Positions 1 through 64,000 of a DNA stretch of 64,000 nt are shown here, one piece after another (within the stretch, counting starts at the first letter, position 1; each line of letters begins with the position of its first letter). The notes under the pieces are model-generated. The model was given only the letters and a program-made list of their open reading frames with translations, searched no databases and was not told where the DNA came from. This DNA is from Pedobacter sp. JY14-1 (GTDB lineage Bacteria > Bacteroidota > Bacteroidia > Sphingobacteriales > Sphingobacteriaceae): contig NZ_JARJHU010000003.1 in the NCBI RefSeq assembly GCF_029269825.1, positions 472,475-536,474 on the forward strand, in the 5' to 3' direction. The translations under genes and the position numbers were made by a program.

Positions 1-26
1 GAAATTAATCGATCTGTCCAGCAAAG

Positions 27-101
27 TGGGAGATACTGGGTTCGAACCAGTGACCCCCTGCTTGTAAGGCAGGTGCTCTGAACCAGCTGAGCTAATCTCC
101 C
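27..101 (-). tRNA. tRNA-Val (anticodon TAC)
   Basis: On the minus strand this folds as a complete 75-nt tRNA. The acceptor arms GGGAGAT and ATCTCCC pair perfectly. T8 and A9 precede a D stem, the anticodon stem is CCTGC/GCAGG with the 7-nt loop CTTACAA, and a TTCGAAC T-loop follows. The anticodon TAC reads GTA, hence valine. The discriminator base is A, and the 3' CCA is not encoded in the genome, so it must be added after transcription. Confidence 0.95.
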
Positions 102-181
102 CTGATTTGGGACTGCAAATATACAGCCTTAAATCATTTATGCAAAAAAAGATCATTTTTTTTAAGAAGCATTATGGAAGC

Positions 182-907
182 TCAGGAAAGCACTTCTTCC
201 AGCACCTGGTGGGAACGGATCTCGCCAAAGGAAGCCGTATGTAATCTAAAGTAGATCAGAATTTTTTCCAGCAGGTGCCTTCTCATTTTATTACCGGTCC
301 TTATTTCCGTTATCCTTTCAAAGGGCAGGCTGTAGAGCGAAATGAACAAAAGTGCGTCTTCCTGTTCCAGGTAATTCGGGTGCACGGGAACGGCAGACCT
401 GAACTCGCCTTCCTGCAGATCAAAGTAACTGTCCCCGCTACGGGCCTGCGCATGCGGCGCAAACCCAAGGAACCGGGACAGTTTCAGCAGGAAAGACAGG
501 TGAAAGTTTACACTGGCCTCGCCACATTCGTCAAACCAGCAAACCGAGTTGTAAATAAATTCGAACAAATGCTCATCCGCCGACTGCTGCCTGATGCTCT
601 TATACAATACCTCATTCAGGAAGATCGTCATCGTGCTTTTGATCATGTCATATGGAATGGTCCTGAGCACAGGAAAGGGACGGGCTTCCCTGAGCCGTTG
701 CAAGTTAGAGCCAGGTTTGTGATATACCACCATATCTATCAGGTGCAGCGGTTGCAGCATATTCATGCTGATCTTTGCCTTAGGTTTCCTCACGCCATTG
801 ATCAGGTAAGACTGGATGCCGAACTTTTCAGTAAAGACTTGCACGATCACACTGGTGTCGCCGTAGAGCGTGGTCTTGAGTACGATTCCCCTGGTTTTAT
901 GTAACAT
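182..907 (-). CDS. recO: DNA repair protein RecO
   Basis: 241-aa protein of the RecO family, which helps load RecA onto SSB-coated single strands in the RecF pathway of recombinational repair. The N-terminal OB-fold begins with HKTRGIVLKTTLYGD, a typical RecO start. The rest is the helical C-terminal domain; the four-cysteine zinc site of some RecO proteins is not evident, as is common in Bacteroidota. The frame is open 39 codons further upstream, but the Met at 907 gives the conserved N-terminus and usual length. The gene directly follows tRNA-Val on the same strand. Confidence 0.92.
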   Translation of the reverse strand: MLHKTRGIVLKTTLYGDTSVIVQVFTEKFGIQSYLINGVRKPKAKISMNMLQPLHLIDMVVYHKPGSNLQRLREARPFPVLRTIPYDMIKSTMTIFLNEVLYKSIRQQSADEHLFEFIYNSVCWFDECGEASVNFHLSFLLKLSRFLGFAPHAQARSGDSYFDLQEGEFRSAVPVHPNYLEQEDALLFISLYSLPFERITEIRTGNKMRRHLLEKILIYFRLHTASFGEIRSHQVLEEVLS

Positions 908-935
908 ATCCCGTCTTATGTGGTAATACCGGTAC

Positions 936-1256
936 TCAACCGGTCTCGCCTTCAAACTTCCAGACCACCACAGCCCTTCCGTTTTTAACATGGCCCAGGG
1001 GCTCCCCGTTCTCATAATGGACAAACCTGATCCCGATACCCGGTGCTGCCTTTTTCTTCACCACAAAATACACCAGCAGGCACTGCATCCAGTTTTCTGC
1101 CGAAAGTCTGTCTTTCCACAGCTGCGGGTACACCCGTACCTCATTGCCCGTGATCTTCAGCAGGTGCTTTGCTTCTAAGGCCGATACGTTGGCAAGTATC
1201 TTCGCCGTTTGCTCTGCTTTGTTCCCTGCCTGATGTACCTTCTTCTTCGCGTACAT
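936..1256 (-). CDS. conserved hypothetical protein, 106 aa
   Basis: A small basic protein of unknown function. It begins with a Lys/Gln-rich helix and ends in a predicted beta-rich part with several aromatic residues. No signal peptide, membrane segment or catalytic motif can be seen. It lies between the DUF2130 gene (2 nt away, on the same strand) and recO, so it is probably co-transcribed with both. The frame is longer than the antisense alternatives here and its composition matches neighbouring genes. I do not recognise a family. Confidence 0.65.
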   Translation of the reverse strand: MYAKKKVHQAGNKAEQTAKILANVSALEAKHLLKITGNEVRVYPQLWKDRLSAENWMQCLLVYFVVKKKAAPGIGIRFVHYENGEPLGHVKNGRAVVVWKFEGETG

Positions 1257-1258
1257 AA

Positions 1259-2542
1259 TTAGTCCAGCAGCAAGGTATCGTCTTCATCTGTAAGGCTGAG
1301 CTGGATATTGTCGGTCCCGGCGATCCCTTCAATGGAGCCCCGGATGTGCGCCGCGTTCAGCAAGACCTTTTCCAGTTGTTTTTCCCTGGCCTTCCAGAGC
1401 TTTTCCATGGCATCGCGTTCCCTTTGTATGGATAGTTTCATGCTCATGAAGCCTTCGCGTATGGCCTTCCACTGTTCCGAAAATTCGTTGCTGGTCAGGT
1501 AATCATACAGCATATGCATTTTGTCGCCTTTGTTCTCCTGCGATTTTGCCGCACTGTAGAGTTTCATGATCCCGTCGCGCAGGATATAGGCTACGGCCTT
1601 TACCTCGTCGAAGGAACAGATCCACACGCCGTCGCGCTCCCCGAAGCAATCCATGCCTTTGGGATAGCACTGGGTAACGATCACTGCCACATCCACGCCC
1701 ATGCCCCGCATGTCCTTTTTCAGTTTTTCGATCCATTCCACCGAAAACTCCTTAGTGCGCTTGCTCTCATAAATGATACGCCCGCATTCCTGGCCGAACT
1801 GGTTCCGCACCAGGTGTACACAGTCTGCACCGCGTACGCCCTTGCCAACTTCCGTGATCAGGTCAAAAGGGAAGGAATTGCGCAGCAGTTCTTCCAGGAT
1901 CAGCTCCTGCACCTCGCCCTGCAATTGCATAGAGCCTTGTTCGGCCTTACGCTTCATTTCTTCTGCCAATTTCTTCTGGTCTTCCAGTTGTTTCTCCAAT
2001 TCTTTTACCCGGAGTTGATGCTCTGTTTCCCGGATACTGTTTTTTTCCGCTTCCTGTTTCCTGATCTGCTCCGTCATTTCCATCCGCTGCTCCTGGAGCT
2101 TGCGCTGAACCTGGAGCTCAAGCTCTTCTTCCTTCTTCTTCATTTCCTGCTCTTTGCGGAGAAAGTCCAGCTCACGCGCCCTGGCCAGTTTCAGCCGTTC
2201 TTCGTTTTCCTTATTGGCCTCGTCTGCCATTCGCAGCTTGTTCTCAAAGTCACTGGCAATGCGTTTCCTCAGGTCCTCTTCCATGGTTTCTCTCAGCAGT
2301 TTTTTTTCCTCGGCCAGTTTTTGCTCGTAGGCCAGGGCCTGCTGTTTCTGCTGCTGCTCAAACGCCGCCTCCCGCTGCTTCTGCTGTGCTGCAAACTCAT
2401 TCTGCTTTTTTGCAAACTCTTCTTCCTTCTGTTTGGTAAAGGAAAGCATCTTTTCCCTCAGGTCTCTTTTATATTCCTCTGCCATCACTTCCTCAATGGG
2501 AAATGTATGCGCACAGTTCGGACACTTTATCTCTGTTGACAT
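1259..2542 (-). CDS. DUF2130 domain protein (zinc-ribbon, coiled coil, nuclease-like)
   Basis: 427 aa. The N-terminus has one CPNC pair (C7, C10) resembling half of a zinc ribbon. Residues about 25-205 are a long coiled coil rich in Glu, Lys and Gln. The C-terminal half carries the DUF2130 fold, with the signature around YESKRTKEFS and the block VDVAVIVTQCYPKGM. DUF2130 has been likened to RmuC/PD-(D/E)XK nucleases, and the E-x-K pattern here fits that, but activity is unproven. The gene sits between the metal regulator (9 nt away) and the small hypothetical gene, in an apparent minus-strand operon. Confidence 0.85.
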   Translation of the reverse strand: MSTEIKCPNCAHTFPIEEVMAEEYKRDLREKMLSFTKQKEEEFAKKQNEFAAQQKQREAAFEQQQKQQALAYEQKLAEEKKLLRETMEEDLRKRIASDFENKLRMADEANKENEERLKLARARELDFLRKEQEMKKKEEELELQVQRKLQEQRMEMTEQIRKQEAEKNSIRETEHQLRVKELEKQLEDQKKLAEEMKRKAEQGSMQLQGEVQELILEELLRNSFPFDLITEVGKGVRGADCVHLVRNQFGQECGRIIYESKRTKEFSVEWIEKLKKDMRGMGVDVAVIVTQCYPKGMDCFGERDGVWICSFDEVKAVAYILRDGIMKLYSAAKSQENKGDKMHMLYDYLTSNEFSEQWKAIREGFMSMKLSIQRERDAMEKLWKAREKQLEKVLLNAAHIRGSIEGIAGTDNIQLSLTDEDDTLLLD

Positions 2543-2551
2543 CTTCTCAGG

Positions 2552-3217
2552 CTATAATTTTTGAACAAACAAACTCTCCGCAAACTTCATGGACACGCTC
2601 CTCGGCTCGCCTTCGCCGATCGCGATATACATAGAACCGTCAAAATCGATCACCTCCTTTATCTTCAGCCGGGTGCCGATGCGCACCTTCAGTTTTTCCA
2701 GGTATTGCAGGAACATTGCCGAGGTATCCTTCACGGAAGCCACAGTACAAGTATCTCCCTCCTGCAGTTCCGAAAGCAGCGTCCTGGTAATTTCCGGCAT
2801 TTCCCCGTTCGCTTTCGGTATCGGGTCACCATGCGGGTCAAACTGCGGGAAGCCCAGAAGCTCTTCCAGTTTATCTACCAGTTTCTGCGACTGAATATGT
2901 TCCAGTTGCTCCGCCACTTCGTGTACCTCGTCCCAGCTGAAATCCAGCTTTTCGCAAAGAAAGGTCTCCCACAGGCGGTGCTTCCTCAAAATAACCATGG
3001 CGCTCTTCTTCCCCATTTCCGTCAGCAGTATCTTCCCGTATTTCTTATAAGATACCAGCTCCTTTTCCTTAAGTTTCTTTAGCATATCGGTTGCCGTGGC
3101 CGGTTTAACCCCCAGATAAGCAGCCATTTCATTGGTTCCGGTCTCGGGTTTGTCCTCGTTCTGGAAGCTCAGTTTCAGCAGTGCTTTCAGATAGTTTTCT
3201 TCAGTGTACGATAGCAT
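2552..3217 (-). CDS. DtxR/MntR-family metal-dependent transcriptional regulator
   Basis: 221 aa in three parts. A winged helix (about residues 1-70, with ENYLKALLKLS and an HTH around VKPATATDMLKKLKEKELV) is followed by a metal-binding dimerisation domain (HRLWETFLCEKLDFSWDEVH and AEQLEHI) and a C-terminal FeoA/SH3-like domain (about 150-221). The family binds DNA when loaded with Fe(II) or Mn(II) and represses uptake genes. It is divergent from a TonB-dependent receptor, and a 14-bp perfect palindrome in the shared region is a natural binding site. Whether it senses Mn or Fe cannot be told from sequence alone. Confidence 0.9.
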   Translation of the reverse strand: MLSYTEENYLKALLKLSFQNEDKPETGTNEMAAYLGVKPATATDMLKKLKEKELVSYKKYGKILLTEMGKKSAMVILRKHRLWETFLCEKLDFSWDEVHEVAEQLEHIQSQKLVDKLEELLGFPQFDPHGDPIPKANGEMPEITRTLLSELQEGDTCTVASVKDTSAMFLQYLEKLKVRIGTRLKIKEVIDFDGSMYIAIGEGEPRSVSMKFAESLFVQKL

Positions 3218-3276
3218 ACTACAAACTTAACCCAAAATCTTAGCTAAAGCAACAGTATAATATTTGTCAAATAATA

Positions 3277-3308
3277 TTTGTTAGATTAATCTAACTTATA
3301 TAGTTTTG
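3277..3308 (+). promoter_or_regulatory. Bacteroidota-type promoter of the TonB receptor gene
   Basis: A TTTG at 3277-3280 and TAGTTTTG at 3301-3308 are separated by 20 nt. This is an exact match to the Bacteroidota sigma-A consensus TTTG-N19/20-TAnnTTTG. The start codon follows 25 nt downstream at 3334. Confidence 0.7.
3281..3294. promoter_or_regulatory. putative DtxR/MntR-type operator palindrome
   Basis: TTAGATTAATCTAA is a perfect 14-bp palindrome. It resembles known DtxR/IdeR/MntR operators built from TTAGG-type half sites. It lies exactly between the -33 and -7 elements of the receptor promoter, so a bound repressor would block RNA polymerase. A related half site, GTTAGATAAA, lies at 3325-3334. 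Confidence 0.65.
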
Positions 3309-3333
3309 TGTTGTTAAAAATCAAGTTAGATAA

Positions 3334-5370
3334 ATGAAGAAAACTTTAGCTTTCCTGGTATTCTCTGTCCCTTGTCTGGTTGCGCTTGCCCAGGAGCCAC
3401 TGCCTGAAAAGGCAGATACCAGTAAGAAGGACCTTAACGAAGTCGTCGTCACGGGAACGCTCAAAGAAGTAAGGCGCCTGGAAAGCCCGGTCCCTGTAGA
3501 GGTCTATACACATAGCTACCTAAGAAAAAACCCTACCCCAAACCTTTTTGAGGCGCTGCAAAACATCAATGGCGTAAGGCCCCAGCTCAATTGTAATATT
3601 TGTAATACCGGCGATATCCACATCAACGGACTCGAAGGTCCATATACGATGGTACTGATCGACGGAATGCCCATCGTCAGCAGTTTGTCCAGTGTCTATG
3701 GCTTGTCTGGCATTCCCAGTTCGCTCGTAGAACAGATAGAGATCGTCAAGGGGCCGGCCTCCTCACTGTACGGCAGTGAGGCTGTAGGCGGTCTTATCAA
3801 CGTCATTACCAAAAAGGCAGATAAGGCCCCGGTGTTCTCCGCCGATGTATTTACAACCAGTTACCAGGAACACAATTCCGACATCGGAATCCGGCTCCGG
3901 CCTTTCTCCGGGGCCACGGTACTTACCGGTATTAATTATTTTAAATATGGCAACCCCGAAGACCGCAATCATGACCACTTTACAGATGTCACGCTGCAGG
4001 ACAGGATATCTGTCTTCCAGAAGTGGGATTTCAGACGCAAGGAGGGTCGCCTGTTTACGCTCGGCGCCCGCTATATGTACGAAGACCGCTGGGGCGGGGA
4101 GATGAACTGGAACAAGTCTTACCGTGGCGGCGACCAGGTCTATGGCGAAAGTATTTTTACAGGCCGCTGGGAGCTGATCGGCAATTATCAGCTGCCGGTC
4201 AGTGAAAAGCTCCTGTTCTCGTTTTCCTGGAACAGGCACGACCAGGACAGCCGCTACGGGACCACCTCCTATATCGCCACGCAGCAGATCGCATTCGGGC
4301 AGCTTACCTGGGACAAGCAGCTTGGCGCGCATGACCTCCTTGCGGGCATTGCGCTGAGGTACACATTTTATGACGACAATACGCCTGCTACCACCAGGCT
4401 CAACCAGTCCCTGAACCAGCACACCTGGCTGCCCGGATTTTTCATGCAGGACGAGATCCGGTTATCAGATGCACATCGCCTCCTGGCAGGGTTCCGCTAT
4501 GATCATAATTCCGTGCACGGTTCTATCTTTACGCCCCGGGCCGCCTGGAAATGGAACATCGATGAAAATAACATCCTCAGACTTAATGCCGGCACTGGTT
4601 TCCGGGTGGTCAACCTCTTTACCGAAGACCATGCGGCGCTTACCGGCGCCCGCAGTGTCGAGATCACAGGCCGGCTCCATCCCGAAAAAACCTATAACAT
4701 CAACTTCAATTACCTCAAAAAGATCTATACCTCAGGGCAGGTTTTCATCGGTTCCGAAACTTCTGTATTCTATACCCATTTCAATAACCGGATTATCGGT
4801 GATTTCGATACCGACCCGGGCAAGATCATTTACAGTAACCTGGATGGCTATGCCGTCAGCAAAGGGATCAGCACCAATATCGACCTCACTTTCCCTGCCG
4901 GATTAAAGTTTATCGTTGGGGCTACTTATCAGGATGTCGCTACGGTGGAACATGGCCGGAAGGTACAGCAGATCCTGACCGAGCGGTTTTCGGCCAACTG
5001 GGCCGTTAGCTATAAAGTTAAGCCCCTTAAACTGGGAATCGACTATACCGGCAACCTGTACAGCCCTATGCGTCTGCCACTGGCCGGCGAACTGGACCCA
5101 CGTAAGCCTTATTCCCCATTCTGGAGTATACAGAATATACAACTCACCTATTCTGGTTTCAGGCGCTTCGAAATCTACGGGGGTATCAAGAACCTGCTCA
5201 ACTGGACACCGAACCGAGGCAATCCGTTTATCATTGCCCGTACCGGAGACCCCTTCAACAAGACCCCGGACCAGAACAATCCTTATCAGCTTAGCTTCGA
5301 CCCCAGTTATGTCTACGGGCCCAACCAGAATATCCGGGCTTTTCTGGGGCTCAGATTGACAATCCAATGA
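3334..5370 (+). CDS. TonB-dependent outer-membrane receptor (probable metal/siderophore uptake)
   Basis: 678 aa with an N-terminal signal peptide (cleavage near ALAQ), a plug domain (about 35-155) and a beta-barrel to the C-terminus, which ends in an aromatic-rich strand. Plug motifs such as LIDGMPIVS and IEIVKGPASSLYGSEAVGG are clear. There is no CarboxypepD_reg domain, so it is a classical uptake receptor rather than a SusC homologue. The plug has an unusual NCNICNTGD segment with two Cys in CxxC spacing. The DtxR-type operator in its promoter and the divergent regulator suggest metal-controlled uptake; the substrate is not known. Confidence 0.9.
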   Translation: MKKTLAFLVFSVPCLVALAQEPLPEKADTSKKDLNEVVVTGTLKEVRRLESPVPVEVYTHSYLRKNPTPNLFEALQNINGVRPQLNCNICNTGDIHINGLEGPYTMVLIDGMPIVSSLSSVYGLSGIPSSLVEQIEIVKGPASSLYGSEAVGGLINVITKKADKAPVFSADVFTTSYQEHNSDIGIRLRPFSGATVLTGINYFKYGNPEDRNHDHFTDVTLQDRISVFQKWDFRRKEGRLFTLGARYMYEDRWGGEMNWNKSYRGGDQVYGESIFTGRWELIGNYQLPVSEKLLFSFSWNRHDQDSRYGTTSYIATQQIAFGQLTWDKQLGAHDLLAGIALRYTFYDDNTPATTRLNQSLNQHTWLPGFFMQDEIRLSDAHRLLAGFRYDHNSVHGSIFTPRAAWKWNIDENNILRLNAGTGFRVVNLFTEDHAALTGARSVEITGRLHPEKTYNINFNYLKKIYTSGQVFIGSETSVFYTHFNNRIIGDFDTDPGKIIYSNLDGYAVSKGISTNIDLTFPAGLKFIVGATYQDVATVEHGRKVQQILTERFSANWAVSYKVKPLKLGIDYTGNLYSPMRLPLAGELDPRKPYSPFWSIQNIQLTYSGFRRFEIYGGIKNLLNWTPNRGNPFIIARTGDPFNKTPDQNNPYQLSFDPSYVYGPNQNIRAFLGLRLTIQ

Positions 5371-5406
5371 TAGCTTTGTTTTCCATAAATCCCTTAACTT
5401 TATGGC

Positions 5407-6549
5407 ATGAGCTATCTATCCACCTACCAGGCAGCAAAGCATATTGCGCCCAAAGTCGAAGCCATCTTTGCCGCGCACCTGGCCGCGGCAAGGGAAAACG
5501 GGGAAGAGGACCTGGCGCCCCTGCCTGCAGCGGACGTGGTAGAAGCCATTTTAGATGCTACTTTCTGGGCAAGCCTGCGCAAGGAAGAAGGGCATTCTCC
5601 AAAAATATCGCTGGCTTACCTGCCACCTCAGCAGGCCGGTAATCCTTTGCTGTTCAAGCACCATTTCAAGCTCAATCCCGGCATACTTACCAAACTGGCC
5701 CCCGGCATAGAACGTCCCGGCATCCACCTTGGGATCTGGTCAGATGAAGACGGGCTTTACATCTGGGGGACGACGGTCAGTATTCCCAATTTTTGTTTTG
5801 TCGTTGATGTTTCGGAACCTGCGCTGCTCGTCATTAAGCACCGCAGGATCTATGGCTTCGGTAAATTCACCAACGTTGCAGTGCTGAAGGGTGACCAGGT
5901 GAAAATGGTTGACAGCCTCAGTGCCGGCATTCCTGATTGTCCGCCGATGCTCCTTTCGCTGCTTGACCTTACTGCACCTTCGTACTGGAACGATTCGGTT
6001 AACGTGCTCATCCAGCTTGCGGTCTCCATGCGCGCACATGGAAGGGGAGGTACGCTGCTGGTTGTGAACAATGAAAGCAGTAACTGGCTGCAGTCTATCA
6101 TTAAGCCTGTACAGTATTATGTACAGCCTTCATTCAATGGCCTGGCCAAATTGCTCGGACAGGACCGGAAGGATGCCAGTCAGATCTTTTGGCAGACTGC
6201 ACTAAAGCGCGAAATAGATCACCTTGCGGGGCTTACCGCTGTAGACGGTGCCACCGTGATCGGTAATAACTACGAACTGCTGGCCTTCGGCGCCAAGATC
6301 GGAAGGGCTAAGGGAAAGGACAATATCGATGAGATCGCTTTTTCTGAACCTATCCTCGGAGGCGAAGCCGTTGTGATTCATCCCTCCAGGATAGGAGGGA
6401 CAAGGCACCTTTCTGCCGCGCAATTCGTCCATGACCAGCGCGACGCTACTGCCCTGGTAGCCTCACAGGACGGACATTTTACGATTTATGCATGGTCGCC
6501 CAGCCAGGAGCGGGTGCAGGCCCACAGGATCGATACGCTGCTGTTATAA
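5407..6549 (+). CDS. putative DACNV sensor protein (diadenylate-cyclase-like domain)
   Basis: 380 aa, soluble, no signal peptide. The C-terminal 110 residues resemble the DisA_N/DAC nucleotide cyclase fold: a DGA motif (280-282) is followed about 50 residues later by GGTRH (330-334), corresponding to DGA and RHR of diadenylate cyclases. Here the third residue of RHR is Leu (RHL), so c-di-AMP synthesis is doubtful and a sensor role is likely. The first 270 residues are probably the DACNV N-terminal region. It starts 37 nt after the TonB receptor and may be co-transcribed. The family assignment is from memory of the motifs. Confidence 0.7.
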   Translation: MSYLSTYQAAKHIAPKVEAIFAAHLAAARENGEEDLAPLPAADVVEAILDATFWASLRKEEGHSPKISLAYLPPQQAGNPLLFKHHFKLNPGILTKLAPGIERPGIHLGIWSDEDGLYIWGTTVSIPNFCFVVDVSEPALLVIKHRRIYGFGKFTNVAVLKGDQVKMVDSLSAGIPDCPPMLLSLLDLTAPSYWNDSVNVLIQLAVSMRAHGRGGTLLVVNNESSNWLQSIIKPVQYYVQPSFNGLAKLLGQDRKDASQIFWQTALKREIDHLAGLTAVDGATVIGNNYELLAFGAKIGRAKGKDNIDEIAFSEPILGGEAVVIHPSRIGGTRHLSAAQFVHDQRDATALVASQDGHFTIYAWSPSQERVQAHRIDTLLL

Positions 6550-6574
6550 ATCCCTTCAGGGAGCAGCTAAAAAA

Positions 6575-6739
6575 TCAGGAAAAGATAATTGCCGCTACGA
6601 TCACAACCAGGAACAGGATGATCATCACCATCCTGTCACCGGCAATACATTGCGCTCTGGTCAGCTTCTTCGGTGCAGCGGTCTCTGCCTTTTGCCTGGC
6701 AAAAAGCGGAGCGACAGTATGATGAAGTTTGATTAACAT
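6575..6739 (-). CDS. small tail-anchored membrane protein, 54 aa
   Basis: A 54-codon frame that starts with ATG at 6739 and ends with TGA at 6575. The first 35 residues are hydrophilic and basic (ARQKAETAAPKKLTRAQC). The last 18 (MVMIILFLVVIVAAIIF) form one transmembrane helix with only a serine after it, so it looks like a C-terminally anchored peptide. It is convergent with the DACNV gene. The clean amphipathic/hydrophobic division argues that it is real. The function is unknown. Confidence 0.6.
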   Translation of the reverse strand: MLIKLHHTVAPLFARQKAETAAPKKLTRAQCIAGDRMVMIILFLVVIVAAIIFS

Positions 6740-6852
6740 AGGTAGATGTGTTTTGCAGATGTTTGAATATCAGTACAAAAGGCAAGCCATATGCTTTGGT
6801 TTCTGTGGAAATGTGGATAACTTTTTGGTAGTCTGTCCTTAGTCTGCAAAAT

Positions 6853-6887
6853 TTATATAGTACTATGTATTGCATATTACTATATAA
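6853..6887. promoter_or_regulatory. inverted repeat upstream of padR (putative PadR operator)
   Basis: TTATATAGTA (6853-6862) and TACTATATAA (6878-6887) are perfect 10-bp inverted arms with a 15-nt spacer. They overlap the -33 region of the padR promoter. PadR regulators commonly repress their own operon through such AT-rich dyads. Confidence 0.6.
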
Positions 6888-6901
6888 AGCATATATCTTT
6901 G
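6869..6901 (+). promoter_or_regulatory. Bacteroidota-type promoter of padR-pspC
   Basis: TATCTTTG at 6894-6901 matches the TAnnTTTG -7 element. ATTG at 6869-6872 is a near match to the -33 element with a 21-nt spacer. The ATG follows 7 nt after the -7 box, so the mRNA would have almost no leader. Confidence 0.5.
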
Positions 6902-6908
6902 TAATGTT

Positions 6909-7241
6909 ATGATAGCAGAAAATACACAAACCCAAATGCGTAAGGGGATACTGGAGTACTGTGTGCTCCTGATCATCTCCCGGGGGCAGATCTACGCTTC
7001 CGACATTATCGCCGAATTAAAGTCTGCACGCCTGCTTGTGGTGGAAGGCACGCTTTATCCCCTGCTTACCCGATTGAAGAACAACGGCCTGCTCAGTTAC
7101 AACTGGGTAGAGTCCAGTTCGGGGCCTCCGCGCAAATATTATATCCTTACCGAAGAAGGACGTCAGATACTGGGTCAGCTCGATGCCACCTGGCAGGAGC
7201 TTTCCTATGCGATTGAAACCTCTAAAACCAAGAAATCATGA
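6909..7241 (+). CDS. PadR-family transcriptional regulator
   Basis: 110 aa, a compact PadR winged helix. It has the family hallmarks: KGILEYCVLLIISRGQIYAS, then VVEGTLYPLLTRLKNNGLL (recognition helix and wing) and GPPRKYYILTEEGRQIL. It overlaps the following PspC gene by 4 nt (ATGA), so the two are translationally coupled. PadR-PspC pairs in Bacteroidota are thought to respond to envelope stress. The dyad at 6853-6887 suggests autoregulation. Confidence 0.92.
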   Translation: MIAENTQTQMRKGILEYCVLLIISRGQIYASDIIAELKSARLLVVEGTLYPLLTRLKNNGLLSYNWVESSSGPPRKYYILTEEGRQILGQLDATWQELSYAIETSKTKKS

Positions 7242-8806
7242 AGAAGACACTCAATATCAATATCGGCAATTCCATTATCTACATTGAGGAAGATGCCTAC
7301 GAAATGCTTACCGCCTATCTCAGTGAAGTAAAGCAGTATTTCGCCAGGAACGCGGACAACTATGAGATCGTTACGGACATCGAGAACCGCATTGCCGAGA
7401 TGTGTGCCGAAATACTGGAAACCCAGCAAAAGCAGGTGATCGGTATTTTCGATGTGCAGACCATCATCCGTCAAATGGGCTCGGTCAGCGATTTCGAATC
7501 CTCAGAGGCTGAAGCACTCGGTGACCGGCCGGAAGGACAGCAGGGTACCGCCTATGGCCACCCTTACCGTACTGTACGGAGACTCTACCGCGATACCGAT
7601 CAGGCCATGATTGCCGGCGTCTGCGCCGGGTTGGCCCATTACCTGGAGCTCGACGTGCGCTGGGTAAGGCTTATTGCCCTGCTTACCGTATTCATCGCCG
7701 GCTCGGGTATACTGGCTTATGTGATCCTCTGGATCATGATCCCCAGGGCTTCCACCAAAACTGAAAAAATGACCATGCGCGGAGTTGAGGCCAATCTGAA
7801 GGGCTTTGCCGACAGTTACCTTGATCCCTTCATGGCAGAATCGAAGGGGTTCCTGGCTGGTTTTTTCCAGGTGATCGGTGAGTTCCTCAATGGCACGGGG
7901 AGGGTCATCTTCAAAACTGCCGCGGTCTTCATTATCGTCATCGCTTCCATTTGCCTCATCGGCCTGTTCGTTATGCTGTTCGTGCTGATGGGTATCTGGG
8001 ATGCGGATGTTGCCAATTACTTTCCTTTTAACATCATCAACGAAGAGTATTTCAATCCACTGGCCATCAGTACCTTCGTGGTAGGGGCAATACCCTTGCT
8101 GGCCCTCATCCTTTTTTCGGCCCGTGTGGCTTTCAGCAGCCGTGAAGTCAACAAGACACTATCCTTTATTCTGCTCATCATCTGGCTTGCCGGACTGGCC
8201 CCGCTCATTGTTTACATCACCCGGATCTCATCCGAGTTCAAGGAAGGTGCAGAATATGCACAGACCGCGGAACTCAAAAATTATCCTGAATATGTGCTGA
8301 CCGTAGACCGGACCCGTTTTTTCAGCAGGGAAGACAGCCTGAGCTATAGTATCGATGCGGAGCATTACCGCGGCAAACGCATCCTCGCCGATATCGACGA
8401 CGAGTTCAAAGCCCCCAGGAATGTCAGTCTCTGGATCGAGAAAAGCGGCAACGGCAAAACCCTGCTTGTTCAGAACTTCCGGTCAAGGGGGAAGACTTTT
8501 CAGGCTGCACTGAAAAATGTCCAGGCGATCCGCTACGACTACCAGCAAACGGATTCTCTCGTGAATTTTAACCCTATGGTGCAACTGAGCAAGGACAGCC
8601 GCTGGAGGGGCCAGGAGGTAACGCTGACCTTAAAAGTCCCGGTAGGTACCATGATCAGCCTCAGCTGGGAGCTTCAGCGTTACATGAGCGGCAATATCTA
8701 CTGGGACTGCGAGAATAACCCGGCACATGACGGCTATACCCAGCTGATCATGACCGAAGAAGGTGTCAGGTGTCTGCACGAGCGCAAGCCCGGGAACGAG
8801 GAGTAA
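7238..8806 (+). CDS. PspC-domain envelope-stress membrane protein
   Basis: 522 aa. Residues 1-90 form a small N-terminal domain (KKTLNINIGNSIIYIEEDAYE). A PspC domain spans about 113-171 with its amphipathic segment and hydrophobic helix (GVCAGLAHYLELDVRWVRL). Three or four more membrane segments follow (about 215-330), then a soluble C-terminal domain of about 200 residues resembling the adhesin-like domain of Bacteroidota PspC proteins. The family is linked to the phage-shock/envelope-stress response. It is translationally coupled to padR. Confidence 0.88.
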   Translation: MKKTLNINIGNSIIYIEEDAYEMLTAYLSEVKQYFARNADNYEIVTDIENRIAEMCAEILETQQKQVIGIFDVQTIIRQMGSVSDFESSEAEALGDRPEGQQGTAYGHPYRTVRRLYRDTDQAMIAGVCAGLAHYLELDVRWVRLIALLTVFIAGSGILAYVILWIMIPRASTKTEKMTMRGVEANLKGFADSYLDPFMAESKGFLAGFFQVIGEFLNGTGRVIFKTAAVFIIVIASICLIGLFVMLFVLMGIWDADVANYFPFNIINEEYFNPLAISTFVVGAIPLLALILFSARVAFSSREVNKTLSFILLIIWLAGLAPLIVYITRISSEFKEGAEYAQTAELKNYPEYVLTVDRTRFFSREDSLSYSIDAEHYRGKRILADIDDEFKAPRNVSLWIEKSGNGKTLLVQNFRSRGKTFQAALKNVQAIRYDYQQTDSLVNFNPMVQLSKDSRWRGQEVTLTLKVPVGTMISLSWELQRYMSGNIYWDCENNPAHDGYTQLIMTEEGVRCLHERKPGNEE

Positions 8807-8819
8807 TCTTCAGGGATGA

Positions 8820-11546
8820 TCAGGGCTTAACCGTATAGCGGTAGACAGAGCGGACCACATTTCCGTTTTTGTCTACCCCTTCTATGACCGCCCGGTACGT
8901 ACCGTTGCCATCTGCATTGTAATACTCAAGCGGAGGCAATTCTGCAGCACCGGTCTCTACCTTCGGGTTCCAGTAGATCGTTGTTCTCAGGTCATTGAAA
9001 TTATACGTACTTGTGGCGTTTACGTATTTCGGTGAATAGAATTCGCGCTGCTTTGCAAAGCCCTTAGGTTTGAACTTGACCAGGTTAGCTTCAGGGATCA
9101 TTTGCTTCAGCTGCGCCAGACTGATCTTCGTTCCTTTCACCGGGGCCTTGGTATTCACCACCAGTACACCCTTCGTATTGTACTGGCGGTCTATCGTGCC
9201 CAGTTCGTCCTTCGTAAAGACTTCTACCGATTCTACTTCTTCAGCCTTTACCATAGTCAGTCCGAAATAATCGACCGCGTTGCCGTTCAGGAAGATCTGT
9301 ACCGGTACTCTGCTGCCTGCCTGGTAGTCCCTGGACACATAAAACTTATCTTCATAAAAAGTAAGCCCGGTAGCTTGTCCCTGAAGGCAAAGGGCAAAAT
9401 TATTACAGCCCCTGAACCGCTCGCCGTCGATCGTATAGACGTTGATATTGCCAAGCCCCGACAATGCGGAATGATCATTATGGCTGGGGCGTTTCACCTT
9501 GCCGCCTTCAATTTTTACTTCCTTTAATGTACGGAGATAGCTGTACTGCCGCTTGCTGTTGCTCAGGTAAGGCGCCAATGCGCTGTCGATGTTCGATACT
9601 TCATCCGGGAAATTCGGGTTTTTGGTCACCGGCGGGCCTGCCTGTCCATCCATCAGCACCATCAGGCTGGAACCGTTGGCCGCATACTTGGCGTTGATGA
9701 CCACCTCAGAAGAGTCTGGAAAGTTCAGTTTTGGAAATACAAACGTACCGTTAGGTCTGCTCTCGGCCTCAGCGGCGTAGGTCGTCCCGGTAACTGTCAG
9801 CCGGAGCAATCCCTTTCTTACCGGCATGCCCGTGCGGTCACGCAAGGTTCCGGACAACCGCATGTCCTGCTCCGGGAAAAGCTTGATGGGCGGGAATTTT
9901 CCAGCCAGCACGTCCTTGTAATTGAACCGGCGGTAGCCCTGGCTCAGCATCAGCTCGTCCAGCGCCATGATCTTTTTTTCATCGGGCTTGCTGAAGTAAT
10001 AGTTGGGCTTCTCTATATAGCCCTTCAGGTCGGAAGTAAGCAGCAGTGAGCTCAGTATGGTGACTTCGTTGTCTTCGTTGACCGGCACCTTCTGTTCGTC
10101 CGTTACCGATATTGAAAAGCTGCCCTCCATAGGTTGGCCCGCGTCCTTTGCCGATACCGAAAGTTTTACCTTCTGCCTCGGCTTATATGCCGGCAGATCC
10201 GTTTTCAGGGAAACTGTCGTCAGCGCTGAAGGGTAATTGAAGGAAAGGCGTTCAGCGACAGGAATTCCGCTTTCTGAGAACAGCGTCACCTGTACAATGC
10301 CCGAGGGGAATTTGTCCTTCGCGATCTTCGCGCTGGTCAGCTGGCCATTCAGCTTTGTCTTTGCGGCATAGCAGATGATACCGCTATTGGTCGCAACCAG
10401 GAACATTGTCTTTCCCTTATTGGCCGCGAAGTACGGATCGTTGGCGAGTATTTTGACCTGCAGTTCCGTCGGGTCAAGACTGTTTACCTGCAGGGCAACA
10501 CCAGAGCCCAGTGCCTTTGGCAGCTCGAAGCTTTTTGAAGTACCGTCTCTGAAGGTGATGTTGGCCTTGTAGGTTTTTGCAGCGTCAGCATTCAGGTAAA
10601 ACGATCCCATACCCAGGTGCGTTGAATTGAAACTGGTAACAGCGGCCCCGGTGTTATCCGTTACCGTACCCTTTATATCTACGCCTTGTCCCGCTGAATT
10701 GATCGCTTTAAAACCTACCCTTATGGCTACTCCGCTGATGAGGTCACCACCTTCCGGGAAAAATTGTACATCAAAGTCACTCTTTACCGGCCTCAGTTTA
10801 AAGGTTGCCGTTTCTATGTTGTTTTCCGCGATCAGCAGTTCTGTCTTCAGCTCACCGTCAGTAATAGGACCGTTCTTCTTAGGATCAATCTTGATCTTAA
10901 GGGTGCCGCCGGCATCCGTGGTGCCCTTGCCCTTACTGACGACATCGAAGTTCGACAATACCTCCCAGCTGACCTGTTTGTTTGCCAGGGGTACATTCTC
11001 ATTGTTCCTGAACTGCACCACGGCATCGATCACCTGGCTTTTGTCATTCTGGGTGTTTTTATAACTGAAATTGGTGAGCAGCTGTTTGTCTATCGCTTCG
11101 CCCACAGGTATCGTTTTGCTGAAAAAGTAATCTGCGTCAAAGTTGACCATCCATAGCGTATAGGCCTTTATGTGGTAGTTGCCCTGGTAGTACAATCCTT
11201 TGTTTAACGGAATGTTGCCGGTAGCTACGCCATTTGTCACCGGCAGTTTCAGGCTTTGTACCAGCGAATCGCGGCTGTTCATTACGTCCACATAGAGGAT
11301 CTTACTGAGCTGTGAAGGTACATGCACTTCCATGGTCAGGTAAGCCTTAAACCAGATGGTATCGGCTACACTATAGTAAGGCTTGTCAAAATGCAGGTAG
11401 ACCTTCTCTGCGGGGTAATTGTCGGTGGCTTTTTTGGAGGTATTGATAATGTTGTCCAGGATCAGGCTATCTTGCTGGGCATTTGCACCCAGGTGCAGAC
11501 CTGCGGAAAACAGGAGGAAAGCAATTATGGCAATTAATGATCTCAT
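8820..11546 (-). CDS. secreted MG2-domain/TonB-plug-like surface protein
   Basis: 908 aa with a signal peptide ending in GANAQQ. Residues about 45-150 resemble an alpha-2-macroglobulin MG2 domain (EKVYLHFDKPYYSVADTIWF). Several beta-sandwich segments follow, then a carboxypeptidase-regulatory-like fold (RLSGTLRDRTGMPVRKGLL). A plug-like segment (VESVEVFTKDELG, VLVVNTK) comes near the C-terminus, without a beta-barrel. This architecture recurs in Bacteroidota as surface or periplasmic proteins of unknown role. It is not a SusC receptor because the barrel is missing. It is monocistronic as far as can be seen. Confidence 0.8.
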   Translation of the reverse strand: MRSLIAIIAFLLFSAGLHLGANAQQDSLILDNIINTSKKATDNYPAEKVYLHFDKPYYSVADTIWFKAYLTMEVHVPSQLSKILYVDVMNSRDSLVQSLKLPVTNGVATGNIPLNKGLYYQGNYHIKAYTLWMVNFDADYFFSKTIPVGEAIDKQLLTNFSYKNTQNDKSQVIDAVVQFRNNENVPLANKQVSWEVLSNFDVVSKGKGTTDAGGTLKIKIDPKKNGPITDGELKTELLIAENNIETATFKLRPVKSDFDVQFFPEGGDLISGVAIRVGFKAINSAGQGVDIKGTVTDNTGAAVTSFNSTHLGMGSFYLNADAAKTYKANITFRDGTSKSFELPKALGSGVALQVNSLDPTELQVKILANDPYFAANKGKTMFLVATNSGIICYAAKTKLNGQLTSAKIAKDKFPSGIVQVTLFSESGIPVAERLSFNYPSALTTVSLKTDLPAYKPRQKVKLSVSAKDAGQPMEGSFSISVTDEQKVPVNEDNEVTILSSLLLTSDLKGYIEKPNYYFSKPDEKKIMALDELMLSQGYRRFNYKDVLAGKFPPIKLFPEQDMRLSGTLRDRTGMPVRKGLLRLTVTGTTYAAEAESRPNGTFVFPKLNFPDSSEVVINAKYAANGSSLMVLMDGQAGPPVTKNPNFPDEVSNIDSALAPYLSNSKRQYSYLRTLKEVKIEGGKVKRPSHNDHSALSGLGNINVYTIDGERFRGCNNFALCLQGQATGLTFYEDKFYVSRDYQAGSRVPVQIFLNGNAVDYFGLTMVKAEEVESVEVFTKDELGTIDRQYNTKGVLVVNTKAPVKGTKISLAQLKQMIPEANLVKFKPKGFAKQREFYSPKYVNATSTYNFNDLRTTIYWNPKVETGAAELPPLEYYNADGNGTYRAVIEGVDKNGNVVRSVYRYTVKP

Positions 11547-11684
11547 TCAAAAGAAAGGTGTGGTATAATCCCGCTAATATATTCATTTAAGAATGTATTC
11601 GGTTAAATACCACACCTATTTAACATTTTTTGACAGCGGCCTTCCGGCCCTTCCAGCAGGCACGGAACAGGCCTTGAATCCTGC

Positions 11685-12317
11685 CTAGTCGATACGGATC
11701 ACGAAGTCTTCCAGCGGCGTACGCACCTTTTTCAGGTTCACCAGCCAGTCACCCGCTTCATCCCGGTAGCCCAGCGGAAGCAAGGTCACACTGCGCAGTC
11801 CGCGCTCCCTGAGGCCCAGGAGCGCATCCAGCTTATCTGTCTCAAAGCCTTCCATCGGAGTGGCGTCCACCTTAAGCAGTGCGGCTTCAGTAATGGCCAC
11901 GCCGAAGGCGATGTAAGCCTGTCTTGCGGCATGCTGGAAATTCTGTTCTTCGGTCTGCGCGCCGAAAATACCCAGCAATCTTTGCAGGTAATCTGCGGTG
12001 GCGGATTCCGGCAATCCACGTTCTGCGTTTGTACGTGCGAATACAGACCTGATGCGTTCCTCGGTATATTTGTCCCAGGCCGCGAAGATCAGCAGATGCG
12101 AGCTGTCGGTAATCTGCGTCTGGCCGTAAGCTACTTCCTGTATCTTTGCCTTCAGTTCAGGATTGGTGACCACGATCACCTTGAATGGTTGCAGGCCGGA
12201 AGATGTAGGGGCCAGCCGTGCAGCAGCAATGATCTGGTCAACTTTGTCCTGTGAAACTTTTTCACCGTTCATCTTTTTGGTGGCATAGCGCCACTGAAGT
12301 GCATCTATTGTGCTCAT
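11685..12317 (-). CDS. nitroreductase-family NAD(P)H-dependent flavin oxidoreductase
   Basis: 210 aa, full length for an NfsB-type nitroreductase. The N-terminal motif RYATKKMNG and LAPTSSGLQPFKVIVV are the FMN-binding signatures of the family. The C-terminus LPLGYRDEAGDWL also fits. Members reduce nitroaromatics, quinones or flavins with NAD(P)H. The actual substrate cannot be told. An AT-rich region without genes (12318-12490) separates it from the divergent outer-membrane protein. Confidence 0.9.
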   Translation of the reverse strand: MSTIDALQWRYATKKMNGEKVSQDKVDQIIAAARLAPTSSGLQPFKVIVVTNPELKAKIQEVAYGQTQITDSSHLLIFAAWDKYTEERIRSVFARTNAERGLPESATADYLQRLLGIFGAQTEEQNFQHAARQAYIAFGVAITEAALLKVDATPMEGFETDKLDALLGLRERGLRSVTLLPLGYRDEAGDWLVNLKKVRTPLEDFVIRID

Positions 12318-12490
12318 AATGTGATTATTGAAATTTTTTTGAATTCTTATTGGCTAACTACAGTTAAATAAATAACAGTGTTAGCAAATTTAGTAACGTT
12401 AGTGTTTCCGGGAAAATTTCGTATTGCTTATGACTTTTAGATGATAACTTTTGTAATTCCCGGGGGTTATTCATACAAATTATTCGAGCT

Positions 12491-13474
12491 ATGAAAAAGT
12501 TAATTGCATCCATCTTCTGGTTAGCCGCTGTTTCCCTGACTGCTACAGCGCAGGAAAAGGGATTTTACCTTAAACCTACCGGCGGATATTTCATTAAGGT
12601 AACCCCAGTCGAATTCCCATCTATAAACGGACAGCTCGCCCGCGACAGGACAACCAACATCACGGGTACGGGTGCGGGGGCAACGACGACTACTGAGGAG
12701 ACCGCACTTACCGGGTCCTTCGGACAGGGCTTCAGGGCAGGTCTGGTGGGCGGTTATCAGTTCAGTAATATTGTTGGCGTTGAGCTGGGCGTAAACTATT
12801 ATAAGAGCGAAGACCAGGATATGCTGAGGCAGTCCGTGATCAACAATGGAACTACGGTATTGAGCCTGCATTCCAAAGGAAACGTTACGGCTTTTGACCT
12901 GGCACCGGCACTCGTATTCCGTATTCCTGTGCGCGGTAACTTTCAGCCTTACAGCAAGGTTGGTGTAATCGTTCCATTCAGCGGCTATCTGCAGATCCAT
13001 ACATCAGTCAATGACCAGACCGGCCAGATCGCGGCGTCGCAGGGCATTGTTTCTCCTGCCGGTACGCGGACCAATCTGGTACTGGAGCGTGAAGAACGCA
13101 TTAACCCTAAGGCCACCATCGGTTTTCAGAGTGCACTCGGTTTCGACTACAAAGTCAGTAACCGGATCGGCTTGTTCGCAGAACTGGAATACCGCAATGT
13201 TTCCGTTGGGGGCAAAGACAAAGACCTCAAAAAGTATGACGGCACGGCTACCGTTGTTGTTAATGCAACCAATACACCGGTAGGTTCAAAACAGCTGACC
13301 CTGGACGACCAGCCGGCGGGCGACAGAAAGGTTAACTATCACAAGGCCATTGGTTCTTCGATGAACGTAAAAGGCAGTGCCGGCTACGATTCCAGCAAGC
13401 CGTCCGACGACCTGAGGTCTTATATCAATATTGGCGGGCTTGGCCTGAACGTTGGGGTTAAGATAGGTTTTTAA
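12491..13474 (+). CDS. outer-membrane beta-barrel protein
   Basis: 327 aa with a signal peptide (cleavage near ATAQ). The mature part is a series of alternating amphipathic strands typical of OmpW/OmpA-type eight-stranded barrels in Bacteroidota (FRAGLVGGYQFSNIVGVELGV, LGFDYKVSNRIGLFAELEYR). No OmpA peptidoglycan domain is present. The function is unknown; it could be a small porin or structural barrel. It converges with the next barrel gene, with a hairpin between them. Confidence 0.8.
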   Translation: MKKLIASIFWLAAVSLTATAQEKGFYLKPTGGYFIKVTPVEFPSINGQLARDRTTNITGTGAGATTTTEETALTGSFGQGFRAGLVGGYQFSNIVGVELGVNYYKSEDQDMLRQSVINNGTTVLSLHSKGNVTAFDLAPALVFRIPVRGNFQPYSKVGVIVPFSGYLQIHTSVNDQTGQIAASQGIVSPAGTRTNLVLEREERINPKATIGFQSALGFDYKVSNRIGLFAELEYRNVSVGGKDKDLKKYDGTATVVVNATNTPVGSKQLTLDDQPAGDRKVNYHKAIGSSMNVKGSAGYDSSKPSDDLRSYINIGGLGLNVGVKIGF

Positions 13475-13523
13475 ATGGCCATCGGCCGGGTTTGTCACCA
13501 TGCCTGGCCCCGCTTGGTACTGC

Positions 13524-13559
13524 CTTTCTCCACAAAAGGTACCTCCTTTGTGGAGAAAG
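13524..13559. terminator. intergenic hairpin between convergent genes
   Basis: CTTTCTCCACAAA and its near-perfect complement CTTTGTGGAGAAAG form a stem of about 14 bp with a short loop. It lies between two convergent beta-barrel genes. There is no U-tract on either side, so it may be a bidirectional terminator-like structure or an mRNA-stabilising 3' stem. Confidence 0.45.
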
Positions 13560-13580
13560 ACAGCCTGAAGGGTGGAGCGA

Positions 13581-14315
13581 TCAGAATTGAAGGCCGAGGG
13601 CAAGGGACAGCGTGAACATCCTGGTGTCCAGGTTACCCCTGTCGGAAGCCTTTTCCTTACTGAAGACCGGGTTGACCATATAGCTTCCGCGCAGGTCGCC
13701 GTAAGGATTGAACCCGGTTTTCCTTCCGGCGACCCTCAGTCCCGCAATGATGCTGGTATTGAAATTCCTTACATCCATCAGCTGCCGCTTTTCATTCTTT
13801 GGCGCATCGTAACCATCGACATCTGGGTAGATCCATTTTGTGGTCTTGTGTACCGCGACACCTTTGGCGATCCCTCCATATACCTTCAGCGAAGTGTTCA
13901 GGCGAAGCGGAAGTACATTGTAGCCAAGGGTAATGGGCAGTTCCATATAGTCTATCCGGAAATTATAATAGTTGTAGGCTTGTTCTTCCCCGTTTTCGTT
14001 ATAAATCACCACGTCGTAATTCTTTTCGCGGTAAGACATCCCTCTTGCAGTATACAGGAGTTCTGCCCCTACAGCAAGCCTGGGCGTGATGTCGTAATCC
14101 AGGGTGATACCGCCAAAACCGGATAGGCGGACATAATTCTCAAACGTGTCATAATAGCCTGGGATATGCGGATCAAACGGAGCGACATCCCGGGTGAAGA
14201 CAGAAGCGTTTACACCGGCCTTGACACCGACCCGGATGTATTTCTGAAAGGTGACCTGCGCAGGGGCAGCCAGGCCCAGGCTTAGCGCCACGGCCAGTAA
14301 GAGGAGCTTTTTCAT
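13581..14315 (-). CDS. outer-membrane beta-barrel protein (porin-family-like)
   Basis: 244 aa with a signal peptide (SLGLAAPAQ). The mature part has alternating hydrophobic strands (VGVKAGVNASVFTRDV, LGYNVLPLRLNTSLKVYGG) and ends in TLSLALGLQF, a classic outer-membrane barrel C-terminus recognised by the BAM complex. It resembles PorT/outer-membrane beta-barrel domain proteins of Bacteroidota. The specific function is unknown. Confidence 0.8.
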   Translation of the reverse strand: MKKLLLLAVALSLGLAAPAQVTFQKYIRVGVKAGVNASVFTRDVAPFDPHIPGYYDTFENYVRLSGFGGITLDYDITPRLAVGAELLYTARGMSYREKNYDVVIYNENGEEQAYNYYNFRIDYMELPITLGYNVLPLRLNTSLKVYGGIAKGVAVHKTTKWIYPDVDGYDAPKNEKRQLMDVRNFNTSIIAGLRVAGRKTGFNPYGDLRGSYMVNPVFSKEKASDRGNLDTRMFTLSLALGLQF

Positions 14316-14439
14316 AAAGGTTGTATTTGTGTGTATCTAAATATAATAAACTGAACTGATATTTTTCTTCCGGTCACAAAAACGTGATGTAGCAAATGAA
14401 AGGATAATGTTAAATTCCCGGTCAAATTGAAACCACTGT

Positions 14440-15483
14440 ATGAAACACCCAATAATCATCAGGCTTGCTACAGTTTGGCTTTTGTTCAGCGGCGCACAGA
14501 CCGTCCGCGCACAAGCAGAAAAAGATACCTGGATGCTGACTTATTTCCGGCAGCGTTATCCCACGCGTATTGAGATTGACAAACAGGGCAAGGTCGTTGA
14601 AGTGCCTTTGCCGGATCCGATGCAGATCGAGCAATTGCATATTGCCTTGTCTGACGACGGACGTCACTGGAAACCCCTGAACGGTAACAAGCCGATATGG
14701 GACCGGCACATGCGCGACCAGTATATCCATAAGGGGCCTGATGGCCTTTGGCGCCTTGTAGCGACGGGGGGCGGGGGCGGTGCGGAGGCACGCCGGGAAA
14801 AAGGGCCAAGCTGTACTTATGCGACTTCCGAAGACCTGATCCACTGGAAGTTTGAGAAGTACCTGTACCTGATGAAAGATGTAAGGGACGAATCGGGTGC
14901 CTTTGTGAGGAACATCTGGGCGCCGGAGTTTTTTTATGACGAGGATACGAAGGAATACCTGCTGCTCTGGTCTTCTACCTTTAAGGAGGCCGGCTGGATG
15001 GAAAGCCGGCTCTGGTACTGTAAGACTAAGGACTGGCAGACCTTTACCCCGGCAAAGGTGCTGTTCGCGCCTCCATACTCGGTTATCGACGGTACATTAA
15101 TGAAGCATAAGGGAACTTATTACCTTTTTCATAAAGAAGAGGAGTTCGGGGCCAGGACAGGTGAACGCAGGGCCATACGCCTGGCTACTTCCAGGAACCC
15201 CGAAGGACCCTATGAGGTCTACAATGGCCCGATGAACAAAGGCCAGCTGGTGCCGACCATTACTGAGGGGCCGAGCGTGATGCCCGATCCGGTTAAAAAA
15301 GGCTGGCTGCTGCTGTATGATTACCCTATGGCAGACCGGTACGGCATATCCTCGTCACCGGACCTCCTTCACTGGAAGATCGAAAAGGACATTGCCATGC
15401 CACCTGATGCGCGGCACGGCAGTGTCTCTAAGCTGAGCAAGGCAGAGGCAAAGGCCCTTCAGGAAGCCTTTCCCGGCGAATAG
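14440..15483 (+). CDS. GH43-like glycoside hydrolase, secreted
   Basis: 347 aa with a signal peptide (about 1-24). The mature protein is a single five-bladed propeller-like domain. The three acidic positions expected for GH43 can be placed: an Asp in HMRDQYIHKGPDG, an Asp in SVIDGTLMKHKG, and a Glu in TEGPSVMPDP. WAPEFFYDEDTKEYLLLW is also typical. It resembles the N-terminal module of the double GH43 gene at 18547, so it probably acts on arabinose- or galactose-containing side chains. It is separated from the arabinose locus by pckA and the decarboxylase gene. Confidence 0.75.
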   Translation: MKHPIIIRLATVWLLFSGAQTVRAQAEKDTWMLTYFRQRYPTRIEIDKQGKVVEVPLPDPMQIEQLHIALSDDGRHWKPLNGNKPIWDRHMRDQYIHKGPDGLWRLVATGGGGGAEARREKGPSCTYATSEDLIHWKFEKYLYLMKDVRDESGAFVRNIWAPEFFYDEDTKEYLLLWSSTFKEAGWMESRLWYCKTKDWQTFTPAKVLFAPPYSVIDGTLMKHKGTYYLFHKEEEFGARTGERRAIRLATSRNPEGPYEVYNGPMNKGQLVPTITEGPSVMPDPVKKGWLLLYDYPMADRYGISSSPDLLHWKIEKDIAMPPDARHGSVSKLSKAEAKALQEAFPGE

Positions 15484-15499
15484 CATCGGGCTTCAGGAC

Positions 15500-17137
15500 T
15501 TATAACATGCTGGTATATTTGATCAGGGGCAGTGCGCTGCTCAGGTCGGGCATTGACGGATCATTGATCTGTTTGTAATTGACCAGGAATGCCTCTGCGA
15601 GCTCAGAAGCCTTGAGGTCGTAACCTGCAGTATCGGTCCAGGTATTGCGCGGGTTCAATACATTGTCGGGAACACCGGGACAGGAAACCGGCATCTGCAG
15701 ACCGAAGAAAGGATCGGCTACATAAGCTTCCTTAGCCAGGCTACCGTCCAGCGCCGCCCGGACCATGGCGCGGGTATAACTCAGTTTGATCCGCTGCCCG
15801 GTGCCGTAAGCCCCCCCGGTCCAGCCGGTATTGACCAGCCAGACATTTACATGCTGTTCCTTCAGCTTTTCGCCTAGCATAATGGCATACCTGGAAGGGT
15901 GAAGCGGAAGGAAGGCCTTCCCGAAGCAGGCCGAAAAGGTCAGCTGCGGTTCGGTGATCCCGGTTTCCGTGCCTGCTACCTTAGCCGTGTAACCGCTCAG
16001 GAAATGGAACATCGCCTGTTCCGTGGTAAGCCTGGAAATTGGCGGTAATACCCCGCAGGCATCGGCAGTAAGGAAGAAGATGTTCCCGGGAGTTGACGAC
16101 ACGGAAGGCAGTAATGCATTGTCTACAAAGTCCAGGGGGTAGGCCACACGGGTATTTTCTGTTTTGCTGATGTTATCGAAATCTACCTTGCTGGTGCCGG
16201 AAAAAGGGCATACATTTTCCAGCAGGGCGCCCGGCCGGATGGCATGGTAGATCTCCGGTTCTTTCTCTTCGCTCAGCCCGACGCATTTGGCATAGCAGCC
16301 GCCCTCAAAATTGAAGATGCCCTCTGCGGTCCAGCCATGCTCGTCGTCACCGATCAGCCTGCGGCCTGCGTCGGCAGATAAGGTGGTCTTGCCTGTACCG
16401 GAAAGGCCGAAGAAAATTGCGGTATCGCCTTCCTGACCTGCATTGGCTGAGCAGTGCATGGGCAATACATGGTGGTTTTCAGGGAGCAGAAAATTCAGCA
16501 CGGAAAAGATACCTTTCTTAATCTCCCCGGTGTAACCGGTGCCGCCGATCAGTATCATTTTTTTACTGAAGCTAATGATGGTAAAATTACCCTGGCGGGT
16601 ACCGTCGGTCTTTGGATCGGCCTGGAAGGAAGGCACGGCGATAATGGTCCAGGCCTCCTTCATGTCGTTGCCTTCCTCCCTTAATCTGAGTCCTTCGTAA
16701 TCGGTATACCTCAGGAACAAGTTATGCGCGAACAGGTTCTGGTAAGCGGTTTCAGTAATGACGCGTACCGGCAGGCGGTAGGCTTCATGTGCACAGGCAT
16801 AGCAGTCGCGCACGTAAAACGGCTTTTCGTTCAGCGTAGCAATCATACGGCCAAGCAGACGGTCAAAATGCGCTGCCTCAAAGGGGATATTGATCTCACC
16901 CCAGTCTACCCTGCGGGCGGTGATGTCGTCACGGACGATGAAGCGGTCTTTGGGGGAGCGTCCGGTAAAGGTGCCGGTATCTACAGCAACTGCGTTTTTA
17001 TCGGTAATCCAGCCTTCGGGTTTGTCCGGATCAGTGATCGCGGCTACCAGTTCGCTGACATTCAGCTGGTATAATGCCTTTTGCTGATCAAGTCCGTGTC
17101 CGGAAAGATCGGGTTGGAACATAGACACTTTGTCCAT
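15500..17137 (-). CDS. pckA: phosphoenolpyruvate carboxykinase (ATP)
   Basis: 545 aa, normal for ATP-dependent PEPCK, which converts oxaloacetate and ATP to PEP and CO2 in gluconeogenesis. The P-loop GLSGTGKTTLSAD lies at about 242-254, followed by RRLIGDDEHGW with the metal-binding Asp pair. FPCSANAG-type (MHCSANAG) and GWTGGAYGTGQRI motifs are present. The frame opens 11 codons earlier, but the Met at 17137 (MDKVSMFQPDLSG) gives the usual N-terminus. It is a standalone housekeeping gene. Confidence 0.95.
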   Translation of the reverse strand: MDKVSMFQPDLSGHGLDQQKALYQLNVSELVAAITDPDKPEGWITDKNAVAVDTGTFTGRSPKDRFIVRDDITARRVDWGEINIPFEAAHFDRLLGRMIATLNEKPFYVRDCYACAHEAYRLPVRVITETAYQNLFAHNLFLRYTDYEGLRLREEGNDMKEAWTIIAVPSFQADPKTDGTRQGNFTIISFSKKMILIGGTGYTGEIKKGIFSVLNFLLPENHHVLPMHCSANAGQEGDTAIFFGLSGTGKTTLSADAGRRLIGDDEHGWTAEGIFNFEGGCYAKCVGLSEEKEPEIYHAIRPGALLENVCPFSGTSKVDFDNISKTENTRVAYPLDFVDNALLPSVSSTPGNIFFLTADACGVLPPISRLTTEQAMFHFLSGYTAKVAGTETGITEPQLTFSACFGKAFLPLHPSRYAIMLGEKLKEQHVNVWLVNTGWTGGAYGTGQRIKLSYTRAMVRAALDGSLAKEAYVADPFFGLQMPVSCPGVPDNVLNPRNTWTDTAGYDLKASELAEAFLVNYKQINDPSMPDLSSALPLIKYTSML

Positions 17138-17241
17138 AAGCAAGAATAATAAGTTAGTTAGTCGCGCCAAAGGTAGGGAACAATTCCCTGGATTTGGCGT
17201 AAAAAAGCACGAAAATTTTACTTATTGTACCTTGTACACAC

Positions 17242-18360
17242 TCAGGATCTGCTTGCTTTAAGGTCATCTGTAAAGGCATCGATCTGGTCTTTGGTAATGC
17301 CAGGCATACAGATGATATGTGAAAATCCGTTTTCTGTAGCCAGCTGCCATTTCAATTTGATGGCTGTCGCAGGCTCAGGCAAAACTACGGTAATGGCGCG
17401 GCTGTTCTTCCAGGCCGGTATGCCGATGGCGGTGAGTTTTTCCAATGCATAATTGGCCAGGGCAAGGCATTGCTGGTAACGCTCCTGTAGTCCCCCGATA
17501 CCGAGTCTTTTGATGGTGTACCAAAGAAAAACCGGGCTATGACCATTGCGGGAGCCGGTAATAGTAGTGTCGATACTGTCAATATAGGAGACACCCCTGG
17601 CGATCCGGTCGCGATTGCTTTTCCTTACGAGTACGACACCGCAGGGAATCGGTGACCCGAAGAATTTATGGCCGCTCACGGCGATGCTGTCTGCCCCGTC
17701 CATGAAGTCAAAACTTGGCTTTGGCGACATGAATGGTGCGAAACTACCGGCCAGCGCACCGTCGCAGTGGATATATTTTCTTGTTATGGCATTGTCCTTC
17801 AGGATGTGGTTGATCTTGTCCAGATCGTCGACGGCTTCGGTCATGGTAGTGCCGATATTAGCCAGGATGACTACAGGAAGGTGCCGGTTCATCCTGATGG
17901 TATGGTTGAGGTCATCATAGTCAATTTCCCCGCTGGGCTGTGTACGTACTGCTATGGAGGGCATACCCAGCAGGTGAATGTTCTTATGGACACTGTAATG
18001 CGTGGCATCGCTGTAATAGACCATGGCCTTTGGATAAAGCTCACGGGCAAGGTAGAGCCCGTAAAGGTTGCCCTCCGAACCGCCATTGGTTACATAGCCC
18101 CAGGTATTTTCTGTCTCTGCCCTGAACAAACCGGCGAAAAAGGCAACTACTTCTCTTTCCATCGGCAGTGAGGAAAATACATAAGCACTTTTGATCATCG
18201 GATCACCGACATTGTTAAGGGGATATTTCATCAGCGCTTCAAGTTCGGAGAAGTCGAAATCGGTATTTGCGGGATAACCGATGCAGGCTTGCGTATTTCC
18301 GGTAATGCTGCCGATAAATTCGTTAAGCACCCGCTGGTCGGTGTCTGATAGTTTTTTCAT
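17242..18360 (-). CDS. hdc: pyridoxal-phosphate histidine-decarboxylase family enzyme
   Basis: 372 aa, group II PLP decarboxylase. SGHKFFGSPIPCG carries the Schiff-base lysine near residue 230. NNVGDPMIKSAYVFSSLPME and GYVTNGGSEGNLYGLYLARE are typical for bacterial histidine decarboxylases and the related plant-type serine decarboxylases. The reaction is either histidine to histamine or serine to ethanolamine; sequence alone does not separate them with certainty. The start at 18360 (MKKLSDTDQRVL) is chosen over an upstream Met that adds a non-conserved, low-complexity stretch. It follows pckA but is probably transcribed separately. Confidence 0.85.
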   Translation of the reverse strand: MKKLSDTDQRVLNEFIGSITGNTQACIGYPANTDFDFSELEALMKYPLNNVGDPMIKSAYVFSSLPMEREVVAFFAGLFRAETENTWGYVTNGGSEGNLYGLYLARELYPKAMVYYSDATHYSVHKNIHLLGMPSIAVRTQPSGEIDYDDLNHTIRMNRHLPVVILANIGTTMTEAVDDLDKINHILKDNAITRKYIHCDGALAGSFAPFMSPKPSFDFMDGADSIAVSGHKFFGSPIPCGVVLVRKSNRDRIARGVSYIDSIDTTITGSRNGHSPVFLWYTIKRLGIGGLQERYQQCLALANYALEKLTAIGIPAWKNSRAITVVLPEPATAIKLKWQLATENGFSHIICMPGITKDQIDAFTDDLKASRS

Positions 18361-18486
18361 CTGAATAATAATAAGCTGCCCGAAGGCTTTAGTCCAGCGG
18401 GTAAATTTCGGAAACCCGCTGCTTACTTTCAACATATCTTTATTATTTCAGATTTTCTTTAAATCAAGCTGAGACAGTAAATTATT

Positions 18487-18505
18487 AAACGTTATATTGA
18501 CATTT
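18487..18505. promoter_or_regulatory. putative AraR operator 1
   Basis: AAACGT-N7-ACATTT, a dyad that reads AAAyGT-N7-ACrTTT. The same pattern occurs once more, at 23875-23893. It lies 41 nt before the double GH43 gene. The cognate regulator is probably the Nudix protein encoded at 23059. Confidence 0.65.
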
Positions 18506-18546
18506 AATAATTTGTTTTTATATTCGCTGAACAACACACACGAATT

Positions 18547-20694
18547 ATGAGCGCCCAAAAATTTACCTTACCATTTATTGTACTTCTGATCATCTGCTGT
18601 TCCTGTTTCAGCCAACCGGCCGAAAAGAAGTATGCGGCATACCTCTTTACGTATTTCATCGGGAACGAAAAGTCAGAAGAAGCTATTCGCTTTGCCTTGA
18701 GTACAGACGGGTACACCTGGAGGGCGCTCAATGGCAATCAGCCGGTGATTGATTCCAGAAGGATCAGTTCCACAGGCGGTGTACGTGATCCTCATATATT
18801 GAGGGCTGCTGACGGAAAGTCATTTTATATGGTGGCGACAGACATGGTGTCGGCCAATGGCTGGAATTCTAATCGTGCGATGGTACTGTTGAAATCCAAT
18901 GACCTGATCAACTGGACCTCGAGCGTTGTTCATATCCAAAAGCGCTTTTCCGGTCAGGAAAACCTTCATCGTGTATGGGCGCCACAAACCATCTACGATA
19001 GTAAGGCGGGGAAATACATGATATACTGGTCTATGCAGCATGGAGAAGGCCCGGATATCATTTACTGGGCTTATGCAAATAAGGACTTTACAGATCTGGA
19101 AACTACGCCTGAACCGCTATTTAAGCATCCTGAAGGTCACGCCTGTATTGATGGGGATATTATTTATCACAATGGAAAATACCATCTTTTCTTCAAGACA
19201 GAAGGTAAAAATTTAGGGATAAGGGTAGCCGTATCGGATGATCTGAAAAGGGGATATACACTTCAGCCGGGAAGTGTTCAGCAGACGACGGATCCGGTTG
19301 AAGGATCAGGTGTCTTTAAGCTGAACGACGGATCCGGCTATATTCTGATGTATGATCTGTATACGAAGGGGAAGTACCAGTTTACCAAAAGCACGGACCT
19401 TAAGTCGTTCCGGTTAGTTGACCACGCAGTCAGTATGAATTTTCATCCGCGTCACGGGACTGTGATCCCGGTTACTGCTCAGGAAGCATCTGCACTTATA
19501 AAAAGATGGTATACTGCCGGGGATGTAATTGCTTCTGCGCAGAGTCCGGATATTAGAACCAACAATATCTTGCTGGACACTGCTTCAGCAAGTGCCTATT
19601 TCCCGGTTAAACAGAATGCAGCACTAAAAGCCCTTGATCCTAAATTCATGCTGTTTCCAGGTATAAAGATCAGTCCTAAGCCGCCCTATGACCTGACACG
19701 CGGACCTCTGCGGGTTGAAGTGGGAATTTCGGGACAGACTGCCAGGCACTTCTATATCTCGGGATCGGTTGATCAAAATCCTGTTCTGAATGGGTATTAT
19801 GCAGACCCGGAAGTGCTTTATTCCAATAAGACAGGCAAATTTTATCTCTACCCGACAAGCGACGGTTTCAACGGCTGGTCGGGGAATTATTTTAAAGCTT
19901 TTTCTTCTCAGGATTTATCGAGCTGGAAAGATGAAGGAATAATCCTGGATCTGCCAAAGGATGTGCGGTGGGCTGACCGTAATGCGTGGGCGCCAACAAT
20001 TGCTGAGAAAAAGGTTGCCGGAAGCTACAGGTATTTCTATTATTTCTCTGCGGCGCAAAAGATAGGGGTCGCAGTAAGTGAAGAGCCGGCGGGGCCATTT
20101 CGCGATAGCGGGAAGCCGCTGATCCAGGGGCATCCTAAAGGTCTTGACTTCGGCCAGGAAATTGATCCCGATGTTTTTACAGATCCGGTTAGTGGTAAAA
20201 GCTATCTGTATTGGGGTAACGGATATATGGCAGCAGCTCCGCTTAACGACGATATGATTTCCATCGACACCTCACGCATCAGCATCATAACGCCTGATGA
20301 CACGTACCGTGAAGGCACAGAGATTTTTTTCCGGAACGGGAAATACTATTTCATGTGGTCGGAAAATGATACGCGAGACGCAGATTATGCCGTGAGATAT
20401 GGTATTGCTGATAGTCCAACCGGCAAGATCATAATACCCGGAAAAAACCGTATCTTATCGAGAAAAGATAGCGAAGGTATTTACGGGACCGGCCATAATT
20501 CGATACTCAAAATACCGGGTAAAGATGAATGGTATATTGTTTATCATCGGTTCACCCGTCCCAAAGGCATTCTGATGGGCGAGGCCGCTGGCTTCAACCG
20601 CGAGGTTTGTATCGACCGGCTTTATTTTAACGAAGATGGATCTATTAAACCGGTGGTTCCAACTACCAAAGGCGTCAGAATTTCCGATAAATGA
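18547..20694 (+). CDS. double-module GH43 glycoside hydrolase
   Basis: 715 aa with a signal peptide (SCFSQ). It has two GH43 propellers in tandem. Module 1 (about 28-320) has Asp in GGVRDPHIL, Asp in ACIDGDIIYHNG and Glu in VEGSGVFKL. Module 2 (about 415-700) has Asp in GYYADPEVLYS, Asp in QEIDPDVFTDP and Glu in REGTEIFFRNG. Both catalytic triads are intact, so two different linkages may be cut, likely alpha-L-arabinofuranosyl or galactosyl bonds. It is the first gene of the AraR-controlled unit, and its stop overlaps the start of the GH35 gene by 4 nt. Confidence 0.88.
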   Translation: MSAQKFTLPFIVLLIICCSCFSQPAEKKYAAYLFTYFIGNEKSEEAIRFALSTDGYTWRALNGNQPVIDSRRISSTGGVRDPHILRAADGKSFYMVATDMVSANGWNSNRAMVLLKSNDLINWTSSVVHIQKRFSGQENLHRVWAPQTIYDSKAGKYMIYWSMQHGEGPDIIYWAYANKDFTDLETTPEPLFKHPEGHACIDGDIIYHNGKYHLFFKTEGKNLGIRVAVSDDLKRGYTLQPGSVQQTTDPVEGSGVFKLNDGSGYILMYDLYTKGKYQFTKSTDLKSFRLVDHAVSMNFHPRHGTVIPVTAQEASALIKRWYTAGDVIASAQSPDIRTNNILLDTASASAYFPVKQNAALKALDPKFMLFPGIKISPKPPYDLTRGPLRVEVGISGQTARHFYISGSVDQNPVLNGYYADPEVLYSNKTGKFYLYPTSDGFNGWSGNYFKAFSSQDLSSWKDEGIILDLPKDVRWADRNAWAPTIAEKKVAGSYRYFYYFSAAQKIGVAVSEEPAGPFRDSGKPLIQGHPKGLDFGQEIDPDVFTDPVSGKSYLYWGNGYMAAAPLNDDMISIDTSRISIITPDDTYREGTEIFFRNGKYYFMWSENDTRDADYAVRYGIADSPTGKIIIPGKNRILSRKDSEGIYGTGHNSILKIPGKDEWYIVYHRFTRPKGILMGEAAGFNREVCIDRLYFNEDGSIKPVVPTTKGVRISDK

Positions 20695-23057
20695 AAAAAT
20701 TGATTTTACTCTTACTTGTGTGCAGTCATTGCCTGCAGGGTCTTTGCCGCCAGGAAATGGCGCCAAAAAGCAGATCTGCAGTCGGTTCCGCTGATTTCAC
20801 CCTGGGTGAAAAGGAATTTCTGCTTAATGGAAAGCCATTCCTGATCAGGGCCGGCGAAGTGCATTTTCCGCGTATCCCAAGGCAATATTGGGACCATCGC
20901 ATCAAGATGCTGAAGGCAATGGGTATGAACACTGTCTGTATCTATTTGTTCTGGAACCTGCATGAACAGGAAGAGGGTAAGTTCGATTTTTCAGGTCAGC
21001 GCGATGTAGCGGCCTTTGTCAGGCTGATTCAGCAAAACGGGATGTATTGCATTGTCAGGCCTGGACCTTATGCCTGTGCGGAATGGGATATGGGCGGCCT
21101 GCCCTGGTGGTTGTTGAAAAAGAAGGACCTGAAAGTCCGTTCTCTGCAAGATACCCTTTTTATGCAGCGGTCGGCGAGGTATCTTATGAAGGTCGGACAG
21201 CAGCTGGCCCCACTCCAGATTCAGAATGGCGGGCCTGTGATCATGGTGCAGGTTGAAAATGAATATGGAGCATTCGGGAGCGATGCCGCTTATATGGAAG
21301 CGACAAGAGTTAACCTGAGAAAAGCGGGGTTTGATAAGGTCCAGCTCATGCGATGTGACTGGTCATCTACATTCGATAAGTACGAAACATCGCCCGAAGT
21401 CGCGGTTACACTTAACTTTGGTGCGGGATCGGATGTTGAAAAGGAATTTAGCAAATTTAAAAAAATGCACCCTTCAGCACCGCTGATGTGCAGCGAATAC
21501 TGGACCGGATGGTTCGATAACTGGGGCAGGCCGCACGAGACGAGGTCTGTGGAAAGCTTTATCGGAAGCCTGAAAGATATGCTCGACCGGAGGATTTCGT
21601 TTAGCCTTTATATGGCTCATGGCGGGACCACCTTTGGTCAGTGGGGAGGCGCAAATTCACCACCTTATTCGCCAATGGTGACCAGTTACGACTACAATGC
21701 ACCAATTGACGAGCAAGGCAGTCCTACTGATAAGTTCTATGCCGTCAGGGCGCTGATGCAGAATTATCTGAATCCCGGGGAAAAAATACCGGCTGTCCCC
21801 GAGCCCAAGCCTGTGATCACGATACCGGAGTTCTCATTCCGGCAAACTTCTTCTTTGTTTGATCAGCTTCCTCCTGCGCACATTTCGGATAAGATCAGAA
21901 CAATGGAAGATCTCGGACAGGGTTGGGGACGGGTCATGTACCGGACGCGTATCGACGGTTCGGGCGTTGACAGGAAACTGGTCGTACATGATGTTCATGA
22001 CTGGGCTGCGATCTTCCTGAACGGTAGGCTGATCGGTAAGCTTGACCGGAGACGGAATGATCATACAATAACAGTTCCGGCTACCCCTCAAGTTGCAACC
22101 CTTGATATTTTGGTCGAAGCTACAGGCCGGGTGAATTTTGGTGAGGCCATTATTGACCGAAAAGGCATTACTGATAGCGTGATGCTTGAAGCAGGTCATG
22201 AGCAGCAACTGCTGTCGCGCTGGCAGATCTATAGCTTCCCTGTTGATTATTCTTTCCAGGCAGACAGGAAGTTTGTGAAGAGGCCGGCAAGCGGACCCGC
22301 CTGGTATAAGGGCAGTTTTCGCTTAAGCGATACGGGTGATACATTTTTAGACCTTTCTTCGTGGGGAAAAGGCATGATATGGGTAAATGGATACAATATC
22401 GGAAGGTTCTGGAAAATCGGCCCTCAGCAGACCGTATTCGTACCCGGTCCATGGTTGAAAAAGGGAATTAATGAGGTATTGATCCTCGACCTGGAGGTAC
22501 CCCAAAAGGCTTCTATCCGTGGACTGGCAAAACCCATCATCGATAAAATTGTGCCCGATGTGTCGTTGCTTGCACGGAAACCAGGGCAGCTTCTGGAACT
22601 AAATGGCGAGCAGCCTATTTCAGAAGGACGTTTTACTGAAGACAAGGTATGGCAGGAGGTATTATTTAAGAACGAAGTTAAGGGAAGATATTTTTGTTTT
22701 GAGGCGCTGAATAGCCTTCTGGAGAATGACGTGACCAGCTCAATAGCGGAACTACAGATACTTGGCCCCGGGGGAAAGCCGGTCTCAACCCGTAAATGGA
22801 AGCTTATTTACGCAGATAGTGAAGAAGTCACCAGTGGCAATCATGCCGCAGACCGGGTTTACGATCTTCAGGAATCTACCTATTGGCAGACAGAATCGGT
22901 CAGTCATAAAGTCACGCACCCACATCAGTTGGTGATTGATATGGGCGATCTGGTGCCGGTCACGGGCATGCGGTATTTGCCCAGAACTGATAAAAAGAAA
23001 GAGGGGATGATCGGGAACTACCGCATCTATGTTAAGCAGGAACCGTTTAAATTCTGA
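20691..23057 (+). CDS. GH35 beta-galactosidase with C-terminal discoidin-like domain
   Basis: 788 aa with a signal peptide. The GH35 barrel starts with EFLLNGKPFLIRAGEVHFPR. The acid/base is in VENEYG (E189/E191 region) and the nucleophile E269 is in SEYWTGWFDNWG. GGTTFGQWGGANSP is also diagnostic. Beta-sandwich domains follow, then a C-terminal region (about 665-788) resembling an F5/8 type C carbohydrate-binding domain (LQESTYWQTESVSHKVTHPHQLVIDMG). It would release terminal beta-galactose from plant galactans or arabinogalactans. ATGA coupling to the GH43 gene upstream. Confidence 0.93.
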   Translation: MKKLILLLLVCSHCLQGLCRQEMAPKSRSAVGSADFTLGEKEFLLNGKPFLIRAGEVHFPRIPRQYWDHRIKMLKAMGMNTVCIYLFWNLHEQEEGKFDFSGQRDVAAFVRLIQQNGMYCIVRPGPYACAEWDMGGLPWWLLKKKDLKVRSLQDTLFMQRSARYLMKVGQQLAPLQIQNGGPVIMVQVENEYGAFGSDAAYMEATRVNLRKAGFDKVQLMRCDWSSTFDKYETSPEVAVTLNFGAGSDVEKEFSKFKKMHPSAPLMCSEYWTGWFDNWGRPHETRSVESFIGSLKDMLDRRISFSLYMAHGGTTFGQWGGANSPPYSPMVTSYDYNAPIDEQGSPTDKFYAVRALMQNYLNPGEKIPAVPEPKPVITIPEFSFRQTSSLFDQLPPAHISDKIRTMEDLGQGWGRVMYRTRIDGSGVDRKLVVHDVHDWAAIFLNGRLIGKLDRRRNDHTITVPATPQVATLDILVEATGRVNFGEAIIDRKGITDSVMLEAGHEQQLLSRWQIYSFPVDYSFQADRKFVKRPASGPAWYKGSFRLSDTGDTFLDLSSWGKGMIWVNGYNIGRFWKIGPQQTVFVPGPWLKKGINEVLILDLEVPQKASIRGLAKPIIDKIVPDVSLLARKPGQLLELNGEQPISEGRFTEDKVWQEVLFKNEVKGRYFCFEALNSLLENDVTSSIAELQILGPGGKPVSTRKWKLIYADSEEVTSGNHAADRVYDLQESTYWQTESVSHKVTHPHQLVIDMGDLVPVTGMRYLPRTDKKKEGMIGNYRIYVKQEPFKF

Positions 23058-23058
23058 T

Positions 23059-23814
23059 ATGAACGTAGTTTTAAATAAGAGTTGTACTTTTACAGACCAA
23101 CAACAGTTATCAGAAGAATTTATGACCGGATATGCAGATCAATGTCATTTGCTTGTTGCCGTAGACTGTATCATATTCGGGTACGACGGGGAGAAACTGA
23201 AACTCCTTGTCATCAAACGTGCAATAGAACCGGTTAAGGACCGGTGGAGCCTGATGGGTGGTTTTGTCCGTCAGGATGAAGGTCTTGAAGATGCTGCCAA
23301 ACGAATCCTGTTTGAACTTACCGGCCTTCACGACATCTACCTGGAGCAGCTGGCGACCTACGGGGTTTCTGACCGTGACCCGATTGAAAGAACGATATCT
23401 GTCGCTTACTTCGCGTTGATCGACATTAACAAATACCGTCAGCAGATCAATGACAAGTTTCATGCAGAATGGTACAATTTGAAGGATGTCCCGCAACTGA
23501 TCTTTGACCATGACCAGATGGTAAGGGATGCAATCAGCAAACTCAGGTACCGTGCGGCTATCGAGCCTATCCTGTTTGAACTTTTACCCAAAAAATTCAC
23601 AATTCCACAATTACAGGTGTTGTATGAGGAGGTTTATGATACGCGTGTCGACAACCGCAATTTCGTGAGGAAAATTACTGCAAGCGGCCTGCTGATCAAA
23701 CAAGACCAGAAAGATAAGTCAGGCTCAAAGAAAGGGGCTTTTTATTTCAAACTTGGCAAACCCAGGCACACAGCGCAATTCCAGTTCATTAACCTTCTTT
23801 CGAAAGCTCATTAA
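23059..23814 (+). CDS. araR: AraR-type Nudix-fold transcriptional regulator
   Basis: 251 aa of the NrtR/AraR family: a Nudix-like N-terminal domain (about 25-160) and a C-terminal winged helix (about 165-251, with FTIPQLQVLYEEVYDTRVDNRNF). The Nudix box is degenerate: after GGFVRQDEG the REXXEE core is replaced (RILFELTG), so it should sense a ligand rather than hydrolyse one. Bacteroidota AraR proteins of this type are known to respond to L-arabinose. The ATG at 23059 is one base after the GH35 stop; a frame start 10 codons earlier would overlap GH35. A strong terminator follows. Confidence 0.85.
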   Translation: MNVVLNKSCTFTDQQQLSEEFMTGYADQCHLLVAVDCIIFGYDGEKLKLLVIKRAIEPVKDRWSLMGGFVRQDEGLEDAAKRILFELTGLHDIYLEQLATYGVSDRDPIERTISVAYFALIDINKYRQQINDKFHAEWYNLKDVPQLIFDHDQMVRDAISKLRYRAAIEPILFELLPKKFTIPQLQVLYEEVYDTRVDNRNFVRKITASGLLIKQDQKDKSGSKKGAFYFKLGKPRHTAQFQFINLLSKAH

Positions 23815-23825
23815 TCCACACTTGT

Positions 23826-23862
23826 CCGGGCAAACGCAGCAAAACCTGCCCGGGTTTTTTTT
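23826..23862 (+). terminator. rho-independent terminator after araR
   Basis: CCGGGCA and TGCCCGG form a GC-rich stem (outer positions 23826 and 23853) followed at once by eight T residues to 23862. It ends the GH43-GH35-araR unit. Confidence 0.85.
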
Positions 23863-23874
23863 ACTCACAAAAAT

Positions 23875-23893
23875 AAATGTTAAATTGACGTTT
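23875..23893. promoter_or_regulatory. putative AraR operator 2
   Basis: AAATGT-N7-ACGTTT, matching operator 1 at 18487 in reverse orientation. It is placed between the araR terminator and the GH29 gene, so it would control the second unit beginning at 23908. Confidence 0.65.
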
Positions 23894-23907
23894 AAAACCA
23901 GCTTAGT

Positions 23908-25677
23908 ATGAACAGACCCCTTTGGTTATTTATTTATTTTTCTCTTTTTATCCCCGTCCTGAACATTGCGGACGCACGGGCTCAAAAGAAGCAGCGGAAA
24001 TTCACTACCTCCTATCCACTTCCCCGTCTCCCTGGGAAGTTGCCGGTTGACAGTATCCCTATGGGTGATCAGAGCTTTGACGAACTGAAACTGGATATAC
24101 CTGTTGCTGAAGGTCCCTTCAAGCCTACATGGTCCTCCATAGAGATGAACTATCCGGGGGAGCCGGAGTGGCTTCGCGACTCGAAATTTGGTATCTGGGT
24201 ACATTTTGGTCCGCAGGCGTCCGGAGAAAGCGGAGACTGGTATGCGAGGTACTTGTACAATCCGCGAAAGCAAGCCTATGCCAACCACCAGAAAACATGG
24301 GGGCATCCATCAGAATCCGGCTATAAGGAAGTGCTCCGTGACTGGAATCCTTCTAAACTTGATCCGAAGGAACTCGCCCGGATCTATCATGATGCCGGAG
24401 CCCGTTTCCTGCTCATCCAGGGGGTTCACCACGATAATTTCGATCTTTGGGATTCCAGGTATCAGCCATGGAACTCGGTCAATATTGGTCCTAGGCGTGA
24501 CCTGATCGGAGAATGGGCAAAGGCATGCCGTGAAAATAATCTGTTCTTTGGGGTAACTTTTCATCATGAATACACCTGGTGGTGGTGGCAGACGGCTTTT
24601 GGAAGTGATCATCAGGGAGCACGAAAAGGTGTGCCTTATGACGGAAACCTGACGGCTAAGGATGGGAAAGGCAAATGGTGGGAAGGGCTTGATCCGAGAC
24701 TTTTGTACGGGATTGATCTGCGCGAGTACAAGCATGTTGCTGAAAGTGCAGAAACAGACTGGTCTCCCCCGCCTCCCGGCATATTCAACCGGCACCTTGC
24801 GTATGCCAAATGGTATGCCTCACAATGGGCCCTTCGTATGATGGATGTCGTGCACAAGTATGACCCTGATTTTATCTATACGGACGGTACTGTCCAGGGA
24901 CCATTTACAGGCGACGGTACCGGAACGGGCCTGAAAGCCGATGCAATGCAAAGGGTAATCGCGGATTATTACAACACTGCCCTGAAGCGGCGCGGTAAGG
25001 TAAATACGTTCAGCATCGTGAAGTTCCGGGATAAGACAAACGGCACTGTCACCACGGAGGAATTTGCGATCCCTTCCCATATTAAAACAGATCAGCCATG
25101 GATTGCTGAAGCGCCCGTGGGCGACTGGTTTTATGCTCCGGGTTTTACTTATGATTCGGGTATGATGATCCGTTATGTCATTGAGGCAATAGCAAGGGAC
25201 GGAAATGCGGCGATCTGTATCTCTTTACTGCCTGATGGCTCGATCGACAAAGGAAGCAAGGATATGCTGAGGGAAGTAGGCGACTGGATGCGGATCAACG
25301 GGGCCGGGGTCTATGGCAGCAGGGCATGGAAGGTTCCGGGTGAAGGGGAATTGATAGACGGGAAGCTGAAGATGCTGCCGGGGGGTAAACTTGGAAAGTA
25401 TCAGGCAGAATTCAAATTCAGCGCACAGGACATCCGCTTCACCACAGGAAAGGACGGGGCGCTATATGCCTTTGTCATGAGTGTCCCACAGGCTCAGGAA
25501 AAGCTTCTGGTCAGGTCTCTTCCACTTAAAGGTGAGTCAGGTGAAACCATCGTGCGAAAAGTTTCGCTCCTGGGCCACGACGCTACGATAAAGTTTGAGC
25601 AGAATGCCGATGGGCTGTACATCACTTGTCCGGGGCAGATGCGCTTTAAAACTGCCGTTGTATTCCGGATCGAATAA
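23908..25677 (+). CDS. GH29-family alpha-L-fucosidase
   Basis: 589 aa with a signal peptide ending near DARAQ. GH29 hallmarks are KFGIWVHFGPQASGESGDWY, the HHDNFDLWDSRYQPWNS block and PDFIYTDGTVQG, where the Asp is the expected nucleophile. A C-terminal beta-sandwich follows (about 480-589). It should release alpha-L-fucose (some GH29-like members take alpha-L-galactose). It opens the second AraR unit, directly before araB, so the target is probably a fucosylated arabinose-rich glycan such as arabinogalactan protein. Confidence 0.88.
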   Translation: MNRPLWLFIYFSLFIPVLNIADARAQKKQRKFTTSYPLPRLPGKLPVDSIPMGDQSFDELKLDIPVAEGPFKPTWSSIEMNYPGEPEWLRDSKFGIWVHFGPQASGESGDWYARYLYNPRKQAYANHQKTWGHPSESGYKEVLRDWNPSKLDPKELARIYHDAGARFLLIQGVHHDNFDLWDSRYQPWNSVNIGPRRDLIGEWAKACRENNLFFGVTFHHEYTWWWWQTAFGSDHQGARKGVPYDGNLTAKDGKGKWWEGLDPRLLYGIDLREYKHVAESAETDWSPPPPGIFNRHLAYAKWYASQWALRMMDVVHKYDPDFIYTDGTVQGPFTGDGTGTGLKADAMQRVIADYYNTALKRRGKVNTFSIVKFRDKTNGTVTTEEFAIPSHIKTDQPWIAEAPVGDWFYAPGFTYDSGMMIRYVIEAIARDGNAAICISLLPDGSIDKGSKDMLREVGDWMRINGAGVYGSRAWKVPGEGELIDGKLKMLPGGKLGKYQAEFKFSAQDIRFTTGKDGALYAFVMSVPQAQEKLLVRSLPLKGESGETIVRKVSLLGHDATIKFEQNADGLYITCPGQMRFKTAVVFRIE

Positions 25678-25702
25678 AATGGATTCAATCAACAGAAATT
25701 AA

Positions 25703-27403
25703 ATGAATATGGAAGATATCAACTACGTCATCGGCGTAGACTACGGGACAGACTCTGTGCGGGCAATCCTTGTAGATGCAAAAAATGGAAAAGAGATTTC
25801 GGCTGAGGTATTTGAGTACCCAAGATGGAAACAAGGTCTTTATTGTAACCCGGCAGTCAATCAGTTCCGACAGCATCCGCTCGACTATATTGAAGGACTG
25901 ATAGCAGTAGTATCGGGGTGCATTGAAAAGGCAGGTGGAGCGGAGGCGGCAACCCGGGTACGGGGACTTTCAGTGGATACAACGGGATCAAGCCCTGTAG
26001 CTGTAAATGCTGAAGGGATGCCGCTGGCGCTGAGTCCTGAGTTTGCGGAAAATCCGAACGCAATGTTTATCCTCTGGAAGGACCACAGTGCCATTGCAGA
26101 GGCGGAGCAGATCAACAGGCATGCGTCCGGATTTGAGGTTAATTACCTGAAATATGTAGGTGGGATTTATTCTTCGGAATGGTTTTGGGCAAAACTGCTT
26201 TATATCCTGCGCGCGGATAGGAGGGTTCGGGAGCAAGCGGTATCCTGGTTGGAGCATTGCGATTGGATCCCGAATATGCTTTGCGGTATCCATAGACTGC
26301 CTGAGATCAGGCGCAGCCGGTGTGCCGCCGGGCATAAAGCGCTGTGGGCAGAGGAATTCGGGGGATTACCACCGGAATCATTTTTCTCTGGACTTGATCC
26401 CTTGCTTTCAGGCTACAGGGAAACCATGGCAGGGGATACTTACACTGCAGATGTTCCGGTCGGCCACCTGAGCCAGGAATGGGCAGATAAACTTGGTCTG
26501 CATACCGGAGTAGTTGTCGGGGTTGGCGCATTTGACGCACACATGGGTGCAGTCGGCGGCCAGATTGAGCCCTATCATTTAAGTAAGGTGATGGGAACCA
26601 GTACCTGCGATATATTGGTCGCGCCGAAATATGAGATGGAGGGAAAGCTGGTCAAAGGTATCTGCGGCCAGGTCAATGGATCCGTGATTCCCGGAATGAC
26701 TGGGCTTGAAGCGGGACAGTCTGCCTTCGGAGATGTTTACGCATGGTTCAAAAAAGTGCTTTGCTGGCCGCTTGAACACTTGCTGACCAGTACTTCACTG
26801 ATTGACCAGCAAACGGCGGCTGCATTGAAGCAGGAAATTGAATCTAAGATTATTTCAGCCCTTAGCGTTCAGGCGGATATCCTGCCCATAGACGAAGAGT
26901 TTGAACTTGCGCTCGACTGGCTTAACGGAAGACGGACACCGGATGCAAACCAACAGCTCAAAGGCGCCATTACCGGGCTCAGCCTGGGAACTGATGCGCC
27001 GCGCATTTTCCGTGCGCTTGCGCTTGCTACCTGTTTTGGCGCAAGAAGTATAGTAGAACGTTTCGGAGAGGAAGGTGTGCCGGTTAAGGGAATCATCGGC
27101 ATTGGTGGTGTGGCTATGAAATCCCCTTACATCATGCAAATGATGGCAGATGTACTGGAAATGCCCATCCGCATCCACCGGTGTGCGCACACTTGCGCAC
27201 TGGGAGCGGCGATGTTCGCTGCAGTGGCTGCAGGTCTGTACCCGGATACGGCTTCTGCCATGGGTGCTATGGGCACAGGTTTTCAGGCGCAATATGATCC
27301 GCGGATCAGTTACAGCAGGATCTACAGGGAACAGTATCAAAAGTACCTGTCCCTGGGCCGGTACAGCGAGAAATATTTAAAGAAAGATATTAAGCCTTAC
27401 TGA
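25703..27403 (+). CDS. araB: L-ribulokinase
   Basis: 566 aa, an FGGY-family kinase that phosphorylates L-ribulose to L-ribulose 5-phosphate. The ATP-binding N-terminal motif GVDYGTDSVRAIL and the block LSVDTTGSSPVAV fit. The kinase also has VMGTSTCDILV, PGMTGLEAGQSAFGD and GIIGIGGVAMKSP, all typical of AraB rather than glycerol kinase. A second possible start lies two codons in. It is followed by araD after 1 nt. Confidence 0.95.
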   Translation: MNMEDINYVIGVDYGTDSVRAILVDAKNGKEISAEVFEYPRWKQGLYCNPAVNQFRQHPLDYIEGLIAVVSGCIEKAGGAEAATRVRGLSVDTTGSSPVAVNAEGMPLALSPEFAENPNAMFILWKDHSAIAEAEQINRHASGFEVNYLKYVGGIYSSEWFWAKLLYILRADRRVREQAVSWLEHCDWIPNMLCGIHRLPEIRRSRCAAGHKALWAEEFGGLPPESFFSGLDPLLSGYRETMAGDTYTADVPVGHLSQEWADKLGLHTGVVVGVGAFDAHMGAVGGQIEPYHLSKVMGTSTCDILVAPKYEMEGKLVKGICGQVNGSVIPGMTGLEAGQSAFGDVYAWFKKVLCWPLEHLLTSTSLIDQQTAAALKQEIESKIISALSVQADILPIDEEFELALDWLNGRRTPDANQQLKGAITGLSLGTDAPRIFRALALATCFGARSIVERFGEEGVPVKGIIGIGGVAMKSPYIMQMMADVLEMPIRIHRCAHTCALGAAMFAAVAAGLYPDTASAMGAMGTGFQAQYDPRISYSRIYREQYQKYLSLGRYSEKYLKKDIKPY

Positions 27404-27404
27404 G

Positions 27405-28103
27405 ATGAAAAATTTTCAAGAACTTAAGAAACAGGCCTACCAAGCCAATATGCAGTTACCTGCCCTCGGCCTGGTACTGTTCACATTTGGAAATGTCAGT
27501 GCAGCGGACCAGCAAGACAGGGTCTTTGCCATTAAACCCAGCGGCGTTCCCTACGATCAGTTGCGGGAAGCAGATATGGTGATCGTGGACTTTGACGGGA
27601 ACGTTGTGGAGGGATCCCTGAGGCCCTCCTCAGACACCAAGACCCATGCGGTCCTGTACAGCCACTGGCCTGAAATCTCTGGAATTGTACATACCCACTC
27701 TACCTACGCCACCTCCTGGGCACAGGCGCAACTGGACATCCCCATTTTCGGTACCACCCATGCTGATCATCTGACATCAGATATTCCCTGTGCGCCGCCA
27801 ATGAGTGACGAAATGATCGAGGGCAATTATGAACATGAGACCGGTCACCAGATACTCTCCCACTTTAGTCAGCACAACCTGGACTACCGGGAAGTTGAAA
27901 TGGTCCTGGTGGGCAACCATGCACCATTTACCTGGGGTAAATCCGCGGAGAAAGCGGTTTATAACAGTGCAGTTCTGGAATCAGTGGCAAAGATGGCCTT
28001 GCTAACCCGCCAGATCAACCCGGCTGCTCCAAGGCTGAAAGATGCGCTCATCAGGAAGCATTTTGAAAGAAAGCATGGTCCGGACAGCTATTACGGACAA
28101 TAA
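27405..28103 (+). CDS. araD: L-ribulose-5-phosphate 4-epimerase
   Basis: 232 aa, class II aldolase/epimerase family. It converts L-ribulose 5-phosphate to D-xylulose 5-phosphate, feeding the pentose phosphate pathway. Zinc-binding His are seen in [14 protein letters not shown], and further family motifs are [14 protein letters not shown] and [13 protein letters not shown]. The length matches the E. coli enzyme. It lies between araB and araA on the same transcript. Confidence 0.95.
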
Positions 28104-28125
28104 CAAGAAAATAAACTATCATCAA

Positions 28126-29616
28126 ATGATCAACTTAAAAGAATTGGAAGTCTGGTTTATTACCGGAACCCAGCACCTGTACGGTGAAGAAACATTGAAC
28201 GTGGTATCCCGGCACGCCCGTGAAGTTGCCCAGTCCATTAACGGCTCTGCAGGCATACCGGTAAGCATTGTATTCAAAGACATTGTAAAGACTCCGGAAG
28301 AAATCTTCGCTACCCTGCAGGAAGCGAACGTCGCGGCAAACTGCATTGGTGTGATCACCTGGATGCATACCTTCTCACCCGCTAAAATGTGGATCCGGGG
28401 ACTAAACATCCTGAGCAAGCCATTACTGCACCTCCATACGCAGTTTAACCGTGACATTCCCTGGGACAGCATCGATATGGATTTTATGAACCAGAACCAG
28501 AGCGCCCACGGAGACAGGGAATTCGGATTCATCATGTCCCGGATGCGTAAGGACCGGAAGGTCGTCGTAGGCCACTGGCAGGATCCGGAGGTCATTGCGC
28601 AGGTAGGGATATGGAGCAGGGCCGCTGCCGCGTGGCATGACTGGCAGGGCGCGAAATTTGTCCGCTTCGGAGACAATATGCGTTACGTTGCAGTAACCGA
28701 TGGCGATAAGGTTGAGGCAGAGATGAAGTTTGGCTTTTCTGTCAATACCTACGGAATCGGGGATCTCGTAGAAGTGATCAACGGCGTAAGCCGGGAGGAC
28801 GCCGATAGCTTGGTCGGGGAATATGAAGAATTGTACCATATGGATACAAGCCTGCGCAGGGGTGGGCCCCGCCACGCTTCGATTTACGAGGCGGCCAGGA
28901 TCGAGCTTGGGCTGCGTAAGTTCCTTGAGGCCGGAAATTTCAAGGGCTTCACTGACACTTTCGAGGATCTGCATGGCATGGTACAGCTGCCTGGTATTGC
29001 CGCTCAGCGATTGATGGCCGCAGGCTATGGATTTGCCGGGGAAGGCGACTGGAAGACTGTGGCACTTGTCCGTGCATGTAAAGTAATGGGTTCAGGGCTT
29101 GCAGGTGCAAACTCGTTTATGGAAGATTATACTTATCATCTGGACCCTCAGAATCCTATGGTTCTGGGTTCACATATGCTGGAGGTCGATGCGGCCCTGG
29201 CTGACGGTAAGGCCAGTCTGGAAGTCCACCCGCTTGGAATCGGCGGTAAATCTGATCCGGCAAGACTGGTGTTCAATGTTAAAGGAGGACCTGCGCTTAA
29301 TGCTGCACTGATTGATATGGGCAACCGCTTCCGTTTGCTGGTCAATGAGGTTGAAGCGATTGATGCTGTCTATGACCTGCCAAGACTGCCGGTAGCGAGA
29401 GTACTCTGGAGGCCGCTGCCAGATATGAAAACGGGTTGTGCAGCCTGGATTTATGCAGGTGGTGCGCATCACACCGCTTACAGTCAGAACCTGACCAATG
29501 CCCACTTGCAGGATTTTGCCAATATCTCGGGAATCGAATACGTTCGTATCGGTGCAGAGACAAGGATCGACCAGTTCAGGAACGAACTGCAATGGAACGA
29601 ACTTTTTTACAGATAA
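28126..29616 (+). CDS. araA: L-arabinose isomerase
   Basis: 496 aa, close to the usual 500. It interconverts L-arabinose and L-ribulose with Mn(II). The start [20 protein letters not shown] is highly typical. Catalytic Glu positions are in [12 protein letters not shown] and [24 protein letters not shown] and the metal-binding His in GGAHHTAYS are also present. An open frame begins 28 codons earlier but overlaps araD, so the Met at 28126 is chosen. Confidence 0.96.
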
Positions 29617-29637
29617 TATCACCCAACCAAATATTGT

Positions 29638-31323
29638 ATGAATAGGAGTTTAACGACTACAGATTATGTAGTATTTATCATTTATTTTTTGATTGTGTCC
29701 GGTTACGGGTATTATGTTTACCGTAAGCGCAAGAAGGATGAGCACGACGCCAAGGCCTTTTTCCTCGCTGAGGGTACGTTGACCTGGTGGGCGATCGGGG
29801 CCTCCCTGATCGCTTCCAATATCTCGGCAGAGCAATTCATCGGGATGAGTGGAGAAGGGTTCTTTCTCGGTATAGCCGTCGCCGCTTACGAATGGATCGC
29901 TGCTATCGCTCTGATTATTGTGGCCGTCTGGTTTATACCAGTCTACCTCAAAAACAAGATTTACACCATGCCGCAGTTTCTGAAAACCAGGTATAACGAG
30001 TCTGTGGCATTGATCATGGCAGTATTCTGGCTTTTTCTGTATGTTTTCGTCAATCTGACGTCCATTCTTTATCTGGGTGCCGTCGCCATCAATGGGCTCA
30101 TGGGCGGAGGCTATCTACACCTGATCATGGTCGGTCTGGCCGTATTCGCCCTGGTGATTTCCCTTGGAGGCATGAAGGTTGTCGCTTATACGGATGTGAT
30201 CCAGGTAGCTGTCCTGATCTTTGGTGGTCTGGTGACCACCTATATCGCATTGTCAGTGGTCGCTGAAAAGTTCGGGGTGGGGAACAGTGCGCTCGCCGGA
30301 TTTAATGTCCTGCTTGAGCGTGCCCCTGAACATTTCCGGATGATCATTCCCAAGCCGGACGCCTCATCGTCTCAGCATGAAATCAGTAAATACCTTACCT
30401 TTCCGGGACTTGCATCGTACCTGGCAGGCATCTGGATCATTAACCTGAATTATTGGGGCTGTAACCAGTACATTACCCAGCGTGCGCTTGGGGCAGATCT
30501 CCATACTGCCCGTACCGGTATCTTGTTCGCAGGCTTCCTAAAGCTGCTCATGCCGCTGATTGTTATGCTTCCTGGTATCGCCGCCTATGTACTTTATCAG
30601 GGCGGGCATCTGCCCCAGCTGATCGGGGGGAAGGACGGCGCCTATTCGGCCGTGCTTACATTCCTGCCTACCGGACTTAAAGGCCTGTCGGTTGCTGCGC
30701 TGACGGCGGCGATCGTTGCCTCGCTCGCCGGAAAGGTAAACAGTATTTCTACGATATTCACGCTTGACGTGTACTCTAAATACCTCAGCAAGGGATCGGG
30801 GGAAAAGAACCTGGTTGTGACCGGTCGCCTTACCGTGGTTGCGGGCATGATCCTGGCTGTCTTGTTCACCTGGGATGATTTGCTGGGCATCGGAGGCGAG
30901 GGAGGCTTTACATTTATCCAGAAATATACAGGTTTCATCAGCCCTGGTGTATTTGCGATGTTCATCCTTGGGATGTTCTGGAAGCGGACTACCGGAAACG
31001 CCGCGATTGCCGGTGTGCTGGCGGGATTCCTGTTTTCTGTTTTCTTCAATGAGCTCGCTCCATCCATGCTGGGTAAAGAAACGTTCCTTTATACTGCATA
31101 TCCTAACGGAGCAGGTGGCTTCGAGATCCCGTTCCATATCTGCATGGGCTTATCATTTCTGTTCACGATGATCATCATGGTGGGCATGAGCCTGGCGGGA
31201 CCTAAGGTGAATCCGAAGGCGTTTGAACTGGATCCGGAAATGTTCAGGGTGAAAAAATCGACATCGGTACTGATCCTGGTCACCATTCTGATCATTGCTG
31301 CGCTTTATGTAAGGTTTTGGTAA
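29638..31323 (+). CDS. sodium/solute symporter (SSS family), probable L-arabinose importer
   Basis: 561 aa with 13-14 predicted membrane helices. Family signatures include AEGTLTWWAIGASLIASNISAEQF (split here as two adjacent blocks), INLNYWGCNQYITQRALG and VAALTAAIVASLAGKVNS, similar to SGLT-type sodium/sugar transporters. It directly follows araA (21 nt) and is therefore the likely inner-membrane importer for arabinose or a related sugar. The substrate is inferred from context. Confidence 0.88.
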   Translation: MNRSLTTTDYVVFIIYFLIVSGYGYYVYRKRKKDEHDAKAFFLAEGTLTWWAIGASLIASNISAEQFIGMSGEGFFLGIAVAAYEWIAAIALIIVAVWFIPVYLKNKIYTMPQFLKTRYNESVALIMAVFWLFLYVFVNLTSILYLGAVAINGLMGGGYLHLIMVGLAVFALVISLGGMKVVAYTDVIQVAVLIFGGLVTTYIALSVVAEKFGVGNSALAGFNVLLERAPEHFRMIIPKPDASSSQHEISKYLTFPGLASYLAGIWIINLNYWGCNQYITQRALGADLHTARTGILFAGFLKLLMPLIVMLPGIAAYVLYQGGHLPQLIGGKDGAYSAVLTFLPTGLKGLSVAALTAAIVASLAGKVNSISTIFTLDVYSKYLSKGSGEKNLVVTGRLTVVAGMILAVLFTWDDLLGIGGEGGFTFIQKYTGFISPGVFAMFILGMFWKRTTGNAAIAGVLAGFLFSVFFNELAPSMLGKETFLYTAYPNGAGGFEIPFHICMGLSFLFTMIIMVGMSLAGPKVNPKAFELDPEMFRVKKSTSVLILVTILIIAALYVRFW

Positions 31324-31348
31324 CTGAATCTGATCAATGTTTTGTGGT

Positions 31349-33715
31349 ATGAAATTCAGGCTTGTGTTTTTTTGTTGTTCGATCTCCTTTTTGCTGGCAT
31401 CCGGCCAGCAGAAGGTGCCGATCCGATTATTTAGCGCCCATGATGTAACCTTGCTGGATGGGGTTTTCAAAAGGGCGCAGCAAACGGACATGGATTACCT
31501 GCTTGCTTTAAATGCGGATCGCCTGCTGGCACCCTATCTGCGCGAGGCAGGATTGCCACCAAAAGCCGATCCTTATCCCAACTGGGAGGGTTCAGGTTTA
31601 GACGGTCATATCGGCGGGCACTACCTTAGTGCTTTGGCACTGATGTACGCTTCGACAGGTGATCCACGCGTACTACAAAGGTTCAACTACATGCTGGCTG
31701 AACTCAAGCGGTGCCAGGATCATCGTGGTAACGGATATATTGGTGGCGTTCCAGGAAGTGATACCTTGTGGGCGGAGGTTTCCGGAGGCAAGATCGAAGC
31801 CGGGACTTTCAGCCTTAATGACAAATGGGTGCCGCTATACAACATTCACAAGATTTTTGCGGGTCTCAGGGATGCTTTCCGATATACGGGAAATTCCCTT
31901 GCGAAGGAAATGCTGGTCAAATACAGTAACTGGTTTCTCTGGCTTACTGCGAAACTCAGCGACAAGCAGATTCAGAAAATGCTGAAGTCTGAGCATGGTG
32001 GTATTAACGAGGTGCTTGCCGATGTTTACGAGATCACCGGGGACCAAAAGTATCTTAAGCTTGCCTATCGTTTTTCTGATCAGGAATTGCTTCAGCCGCT
32101 GTCCCGGAGAGAGGACCGTCTAAATGGCATTCACGCCAATACGCAAATACCCAAGGTAATCGGTTTCAAAAGGATAGCGGATCTTAACCAGGATTCCGTC
32201 TATGGAAACGCTGCATCCTTTTTCTGGGATGAAGTGGTCGGAAAGCGAAGTGTAGCCAACGGCGGGAACAGTGTCAGGGAGCATTTCAATCCAATAGGTG
32301 ACTTCTCCGGTATGATCAGCAGCGTGGAAGGTCCAGAAACCTGTAACAGTTATAACATGCTTAAGCTGACTGAACAGTTTTACCAGGCAGAAGGCGCTAC
32401 GAGGTATCTTGACTATTATGAGCGCACCCTTTATAATCATATCCTCTCTTCCCAGCACCCCGGGAAGGGAGGATTTGTTTACTTTACACCAATGCGGCCG
32501 GGGCATTACCGGGTTTATTCGCAGCCTGAAACCAGTTTCTGGTGCTGTGTAGGGTCAGGGCTGGAAAGTCATGCCAAGTATCATGAGCTGATCTATGCTT
32601 ACGATAAGGATCAGCTTTTCCTTAACCTTTTTGTGCCTTCAAGGTTAAACTGGAAGGAAAAAGGTATGATGTTCGAGCAGCGAACAGATTTTCCCGACGA
32701 AGACAAGACCCTGTTTAAAGTGATTTCAGGGCAAAGGACGGCATTTACACTTCATGTCCGTTATCCTTCCTGGGTTGCTCCCGGGGCGCTCAGGATTCGT
32801 GTGAACGGCAGGAATATTCCCGTCGGAAATCAATCCGGCGGTTACGTTGCCATTAGCCGCCAATGGATGAAAGGGGATCTTGTAGAGCTGACGCTTCCCA
32901 TGCACACGCGGAAGGAGAAGATGCCTGACGGTTCAAATTATGTCGCCGTTTTACATGGGCCTATCCTGCTGGCAGCAAGAACGGATACCTCGGAAATGAA
33001 AGGCCTCTTTGCCGATGACAGCAGGATGGGGCATATTGCTTCGGGAAAGCTGGTCCCGCTTCAGGAAATGCCATTATTCGTGGACAATCAAAAACCCCTT
33101 GCCGCTCAGATCAAGAAGATACCTGGTCAGGGTCTTTCCTTCAGCACGGCCTCAATAATCTACCCCGAGAAGTATAAAAGCCTGAAACTTGAACCCTTTT
33201 ACAAGATCCACGACTCCAGATACATCGTCTACTGGCAAGTTGAGACGGAATCAGAACTGGATAGCCTGAAAAGTAAGCTCGCTGACCAACAACGTGTTAC
33301 AGACAGTCTCTCGAAAATCACCATTGATATGGTTTATCCGGGGGAACAGCAGCCTGAGTCTGACCATTCTTTTAAAGGGGAGGACACGGAATCGGGCGTT
33401 TATCAGGACAGACACTGGCGTACTGCCCGGAAATGGTTCAGCTATGAACTCAGTGATCCCGGTGATGAAGCAAAGTTTCTGCGCCTGACTTATTATGGCA
33501 GTGACCGGGACCGGAGGTTCAGTATTTACGTTAATGGACAACTAATTGCTCATGTCGCTCTGGACGGGACGATGGGGGAAAAGTTCTATTCGGTGGATTA
33601 TCCGTTACCCGATTCAGTCAAAGACAGCAGCAATAAGCTGAATGTTAAGTTTGTTGCAAAGGAAGGCTTTGTTACGGCCGGTATCTATGAGCTAAGACTG
33701 ATCCGAAAGAACTAG
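31349..33715 (+). CDS. GH127 beta-L-arabinofuranosidase-like protein
   Basis: 788 aa, signal peptide ending near LASGQ. The (alpha/alpha)6 barrel includes GGINEVLADVYEITGD, GPETCNSYNMLKL and SFWCCVGSGLESHAKYHEL. The Glu and Cys of ETCN and the adjacent Cys pair match the zinc site and nucleophile Cys known from HypBA1 of Bifidobacterium. C-terminal beta domains include a DUF4986-like part. It would remove beta-L-arabinofuranose, as found on extensins. The start at 31349 gives a proper signal peptide; a Met four codons earlier is also open. Confidence 0.9.
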   Translation: MKFRLVFFCCSISFLLASGQQKVPIRLFSAHDVTLLDGVFKRAQQTDMDYLLALNADRLLAPYLREAGLPPKADPYPNWEGSGLDGHIGGHYLSALALMYASTGDPRVLQRFNYMLAELKRCQDHRGNGYIGGVPGSDTLWAEVSGGKIEAGTFSLNDKWVPLYNIHKIFAGLRDAFRYTGNSLAKEMLVKYSNWFLWLTAKLSDKQIQKMLKSEHGGINEVLADVYEITGDQKYLKLAYRFSDQELLQPLSRREDRLNGIHANTQIPKVIGFKRIADLNQDSVYGNAASFFWDEVVGKRSVANGGNSVREHFNPIGDFSGMISSVEGPETCNSYNMLKLTEQFYQAEGATRYLDYYERTLYNHILSSQHPGKGGFVYFTPMRPGHYRVYSQPETSFWCCVGSGLESHAKYHELIYAYDKDQLFLNLFVPSRLNWKEKGMMFEQRTDFPDEDKTLFKVISGQRTAFTLHVRYPSWVAPGALRIRVNGRNIPVGNQSGGYVAISRQWMKGDLVELTLPMHTRKEKMPDGSNYVAVLHGPILLAARTDTSEMKGLFADDSRMGHIASGKLVPLQEMPLFVDNQKPLAAQIKKIPGQGLSFSTASIIYPEKYKSLKLEPFYKIHDSRYIVYWQVETESELDSLKSKLADQQRVTDSLSKITIDMVYPGEQQPESDHSFKGEDTESGVYQDRHWRTARKWFSYELSDPGDEAKFLRLTYYGSDRDRRFSIYVNGQLIAHVALDGTMGEKFYSVDYPLPDSVKDSSNKLNVKFVAKEGFVTAGIYELRLIRKN

Positions 33716-33760
33716 GACTGATCCAGTTGGCTATTTCATGTACGTTGTCTTGATCAGTCC
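33715..33760. repeat. inverted repeat after the GH127 gene
   Basis: GGACTGATC (33715-33723) and GATCAGTCC (33752-33760) are perfect 9-bp arms around a 28-nt spacer. The arm starts at the last base of the GH127 stop. No T-run follows, so it may be a 3' stem that partly separates GH127 and the next gene. Confidence 0.4.
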
Positions 33761-33872
33761 GGGCATGGCCTTTCTCAGCTTCAGTACCCTTAGCAAAATT
33801 CTGACAATGATGAAAATGATGCACCGAAAAGCGCTATTAATTCCTATTTTTAAGACCTTAACCAGATATATT

Positions 33873-34997
33873 ATGAAGTTCAGGATCTCAGTTTTCCTTA
33901 TTGCGATTTGTCTTTTTCCGGCCTATTTGTCTGCCCAGTTCCCGGTCGGGCAGGATACGTATAAAAATCCGCTGCCTGTTTCCTTTGGCGACCCTTATAT
34001 TCTTTCTGATAAAGCCAGCGATACTTATTACATGTATGGTACGGGCGGAGGCGCAAAGGATGGGTTCAGTACCTATTCTTCAAAAGACCTGATCAACTGG
34101 AAAAATGAGGGGCAGGTCTATTTCGGGAACAAGCCAGGTGCCTGGGGGGTTAAGGATTTCTGGGCACCGGAAGTTTATGCTTACAAAGGCAAATATTATA
34201 TGTTCTATAGCGCGCACTGGGGCTTTAATCCAACAAATGAGCTGGAGAACTTTAAGATTGGGGTAGCTGTGGCAGATCAGCCTACGGGACCCTTTACTGA
34301 TCTCTCGGATAAACCAATATTTGATCCCGGTTATCCCGTGATCGATGCGAACGTGTATTTTGACCCCAATGGTAAATTATACCTCTACTATTCCAGGTGC
34401 TGTTATAAGAACCCGGTGAAAAGCGAGGTCGCGGATTGGGCCAGGGGAAAAGGGTGGTTCAATGAAATTGAGGAAAGCTGGGTTTACGGTGTTGAGCTGA
34501 AGCCTGATTTCAGCGGGGTGATCGGTGAGCCGGTGTTGCTGCTTCGTCCGCCATTGAAAATGAACGACCCCCAATCGGAATGGGAAAGCCGTTCTGTAAC
34601 GTCAAAGGAAGTCAACCGTCGCTGGACCGAGGGTTCCTTTGCGTTTAAAAAGGGCAACACTTACTACCTGATGTATTCTGCTAATTATTTTGGCGGGGCC
34701 AACTATGCGATAGGCTATGCCACATCCAAAAGCCCGTTGGGCCCATTTAAGAAGGCCGATAACAACCCTGTTCTCCAAAAAAATACCAGTCAGGGCGGAG
34801 TGGTAAGCGGCACCGGCCACAATAGTGTCCTTTTTTCTCCGGACGGGAAACAGATGTTCTGTGTATACCATGGCCGGACACTTGCTACGGGCGGCGACAG
34901 GGTGGTATTTATCGACCGGATGCGTTTCAATAAGGAAGGTAAGCTGGTGGTTATGGGGCCTACGACCACACCTCAGCCCAGACCGGTTTTGAAATAG
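33873..34997 (+). CDS. GH43 glycoside hydrolase (arabinan-type)
   Basis: 374 aa, signal peptide ending near YLSAQ. One GH43 propeller with all three acidic residues: Asp in SFGDPYILSD, Asp in VIDANVYFDPNG, Glu in TEGSFAFKKGN. SGTGHNSVLFSPDG is also typical. It likely cuts alpha-L-arabinofuranosides or arabinan. The frame is open 45 codons upstream, but only the Met at 33873 gives a clean signal peptide. The last gene of the arabinose locus; about 157 nt from GH127. Confidence 0.88.
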   Translation: MKFRISVFLIAICLFPAYLSAQFPVGQDTYKNPLPVSFGDPYILSDKASDTYYMYGTGGGAKDGFSTYSSKDLINWKNEGQVYFGNKPGAWGVKDFWAPEVYAYKGKYYMFYSAHWGFNPTNELENFKIGVAVADQPTGPFTDLSDKPIFDPGYPVIDANVYFDPNGKLYLYYSRCCYKNPVKSEVADWARGKGWFNEIEESWVYGVELKPDFSGVIGEPVLLLRPPLKMNDPQSEWESRSVTSKEVNRRWTEGSFAFKKGNTYYLMYSANYFGGANYAIGYATSKSPLGPFKKADNNPVLQKNTSQGGVVSGTGHNSVLFSPDGKQMFCVYHGRTLATGGDRVVFIDRMRFNKEGKLVVMGPTTTPQPRPVLK

Positions 34998-35102
34998 CCC
35001 AGTACCATGACTTCCGAGACGGATGCGTGGCGCATCATTATGTAAGATTATAGCTGCATTCCTCGATAAAGATGACTATATTGGGGAAAACCAGATACAA
35101 GT

Positions 35103-35936
35103 ATGAAAGCTAAATTTCTCTCTCTTGCGGTCACTATGATCGTATTCATTGCCAGCAGCGCGGCTGCGCAAACTCCGGACATCGTAGGCACCTGGAGATT
35201 GGTATCCCAGAAAATAACGCATCCTGAGGGTGGTGTCACGACTGCTGACAGTGCGGCCCTCAACCAGATCAAGGTGTACACGCCGACAATGTTCGTCAAC
35301 ATCGGGGAAAGAAAAATACCGCAGTTGGATAACCAGAAACTGGTGGTTTCCTGTGCGGGCGGTCACTATTCCATAAAAGGCGATGTTTATGAAGAGTTTA
35401 CAGAGTTTGCTTCCTATGCAGGTTACAAGGACATGAAAGTGCGATTCAAGCTCACGATGGAGAAGGGCAAAATGCATACCGTAGGGTCGCTTTCAGGCGC
35501 AAACGGAGCGGCGACCATTTACGATGAATGGTACAGCAAAGTGGACCTTCCCGCACAAGGCAACACATTGACCGGCACCTGGAAAGCGATATCTCAGAAA
35601 GTCACTAATCCCGATGGCAGTGTTTTCACAGCCGACAGCGCTGCTGTAAGTATGCGAAAAATGTTTACCCCGGGAATGGTTATCGTGATCAGTGAACGGA
35701 TCATTCCGCAGGCAAATAACGAAAAACTTGTTGTTTCCTGCGCTGGCGGCCCGTACAGCCTGCAGAATGGAGTTTATGAAGAATTCATTGATTTTGCCTC
35801 TTATAAGGATTATAAAAACATGAAGGCAAAATTCAATCTGAAAATTGAAGATAATCAACTGCACACCACCGGAACGTTAACCAGCGGAAATAATATGCCG
35901 GCAATTTACGATGAACGGTTTACGAAAGTCGAGTAA
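35103..35936 (+). CDS. secreted protein with two tandem lipocalin-like domains
   Basis: 277 aa with a signal peptide (SSAAAQ). The mature protein is two repeats of about 120 residues. Repeat 1 starts IVGTWRLVSQKITHPEGG and repeat 2 starts LTGTWKAISQKVTNPDGS. Both contain LVVSCAGG, followed by YEEF and a YKDMK/YKNMK block. GTW starts are typical of lipocalin-like (calycin) folds that bind small hydrophobic ligands. The ligand is unknown. It overlaps the next gene by 26 nt. Confidence 0.75.
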   Translation: MKAKFLSLAVTMIVFIASSAAAQTPDIVGTWRLVSQKITHPEGGVTTADSAALNQIKVYTPTMFVNIGERKIPQLDNQKLVVSCAGGHYSIKGDVYEEFTEFASYAGYKDMKVRFKLTMEKGKMHTVGSLSGANGAATIYDEWYSKVDLPAQGNTLTGTWKAISQKVTNPDGSVFTADSAAVSMRKMFTPGMVIVISERIIPQANNEKLVVSCAGGPYSLQNGVYEEFIDFASYKDYKNMKAKFNLKIEDNQLHTTGTLTSGNNMPAIYDERFTKVE

Positions 35937-36465
35937 AAAGGTACTCATTATCATAGGCTCTGCCAGCAACGATTCATCTAATCATAAGCTGATGGAGACC
36001 TTTCGGAAACTCACCGCCAATGAACTTGAATCGCATACAGCGGTTGACCTTTCTTTACTTCCGCATTTTAATCCTTCAAAAACTGAATGTTTACCTGAGC
36101 AGGTTGAGGTGCTGTTGAACGCCATCAGCGCGTCGGATGCCGTGGTGATCTGCTCTCCTGAATATATTTTCAGTATTCCGGCTCGGGTGAAAAACCTGCT
36201 GGAGTGGTGTGTGGCCACAACGGTGTTTTCCGAAAAGCCAGTTGGGATCATTATCGCTTCTGCGGATGGCAGGGAAGGACATGCACAAATGCACTTGTTA
36301 TTGAAGACACTGGGGGCAAGGCTCAGCGATGATGCTTCCCTGATTATTTCCGGCATCAAAGGACGTTTTGATCCTGAAAGTAACACGTTTCAAAGTGATG
36401 TCGTCAGCAAGCTCAGGCGTTTTGCAGATGGTTTAAAAGCATTGATCGCAAGCCAAGGTTCATAA
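35911..36465 (+). CDS. NADPH-dependent FMN reductase-like flavoprotein
   Basis: 184 aa flavodoxin-fold protein. The phosphate-binding loop is IIIGSASNDSSNHKL and the next FMN motif is CSPEYIFSIPARVKNLLEW, typical of the NAD(P)H-dependent FMN reductase family (SsuE/ArsH-like). It overlaps the lipocalin gene, so the two are likely coupled. The exact substrate is unknown. The N-terminal residues MNGLRKSSKK are poorly conserved and a later start is not available. Confidence 0.85.
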   Translation: MNGLRKSSKKVLIIIGSASNDSSNHKLMETFRKLTANELESHTAVDLSLLPHFNPSKTECLPEQVEVLLNAISASDAVVICSPEYIFSIPARVKNLLEWCVATTVFSEKPVGIIIASADGREGHAQMHLLLKTLGARLSDDASLIISGIKGRFDPESNTFQSDVVSKLRRFADGLKALIASQGS

Positions 36466-36499
36466 AGTTTTCTTTCCAGATGATGGGCAGTTTTGCGTT

Positions 36500-37639
36500 T
36501 TATTTGATCAAACCGCTGTTGATCTTATTTTCAAGCTGACCCACACGCTGCTGGCTGGAGGTTTCGTTGACGATGATCACTATGCCGGACTGAATTTCCG
36601 GGTATAGGGTAATCAGCGTATTGAATCCAATCTTGGTATTGCCATCGTGATAGATGTACCGTTGGCCATTTTCGCTGTTGAGCATCCAGCCAAGCCCCAT
36701 GCCGAAGCCGTCACGGCGGCCAAAGGTCTGCTGATGGGTTAACCGGATCGCGGCATCTTTTTCTGACAACTGCGCCTGCAGGTACTTTACCATGTCAATC
36801 AGTGTGGCATTCATGCTAGGTCCGATATAAAATCCGCTCAGGTTGATGTAGTTTACAGGTTCGCCCTTTCTATTGTAGCCCTGTGCGGATTGCCTGAGTT
36901 CAGCTCCGGACAGTATGGGTTTGATATGAGAAAGGTGAAGATGCTTTTGCAGGTAACTGTCGATGATTTGCCGGTACGGCTGCTGATAAATTCTTTCCAG
37001 TATCAGTGTCAGGAGCATATAGGCAGAACTGTTGTATCGGAATTTAGTACCCGGTATGGTGTCGGGCCGTATTGCAGACAAATCCTGTAACAGGCTGTCC
37101 TGATTGTACAATGAAAAGAAGTCTGCCTGCTCTTTAAGCGATTTGTCTTTCAATTTGTTAAGGCTGGCCTGTGAATATTGATGAAAACTGCCGGGCAAAG
37201 CGGATGTGTGGTTGGCCAGGTCTACCAGTTTAATAGGAATGCCCTGATACTGGAGGTTAGGGTAGGAGCCCGGCAGATATTTTCGTATATCGTCGTTCAT
37301 GGCTGCTTTTTTGTCGATCACTGCCTGCGCCAGGGCCGTGGCAACGAATGTCTTGGCAACGGAACCTATATTATAGTACAGCCCGGCGGGCAGAAGTTTG
37401 CCGGTGCCCCTTACATTTTCTCCATAACGGTAATAATGCGGGATTCCGTGTTCAATTACACCAAGTACGATCCCGTTTGCAGCACTGTCCTTCAGATACC
37501 AGCATGCCGCGCGGTGAACGACGCTATCCAGCCGGGAACGCAGGGGGTTATCCGTCAGGGGTTTTTGCTGTGCATAGACCGGCAAGCTCAGGGCCAGCGC
37601 GGTGGTCGCTAGCAGAAATACATGCCAGGGCTTTTTCAT
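36500..37639 (-). CDS. beta-lactamase-fold serine hydrolase, secreted
   Basis: 379 aa with a signal peptide (LSLPVYAQQ). Class C beta-lactamase/DD-peptidase fold: SxxK motif SVAK in NIGSVAKTFVA, YxN-type YNS in RYNSSAYML, and the third motif YHDG near GNTKIG. Such proteins may be esterases, D-peptidases or true beta-lactamases; sequence alone does not settle it. It is convergent with the FMN reductase gene. Confidence 0.85.
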   Translation of the reverse strand: MKKPWHVFLLATTALALSLPVYAQQKPLTDNPLRSRLDSVVHRAACWYLKDSAANGIVLGVIEHGIPHYYRYGENVRGTGKLLPAGLYYNIGSVAKTFVATALAQAVIDKKAAMNDDIRKYLPGSYPNLQYQGIPIKLVDLANHTSALPGSFHQYSQASLNKLKDKSLKEQADFFSLYNQDSLLQDLSAIRPDTIPGTKFRYNSSAYMLLTLILERIYQQPYRQIIDSYLQKHLHLSHIKPILSGAELRQSAQGYNRKGEPVNYINLSGFYIGPSMNATLIDMVKYLQAQLSEKDAAIRLTHQQTFGRRDGFGMGLGWMLNSENGQRYIYHDGNTKIGFNTLITLYPEIQSGIVIIVNETSSQQRVGQLENKINSGLIK

Positions 37640-37801
37640 TTGATTTTAGACGGCCGGGTATACCCGCTGTTACAGTTTTTATTTGAAAGATGATTTTTGT
37701 TAACATTCAGTGTGACGGATTCTTAGGTCATATGAAATGTTTTTTTATATATTTACGTGCAATCGATTGTATTGCCTGAAAAGACCAAATAAAACCATAA
37801 G

Positions 37802-38527
37802 ATGAACATTTTGAAAAGGGCAGTGATGTGCCTCTCTTTGTTGATGTGCTGCGCAGGATATGTTGCAGCCCAAGCCCCGGGGCCATACGTCCTGACCGTA
37901 GGCAGCAAGCCTTACCTGATGCGCAGCTACCTGATGTTTGAAGGCAAAAAGCGAACTCATGTGATCTCTGTGGGTAACCCTGCCGGGGTAAATTATTCTT
38001 ATGACCTGAAAACGGGTGCGCTCCTGCAGGTATGGCGCGGCGCTTTTCTCGATGTGACCGAAATGTGGAAAGACAGGGGTGAGCCACAGCTGGCCAAGCC
38101 CCTGGGAACCGTACTGGTACTCTCCGCTTCACCCGCGGTAACAGAACTTGATGGTAAAGACGCCGCCTGGCCGGATTCTATCGGATTTGATGCCCTGCAG
38201 AACAAAGGCTATACCCTGGACAAAAATAAAATGCCGGTATTTGAATACACCATAGGCGATGCAACGGTCAAAGACCAGATCACCGTAGCCGGAGATGCAT
38301 TTGAACGGACGATAAGCCTTAGCGGAAACAAGCAACTGTATTGCCGGATCGCTTCCGGCAAAAGTATCGTGAACCAAAACGGAATTTATTCCGTTGATGC
38401 AGGACGGTACGCCGTCAAAGTGGGCGGAGATGCAAAAGCCTTTATCCGCCCTTCAAAAGACGGGCAGGAACTCCTGGTTCTCCTGGGCAAAAACAAGCCA
38501 TCAGTCCGTTATTCACTCACCTGGTAA
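37802..38527 (+). CDS. secreted hypothetical protein paired with the sorbosone-dehydrogenase fusion
   Basis: 241 aa, signal peptide ending near YVAAQA. Beta-rich mature part with the block VISVGNPAGVNYSYDLKTG followed by LLQVWRGAFLDVTEMW, similar to domains found next to c-type cytochrome or PQQ-type dehydrogenases in Bacteroidota. No heme motif CxxCH is present. It lies 9 nt before the 678-aa fusion gene, so the two likely form one transcript and may act together in the periplasm. The function is unknown. Confidence 0.65.
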   Translation: MNILKRAVMCLSLLMCCAGYVAAQAPGPYVLTVGSKPYLMRSYLMFEGKKRTHVISVGNPAGVNYSYDLKTGALLQVWRGAFLDVTEMWKDRGEPQLAKPLGTVLVLSASPAVTELDGKDAAWPDSIGFDALQNKGYTLDKNKMPVFEYTIGDATVKDQITVAGDAFERTISLSGNKQLYCRIASGKSIVNQNGIYSVDAGRYAVKVGGDAKAFIRPSKDGQELLVLLGKNKPSVRYSLTW

Positions 38528-38536
38528 TCCCTGAAC

Positions 38537-40573
38537 ATGACACCATCCAAATATTTATTGTCCGTTGCGCTGATCGCATTGGGCATGGCATCTGCAAATG
38601 CTCAAACCACATTAAATCCCCAAACCGAAGGACAGATATTTCCGATTACGACTATTCCAATCCCCAAAGAGATTGCGTTGGAGGTGGGCGGAATGGCATT
38701 TATGCCCAATGACGAACTTGCAGTAGCCACGCGCAGGGGCGAAGTATGGATCGTCAGCAATCCCTATATGAAAGGTGGGCAACCACCTAAATACCGGCTT
38801 TTTGCACATGGTATGCACGAAATACTCGGGCTGAATTTTATCAAGGGAGACCTCTATCTGACCCAGAGAGCGGAACTGACACGTCTACGTGATACCGACG
38901 GTGACGGCGAAGCCGACGAATACCGGACAATGTACTCCTGGCCGCTCTCGGGCAATTACCATGAATATGCTTATGGGCCTATGCTCGATAAGGAAGGCAA
39001 TATGGTCGTCACCCTGAACCTGGGCTGGATCGGTTTCGGTGAGAGCCTTTCCAAATGGCACGGATGGATGCTCAAGTTTACACCGGATTTTCAGATGAAG
39101 CCTTTTGCTACAGGTTTCCGTTCGCCCGCCGCTTTTGCGCTCAACACGGAAGGCGATATTTTTTATGCTGAGAACCAGGGTGATTGGGTAGGTTCAGGCA
39201 GCATTACGCATGTAGCCGAAGGGGATTTTGTCGGCAATCCTGCAGGGCTCATCTGGGCGGACCAGCCCGGCTCACCTGTGAAACTGCGGAAAGGAGATAT
39301 TCCCGATACCGGGGAACCCAAATACGAAGTCGCCAAACGGGTAGCAGGACTGAAAACCCCTAGTGTATGGATACCACACTCCATCATGGGCAATTCCACC
39401 TCCGGGATACTGACCTATACCGACAATGCCAATATGGGCCCCTTTAAAGGGCAGCTTTTTGTGGGTGACCAGTCGCAGAGTAAGATCAACAGGATTTCAC
39501 TCGAAAAAGTAAAGGGCGTTTACCAAGGTATGGTCTTTCCTTTCCGTGAAGGATTCTCTTCCGGTATATTAAGGATGAACTGGGGGTCTGACGGCAGTAT
39601 GCTGGTCGGCATGACTTCGAGGGGATGGTCCTCTACAGGCAAGGAAGAATACGGGCTGCAAAGGCTAACCTGGTCCGGAATCGTTCCTTTTGAGATCCAA
39701 ACCGTTAAAGCACAGCCAGACGGCTTTGAACTGGAATTTACCATGCCGGTAGATGAACAGTCGGCCCGCAATGCGGCTTCATGGAAATTGTCAACCTTCA
39801 CTTACAAGTACCACCACATTTACGGCAGCCCGGTCATTGACCAAAGCCCGCGCAGCCTTAAAGGCGTCGTGGTATCTGCTGACCGCAAACGCGTACGCCT
39901 GGTACTGGACAGCCTGAAAGCGGGATACATCCATGAAATCAGTGCTGAAGGACTGCGTACCGAAGGCAGTAAAATCCCCTTGTTGCACAATTATGGCTTT
40001 TATACCCTGAATCAGATTCCGGACGGCGATAAAATCGTACTGAGTCCGGGCAATCAACCTGTAGGTAAGATGGAGCACGACCACATGGCGATGGGTCATA
40101 CGATGAACGGGAAATCACCGGCAAATTCCGGCCCGGCGCCAAAAGGAAGCCGTTCGCCGGAAAAACATATGACCAAACAGCCGGAAAGCTGGGCGAAAGG
40201 CCCGGACCAGGTCATCACACTGGGCACCAGGCCAGGGCTGAAATTTGATAAGGAAAGTATCAGTGTCAAAGCTGGGGCAAAAATCCAGCTAACCTTTGCC
40301 AACAGTGACGATATGCTGCACAATTTTGTACTCGCGGCGCCGGCCTCAGGAAATGCAGTGGGAGAGCTAGTGATGAAAATGGGACTGGACGGCGAAAAAT
40401 ACAATTTCGTTCCCGAAAGCCCTAAAGTATTGGCGCATACGGTTTTGCTTCAGCCAGGCCAGTCGGATACGATTTACTTTACTGCACCAAAGCAGCCGGG
40501 AACTTATCCGTTTATCTGTACTTATCCAGGGCACTATATGGTGATGAAAGGGGTGATCCGGGTGACGAAGTAA
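38537..40573 (+). CDS. sorbosone-dehydrogenase-like propeller fused to an azurin/auracyanin cupredoxin
   Basis: 678 aa with a signal peptide. Residues about 35-380 form a six-bladed propeller of the glucose/sorbosone dehydrogenase type (GLNFIKGDLYLTQRAELTRL, FYAENQGDWVGSGSITHV). A linker with many His, Met and Pro follows (about 515-555). The C-terminal 125 residues are a blue-copper domain with all azurin ligands: H595 in MLHNF, C661 and H666 in ICTYPGH, and M670. This suggests electrons from substrate oxidation pass to a type 1 copper. The substrate is unknown. Confidence 0.85.
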   Translation: MTPSKYLLSVALIALGMASANAQTTLNPQTEGQIFPITTIPIPKEIALEVGGMAFMPNDELAVATRRGEVWIVSNPYMKGGQPPKYRLFAHGMHEILGLNFIKGDLYLTQRAELTRLRDTDGDGEADEYRTMYSWPLSGNYHEYAYGPMLDKEGNMVVTLNLGWIGFGESLSKWHGWMLKFTPDFQMKPFATGFRSPAAFALNTEGDIFYAENQGDWVGSGSITHVAEGDFVGNPAGLIWADQPGSPVKLRKGDIPDTGEPKYEVAKRVAGLKTPSVWIPHSIMGNSTSGILTYTDNANMGPFKGQLFVGDQSQSKINRISLEKVKGVYQGMVFPFREGFSSGILRMNWGSDGSMLVGMTSRGWSSTGKEEYGLQRLTWSGIVPFEIQTVKAQPDGFELEFTMPVDEQSARNAASWKLSTFTYKYHHIYGSPVIDQSPRSLKGVVVSADRKRVRLVLDSLKAGYIHEISAEGLRTEGSKIPLLHNYGFYTLNQIPDGDKIVLSPGNQPVGKMEHDHMAMGHTMNGKSPANSGPAPKGSRSPEKHMTKQPESWAKGPDQVITLGTRPGLKFDKESISVKAGAKIQLTFANSDDMLHNFVLAAPASGNAVGELVMKMGLDGEKYNFVPESPKVLAHTVLLQPGQSDTIYFTAPKQPGTYPFICTYPGHYMVMKGVIRVTK

Positions 40574-40596
40574 CGGTCTTTCCGTTGGGTGTCAGC

Positions 40597-40833
40597 TTAG
40601 GCTGTAGCTTTCAGAGTACGCTGCTTTTGCTTACCGGTAAGCAAAAGCAGGTTCCTGCGCGCAAACGCCTTCCTGGATTTTAACTCCTGGGACAGCAATT
40701 CCTTGGTGATCGATTGATAGAGTGCTTTAGTACCACTGTCGGCTTCAGCAAATCCGGGCACGGAACTGATGACGATTGCTAAGGCATAGTCCAATACTTC
40801 AGGCAGTTTTTCAGTCAATAATCTCGTTTTCAT
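40597..40833 (-). CDS. small hypothetical protein, 78 aa
   Basis: A 78-aa frame with a mixed helical sequence, ending in a strongly basic part (KSRKAFARRNLLLLTGKQKQR). No signal peptide. It is convergent with the propeller fusion gene. I do not recognise a family. The frame is supported by its neat position and by the absence of a better alternative on the other strand. Confidence 0.5.
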   Translation of the reverse strand: MKTRLLTEKLPEVLDYALAIVISSVPGFAEADSGTKALYQSITKELLSQELKSRKAFARRNLLLLTGKQKQRTLKATA

Positions 40834-40924
40834 AGGTATTGAAATAAAAACAATATCTATGCCTGAATTGAGCCTGAACTGCTTATTTACAATAACTTAA
40901 CAATGGGTTTCCCGCTGAATAGGA

Positions 40925-41149
40925 CTAAGCTTTTTTTGGCGGCAGGTCAAAGGCTATTGCTTCGTGCTCGAAATGGCCGTTATGCGATCCATCGCAAAAA
41001 GGTTTATTTTTAGAAAGCCCGCAACGGCAAATGGACAAAACCGTACGGCCCTGCAAGCCGTAAGCATTCCCATTTCTGTCCACGATTTCAAAATCGCCTT
41101 CTATTTTCACTGAACCGTTATTATTGATGGTAAGTTTCGTTTTTGACAT
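40925..41149 (-). CDS. CDGSH-type iron-sulfur protein
   Basis: 74 aa, single CDGSH domain: C-x-C-x9-C-D-G-S-H in CRCGLSKNKPFCDGSH. This motif binds a 2Fe-2S cluster with three Cys and one His. No membrane anchor, so it is cytosolic. Bacterial CDGSH proteins probably have redox or iron-sulfur transfer roles. It is a free-standing gene between the small hypothetical and the wHTH regulator. Confidence 0.92.
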   Translation of the reverse strand: MSKTKLTINNNGSVKIEGDFEIVDRNGNAYGLQGRTVLSICRCGLSKNKPFCDGSHNGHFEHEAIAFDLPPKKA

Positions 41150-41226
41150 CTTTAATTTGATTAGGCGTCAAACTTACCATAAACTAACCTTCAGCAGGAA
41201 TATGTTTGCAATTTAGAAACGTTCTG

Positions 41227-42126
41227 TCAGGTTCTGGTATTCTTCAGTTCCAGCTTATACCCTTTACCACGTATTACAACAATGTTGACGTCCGGATCTG
41301 GTTCCAGCTTCTTCCTGAGTTTTGAAATGAACATATCCAGGCTGCGCCCCACGATCACACCTTCATCCTCCCAGATCTCTTTTTGCAGCCGGCTTCTGTC
41401 AATGGCCTCATTTGGAGAAGATGCAAAAATTCGCAACAGCCGGGCTTCAGTGTCCGTCAAGTCTGTCGTCTCATTGTTGATGACCAGCTGTCTTTCCTGT
41501 GCATCAAACATGATTGATCCTAAAGGGAACTTGTCAGTAGACCGGCCAGTTTTTAACACACCGCGCGGTTTGACCGACCTCAGAATAATAAAACCGACAA
41601 ACGCTAAAAGCGGCAAGCCGCCCAGCAGATATCTGTTCTTTGCTATAGTCATTTCTTCCGGTTTGAATTTAACCGAGATGATGTAGCATGCGGTGGGTTG
41701 CACTCTGCGCTGACAAGTTACGATATCATCTTTCTTATTCCTGGATATAGCGAATCCATAAGCTACATCAGCCTTGTCACACTTCAGCACGTTAACTACA
41801 TAATCAAGTGCGAGTGGATCTTTCGCCAGCAAACGACGGGTGGTATTTACCAGGGAGTCTGGCTGAAAAGTAAGCTCGTGTTCAAAGCTGATCCGGTATT
41901 CATTTTCGGAGATCTTTTCTACAGGAAGTACCCTGGATGTACTGTCGCGAGACTGTAAAAGCAGTTCATGTCCGATCCTGCGGAGCAAGACTTCCCTTCT
42001 GGCGACAGCAAAGCCGTCGTCGCCGGTCATACTGAAAGCCACACCGGCTACAGCGATAAACGACAGCAGTATGCATACGAACAGGTACTTGCGTTTCCCG
42101 GGAAGAAGGTTTAGGCGATTACGCAT
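41227..42126 (-). CDS. membrane-anchored winged-helix (OmpR/PhoB-type) regulator
   Basis: 299 aa. A cytosolic N-terminal basic segment is followed by a membrane helix (about 13-31), an extracytoplasmic region (about 35-150), and a second membrane helix (about 155-172). The C-terminal OmpR/PhoB-type winged helix (about 200-295) contains DTEARLLRIFASSPNEAIDR and RSLDMFISKLRKKLEPD. No receiver domain is present. This is ToxR/CadC-like design in spirit, though the DNA-binding domain is C-terminal. It would sense an envelope signal and bind DNA directly. It is divergent from 42318 with direct repeats in between. Confidence 0.85.
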   Translation of the reverse strand: MRNRLNLLPGKRKYLFVCILLSFIAVAGVAFSMTGDDGFAVARREVLLRRIGHELLLQSRDSTSRVLPVEKISENEYRISFEHELTFQPDSLVNTTRRLLAKDPLALDYVVNVLKCDKADVAYGFAISRNKKDDIVTCQRRVQPTACYIISVKFKPEEMTIAKNRYLLGGLPLLAFVGFIILRSVKPRGVLKTGRSTDKFPLGSIMFDAQERQLVINNETTDLTDTEARLLRIFASSPNEAIDRSRLQKEIWEDEGVIVGRSLDMFISKLRKKLEPDPDVNIVVIRGKGYKLELKNTRT

Positions 42127-42141
42127 AAGGTCAGGATTTTG

Positions 42142-42234
42142 TTTACAAAGTTTGGAATTTTATTTACAATCCTGGCTGCTCAGCAATGCGATTTAAGATT
42201 TATTTACAGGTATTTACATTTTTATTTACAATCC
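42142..42234. promoter_or_regulatory. repeated TTTACA sites and 15-bp direct repeat
   Basis: TTTACA occurs five times at 42142, 42163, 42203, 42213 and 42225. Within these, the 15-mer TTTTATTTACAATCC occurs twice, at 42158-42172 and 42220-42234 (62 bp apart, about six helical turns). OmpR/PhoB-type regulators bind direct repeats, so these are likely sites for the adjacent regulator. Confidence 0.6.
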
Positions 42235-42317
42235 AGATTCGCTGCGCCAGAAAATATCAAAGTAGCTTCGTTGTATCCATCGGAAGAATCGATGCTATTT
42301 ATTAAACCTGAAAAAAT

Positions 42318-42830
42318 ATGAAAAAAATCATCTGTGCGCTGATCTTACTACTGGTTGTGGTAAGCGGACTGGTATTTGCCAATCGTGAAATTAAAAATGA
42401 AGCGGCTAAAAAGGAAAGTAAAGCTGCATTGAAAAAATGGGAAGCTGGCCCTGATGGGATTAAGTACAAGGCATGGAGGGCGTCTGCGGCTGGTGAAAAA
42501 GTGCTTGCCGGTACTGCCAAAATAAGGGGGCGCATCAATGCATTTAGCAATATGGAGGCCGTGGTTACCTCGCTTTCTCTTCCGTCGGGATCAAGGTTAG
42601 GTTTTGGTGTGATGGCCAGGATTGACGGTGATGATTATATTGTAAAATTTGATCCGGAAAAGGCTCAGCTTAAGCAATTGGAAAGCCTGAAAGTTGACGA
42701 TAAAATAGTTATAAAGAGCCGTACCGTATCGCACGCGCCCAAATATTCATATCCGATCGTATGGTGCGAGTATGCAGAACGGAATGGTAAACTCATTTTT
42801 AAACGTGTTCCTCGCAAAGGCGGTTGCTGA
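42318..42830 (+). CDS. secreted or membrane-anchored hypothetical protein, 170 aa
   Basis: 170 aa with an N-terminal hydrophobic helix (IICALILLLVVVSGLVFA) that may be a signal peptide or an anchor. A Lys/Glu-rich helix (25-50) and a beta-rich domain (70-160, including VVTSLSLPSGSRLGFGVMARIDGDDYI, read here as two consecutive strands) follow, and the C-terminus is KGGC. I do not recognise a family. It is divergent from the membrane-anchored wHTH gene and has its repeats in the promoter region, so it is a likely target. Confidence 0.7.
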   Translation: MKKIICALILLLVVVSGLVFANREIKNEAAKKESKAALKKWEAGPDGIKYKAWRASAAGEKVLAGTAKIRGRINAFSNMEAVVTSLSLPSGSRLGFGVMARIDGDDYIVKFDPEKAQLKQLESLKVDDKIVIKSRTVSHAPKYSYPIVWCEYAERNGKLIFKRVPRKGGC

Positions 42831-43033
42831 CGGCCCGGAATTAGTGTTCCGGGACGAATTCAGGAAGGTTAATGTAAGATATCGTTATCTGGCGACTGGT
42901 CAACCTTGCGTGGAACCTGGTAGCAGAGTAATATTAAGATCATTAGGATATGTAGCGGTAAAACGGTTATTTTGAATAACCACCGTGCTAACCGAAAGAT
43001 TTTATAAACCTGTTTACCAATAGTCCCAGAACC

Positions 43034-44479
43034 ATGCAAGTTAAGGCTTCTCATTTTTACTGCTCTGTCATTTATTGCTTATTGTTTCATGTCAGTCTCC
43101 GGACAGAAGCCCAGAAAACGGAAAGGCTGGATTCCCTATTTAATGCAGTCTGCGCAGAAAGTAACTTCAGTGGTTCTGTCTTAGTTGCTGAGGACGGTTT
43201 GCCTATGTATCAGAAGACAATGGGCTATGCCAACTTCGCGACGAAGCAACCGGTTACACGGCAGACCATGTTTGAACTGGCATCGGTATCCAAGCAGTTT
43301 ACCGCCATGGCGATTATGCAGTTGGAGGAGAAGAAAAAGCTCAGCTATACAGATAGTCTGGAGAAGTTTTTTCCCGGGTTTCCTTACCGTGGCATCACGG
43401 TCCAGCACCTTTTGACCCATACTTCCGGGATACCGGAGTTTTTAGGATGGGGCGAAAGCCGGATCGATACCGGCCGGATCAACTACAACCGAGATATCCT
43501 TGAGTCCATGATCAAACATCCGCTGACACTGAACTTCAGGCCAGGGGAGCAAATGTCTTATTCAAATACCAACTATGTACTGCTTGCACTTATCGTGGAA
43601 AAGGCTTCGGGAATGCCCTTTGGCAAATACCTTCAGCACTATATTTTTGTTCCGCTGGGAATGGACCATACCAGGGTATATGCACAAAGGGCCGATCAGC
43701 CTAAAATTAAGGATTATGCTTACGGACATATCTATGATGGGGCAAAAGGCAAATTCGTGATTAACGACCTGATACAGGCAAACCGGTTTGAATATGTTTT
43801 TGACGGCATATCCGGTCCTTATGGTATCAGCAGCACCACTCAGGATCTATTGAAATGGGACCAGGCATTGTATTCAGATAAGCTGATCAATAAAGCAGGT
43901 CAGGAAAAAGCTTATCAGCCTTTTATGCTCAGCAACGGAGCGCCGGCAGCGCTGATGGGAACTCCATATGGGTTTGGCTGGCTGCTGATGCCATCCAGCG
44001 AATTTTCCGGGAAATCGTATATGCACTCCGGGGGCTATCCGGGATACATGAACATTATTGTGAGGTACGCGGAAAAAAAGAAAACCATCATCCTGCTGTC
44101 TAATGTATACAATGTAATCAACATCTATCAACTGGCTTCTGCTATCGAAAGTATCCTTTTTGACCGGCCTTTCGATATACCCAGGTCTATGCCTTTTAAA
44201 AAGAGTATCGTCCTTTCCCCTGAACAGTTAAAATTGCTGGAAGGGACTTATTCTTTAGTGGCTGCGCCGACTGTCAGCTTCAGCATCACCTCCTATATGG
44301 GGCAAGTTTACGCCCAGCTGACCGGTCAGCCCAAAGTAGAAATTTATCCGGCGTCTGAAACTGACTTTTTTTATACGGTGGTGACGGCACGTATTAAATT
44401 TTATAAGGACGCTGCAGGAGCTGTCAACAGGTTGGTCTTATTTCAAAATGGCAAGGAAGTCGAAGCCAGGAGGATGTGA
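43034..44479 (+). CDS. beta-lactamase-fold serine hydrolase, secreted (second)
   Basis: 481 aa, signal peptide ending near LRTEAQ. The active site is SVSK in ELASVSKQFTAMAI, then YSNTNY (YxN), then HSGG in MHSGGYPGYM. The C-terminal 90 residues are an extra beta domain. These are the features of class C/EstB-type serine hydrolases. The substrate is unknown. It is unrelated in detail to the gene at 36500. Confidence 0.88.
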   Translation: MQVKASHFYCSVIYCLLFHVSLRTEAQKTERLDSLFNAVCAESNFSGSVLVAEDGLPMYQKTMGYANFATKQPVTRQTMFELASVSKQFTAMAIMQLEEKKKLSYTDSLEKFFPGFPYRGITVQHLLTHTSGIPEFLGWGESRIDTGRINYNRDILESMIKHPLTLNFRPGEQMSYSNTNYVLLALIVEKASGMPFGKYLQHYIFVPLGMDHTRVYAQRADQPKIKDYAYGHIYDGAKGKFVINDLIQANRFEYVFDGISGPYGISSTTQDLLKWDQALYSDKLINKAGQEKAYQPFMLSNGAPAALMGTPYGFGWLLMPSSEFSGKSYMHSGGYPGYMNIIVRYAEKKKTIILLSNVYNVINIYQLASAIESILFDRPFDIPRSMPFKKSIVLSPEQLKLLEGTYSLVAAPTVSFSITSYMGQVYAQLTGQPKVEIYPASETDFFYTVVTARIKFYKDAAGAVNRLVLFQNGKEVEARRM

Positions 44480-44529
44480 CGGAAAACTCTATATCAGTTA
44501 GTTTGGTTTGAATTGTGTAACTTTGCTTC

Positions 44530-45432
44530 ATGGCGAACACAGAAACCCTAGAAGATTTTTACAAGCAGAAGTTCAGCTGCCTGCCTGACAACCTGAGCCA
44601 GGACATCGGTCACTTTAATGTTTTCAGGTCTGAGGACAGTTACATTCCCGGAGCAAAGCCTGTTCAATACAGCCGCAGGGATTTTTATAAGATCAGTTTG
44701 TTCAGGGGTAAAGGCCTTGTCCACTATGCGGATAAAAGTATCGAGGTTGATGGATCGGCACTGATCTTCTTCAATCCGATTGTCCCCTATACCTTTGAAA
44801 ATATGAGCAATATCCATACAGGGAGGTTCTGTATTTTCAGGGAGTCCTTCTTTACGGAAATGGTACGTAATAATGTCAATCAACTGCCAATGTTCGCGCC
44901 GGGGGCCAACCCGGTATACATTCTTGACCAGGAGCAGGACGCGTATGTATTTGCCATCTTCGAAAAGATGCTGGCGGAAATCAGTTCAGATTACGTTTTT
45001 AAATACGATCTGCTGCGCAACTATGTTACTGAGCTGATCCATTACGCCATGAAGATACAGCCCTCTAACCGGCTTTTTCAGCACCCGGACGCCAATTCCC
45101 GCATTACGGCAATTTTTACCGAGCTTTTAGAGCGGCAATTCCCTATTGAATCCCCATCGCAGCGGTTTGGCCTGCGGTCTGCCAAGGATTTTGCAGACCG
45201 TCTGTCCATACACGTCAATCACCTGAACCGCGCCGTCCGTCAGACGACCGGTAAAACGACTACCGATCATATCATGGAGCGCCTGACGAGTGAAGCCAGG
45301 GCGCTGTTGCGGCATACCAACTGGAACGTATCCGAGATCAGCTATTGCCTGGGATTTGAGGCGCCGACTCATTTCAATAATTTCTTCAAGAAGCAAACCC
45401 AAACGACACCTTCGGCCTTTCGATCTGTTTGA
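44530..45432 (+). CDS. AraC-family transcriptional regulator
   Basis: 300 aa. An N-terminal cupin-like ligand-binding part (about 20-150, with SLFRGKGLVHYADKS) is followed by the double HTH (about 195-300): FADRLSIHVNHLNRAVRQTTG, WNVSEISYCLGFEAPTHFNN (read as consecutive helices) and FKKQTQTTPSAFR. A TAACTTTG box at 44518-44525 lies only 4 nt before the ATG. It precedes an SDR gene in the same direction, which it may control. Confidence 0.9.
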   Translation: MANTETLEDFYKQKFSCLPDNLSQDIGHFNVFRSEDSYIPGAKPVQYSRRDFYKISLFRGKGLVHYADKSIEVDGSALIFFNPIVPYTFENMSNIHTGRFCIFRESFFTEMVRNNVNQLPMFAPGANPVYILDQEQDAYVFAIFEKMLAEISSDYVFKYDLLRNYVTELIHYAMKIQPSNRLFQHPDANSRITAIFTELLERQFPIESPSQRFGLRSAKDFADRLSIHVNHLNRAVRQTTGKTTTDHIMERLTSEARALLRHTNWNVSEISYCLGFEAPTHFNNFFKKQTQTTPSAFRSV

Positions 45433-45455
45433 ATTTCGTAATCATTGGTTTGATT

Positions 45456-45467
45456 AGCGTATACGCT
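45456..45467. promoter_or_regulatory. 12-bp palindrome before the SDR gene
   Basis: AGCGTATACGCT is a perfect palindrome located between the AraC gene and the SDR start (45512). It could be an operator, but nothing else supports it. Confidence 0.3.
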
Positions 45468-45511
45468 CCATGCGCTTCCGCTTTTATTTTTGTGTCATTA
45501 ATAAAAGAGAT

Positions 45512-46351
45512 ATGGAAAACATCAGAACATGGTTTATTACGGGAGCTTCAAAGGGATTTGGTTTAAGTCTGGTCAGGCAATTACTCCTGGCTGGTCAGAA
45601 CGTTGTTGCTACTTCACGTGATGTCAATGCCCTGATCAATGCGGTTGGATTAGCAGGTCCCAATTTTCTTCCGCTCGAGGTTGATCTGGCCAACGAAGAC
45701 AGTGTCGGATGCGCTATGCACAAGGCAAATGCGGCGTTTAAGCGGATTGATGTGGTGATCAATAATGCTGGGTATGGCCTTGGGGGCAGCATTGAAGAAC
45801 TGAGCGATAAAGAAACACGCGATTGTTTTGAGATCAATGTCTTCGGAACCCTGAATGTCATCCGGACGGTGATGCCTTATATGCGGGCGCAGCTATCTGG
45901 ACGCATCATCAATATATCGTCTATTGCAGGTATCACCGCGACCACTGGCTGGGCGGTTTATGCGGCGACCAAGTTTTCTGTGGTGGGTTTATCCGAGGTG
46001 CTGGCTCAGGATGTCGCGGAATTCGGGGTTAAGGTGACTGTGGTTGCTCCCGGCGCCTTCAGGACAAGTTTCCTCGACAGTGGTTCGATCAGGACTGCGC
46101 AGCATACCATCCCGGAATATACTGCCGTTCATCAGACTCAGCAGCTCATGCTGGAGAAAGGCGGCGCACAGGATGGCGACCCGGAAAAAGCCGCTTCCGC
46201 GATCATTGACGTTGCACTTATGGAAAATCCCCCGCTGTACCTGTTGCTCGGCGAGGATGCTTATCAACGCGCAATGTCAAAATTAGAGCGACTGAAGTCG
46301 GAGTATCTGCTGAATGAGGAGTTGTCAAAAGCAATGGCTTATCATGGGTAA
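45512..46351 (+). CDS. short-chain dehydrogenase/reductase (SDR)
   Basis: 279 aa classical SDR. The nucleotide-binding motif is ITGASKGFG (TGxxxGxG), then NNAGYG, the catalytic Ser in NISSIAG and the YxxxK motif in YAATK. It uses NAD(P)H; the substrate is unknown. It lies after the AraC regulator gene, a common arrangement in Bacteroidota where the regulator controls the SDR. The Met at 45512 gives the normal N-terminus; a frame start 14 codons earlier has no support. Confidence 0.93.
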   Translation: MENIRTWFITGASKGFGLSLVRQLLLAGQNVVATSRDVNALINAVGLAGPNFLPLEVDLANEDSVGCAMHKANAAFKRIDVVINNAGYGLGGSIEELSDKETRDCFEINVFGTLNVIRTVMPYMRAQLSGRIINISSIAGITATTGWAVYAATKFSVVGLSEVLAQDVAEFGVKVTVVAPGAFRTSFLDSGSIRTAQHTIPEYTAVHQTQQLMLEKGGAQDGDPEKAASAIIDVALMENPPLYLLLGEDAYQRAMSKLERLKSEYLLNEELSKAMAYHG

Positions 46352-46369
46352 GTTTTTTATCTTGGCGGC

Positions 46370-47803
46370 ATGAAATTTTCAGCCTTTGTGTTTCTTGTCC
46401 TGTTTTTTGGTACAACAGCCGGTTTAAATGCGCAGTATCTGGATCAGCTGTCCAAGCAATTGTATCCGCCATCTGATCTTAAGAAGGATATAGATCTCGT
46501 ACAGACTACCCTGGAAAGAGAACACCCGAATTTATATTTGTACATCAGTAAACAAGCACTTGACTATAAATTTGACAGTTTACGAAAAGCCATAGACAAG
46601 CCTATTACAGCTACTGCACTATATATCAGGTTGCAGCGGGTGATCAGTAGTGTTGGCGACGGTCATCTGGTGCTGGAGATAGATTATTCGAAACTGACGC
46701 CGCAGGACATTGCCTTTTTGAAAAAGCCATCATTGCAGCACCCTATTTATCAGTTCGGCTACTATGTAACGGGGAAAAGGTTGTTTATCACGAAGAATTT
46801 ATCGGACGATCCGAAAAATGTGCGGGGTTCAGAGATCCTGAGCATCAATGGTGTGCCTGCTGCAAGATTGATCGATAGCTTAAATAGTTATATCACGGGA
46901 GATGGTTACAATACAACCTACAAGAGGCATTTAATGAATGCGGGTATTTTTGCAGAACGTTACCGTTTTTTGTTTCCCCAAAAAGATCCACTGGATATTT
47001 CACTCAAATCATCTGGAATTCTCCGGAAAATTAAGCTGGAGCCACGGCTGGAGAAGGGCTTCGACAGCATTGGCGGCGTGAAGCCGCCCAATACGGAATA
47101 TAAACTGCTTACGGCAGACAGCAATATCGCCTATCTGAAGATACGGACCTTTTATAACGGAAATGATTATGCCGGTTATCATGGCATTTTTGAAGACATC
47201 GGGAAACGTAAGTTAAAGACACTTATTATTGATTTACGGGGTAATACCGGCGGGGAGCTGGGCTGGGCAGCGAGTGTATACAGTCACCTCATCGATTCGC
47301 CGAAGTATTTTTATCGGCTTCCTCAGGAGTTAAAACAGCAGAAAGCGCTTTATGGTAACGAGCGGATACGAAGATGGATCGATAAATTATCCATATCGGA
47401 CTACGGTGTGATCCAACCTTATTCCACCACATTTAAAGGAAAGATCTATGTGTTGATTGATGGCGGTTCCTTTTCTTCGAGCGCCATACTTGCAGCGAAT
47501 TTAAAAGGTCTGAAAAACGTAACGCTTGTTGGGGAAGAGTCCGGGGGCAGTAAGAATGTCTTAACCGCGGGTGTGCAGAAGAGCATTACATTGCCTCATA
47601 GCCAGCTGTTGTTGCGTTATGGGGTTATCCCCGGATATTTTGGAGACATCAGCACTATCGATGGGAGGGGTGTTATGCCGGATGTTCCGGTTACTTACCA
47701 GGTCGAAGACTACCTTGCGGGTAAAGATCTGGAATTGGACTGGGTGCTTAAGGATATCGGGAAAAATGGGGGGCTAATATTAGGGGAGAACAAATGCGGA
47801 TGA
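46370..47803 (+). CDS. S41-family peptidase, secreted
   Basis: 477 aa with a signal peptide (LNAQ). Tail-specific protease-like fold: LIIDLRGNTGGELG, then the catalytic Ser in DGGSFSSSAILAANLKG, and the downstream GEESGGSKN. A PDZ domain is not clear. It starts 18 nt after the SDR gene and could share its transcript. The target proteins are unknown. A second S41 gene lies at 49199. Confidence 0.88.
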   Translation: MKFSAFVFLVLFFGTTAGLNAQYLDQLSKQLYPPSDLKKDIDLVQTTLEREHPNLYLYISKQALDYKFDSLRKAIDKPITATALYIRLQRVISSVGDGHLVLEIDYSKLTPQDIAFLKKPSLQHPIYQFGYYVTGKRLFITKNLSDDPKNVRGSEILSINGVPAARLIDSLNSYITGDGYNTTYKRHLMNAGIFAERYRFLFPQKDPLDISLKSSGILRKIKLEPRLEKGFDSIGGVKPPNTEYKLLTADSNIAYLKIRTFYNGNDYAGYHGIFEDIGKRKLKTLIIDLRGNTGGELGWAASVYSHLIDSPKYFYRLPQELKQQKALYGNERIRRWIDKLSISDYGVIQPYSTTFKGKIYVLIDGGSFSSSAILAANLKGLKNVTLVGEESGGSKNVLTAGVQKSITLPHSQLLLRYGVIPGYFGDISTIDGRGVMPDVPVTYQVEDYLAGKDLELDWVLKDIGKNGGLILGENKCG

Positions 47804-47836
47804 GACGTGTTTTTTAATGTAACAGCGATAAAAGTT

Positions 47837-48034
47837 ATGGCAAATAAAAAGATCACACCATCCACACCGATCAGTCCAAGGGACGGATTTGACAATACCG
47901 GAACCCAAGGTTATGATTCCTTAAGCGATGACGGCTTCACAGGTTCTTCGACAAAACCCGATGAAAATACGGATGATGAAAGTCATACCGGCAGTTCTTC
48001 TGAAGATTTTAAAATTGATTCAAAGGAATCATAA
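47837..48034 (+). CDS. small acidic Ser/Thr/Asp-rich protein, 65 aa
   Basis: 65 aa, strongly acidic and almost without hydrophobic residues after the first 15 (for example SLSDDGFTGSSTKPDENTDD). It appears intrinsically disordered. It has no signal peptide or cysteine. It lies 33 nt after the S41 gene. I do not recognise it. The frame may be real, since a frame this biased is unlikely to arise as a shadow. Confidence 0.45.
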   Translation: MANKKITPSTPISPRDGFDNTGTQGYDSLSDDGFTGSSTKPDENTDDESHTGSSSEDFKIDSKES

Positions 48035-48076
48035 TATCTGGTCGAAGTCGACTGAAGCTATCTAACCAAGAGTAGA

Positions 48077-49186
48077 TCATAAGTCGGGATGATATTCAAA
48101 CGGCAATTGATCACCGAGCCTCTTTTCTCCCCAAAAGCCTTCGATGAAAAAGGTATTGTAGTGACCGAGACTTCCCTTTTCATCAATCAAGGCTTCGTTT
48201 AAATAAAGCTTAAGTGAAGTGCCGCCATAATTCAGGAAAATATTCTCAGCTTCCGGGCTTGTATCGGATTTAATTTTGGAGGCTTTCCTGGGCTCGTAAT
48301 TTACATAAAGCCCGTTACTAAACTTTAGGGATACAAATGCTGAATCCACAATGTTAACAATGGTGTCAAATCTTACCGGTCTGGGATCAATGCTTAACTG
48401 GGTCGCTTGCATGGACTCATAGAAGGTTGATGAGAATACATGATGCGCCAGAAAGCCTTCCTTTAGCACTGTATTTTGGTAGACCGAGCGCAGGAAATGC
48501 ATGAAAGACCCGTAATAGACTTTTTTTCTATTTTCCTGCCACTTGAGCTTTTCCTTTTTTGTGCCGTTCAGCTCTTCAAAAACCGCTTGACCGTCGTAAA
48601 TTGTAATGGTTGTAGCAACGTTAAATTGAAACGTTTTAAGCAGGTATTTAATCCGGTATCCTAAAGCCCTGTTTTCTACAATCAGAAAATCATCGGTTGA
48701 TGCCTTAAGTAACCCTTCTTTTTTATTAAAGCCAAATTTGATTATGCTGTCATTGAGTATTTTGCAATCCTTGGCGTTTTTTGATGTTCCTAAAAAGCTC
48801 TTTTTAAACAACTTGTAATTTTTGTCCCTGTCCGTGTCCGGGCTGATAACGATTTCATCCAGCGCGAAGGTTTTTTCCTTCAGGACAACATCAAGTACCA
48901 CATTTTTATTTACTAACTGTACCTCCTGAACATAAGAAAAGTAACCGAGCATGTTTACGACTAAAGGAAATGTTCCAATTGCTAACTTTTCAAATTTGAA
49001 TTTACCCTCTTCATCGGTTACGGTTATCTTTTGGGATCCATTGATAAATACGGTTGCTGATTTTAAAGCCTCTCCTTTTTCATTCAGTACCCGACCTTCA
49101 ATATTAAAAGAAGATTGCGCATTAACTAACAGCACCTGAAAGGAAGCGAAAAGAAACAATAGAAGTGTCTTGATTGAAGTTGTCAT
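48077..49186 (-). CDS. secreted carboxypeptidase-regulatory-like (CarboxypepD_reg) protein
   Basis: 369 aa, signal peptide ending near NAQ. Residues about 27-110 form a CarboxypepD_reg-like beta-sandwich (IEGRVLNEKGEALKSATVF). The remaining 260 residues resemble the C-terminal part of Bacteroidota proteins with this domain, often of unknown function. There is no plug or barrel. It probably acts in the periplasm or at the surface. It is close (12 nt) to the S41 gene upstream on the minus strand, so both may be one unit. Confidence 0.8.
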   Translation of the reverse strand: MTTSIKTLLLFLFASFQVLLVNAQSSFNIEGRVLNEKGEALKSATVFINGSQKITVTDEEGKFKFEKLAIGTFPLVVNMLGYFSYVQEVQLVNKNVVLDVVLKEKTFALDEIVISPDTDRDKNYKLFKKSFLGTSKNAKDCKILNDSIIKFGFNKKEGLLKASTDDFLIVENRALGYRIKYLLKTFQFNVATTITIYDGQAVFEELNGTKKEKLKWQENRKKVYYGSFMHFLRSVYQNTVLKEGFLAHHVFSSTFYESMQATQLSIDPRPVRFDTIVNIVDSAFVSLKFSNGLYVNYEPRKASKIKSDTSPEAENIFLNYGGTSLKLYLNEALIDEKGSLGHYNTFFIEGFWGEKRLGDQLPFEYHPDL

Positions 49187-49198
49187 GTCCCCGGAAAG

Positions 49199-50440
49199 TT
49201 ATATGCCAATAAGCGCCATCACCTGTGAGATCCAATCGGAAGATTCATTGAGCGGTATGTCCGGGGCGATTCCAACTTCTTCATACCGGAGGTAATTTCC
49301 GGTGTCTTTCATGTCGGTGTTGTACAGCTGGAAGCGGCCGCTCGGCAGGGTAACCGGATCGCCATAGTTTTTCCCGTAGGCGATTACCCCAGCAGTGGTT
49401 TCTCCGTAGACCTTAACGTTCTTCCGACCTTTCAGCTTCAGCGTAAACTGCTCGGCATTGCTCATCACAAAGCGATTGACGAGGATGTGTACCCTTCCAT
49501 GCCTGGCATAGGTACGGATAAGCTTTAAGAACTGTTCTGAACAGCGGTCGCCACCACCGCTATTGCCCCGAAGGTCAACAATCAGATCGGGTGCGGAAAG
49601 GGAATCTTTGACCTGGTCATGAAATGCTTTAGCGACTTTGAGGTTACTGTTTGAAGACTGAAAGCTGCCAAGGTGGAGGTATTGAAATTTTCCAGAAAGC
49701 TTTCCGTAAGTAAATGGTTTGGTGTTCCATAGTTCAGCCCGAGTGGATGCGCCGGGTTTTCTTAACTCCAACCGGCTGAAGATGCCCTTCTGGAAACCGA
49801 TGTCACGGCTGTAGATCAGGCTCTTTGTGATTGGGCTGACGTAGACACCCCGGAACTTGTCTTTGGAGTGCTCGCGGAAAATTCCGAAAATCTCACCAGG
49901 CCTGGAGTTTCTGAAACCTGGAGATAAGCATGCCGCCACCAGGCTGTCGCGGACTTTAGTACGGAAGATGCCAACCGTTCCAAACTTACCTGCTGAATAG
50001 ATTCCTTCGATGCTGTCCAAGGGCATTTTTTGCAATGCGTGTTGCAGTGAATCCAGGTTTAGCGTCACGAAGCTAACCTTCTTGAAAGCAGGTGTATGCT
50101 GATAAGCACTGATATAGGCAGAATCCTGCAGCTTGTCCATGCTGACGGTCCGGTCCCAAACCTGCCAGAATCCGAGATGCATGTCTCTGATGGGGCCAAG
50201 GAGTCTTGAGAAGTGATAAAATGTATCTAATGCGGATGGTCCGATCGATGCGGATTTTAGTTCCTGAAAAAGTAGGTCATACGCTTTTTTCCTTTCGCCC
50301 CTGATCTGATCGCGGTATCCGGGCGTTTTCTGAAGCGCAAGGTTAAGGGCTTCAAGGTCCTTCAAATGCAGATCCTGATCTTGACCTACAGCGTGAAAAG
50401 AAAGCAAGGTTAAGGTAATCAGGGTGATGATCAATTTCAT
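49199..50440 (-). CDS. S41-family peptidase, secreted (second)
   Basis: 413 aa with a signal peptide (HAVGQ). S41 features: LIVDLRGNSGGGDRC, then the Ser in RFVMSNAEQFTLKL, then VYGETTAGVIAYGK. The catalytic Ser is in SNAEQF rather than the GGSFSSS form seen at 46370, so the two S41 genes belong to different subgroups. The first 100 residues are helical. It probably shares a transcript with the CarboxypepD_reg gene downstream. Confidence 0.85.
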   Translation of the reverse strand: MKLIITLITLTLLSFHAVGQDQDLHLKDLEALNLALQKTPGYRDQIRGERKKAYDLLFQELKSASIGPSALDTFYHFSRLLGPIRDMHLGFWQVWDRTVSMDKLQDSAYISAYQHTPAFKKVSFVTLNLDSLQHALQKMPLDSIEGIYSAGKFGTVGIFRTKVRDSLVAACLSPGFRNSRPGEIFGIFREHSKDKFRGVYVSPITKSLIYSRDIGFQKGIFSRLELRKPGASTRAELWNTKPFTYGKLSGKFQYLHLGSFQSSNSNLKVAKAFHDQVKDSLSAPDLIVDLRGNSGGGDRCSEQFLKLIRTYARHGRVHILVNRFVMSNAEQFTLKLKGRKNVKVYGETTAGVIAYGKNYGDPVTLPSGRFQLYNTDMKDTGNYLRYEEVGIAPDIPLNESSDWISQVMALIGI

Positions 50441-50617
50441 GGCGTTAATTTGGTTCTGAAGCTAATATCGGAAAATTCCTGAGCTTCTTCTGACTCTTTT
50501 GCTGAGGCCTTAAATTAATGGACTGCTAAGTTTGGACTGCCTTAAATCTGAATTCTGGATGGCCGGGGTCGCTTCGTTAATCGCTTATTTTGAGGAGAAA
50601 TTAAAAGATATACAATT

Positions 50618-51361
50618 ATGAAAATCTTAGTAGTCGGAGGGACAGGCCTTGTGGGCAGGGGTGTTTGTGAAAAATTAGCAAATGCTGGTCATGATGTTGT
50701 CGCAGGATCGCCTTCTGCCGGTATTGATGTCCTGACAGGGGAAGGGCTGGCCGGTGCGGTGGCCGGAACGGATATCGTCATTGATCTTTCCAATTCCAGT
50801 TCACCGGAAGCGAATGTGGCACTGGAGTTCTTCCGCGCTGCCGCGAAGAACCTGATTGCTGCAGAACAATCTGCGCATATCAAACACCACCTGGTGCTTT
50901 CCATTGTCGGAACGGACGAGGCACAGCATATCGGTTACCTGAAGGCTAAAAAATCCCAGGAGGATGCGGTTATTGCATCCGGAATTCCCTATACCATTAT
51001 CCGCTCGACCCAGTTTCATGAACATACCAGTACGATCATCGCTGTTCAGGGAGAAGGCAAGGATGTCCATGTGTCTACGGTTGACTATCAGCCAATTGCC
51101 TTGGCAGATGTAGTGGATTACGTCGTGAGGTTTGCTCTGCAACAGCCGAAAAACAGCATTGTAGAGATCGCCGGGCCTGATCGCGGGCCGATGACGGAAT
51201 TCGTGGAAAGTTACCTTAGGCAAACAGGCGAAGATAAAGTCCTTGTCCCTAACCAGGATAACAAATACATGTTCGAAGACATTGCAAGGTCGCTTCTGGT
51301 GCCTGCAGGTGAGTTCTTTCCCGGAAAGATCAGGTTTGAGGATTGGGTAAGGCAAGCTTAA
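50618..51361 (+). CDS. NmrA-like/atypical SDR NAD(P)-binding protein
   Basis: 247 aa. The dinucleotide-binding motif VVGGTGLVGRGV (GxxGxxG) is at the N-terminus. The family signature YTIIRSTQFHEH follows, typical of NmrA/atypical SDR proteins that bind NAD(P) and often act as redox sensors or quinone reductases. The catalytic YxxxK is absent. Its last base abuts the last base of the MocR gene on the other strand, so the two are convergent. Confidence 0.88.
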   Translation: MKILVVGGTGLVGRGVCEKLANAGHDVVAGSPSAGIDVLTGEGLAGAVAGTDIVIDLSNSSSPEANVALEFFRAAAKNLIAAEQSAHIKHHLVLSIVGTDEAQHIGYLKAKKSQEDAVIASGIPYTIIRSTQFHEHTSTIIAVQGEGKDVHVSTVDYQPIALADVVDYVVRFALQQPKNSIVEIAGPDRGPMTEFVESYLRQTGEDKVLVPNQDNKYMFEDIARSLLVPAGEFFPGKIRFEDWVRQA

Positions 51362-52837
51362 TCATCGCGATTCCTTCAGGGCCCGGGCGAAAGTCTGCAG
51401 TTCGTTTGCATTCAATGACGCAAAGCCAAATCTTACGCCGTTGACATGATCGTTGTATCGGAAAACACTGCCGTCGTTCAAATAAATCCCTCTGGAACCC
51501 ATTCTTCCGGCGAGGTCGGGCACGGAATATCCGGGGTCAAACTTTGTCCAGACAGCCATACCTCCCTGCGGAGGTGTGAAGGTGACCAGGTCGCCCAGAC
51601 AGGCGGTCAGTACCGCGCAAAAGTCGTCGCGCCGCTTTCTGTACAGCTTTACAGATTTTCTCAGGTGTCGCTGCATCTCGCCATTATGGAATAGGTGGGC
51701 AACGGATTCTTCGAACAACACATCGCCACGGATTTCCAGCATCTGCTTCAGCCTGGCTGCCTGCCAAACAAAATCTTCACCGCCGATGAGGTAACCCAGA
51801 CGGACGGTGGGCGCCAATGTCTTAGAGATCGAGCCGACGTAAAGAACATATCCTTTGTGGTCTGCGCTGGCCAGGGGTAGTATAGGGGCGTTTTCATAGT
51901 GGAAATCATAGTCGTAGTCGTCTTCGATCACTGGCAGGTGGTAGCGGCGAATGAGGTCCAGGAGCTTCACCCGTCGCTCTGCACTTAGGGTAACCGTCGT
52001 TGGATGATGGTGATGCGGAATGATATAAAGGAGGTTCGGCTTTGATTGTTTGCAGATGTCCTCAATAGCGTCGACATCAATACCGTCCTGATCAACTTTA
52101 ACTCTGATCAGCTTTGCGCCCAACTGCCCAAAAAGCCTGTCCACCAGGACGTAGTTCGGATCCCCTACGATCACCGAATCACCTGGACGCAGGATCATGC
52201 TGGCAGCAACAGAAATCGCAAGTTGTGCCCCATGCGTGACCAGAACTTGTTCGGGGCTGATGTGCAAGGCCCTGGTCCTGGACAGGAATAACGCGAGTTC
52301 AGTTCTCAATGTTTCGCTGCCGGAAGTACTGCCGGTCAACAGTCTGGCATGGAGGCCGGTTTTTTGTGAAAGATACTTGTACCGGTCGATGATCAGGTCT
52401 AAGGGGGCTAATCTGGCATCTGGATAACCATCATTGATCATCAGCTGATAGGGTTTCAACTCCCTGGTAACAGGTTGACGCAGGGCGATCTGCTTGTAGA
52501 AGTTCTCCTGTTCAGTGGTGGTCTGTTGTGCTGAAGGAACAGCTTCAAAAGTCTTAGGCCTGGTCAGCGGCAGGCTCATGGAAACAAAATTGCCTTTCCT
52601 CCCGATCCCTTCCAGCCAGCCCTGGATTTGCAATTCTTCATAAGCTGCAACTACTGTGGTGCGGTTAAGTTTCACCATTGATGCCATGTCGCGACTTGGT
52701 GGTAACTGGTATCCGGGCCTGATTTGTCCATTTTTTATCAGGTCGATCAAAGCATTTGCAAGCTGCCTGTATATTGGAGTTGCAGATTGCCTGTCGATGG
52801 TAATGAGTGTGCCGAAGGGAAGTGTCTGGGCTGTCAT
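51362..52837 (-). CDS. MocR/PdxR-family regulator (GntR wHTH plus aminotransferase fold)
   Basis: 491 aa. An N-terminal GntR-type winged helix (about 15-85: ALIDLIKNGQIRPGYQLPPS, LNRTTVVAAYEELQIQGWL) is joined to a fold-I aminotransferase domain. The PLP lysine is in VGSISKTLAPTVRLGYL, with YDYDFHYENAPILPL nearby. MocR proteins bind PLP and regulate vitamin B6, GABA or taurine genes. A candidate operator dyad lies upstream at 52908. Confidence 0.9.
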   Translation of the reverse strand: MTAQTLPFGTLITIDRQSATPIYRQLANALIDLIKNGQIRPGYQLPPSRDMASMVKLNRTTVVAAYEELQIQGWLEGIGRKGNFVSMSLPLTRPKTFEAVPSAQQTTTEQENFYKQIALRQPVTRELKPYQLMINDGYPDARLAPLDLIIDRYKYLSQKTGLHARLLTGSTSGSETLRTELALFLSRTRALHISPEQVLVTHGAQLAISVAASMILRPGDSVIVGDPNYVLVDRLFGQLGAKLIRVKVDQDGIDVDAIEDICKQSKPNLLYIIPHHHHPTTVTLSAERRVKLLDLIRRYHLPVIEDDYDYDFHYENAPILPLASADHKGYVLYVGSISKTLAPTVRLGYLIGGEDFVWQAARLKQMLEIRGDVLFEESVAHLFHNGEMQRHLRKSVKLYRKRRDDFCAVLTACLGDLVTFTPPQGGMAVWTKFDPGYSVPDLAGRMGSRGIYLNDGSVFRYNDHVNGVRFGFASLNANELQTFARALKESR

Positions 52838-52907
52838 TCGGTATAATTTTACGAAAAATCACAGGTTTGGCAAATTGGTGGTTTCCCTTTAAAGCTGAAA
52901 GCAGCAG

Positions 52908-52924
52908 CATTTTCATTGAAAATG
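52908..52924. promoter_or_regulatory. dyad upstream of the MocR regulator gene
   Basis: CATTTTC-ATT-GAAAATG, perfect 7-bp arms with a 3-nt loop, in the upstream region of the MocR gene. ACATTTTCGG at 52936-52945 repeats one arm. It may be an autoregulatory site. The stretch 52838-53065 otherwise holds no gene I can support. Confidence 0.35.
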
Positions 52925-53065
52925 TGTCAGATTGTACATTTTCGGGCTCTCGTCATCGCGAGAATGCGCAGCTTTTGTATTAGTATCAAATATCGTTGAT
53001 AATACCGAGTATTCGGGACTTTTTTGTAGATATACTTCATTTATCAATATTCTCAATTATGAATT

Positions 53066-53536
53066 ATGAAAGAAGCATATTTTCTAAGAGGAGGGATTAA
53101 TGTGGGATGTTTTAGACAGTTCGGATATCGTTGCTGGGATGCCATTGGTAAAACGCTTAACCTTTTGGAAAGCAAAATGGCTTTTTTCCCCAAGGAAGCA
53201 AACAACCAATTCGATGACCGGCAAATGTTTATACGTTACCAGATTATGATATCAGATGAACAGTAAATATTTATAAATTACTACCTTGAAGTACTTAATT
53301 TCGATTACCCTGCTTCAAAAAGAGACTTTCTTAAAGCATATAATGAACGGATATCACATTCGCTGAATTTACACAGGGGAGTTGAAAAATCTATGAAAAG
53401 TACCGCTGGTCTGCTGAACGGGGCAATGAGTTTTTGGGTTACTATATAAGAAATATTGAAACACTGGCCGGAATTAAATGAAGAAGGCTATCTGGCAAAA
53501 GTTGAAGCATTAAAGATTAACTTAATGGAATGCTAA
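53066..53536 (+). pseudogene. decayed gene with two in-frame stops at the island edge
   Basis: One reading frame (157 codons) from ATG at 53066 to TAA at 53534-53536 keeps coding-like sequence but is interrupted by TAA at 53264-53266 and again at 53447-53449. The three parts read well: FFPKEANNQFDDRQMFIRYQ, then YLEVLNFDYPASKRDFLKAY with HSLNLHRGVEKS, then HWPELNEEGYLAKVEALKIN. No frame shift is needed. I do not recognise the family. Between 53537 and 53629 nothing is seen. Confidence 0.5.
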
Positions 53537-53629
53537 ATATTTTCCTGTTCTTATGGCGGACAGCAAGAGATTCATGTTTTGCAGAAGTTCAACTTCGGTA
53601 GCCAGATCCCAACTTTTATAGTTAAGGAA

Positions 53630-54412
53630 TCAGGACCTGGCTTCAACTGCTTTAGAAAATAAATATGCTATATGTCTCCTTGCATTCTCAATACTTTCGT
53701 TAGCGCATCCTGAATAAACTGAATCATAATTTTGCGGTTTTTTATTTGATCTCCACGTCCCACAGTGGAAATGCGCAGCATATTTTCCAAAGTGACAAGA
53801 AATTTCATGGTGTTGTTGACTTTCGCAATATCGATCATCGTTTGTCAAAAAAACTGTATTTGGAAACGTCTTTTTGGTAGCATGATATACATCAGTCATT
53901 AAACCTGGGCCTGTTGTTTCTAAAATGTCATTCTCACCAACTACGACGTTGCTAGAGCGCAAAATAGCTTCATGCAAATAATATAGCCAGAATAAATGAC
54001 CCGCATTCCCACCAAACATATAATTGGCAACTCTCAGTGCATGTTTGTCGCCGTAGAGTTTTAAATCTTCCTGACTTAGTGTTTTTTCTTCTCCTAGAAC
54101 CAGATCGTAAGGAAGCAATGCATCCAAATTGTTGTACAAATACATATCCATATCTAAGTAAAAGCCTCCAAATAGATATACTAATAGCACTCTTAGTATG
54201 TCTGCTTTCTGTACAGTATGAGTGTAGCTGTTATACCAATCAAAAAGCTCAGGGCAATTGACATGAATAATTTGTGACGCTTCATCCTCACCATATGTAT
54301 TGATCTGCCAGTCGGGATGATAGTCGTGAATGCGTTTCACACATTTTGTAAATATCTCTGGTAGTACTTCGTCTTTGTTTAAGAAAATTAGATGAATAAT
54401 TTTCGCTGCCAT
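53630..54412 (-). CDS. GT32-like (DXD) glycosyltransferase
   Basis: 260 aa, no signal peptide. IPKIIHLIF-type start (KIIHLIFLNKD), then KADILRVLLVYLFGGFYLDM with the D87-x-D89 nucleotide-sugar motif. This is typical of the GT32/TcdA-like sugar transferase family, which uses UDP- or GDP-sugars. The acceptor is unknown; in this context it may be a peptide or cell-surface glycan. It is divergent from the next genes and visibly richer in A+T than genes before 52.8 kb. Confidence 0.85.
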   Translation of the reverse strand: MAAKIIHLIFLNKDEVLPEIFTKCVKRIHDYHPDWQINTYGEDEASQIIHVNCPELFDWYNSYTHTVQKADILRVLLVYLFGGFYLDMDMYLYNNLDALLPYDLVLGEEKTLSQEDLKLYGDKHALRVANYMFGGNAGHLFWLYYLHEAILRSSNVVVGENDILETTGPGLMTDVYHATKKTFPNTVFLTNDDRYCESQQHHEISCHFGKYAAHFHCGTWRSNKKPQNYDSVYSGCANESIENARRHIAYLFSKAVEARS

Positions 54413-54589
54413 AAGCGCATCGTCTTTTTAGTATATTAACTTTTTAATAATGCCTTTGAGATTCAAATGTCTTCGATATCCATACAGCCTTTTATGTTAT
54501 ATTTCACAACTCAATTTAGCTTTTATTTTCTTACATTTAGATATAATTTCACAATATTAAATCTATTTAAAATTTCATAAAACTAAGTT

Positions 54590-55546
54590 ATGTGTCTTTA
54601 TCATTTCATTTCAGGTGTAGTTATAAATATTGTGATATCTCATTTTGGGCCTTCTCAAGATCTACTGATAACCAAGTTAAGCCACTCTGTGATTAGCGAT
54701 AATAGAAAAGTGATCTTAACTAAATCAAAAGACACAGTAGTTGCAAGCAAATTTTCTGATAAATACGGGTCTATCATGATTAATGATGCATTACTATCAG
54801 ATTCAACATCGGCCGTAGTTACTCCACCGTCAGCGTTTAGATTTAATACGTTCTATCAAAAGTACCTCAACGCAGCTGGAATACCTATTATAGGGTCATC
54901 AAAGGTTTCAGATGATGCATTTTATAGAACAAGGAAGATCGTATTAATGATGCTAAGTAAAGTTCCATTATTGAAATTAACACTCATAAAAAACAATTCG
55001 CGCATTGCAATCATAGGAAGTAAAGAACTTACAAATGATTTGCCTGAATACTCTGACATCGATGATTACATTAATTCCCGGGCTCGTGGGCTTGGCGGAA
55101 ACAAAGAATTTCCCCTTACAAGCTGCGCCGAAGAAAATATTTTATGCTTTGAAAATGACCGATATAAAGGTGAAGATATACTGATCCATGAATTTGCTCA
55201 TACAATCCATGAAATTGGTCTCAATACATTAGTCCCGAAATTTTCAGAAAAGCTAGATAAAATCTACCACGCAGCAATCTCAAAAGGACTATGGGAAAGA
55301 ACCTATGCTAGCTCGAGTGCATCGGAATATTTTGCTGAAGGTGTTCAAAGCTGGTTTAATGTGAACAAAAATGAACAAACACCAAATGGTATTCATAATG
55401 ATGTCTGCACACAAGCTAAGCTGCGAAAATACGATCCTGCGCTATACGATCTAATAGCTAGTAATTTTCCAGACCCAGTATATGGACGAAGTTGCCATTG
55501 GACAGTTGGATTTTCAAAATGGGAAACGTTTTGGCGTTTTAGGTAA
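54590..55546 (+). CDS. HExxH zinc metallopeptidase-like protein
   Basis: 318 aa. The zinc motif HEFAH (200-204) lies in ILIHEFAHTIHEIG, and a Glu in SEYFAEGVQSWF (E246 or E250) is a good third ligand, as in gluzincins. The segment RARGLGGNKEFPLTSCAEEN before it looks like a substrate-pocket loop. C-terminal GIHNDVCTQAKLRKYDPALY follows. The N-terminus may be a weak secretion signal, or the true start may be elsewhere. It resembles a recurrent family of putative metalloproteases of unknown role; in this cluster it could process a peptide, though this is not shown. Confidence 0.65.
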   Translation: MCLYHFISGVVINIVISHFGPSQDLLITKLSHSVISDNRKVILTKSKDTVVASKFSDKYGSIMINDALLSDSTSAVVTPPSAFRFNTFYQKYLNAAGIPIIGSSKVSDDAFYRTRKIVLMMLSKVPLLKLTLIKNNSRIAIIGSKELTNDLPEYSDIDDYINSRARGLGGNKEFPLTSCAEENILCFENDRYKGEDILIHEFAHTIHEIGLNTLVPKFSEKLDKIYHAAISKGLWERTYASSSASEYFAEGVQSWFNVNKNEQTPNGIHNDVCTQAKLRKYDPALYDLIASNFPDPVYGRSCHWTVGFSKWETFWRFR

Positions 55547-55626
55547 TCATGTGGCTTTGTCATATTAGTGTCATCGTTGGTGATTTTAAACCTAAAGGCT
55601 TTTCTTGTGAATTTTTTTTCGTAAAT

Positions 55627-56187
55627 ATGTATATGAACCAAATATTAACACTCTCTTTTATAACCTTCATACATTGTTTTTCTTGCATAGAAAATCATGC
55701 TTATGGCCAAAGAAGTATCCAAAGAAATTTTCTTTTCACCTTTGACAGTCTTGATACATTTTCAAACGAACCTGATGATTGGAAAAAATTTGCAAATGGA
55801 TATGAAGTTAAGATTGTTCAGGACAAAAAGCATTTAGGCGAATCCCTATTACAAATATCCTCTATTAGTTCACGATTAGAAAAGGATTCCATTGCTTTCA
55901 TTGCGCGAAAAATCGACATTCCTATTGGGGCTAAAAAAGTTAAATTATCAGGATTTCTATCTAGCCACTCAGTTCAGGGACGCGCAGGCCTTTCTTTGAT
56001 AGTAAATGGTAAAGATAGCGTACTATTAAGTGATGAAATGAAAGCACGGGCGGTTAGAGGTAGTAGTCCTTGGAAGCAATATGATATCAAATTTAACATA
56101 CCCCGCATTGCAGAATCAGTAATGGTTGGAATCTATTTAATTGGATCTGGCACCATGTGGGCGGACAATCTGAAACTTATATTTTGA
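55627..56187 (+). CDS. secreted beta-sandwich protein of unknown function
   Basis: 186 aa. From the Met at 55627 there is a signal peptide (FITFIHCFSCIENHAYGQ). The mature part is a jelly-roll-like domain with AGLSLIVNGKDSVLL, SSPWKQYDIKFNIPRIAES and SGTMWADNLKLIF, similar to beta-sandwich domains next to carbohydrate-active or esterase proteins. The upstream part of the frame (from 55549) is not supported by composition. It follows the metallopeptidase-like gene in the same direction. Confidence 0.6.
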   Translation: MYMNQILTLSFITFIHCFSCIENHAYGQRSIQRNFLFTFDSLDTFSNEPDDWKKFANGYEVKIVQDKKHLGESLLQISSISSRLEKDSIAFIARKIDIPIGAKKVKLSGFLSSHSVQGRAGLSLIVNGKDSVLLSDEMKARAVRGSSPWKQYDIKFNIPRIAESVMVGIYLIGSGTMWADNLKLIF

Positions 56188-56260
56188 TGGTTACGACATC
56201 TTTTGATAATATTTTCTATACAAACTAACCAATAATTTCGAACATTATATAGCGCTCTCA

Positions 56261-56359
56261 ATGCTAACAGGCTATTGCACAATATTTTCTGTTGAATATA
56301 GTTTCATGACATTTTATCTCTATAAAGGAGAGAATTTTACTAGCTGTTTTTGTCTATGA
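56261..56359 (+). CDS. 32-codon Cys/Ser/Thr-containing short ORF overlapping the LLM start
   Basis: ATG at 56261 to TGA at 56357-56359, so its stop overlaps the ATG (56356) of the flavin-enzyme gene. The sequence has three Cys and several Ser/Thr and ends TSCFCL. It lacks a recognisable leader (no FNLD box, no GG site) and a good ribosome-binding site. It is listed as a weak candidate only, since a lanthipeptide precursor should be somewhere near. Confidence 0.15.
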   Translation: MLTGYCTIFSVEYSFMTFYLYKGENFTSCFCL

Positions 56360-57360
56360 AATTAAGTGTGCTAGATACTTTCAATTTGCGTAATGGTTTT
56401 TCTGCAAAAGATGCTGTAGATGACAGCGTGAAGTCAATTTGCCACGTTGAGCAATTAGGTTACTTTCGATACTGGGTTTCCGAACATCATAACACTTCTC
56501 TGACTGCTAGTTCAGCTCCAGAAATTTTGATTGGCTATCTAGCTTCAAAAACATCCAAAATACGAGTTGGATCAGGGTGCATTCTACTGCCCTATTACAG
56601 TTCACTAAAAGTTGCTGAATGCTTTAAGCAACTTGAGTTACTGTATCCAAATCGGATCGATTTGGGCGTAGGAAGGGCCTCAGGCTGTGATGAATTAACT
56701 TCATATTTCCTGAGTCAGAGTAGGAATAGTGAATTAGCTAGCTATCATGAAAAAATTTATGACTTAAAACACTTTCTTGACCAGACACACATCTCTGAAA
56801 GCGTGAAGTCGAAAATCAAAGTTGTGCCTCGCATTCCTAAAAGCCCTCCAATATGGATATTAGGATCTAGTATAAATAGCGCTAAACTAGCTTTGCAACT
56901 AGGAGTCAATTTCAGCTATGCACATTTTTTAAACCCTGCATCAACAGGAGAGGTGCTAACTTTTTTGAATAATTACTCGACAAATGTATCTGATCAGAAG
57001 TTTAGCTATTCTTTAGCTATAAGGATAATTTGCAGTGATAACAAAACACAACTCCGTCAAATGCTACATTATTTTGATTGGTACATCGTCCGTTCCGGCT
57101 CTAAACAAAAAAGTGATGGTCTATATAGAGCAAACTATAATTACCGATACAATGATCGTGAGAAGGCAGAAATACACTTAGCTAGAGAGAATACGCTGAT
57201 TGGTGCGCCGCATGAAATTAGATTAAAATTGTCCTCCCTAGTTGACTTCTCGAAAATCACTGAGTTAATTATTTCAATGTGCGTGTGTTCGCTTGATCAA
57301 AAGCTTTCTACCTACAGTCTATTAGCCCAAGAATTTAACCTCAAAGAAAATGAGCTTTAA
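56356..57360 (+). CDS. luciferase-like (LLM-class) flavin-dependent oxidoreductase
   Basis: 334 aa. A TIM-barrel bacterial luciferase-like protein with YWVSEHHNTSLTASSAPEI, RVGSGCILLPYYSSLKVAE and NRIDLGVGRASGCDE. These are typical of the MsnO8-type FMN/F420 subgroup. In RiPP clusters, LLM-type reductases can oxidise the peptide or reduce dehydroalanine to D-alanine; which of these applies is not known. An alternative TTG start lies two codons upstream. The last 11 nt overlap the next gene, so it begins the tight operon. Confidence 0.88.
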   Translation: MKLSVLDTFNLRNGFSAKDAVDDSVKSICHVEQLGYFRYWVSEHHNTSLTASSAPEILIGYLASKTSKIRVGSGCILLPYYSSLKVAECFKQLELLYPNRIDLGVGRASGCDELTSYFLSQSRNSELASYHEKIYDLKHFLDQTHISESVKSKIKVVPRIPKSPPIWILGSSINSAKLALQLGVNFSYAHFLNPASTGEVLTFLNNYSTNVSDQKFSYSLAIRIICSDNKTQLRQMLHYFDWYIVRSGSKQKSDGLYRANYNYRYNDREKAEIHLARENTLIGAPHEIRLKLSSLVDFSKITELIISMCVCSLDQKLSTYSLLAQEFNLKENEL

Positions 57361-58348
57361 AGTTTGCATTGCTACGACAATCAAGGGTTGTCCCGATAAT
57401 ATATTGGAAACTTGGGTATTATTTCATAAAACAATCGGTTTCGATCATTTTTTCCTCGTATACGACGATCCCGATGAGATCCCGAGTAAAGCTGCAAAAA
57501 GCTCGAACGTGACTACACTCCGGAAATCAGATTTTGATCAAGATTATTTAAATAGTCTTGATACTTATAAGAATTTGAAAGACTACACGGAATCAGATTT
57601 GATTGCCAGACAAGTAATAAACATGTCTAATGTGATAAAAATTGCTAGGGATGAAGGCTATGATTGGATTTTGCATATTGACGTAGATGAAATTTTCTGG
57701 TGTCGAAATTGGCAGAACGTTAAAAATCATTTTTATGACCTCCAGACCAACGGAATTGATTGCATTAACTATGTCAACTATGAGGCTATACCAAATTGCT
57801 TTGATGTAGAGAACTATTTTGAAGTAGTAACAACGTTTAAAAAAAATCAAAAACATCTTACACACATACAAAACACATTTCTTCAAGAAAACGGATGGAC
57901 TGCTTCAAATTATTTTAATTTCTATGGAAATGGAAAATCAGCTGCACGATTAACGCAAGATGTCCAGCCCGTTGGTCCTCACTATTTTTCCAACCATCGA
58001 GAGTTCACATCAGAATATTTCCCCGTTATTTTACACTATCCCATCTGCGGATTCCAAAACTTTTTTGACAAGTATAAAATACTGGGCAATTTTCCAGATC
58101 TGTGGTTGGGAACCTACGAAATAAAAAAGCTACTGCCGTTTCATTTAGCTTCCAGAGACGCTGTTAATAAGCATTCTTTGGAATACGCCATTGACTTCTA
58201 CAGACAGCGGGTATTGAAGGCGTTTGATAAGAATTTAAAAGAACTGATTGATATTGGGATAGTTTGCCAAATACGTGACGTTCAAGAGGTATTGTTTGCT
58301 TTAAAAAAGACTAAAAAGAATAAAAAAAGAATTCAACATGCGTCCTAA
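57350..58348 (+). CDS. GT92-like/GT2-like glycosyltransferase
   Basis: 332 aa. The N-terminus VCIATTIKGCPDNILETWVL is typical for glycosyltransferase family 2-like/92-like enzymes. The metal motif DVDE is at 111-114 in WILHIDVDEIFW. GKSAARLTQDVQPVGPHYF is another family block. A basic tail (KKTKKNKKRIQ) ends it. It is likely cytosolic. It starts before the LLM stop and overlaps the next gene by 11 nt. Confidence 0.85.
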   Translation: MSFKVCIATTIKGCPDNILETWVLFHKTIGFDHFFLVYDDPDEIPSKAAKSSNVTTLRKSDFDQDYLNSLDTYKNLKDYTESDLIARQVINMSNVIKIARDEGYDWILHIDVDEIFWCRNWQNVKNHFYDLQTNGIDCINYVNYEAIPNCFDVENYFEVVTTFKKNQKHLTHIQNTFLQENGWTASNYFNFYGNGKSAARLTQDVQPVGPHYFSNHREFTSEYFPVILHYPICGFQNFFDKYKILGNFPDLWLGTYEIKKLLPFHLASRDAVNKHSLEYAIDFYRQRVLKAFDKNLKELIDIGIVCQIRDVQEVLFALKKTKKNKKRIQHAS

Positions 58349-59435
58349 AATCTCATTCTGCACGGTCAGCATGAACAGGACCGAACATTTTAAGCAGACA
58401 TTTTTAAAAAACGTCTTAGACAATGTCAATTACCCTTATGTCGAATTTATCATTCTAGATTACAATTCCACTGACGGGCTAGGTGAATATGTCAGGGACT
58501 ATTTGCAGATGTATATTAAAACCGGAATTGTGAAGTATTATCACAATACGGAACCAATATTTTTCAATATGCCCCATGCCAAAAACATGGCTTTGAAACT
58601 AGCTGATGGAGATATTATTTGTTTGGTTGATGCCGATAATTATATAGGTAATGGCTTCGCAGCGTATGTTGCTAATAATCTCATTAAAAGTCAATTTCTA
58701 ACTACTATTTATAAACGTAAGCCTAGTACAAATAGTGACGTACTTGGTAGGATTTGTTTGTTCAAATCGGATTTTCACAGACTGAAAGGTTTTGACGAGG
58801 GTTTTAAGTACTATGGTTTAGAAGATCTAGATTTTGTGCAAAGGTTGGAAATTGCTGGTTGCTTTAGAAAAGTGATAAAAACCAACAAGTATCTAAAAGC
58901 TATATCCCATACAGCCGTAAAAAGGTTTGGCAATATGCAATTATTTAGTACTATCGCGGCCATCTTCGTTGGCCAGCAGACTCCTTTCAAATCAGCGTTA
59001 TATTTCTTTTTCAATACTGGTGAATGCTACCACGGTCTTGTGCTTGATAATGTAGCGACAAATATGACCAAGCTTAAACCACTTAGAAAAAGCCAAAGAC
59101 TCATTTCAAAGTATATCCTTTCGGAGGAAGACTGGAGTTTGAGTCATTGGTGTGAGAAACCTACCGGACTGTCAATCATAGAGGCAAATGTCGAAACTAG
59201 CTTATCGAACGCTACGCTGCAAGATTGCCAAAGCTTTTCTTATTGCGGCCAATATTTTAGAAGAATCGTCAATGACGGGATAAGGAACGATGCGCTATAT
59301 CTTTTCAGTGTACTACCCAATTTCAATAGGATGGTCAACAATAAGAATTCGTTGGTCGTCCAGGCTAACCCAAATACATATGGTTCAGGACATGTATATA
59401 AAAATTTTGATTACGGCTTGCATCTAAAAGTATAA
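58338..59435 (+). CDS. GT2/galactosyltransferase-type glycosyltransferase
   Basis: 365 aa. GT-A fold: ISFCTVSMNRTEHFKQTF, then DYNSTDGLGEYV, then DADN (98-101) in ICLVDADNYIG. GFKYYGLEDLDFVQRL is like the C-terminal Glyco_transf_7C galactosyltransferase motif. The last 120 residues are a separate part of unknown role. Two glycosyltransferases back to back in a lanB operon suggest that the product is glycosylated. Confidence 0.85.
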   Translation: MRPKISFCTVSMNRTEHFKQTFLKNVLDNVNYPYVEFIILDYNSTDGLGEYVRDYLQMYIKTGIVKYYHNTEPIFFNMPHAKNMALKLADGDIICLVDADNYIGNGFAAYVANNLIKSQFLTTIYKRKPSTNSDVLGRICLFKSDFHRLKGFDEGFKYYGLEDLDFVQRLEIAGCFRKVIKTNKYLKAISHTAVKRFGNMQLFSTIAAIFVGQQTPFKSALYFFFNTGECYHGLVLDNVATNMTKLKPLRKSQRLISKYILSEEDWSLSHWCEKPTGLSIIEANVETSLSNATLQDCQSFSYCGQYFRRIVNDGIRNDALYLFSVLPNFNRMVNNKNSLVVQANPNTYGSGHVYKNFDYGLHLKV

Positions 59436-59442
59436 AGTAAAA

Positions 59443-60294
59443 ATGAGCGATCTAAAAACAATATTCTTTTCGTTACATATCGACAGGTCACACGTGTCAC
59501 GTTTCCTTGAAAATAGCCTTAATGGGTTGTTGAGAGAACAAAAGTTCGGCAACGTGCAACTAATTGTACATTTTGATCATTTTAGGGGATATTATCTCGG
59601 CTTAACGCTACGGATTGAAGAGTCATTAAAACGCTTTTTCCTATCAGAACTTCAGCGAACTATCCATAATTTTTTTCAAACGATAAAAAAAACTAAAGGC
59701 CAATTTAACGATCAGTTATTTATGGATTTCACACCTGGTACAATTTTATATGGAAGCCATAGATTCGTTCCGTTTTTCCTAATCGATGGTATTAGATATC
59801 CAATCGAAAGTTTTTATTCCAGCTCGACTATACTAATTTCAAACATTAGGCTGCTAACAACTTCGACCAACTCAGCAATAACTCACTTGCTTTACTTCGC
59901 TATTGGACTTTTCTTAAGGTTAAATAATGGAGTTAAATTACTGATTTCAATACCTTCCACCTTGGCAAATAATAATCTTGCCTTCCTACAATCCTTCCAA
60001 ACCTATTATATAGATAACGAAGATTTATTCCGTAGAATATATGATAAAGCCCATAAGATAATTAAAGGGAAATCCAAAAAGAATGAATGGATTCAACATT
60101 GGATTGAAATGCACTTTCAATCGATAACAAATTATTTAAAAACCAATAATAAACTGGATGCTAGCGTTGAGTTTGCGAAAGTGCTAAAATACACACTTAC
60201 GCAGTTAGGCCGCTCCGATGACTACCTTTTATTGAATATCGTACTATCCAATCTCTTAAACCAGACCCCTAAACTTCAAAAAAATTTAATTTAA
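59443..60294 (+). CDS. unrecognised protein in the lanB operon, 283 aa
   Basis: No clear family. It starts 7 nt after the second glycosyltransferase and ends 7 nt before the DUF6065 gene. Residues 35-60 (FGNVQLIVHFDHFRGYYLGL) recall in position the RYYDDHHHIRFR block of the elimination-domain protein at 63647. This opens the possibility of a divergent LanB-like elimination or scaffold protein, but the likeness is weak and could be chance. Basic and Ile/Leu/Phe-rich, with no signal peptide. The function is unknown. Confidence 0.6.
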   Translation: MSDLKTIFFSLHIDRSHVSRFLENSLNGLLREQKFGNVQLIVHFDHFRGYYLGLTLRIEESLKRFFLSELQRTIHNFFQTIKKTKGQFNDQLFMDFTPGTILYGSHRFVPFFLIDGIRYPIESFYSSSTILISNIRLLTTSTNSAITHLLYFAIGLFLRLNNGVKLLISIPSTLANNNLAFLQSFQTYYIDNEDLFRRIYDKAHKIIKGKSKKNEWIQHWIEMHFQSITNYLKTNNKLDASVEFAKVLKYTLTQLGRSDDYLLLNIVLSNLLNQTPKLQKNLI

Positions 60295-60301
60295 TATACA
60301 C

Positions 60302-61030
60302 ATGAGTAAATTAACTGCTTATCGGCTCGCAGAATACGGAAAGATCGTAACGGGAAGTCCAAACCGAAACTGGATGGATTTAACAAACAGTAAAGTAGCA
60401 TATGGGTGCCTGCCATTGGTCATAGCTAACGAGCTAGGCTGGGATATACTTTGCGCAACCAACTTCAGAGCCATATGGAATGGACGTTTTTCACCAGACT
60501 CAATTCAAATCGAGTTCAAAGATGATGTTCCCGAGAATCATCAGGTTGTTAGTCATTTCGGAATGGGCATCCTCACGTTCCATCCTGGCTTTCTTTTTAA
60601 GACGGAACACGGTACAAACCTTCTTATAAATGGCACTCCCAATATTGTGAAAGATGGAATCCAAGCTCTTGATGCAGTTGTCGAAACTGATTGGCTGCCT
60701 ATGACTTTTACAATGAACTGGAAATTCACTAGAGAAAATATTTGGATTGAATTTCATAAAGGTGATCCAATTTGCAGAATCATGCCCTACAAAAGAGATT
60801 TTATTGAAACCCATGAGCCCGAGATCTTAGACATCAGAAGCGATGAAGGTGTGCATGGGGAATTCATAAAATGGAGTGAAGACAGAGCAAAGCATAATGA
60901 ATCACTTAAACAACCAAATCCTCCAAAAGCGATGGAAAAGGACTATTTCAAAGGAGTTCTAAAAGATGGGAGTAAAATAGAATATCACCAGAGAAAAATT
61001 GATTTAAAAAGTTTTGATGAAAAAAAATGA
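60302..61030 (+). CDS. DUF6065 family protein
   Basis: 242 aa. RNWMDLTNSKVAYGCLPLVI followed by GWDILCATNFRAIWNGRF is the DUF6065 signature as I remember it. Later CRIMPYKRDFIETHEPEI also fits. The family is often found next to biosynthetic enzymes, with no defined activity. No transmembrane segment or metal motif stands out. It overlaps the lanB gene by 17 nt, so both are translated together. Confidence 0.75.
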   Translation: MSKLTAYRLAEYGKIVTGSPNRNWMDLTNSKVAYGCLPLVIANELGWDILCATNFRAIWNGRFSPDSIQIEFKDDVPENHQVVSHFGMGILTFHPGFLFKTEHGTNLLINGTPNIVKDGIQALDAVVETDWLPMTFTMNWKFTRENIWIEFHKGDPICRIMPYKRDFIETHEPEILDIRSDEGVHGEFIKWSEDRAKHNESLKQPNPPKAMEKDYFKGVLKDGSKIEYHQRKIDLKSFDEKK

Positions 61031-63647
61031 GATTTTCTCTAGAGTAATGCTTCGTTCATCCGGACTTAGCAATGATTTTTATAAGTCTCAATTCGAACAT
61101 TTGAGGGGGCTGGATATAAAAGTTAAAGATTGTCTTGCTTTACAACGAGACTACTTGGATTACCAAAATAACTTATTGGCAGAAATGGAATTTTTGATTT
61201 CTAAGTTAAATGGCAAATCAAAAACTGAATTGATATCACTGAAAAGAAGTCTTCACGACAGCAAATTCAAAAATTTGAAGTTAGGACACCTGACAATTGA
61301 AAGTCAGAAAAGAATTCTTTTAGCACACCAGAAATATAACAATCTGAAGAAAATTGAGAAGCAGTTGACTACGACAATTAGTGTGGTAGCTACTTTTGAA
61401 GAAAACTCCCTTTTAAAATATTCCAGGCAATCAATGGAAATGCAAAAGTCACTGTTAATTGCATCTCCCACTTTACTGGAGTCAATAGCAAAATTTCCAG
61501 ATTTAAAAATAAAAAAGCAAAGACAAACCTTATACGGAATAACTAAATATTTTGCAAGAATGGCGTATAAAACGTCACCTTTCAGTTATTTTACGACAAC
61601 CCATCTAGTAGCTATAGAAGATCTGACTGAGGTGAAACCGCAATATGAAATCGAGTTCACAAGTGTCTACTCTTTAAATCGAGCTAAGTTTCTACATCTA
61701 ATGCACCTGATGAAAAGAAGCAAATTTTTTCGCAAGAGCATGCTTGTTGAACTGAACTCCACTGTAAGAAAGGACAAAGGAAAATATACGTACTATCATA
61801 CGTCTAATAACAGGGATTATTTCAATGATATGCAGCGAAATCCCTTATTAGACCATCTATTTAAACGTCTCGCTTATAATCCAGTGTCATTCAACAATTT
61901 GATTGATGAACTAAACCAAACGTTCTCTTCAACAGCACAGAATGAAAGTTTAACTGATTTGGTAATGCATTTAATTGATAATAATTATTTGGTTTTAAAT
62001 CATGGGTTAAACGTACTGAATACCGATTTTTTAAAGCACTTTGAAAATTTTGTCCTGCAGTGTGTTCAAGGGGAGGATCATTTATTACTTAAAGAAAATT
62101 TTGATCTATTGAAATCAAATCTAGTTTCAAAAGAAAAAATAGGCCAAGACTCTGGACCCTCATCGCTGAGAATCTCGAAAATAAAATCTGCTATTGATGC
62201 TTTATTTACCAGAATTTGCAAGCTGTCTTCTGACGGGATCGAAAATGATGAAATGATTGAGTATTTCTTAGCGCATAAACATGAAAATTTAGAGAATCTC
62301 ATATTTGAGGACGTCTATTCAAATCACAGTATCGAGTTGGACCAAAAAGCATTTAATGATTCGTTATCAGAGATAATGAATCTATTAAAGGAAATAGCAT
62401 TCTTGGATCTAAGACAGGACGATCAGTATAACTTTTTCAATATCATAAAAAGCCTTTTTCCCCGAAAAAAAACCATCAATCTACTGGACGCTTATAGAGC
62501 GTATTCCAATTACACAATTGCCAATCCCGAGTATGACAGAACATTCAATGTAAGAATGCTGGGAGCAGCAATGAATGAAATTGCTCGCGATAGTTTAGCC
62601 GTTGACCTTGAGAATTTCCAAGTTCCCTGGAGAGTACAACTAGATGATGCATTGATTAAAAAATTTAGAAATTTAAAGCCTTTATGGACTAAACCGGAGG
62701 ATAATAAACGAGAATCTAAATCTGTGTTCATGCAGTACTACAAGTCTGATGGAGAGTCCTACTTTGTATTGAATGGATTTGCGATTGGTTACGGTAAGTG
62801 GTTCAGCCGATTCTTAAATCATGATTCCACTGAAAACACAAAACTTTTGATAAATTTTAATTCCAGTCAAACCTCTAAAGATTATTTAAATATTGAAAAT
62901 GTCGACGCTACCTGTGGGAATGCAAATATTCACCCATTGTTGTTTGATCGAGAAATTTGCATACCAGGTGGTATTCAATCCAGTTCGACTATTGATACCC
63001 GAGTGTCATTAAAAGACCTTTCGATAAAAATCGGTGAAAGCAATCTCAAATTGTATCACGAGCCTACAGGCAAATTTATAAATGCGTTTGATTGTGGATT
63101 TTATTCAATAATGGGTAGGTCTTTGTTATTTAGGATTTTGGATTATTTTAATCCAGTAACAAATATTAGTCTATCCTACTTCACAGATTCGCTACTTCTC
63201 CATTATGATTACATGGAACACTTTTGCCACGTTAATCAAAACAGAATTCGGTTTAAAAGATTTCCCCGGTTAACATTTAAAAATATCGTACTTGAACGGG
63301 AGGTTTGGACCATCTATACTATAGATATCCTTGCGTTACTATCATCTCCGAACCCAATTATAGATATGGCAGGGCTTCGTGAAAAGATAGGTCTACCAAC
63401 TGAAGTATTTGTAATACTTTCAGAAATAAAACATGAAGGACAAGAAAGTACTTCCAACTCAAAGGACTACTACAAGCCGATGTACATAAATCTTACAAGT
63501 CCTTTATTCGTTTCCTACCTGGGAAAAATGCTTCGAAATTCCAAAAGTGAATTTGTTAACATCACCGAGATGCTACCAAATAACGATGATACAATTGCCT
63601 GTTCCTTAAATAATTCAACCGAAATATTAACTCAATTCGCATACTAA
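61014..63647 (+). CDS. lantibiotic dehydratase, glutamylation-domain protein (split LanB)
   Basis: 877 aa. RMAYKTSPFSYFTTTHLV corresponds to the Lant_dehydr_N signature (RMSxxPTPFGLF in NisB-like enzymes). Class I LanB enzymes use glutamyl-tRNA to glutamylate Ser/Thr of a peptide and then eliminate glutamate. This protein carries only the large glutamylation part; the elimination part is encoded separately by the next gene, which starts within its stop (TAATG). The start at 61014 could also be at 61017. No leader-binding RRE domain is evident by eye. It is rich in A+T. Confidence 0.9.
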   Translation: MMKKNEIFSRVMLRSSGLSNDFYKSQFEHLRGLDIKVKDCLALQRDYLDYQNNLLAEMEFLISKLNGKSKTELISLKRSLHDSKFKNLKLGHLTIESQKRILLAHQKYNNLKKIEKQLTTTISVVATFEENSLLKYSRQSMEMQKSLLIASPTLLESIAKFPDLKIKKQRQTLYGITKYFARMAYKTSPFSYFTTTHLVAIEDLTEVKPQYEIEFTSVYSLNRAKFLHLMHLMKRSKFFRKSMLVELNSTVRKDKGKYTYYHTSNNRDYFNDMQRNPLLDHLFKRLAYNPVSFNNLIDELNQTFSSTAQNESLTDLVMHLIDNNYLVLNHGLNVLNTDFLKHFENFVLQCVQGEDHLLLKENFDLLKSNLVSKEKIGQDSGPSSLRISKIKSAIDALFTRICKLSSDGIENDEMIEYFLAHKHENLENLIFEDVYSNHSIELDQKAFNDSLSEIMNLLKEIAFLDLRQDDQYNFFNIIKSLFPRKKTINLLDAYRAYSNYTIANPEYDRTFNVRMLGAAMNEIARDSLAVDLENFQVPWRVQLDDALIKKFRNLKPLWTKPEDNKRESKSVFMQYYKSDGESYFVLNGFAIGYGKWFSRFLNHDSTENTKLLINFNSSQTSKDYLNIENVDATCGNANIHPLLFDREICIPGGIQSSSTIDTRVSLKDLSIKIGESNLKLYHEPTGKFINAFDCGFYSIMGRSLLFRILDYFNPVTNISLSYFTDSLLLHYDYMEHFCHVNQNRIRFKRFPRLTFKNIVLEREVWTIYTIDILALLSSPNPIIDMAGLREKIGLPTEVFVILSEIKHEGQESTSNSKDYYKPMYINLTSPLFVSYLGKMLRNSKSEFVNITEMLPNNDDTIACSLNNSTEILTQFAY

Positions 63648-64000
63648 TGAAAAAATGGCTTAGTATATATATATATTATCGTATAGATCTAATTGCATTT
63701 GTACTCAAAGAGATTGAAGACTATGTAAAAACTGAAAAGATTAAACGTCTTAAGTTCTTTTATATCAGGTATTATGATGATCATCATCATATACGATTTA
63801 GAGTTTTGGCCGATACAACCTTACACGAAAGTATACTGGCAGATATCAAGAATCGCTTTAAAGCCTCATCAATGGTTAAGTCTTGTAAGATTGTCACTCA
63901 GGAGTACCTTCCTGAGGTAACAAGGTATGGCGGAACTACGGGCATAAAGTTAGCGGAGGACTTATTTCATAGTTCCTCTAAATGCTCATTTAAGCTTTTG
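63647..64000 (+). CDS. thiopeptide-type/SpaB C-terminal elimination-domain protein (partial, cut by window)
   Basis: 118 codons before the window ends; the gene continues beyond 64000. The start overlaps the lanB stop by one base. WLSIYIYYRIDLIAFVL, KFFYIRYYDDHHHIRFRV, QEYLPEVTRYGGTTGIKLAE and a final LFHSSS block match the elimination domain (thiopeptide-type bacteriocin biosynthesis domain), which removes glutamate from modified Ser/Thr. Together with the previous gene it makes one functional dehydratase. LanC, precursor, protease and transporter genes would be expected downstream. Confidence 0.92.
   Translation, partial: MKKWLSIYIYYRIDLIAFVLKEIEDYVKTEKIKRLKFFYIRYYDDHHHIRFRVLADTTLHESILADIKNRFKASSMVKSCKIVTQEYLPEVTRYGGTTGIKLAEDLFHSSSKCSFKLL

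What the first reader, a model, noticed from the sequence alone, without database searches (positions are those of the whole stretch)
56356..64000. Split-LanB RiPP operon with two glycosyltransferases, a luciferase-like enzyme and DUF6065
Seven genes overlap or lie within 8 nt of each other: LLM, GT, GT, unknown, DUF6065, LanB glutamylation protein and separate elimination protein. Seen: motifs of each and the overlaps. Known: LanB with an elimination domain makes dehydroamino acids in class I lanthipeptides and thiopeptides. Inference: the product is a glycosylated, possibly flavin-modified peptide from a Bacteroidota host. This gene combination is unfamiliar to me, and the operon is cut by the window, so the precursor is not seen.
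Basis: partly seen in the sequence, partly recalled or inferred. Interest (0 to 1): 0.9.

Follow-up and report, generated by a model that had tools for sequence, protein, structure and literature searches.

The report
Heavily tailored class I lanthipeptide operon
A complete gene cluster for a ring-bearing antibiotic-type peptide, probably decorated with sugars by several glycosyltransferases; its core machinery is of a known kind, while its set of decorating genes was not found in the related clusters examined.

Summary
In detail: seven codirectional genes from 56350 overlap or lie 7 nt apart. Reading on in the host genome completes the operon: separate elimination protein, LanC with intact zinc ligands, C39-peptidase exporter, HlyD, and a 107-aa precursor with a pinensin-like leader and a core of about 75 residues (7 Cys, 19 Ser/Thr, 14 Pro), then a GT32-type glycosyltransferase, a glycosyltransferase-like gene and an FkbM methyltransferase. 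The split LanB is ordinary: 18 of 18 related regions examined have it. Unusual is the tailoring block LLM-GT-GT-orphan-DUF6065, homologues of which were found in 0 of those 18. All lie in a ~20 kb island at ~36% GC; the flanks are mostly 43-52%. The orphan (59443) has no homologue in the genomes searched; weak, mixed evidence hints at a degenerate second LanB-elimination domain. A modest model of DUF6065 matches dUTPases; its homologues elsewhere are not beside RiPP genes. Verdict: a new variant of the pinensin-type class I lanthipeptide cluster, probably giving a glycosylated peptide. Chemistry, acceptors and the roles of DUF6065 and the orphan are inferred.

The parts
53630..54412 (-). Gly_transf_sug (GT32-type) glycosyltransferase at the left edge of the low-GC island; divergent; membership in the cluster uncertain
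   Evidence: Pfam PF04488 E 1.8e-12; GC 33-36%; DxD seen in FYLDMDMY
54590..55546 (+). putative zinc metallopeptidase (HEFAHTIHE seen); weak ATLF-type match below cut-off; role unknown, possibly unrelated
   Evidence: Pfam PF07737 E 0.0071, 16.5 bits vs 27.4 cut-off; PDB sequences: only chance-level antibody matches
55549..56187 (+). 212-aa protein without family; possibly unrelated
   Evidence: no family above cut-off; no match in 118 held loci
56356..57360 (+). luciferase-like flavin enzyme, MsnO8/YhbW-type; candidate dehydroamino-acid reductase or hydroxylase
   Evidence: PF00296 E 2.9e-26; TIGR03558 288.7 bits vs 166.95 cut-off; PDB 4us5 luciferase-like monooxygenase E 9.7e-42; no CofD (F420) match in the host genome
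57350..58348 (+). glycosyltransferase (PF13704), DxD in HIDVDEIF
   Evidence: E 9.8e-10; 2 of 294 other genomes of the class gave hits, both in frames with stops
58338..59435 (+). GT2 glycosyltransferase, DxD in LVDADN
   Evidence: PF00535 E 2.4e-11, PF02709 1.2e-7; SunS model only 13.7 bits vs 350 cut-off
59443..60294 (+). orphan 283-aa protein; possible degenerate paralogue of the LanB elimination domain
   Evidence: no family; only one spurious hit in 398 other family genomes and 144 other genus genomes, overlapping sets; none in plasmids or 118 held loci; profile tests weakly for, against
60302..61030 (+). DUF6065 protein; predicted beta-clip (dUTPase-like) core, function unknown
   Evidence: PF19541 E 1.1e-79; model and fold search
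61017..63647 (+). LanB glutamylation protein (no elimination domain)
   Evidence: PF04738 E 4.7e-20; residues 107-199 match PDB 6ec7 lantibiotic dehydratase E 3.1e-4; TSPFSxFT and other residues shared with 18 relatives, 18 otherwise invariant positions differ
63647..64000 (+). separate LanB elimination protein, cut by the window end; whole gene L002:7648-8496. Further genes beyond the window (L002 = window minus 55999): LanC L002:8483-10360; C39-ABC exporter 10370-12541; HlyD 12544-13833; precursor 13915-14238; GT32-type 14310-14999; GT-like (by eye) 15004-15633; FkbM methyltransferase 15748-16572
   Evidence: PF14028 E 3.1e-32, LANC_like 2.6e-39, Peptidase_C39 3.5e-30, Gly_transf_sug 1.1e-21, FkbM 6.3e-7; TIGR03891 96 bits vs 48.45; HlyD TIGR01843 31 bits, under its 208.65 cut-off

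Best explanation
A complete class I lanthipeptide cluster of the pinensin-leader, split-LanB kind, carried on a probably acquired low-GC island, with an added sugar-tailoring set. Likely course: LanB glutamylates Ser/Thr of the 107-aa precursor with Glu-tRNA, the separate elimination protein removes glutamate to give dehydroamino acids, the LanC with intact zinc ligands closes up to seven (methyl)lanthionine rings, the luciferase-like enzyme reduces (or oxidises) leftover residues, two to four glycosyltransferases put one or more sugars on the peptide (leftover Ser/Thr are the obvious acceptors) and the FkbM enzyme methylates a sugar; the C39 exporter with HlyD cuts the leader and exports the product. 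Shown: gene set, order, conserved motifs, precursor. Inferred: every chemical step, all acceptors, the leader cut (DG where most relatives have GG), and the roles of DUF6065 and the orphan.
For: Gene calls and domains; ten genes overlapping or at most 9 nt apart, precursor after 81 nt. Leader VSLEDFRLESFLTTPDPEFLKALRADG lines up with relatives' LSLEDLQLESFVTSIDSEVAMRLSGG. Elimination-protein residues invariant in 18 relatives are kept (H48, R50, R52, E90, R93, Y94, H257, N261, R262). LanC keeps C281, C334, H335. GC 33-40% from window ~53000 to L002 ~17000, mostly 43-52% outside. Two GTs, LLM, orphan and DUF6065 lie in the same closely packed run as LanB. No flippase, polymerase or nucleotide-sugar family appeared among the island proteins scanned.
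Against: The precursor leader scores 13.2 bits, under the 24-bit cut-off of NF038180, and lacks the double glycine. No PDB sequence relative for either GT of the block, no SunS-type match, no nucleotide-sugar genes. LanB differs at 18 positions invariant in 18 relatives, charged ones among them (E to V327, K to A503, E to P779). Nothing shows that the product is made.
Confidence: 0.68

Rival explanations
1. A lanthipeptide cluster whose product is not glycosylated; the glycosyltransferases make or modify a cell-surface glycan (for example to protect the producer) and are merely cotranscribed.
For: GT2, PF13704, GT32 and FkbM genes are typical of glycan loci (general knowledge); none is close to a known peptide glycosyltransferase (SunS model 13.7 bits vs 350; no PDB sequence match). 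The GT32-type and GT-like genes lie after the precursor.
Against: Two GT genes sit with 11-nt overlaps after the LLM, followed by orphan, DUF6065 and LanB in one packed run; no flippase, polymerase or nucleotide-sugar family among the island proteins scanned.
Confidence: 0.22
2. The elimination module makes something besides simple lanthionines: the orphan 283-aa protein is a second, altered elimination-fold enzyme (as pyridine synthases are in thiopeptides) that forms another link from dehydroresidues. Compatible with glycosylation, so not exclusive of the best explanation.
For: The orphan scores best against the elimination-protein profile among 155 proteins of 230-340 aa (0 of 154 others reach it); nearly the same length (283 vs 282 aa); PxxxxYG and F..SSS landmarks lined up. 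PMC7268733 (passages) notes extra elimination-domain homologues in class I clusters and suggests other chemistry.
Against: 6 of 400 shuffles of the orphan reach its score, 1 of 100; hhalign probability 0.3% and HMMER 1.1 bits for the best domain; AlphaFold model useless (pLDDT 39.4). The catalytic residues are not kept in that alignment.
Confidence: 0.1
3. A decaying or silent cluster: acquired island, no product.
For: Leader cut site departs from double glycine; an imperfect direct repeat (86 and 90% identity in two pieces) flanks a 28-kb region, with a gene remnant at the left edge.
Against: All fourteen ORFs from 56350 to the FkbM gene are open and motifs of the elimination protein and LanC are kept.
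Confidence: 0.08

Closest known systems
Pinensin-type class I lanthipeptide clusters (pinensins; Pedobacter lusitanus NL19 peptides)
   Same: Leader pattern, split LanB, LanC nearest to the LanM cyclase part (TIGR03897 167.8 bits, under its 304 cut-off), C39 exporter. Six precursors of related clusters score 35-44 bits on the pinensin leader model.
   Different: Own leader under that cut-off; long Pro/Cys-rich core; added LLM, GTs, orphan, DUF6065, FkbM.
Long-core relatives in genomes G155, G382 and G428 (unnamed)
   Same: Cys-rich precursors of 96-108 aa (G428: 97 and 72 aa); LanC zinc ligands kept in G155 and G382 (G428 not checked).
   Different: No homologue of LLM, the two GTs, orphan or DUF6065 in the G155 and G382 regions; none of LLM, GTs, orphan in the 16 kb of G428, DUF6065 there by eye only.
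Lanthipeptide-type clusters with glycosyltransferases in Bacteroidales (BGC3 with LanC, BGC9 with LanM, in PMC10352776)
   Same: A glycosyltransferase beside LanC- or LanM-type genes in this phylum, in BGC9 also a methyltransferase (passages).
   Different: LanM class II or radical-SAM clusters; that paper reports no LanB in Bacteroidales. Not compared at sequence level.
Glycosylated lanthipeptides (NAI-112, class III; cacaoidin, class V, recalled) and glycocins
   Same: Sugar on a ribosomal peptide from a cluster-borne glycosyltransferase (NAI-112 AplG, PMC12328550 passages).
   Different: Different class and enzymes; no SunS-type match here.
LanJC luciferase-like reductases (birimositide)
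   Same: PF00296 enzyme in a lanthipeptide cluster (PMC7268733 passages).
   Different: This one is MsnO8/YhbW-type and was not compared with a LanJC sequence.

Membership tests
Class I lanthipeptide cluster | LanB glutamylation and elimination activities encoded | tested here: met
   PF04738 and PF14028 over cut-off; elimination residues kept; LanB shares many but not all invariant residues
Class I lanthipeptide cluster | LanC cyclase with zinc ligands | tested here: met
   PF05147 E 2.6e-39; C281, C334, H335
Class I lanthipeptide cluster | precursor with leader and Cys/Ser/Thr core | tested here: met
   L002:13915-14238
Class I lanthipeptide cluster | (methyl)lanthionine in the product | not testable with these tools
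   needs mass spectrometry
Pinensin family (NF038180) | leader over the curated cut-off | tested here: not met
   13.2 bits vs 24; matches positions 1-16 of 28
Pinensin family (NF038180) | split LanB with separate elimination protein | tested here: met
   same in 18 of 18 related regions
LanJC reductase | reduces dehydroalanine in a lanthipeptide | not testable with these tools
   family PF00296 only
SunS-type peptide S-glycosyltransferase / glycocin | TIGR04195 over cut-off | tested here: not met
   13.7 bits vs 350 for the GT2 gene; the two GT-type genes beyond the window were not scanned with NCBIfam
LanB elimination domain (orphan 59443-60294) | profile match | tested here: inconclusive
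   no HMM/hhalign match; best of 155 in a global test but 6 of 400 shuffles reach it
dUTPase superfamily fold (DUF6065) | beta-clip fold | tested here: inconclusive
   model pLDDT 51.2; Foldseek best 2zdc_A E 1.7e-3; VIA 3tq4 Z 8.8, rmsd 2.8, 104 aligned, little above the 7-8 the tool calls usual for models without a clear match; sequence profiles do not connect

The most novel reading that the evidence does not exclude
The operon makes a long, proline-rich, multiply glycosylated and sugar-methylated class I lanthipeptide, with two proteins new to RiPP biosynthesis: a dUTPase-fold DUF6065 protein (a nucleotide- or nucleotide-sugar-handling partner of the glycosyltransferases) and a catalytically altered elimination-domain paralogue that guides or diverts dehydroresidues.
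Probability: 0.15. Interest if true: 0.75.

Novelty: new variant of a known kind. Interest (0 to 1): 0.5.

Why it matters
Class I lanthipeptides from this group of bacteria are little explored, and glycosylated lanthipeptides are few. This cluster offers a complete set of open genes to test whether pinensin-type peptides can be glycosylated, and gives DUF6065, a family named in no paper of the library searched, a biosynthetic context.

Tried and rejected
Orphan as LanB-elimination homologue: HMMER and hhalign found nothing of worth; the AlphaFold single-sequence model has pLDDT 39.4 and was not searched; kept only as a lead. Orphan homologues: family and genus (an overlapping set), plasmids, PDB sequences (one chance hit E 0.19), 118 held loci: none; the G061 hit lies in a frame with nine stops. 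Metagenome collections were not searchable.

DUF6065 as a RiPP marker: rejected. Of 395 genomes of the phylum 2 have it, the host and G492, where it sits beside NADH-dehydrogenase-like genes by eye; of 14 control genomes, Caulobacter. The three loci (L036 and L037 read by eye, L035 only through the phmmer scan) and two of the 63 plasmid records (61 Sinorhizobium) show no RiPP genes beside it; a third had no annotation. dUTPase link by sequence: profiles do not connect; the resemblance of VVETDW and KGDPICRI to dUTPase motifs 3 and 4 is recalled, not tested.

F420 for the LLM: no CofD match in the host genome, while the control genomes rang in 6 of 14, so FMN is likelier.

Metallopeptidase (54590): PDB search gave only antibody chance matches. 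tRNA: none in L002 or L003. Bacteroidota-type promoter pattern (recalled): no match in window 52801-64000 or L002. A second precursor copy in the genome: none (one chance hit E 0.18 with stops).

Papers: PMC7268733, PMC9576775, PMC10352776, PMC12328550 seen as passages only; all others as listings. Searches: glycosylated lanthipeptides with glycosyltransferase and Bacteroidota (one paper), pinensin with glycosyltransferase and LanB (three papers, two of them seen as passages), DUF6065 (none). A LanM cluster with a glycosyltransferase and a methyltransferase is reported for Bacteroidales (PMC10352776); no cluster of the present make-up in what I saw.
Full report
Observation. The seven genes stand as described. 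The window is G000:C3:472475-536474, so the operon could be followed: the elimination protein (282 aa), LanC (625 aa), C39-ABC exporter (723 aa), HlyD (429 aa), a 107-aa precursor, a GT32-type glycosyltransferase, a protein that looks glycosyltransferase-like by eye but has no Pfam family (209 aa from the ATG), and an FkbM methyltransferase follow on the same strand. The first ten genes overlap or lie at most 9 nt apart; the precursor follows after 81 nt, the GT32-type gene after 71 nt, FkbM after a gap of 114 nt.

Precursor. MKKKKVSLEDFRLESFLTTPDPEFLKALRADG, then a tail of 75 residues with 7 Cys, 12 Thr, 7 Ser and 14 Pro. Its leader aligns with those of related clusters, which pass the NCBIfam pinensin leader model with 35-44 bits (six of six peptides tested); its own score is 13.2, under the cut-off of 24, with only the first 16 of 28 positions matched. 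Of the seven relatives aligned, six have GG at the leader end and one KG; here the aligned place reads DG, so the cut site is a guess. The genome holds no second copy.

Relatives. LanB has a match in 44 of 399 family genomes, the host included; identity over the aligned stretches is 20-36%. I fetched 18 regions from 17 of the 43 other genomes, mostly the best matches. In 18 of 18, LanB, a separate elimination protein, LanC and a C39-ABC gene lie in the region (one LanC, in L054, in two ORFs); in 0 of 18 did LLM, either GT of the block, the orphan, DUF6065, GT32-type, GT-like or FkbM protein give a phmmer match at E 1e-3. Unrelated glycosyltransferases would not be seen by that scan. The split LanB is therefore normal here and also published (PMC7268733 passages). 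In 213 genomes drawn from the whole phylum, host included, only the host and G428 matched its LanC; G428 carries two small Cys-rich peptides with the same leader pattern (by eye).

Two kinds of LanC. Among 19 LanC rows the host, G382 (L055), G345 (L049) and G155 (L059) keep the two cysteine and the histidine ligands; 15 of 19 have WAHG and [CV][ST]G instead. Those 15 belong to the clusters with 63-aa precursors. The precursor of G345 was not seen. So the present cluster is of a branch with long cores and intact zinc ligands.

Enzyme residues. The elimination protein keeps the charged residues that are invariant in 18 relatives; four other invariant positions differ (P to D25, G to H46, L to F115, N to L267). 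LanB keeps TSPFSxFT and many others but differs at 18 otherwise invariant positions, charged ones among them; its identity to these relatives is 23-32%.

Tailoring block. LLM: TIGR03558 288.7 bits, nearest solved relative 4us5; of its many relatives in the genus the full-length listed ones are at most 37% identical. No F420 CofD match in the genome. GT PF13704: 2 of 294 other genomes of the class gave hits, both in frames with stops. DxD motifs are readable in the two GTs of the block, in the GT32-type gene after the precursor and in the one at 53630. DUF6065: 2 of 395 genomes of the phylum. A four-sequence AlphaFold model is modest (pLDDT 51.2; blocks of residues 41-170 between 51 and 83). 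Its 50 listed Foldseek rows are all dUTPases or dCTP deaminases, best E 1.7e-3, none under 1e-3; VIA-align gives 3tq4 Z 8.8, rmsd 2.8, 104 aligned, with 10 of 998 chains at Z 8 or more, and warns that a best Z of 7-8 is usual for models without a clear match. Profiles of 22 dUTPases and 5 DUF6065 proteins do not meet. I take the fold as likely and the function as open.

Orphan. No family and no credible homologue in what was searched. By length and, by eye, the order of strands and helices in its poor model it resembles the elimination protein. A semi-global profile test ranks it above 154 of 154 other proteins of 230-340 aa (z 3.3), but 6 of 400 shuffles of its own letters do as well, and standard tools see nothing. 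It is a lead, no more. If right, the catalytic H, R, E and HMxxNR residues are gone.

Setting. GC is 33-40% from window ~53000 to L002 ~17000; of the twelve 1-kb steps read outside, nine to the left run 39-52% and three to the right 43-45%. A stretch of about 640 bp at the left edge repeats, at 86 and 90% in two pieces, a stretch 28 kb downstream in the same orientation. With the rarity of the genes this speaks for acquisition of the island; no tRNA was found, and no integrase was noticed by eye, without a dedicated search.

Mechanism and verdict. The lanthipeptide core is well supported; the sugar tailoring is the best reading of three family-supported glycosyltransferase genes in line with the operon, one more by eye, one at the island's left edge on the other strand, and a methyltransferase, but it rests on linkage. 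Lanthipeptide-type clusters with a glycosyltransferase have been reported in Bacteroidales (PMC10352776 passages), so the pairing as such is not without precedent. No published cluster of this make-up was seen in the searches, which cover open papers only.

Noticed in passing
L039-L048, L050-L054 (LanC genes): 15 related clusters with 63-aa precursors ending in CTTV[IV]C have LanC proteins that lost two or three zinc ligands (WAHG, [CV][ST]G), 15 of 15; their LanC may not be a zinc cyclase. In L054 the LanC is in two ORFs.
   Followed up: partly
window 52974-53608 and L003:5373-6055: Imperfect direct repeat, 86 and 90% identical in two pieces, flanking 28 kb that holds the cluster and downstream defence-like genes; the left copy looks like a gene remnant.
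   Followed up: partly
L003:1841-3748: TIR, caspase (Peptidase_C14) and ThsB-TIR genes side by side, reminiscent of a caspase-type Thoeris defence system (the comparison is recalled).
   Followed up: partly
host genome: No dUTPase (PF00692) match in the host, nor in 3 others of the 41 genomes searched.
   Followed up: no
L114, L115: In two Sinorhizobium megaplasmids DUF6065 lies 9 nt after an autotransporter gene.
   Followed up: no
L126:41-334 and 2478-2696: G428 carries two Cys-rich peptides with pinensin-like leaders around a LanC gene, with ABC transporter-, HlyD- and subtilisin-like genes after them (by eye).
   Followed up: no
window 54590-55546: Metallopeptidase-like gene with HEFAHTIHE just upstream, in an island whose precursor core has Pro-Pro-Pro runs; a link is speculation.
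   Followed up: no
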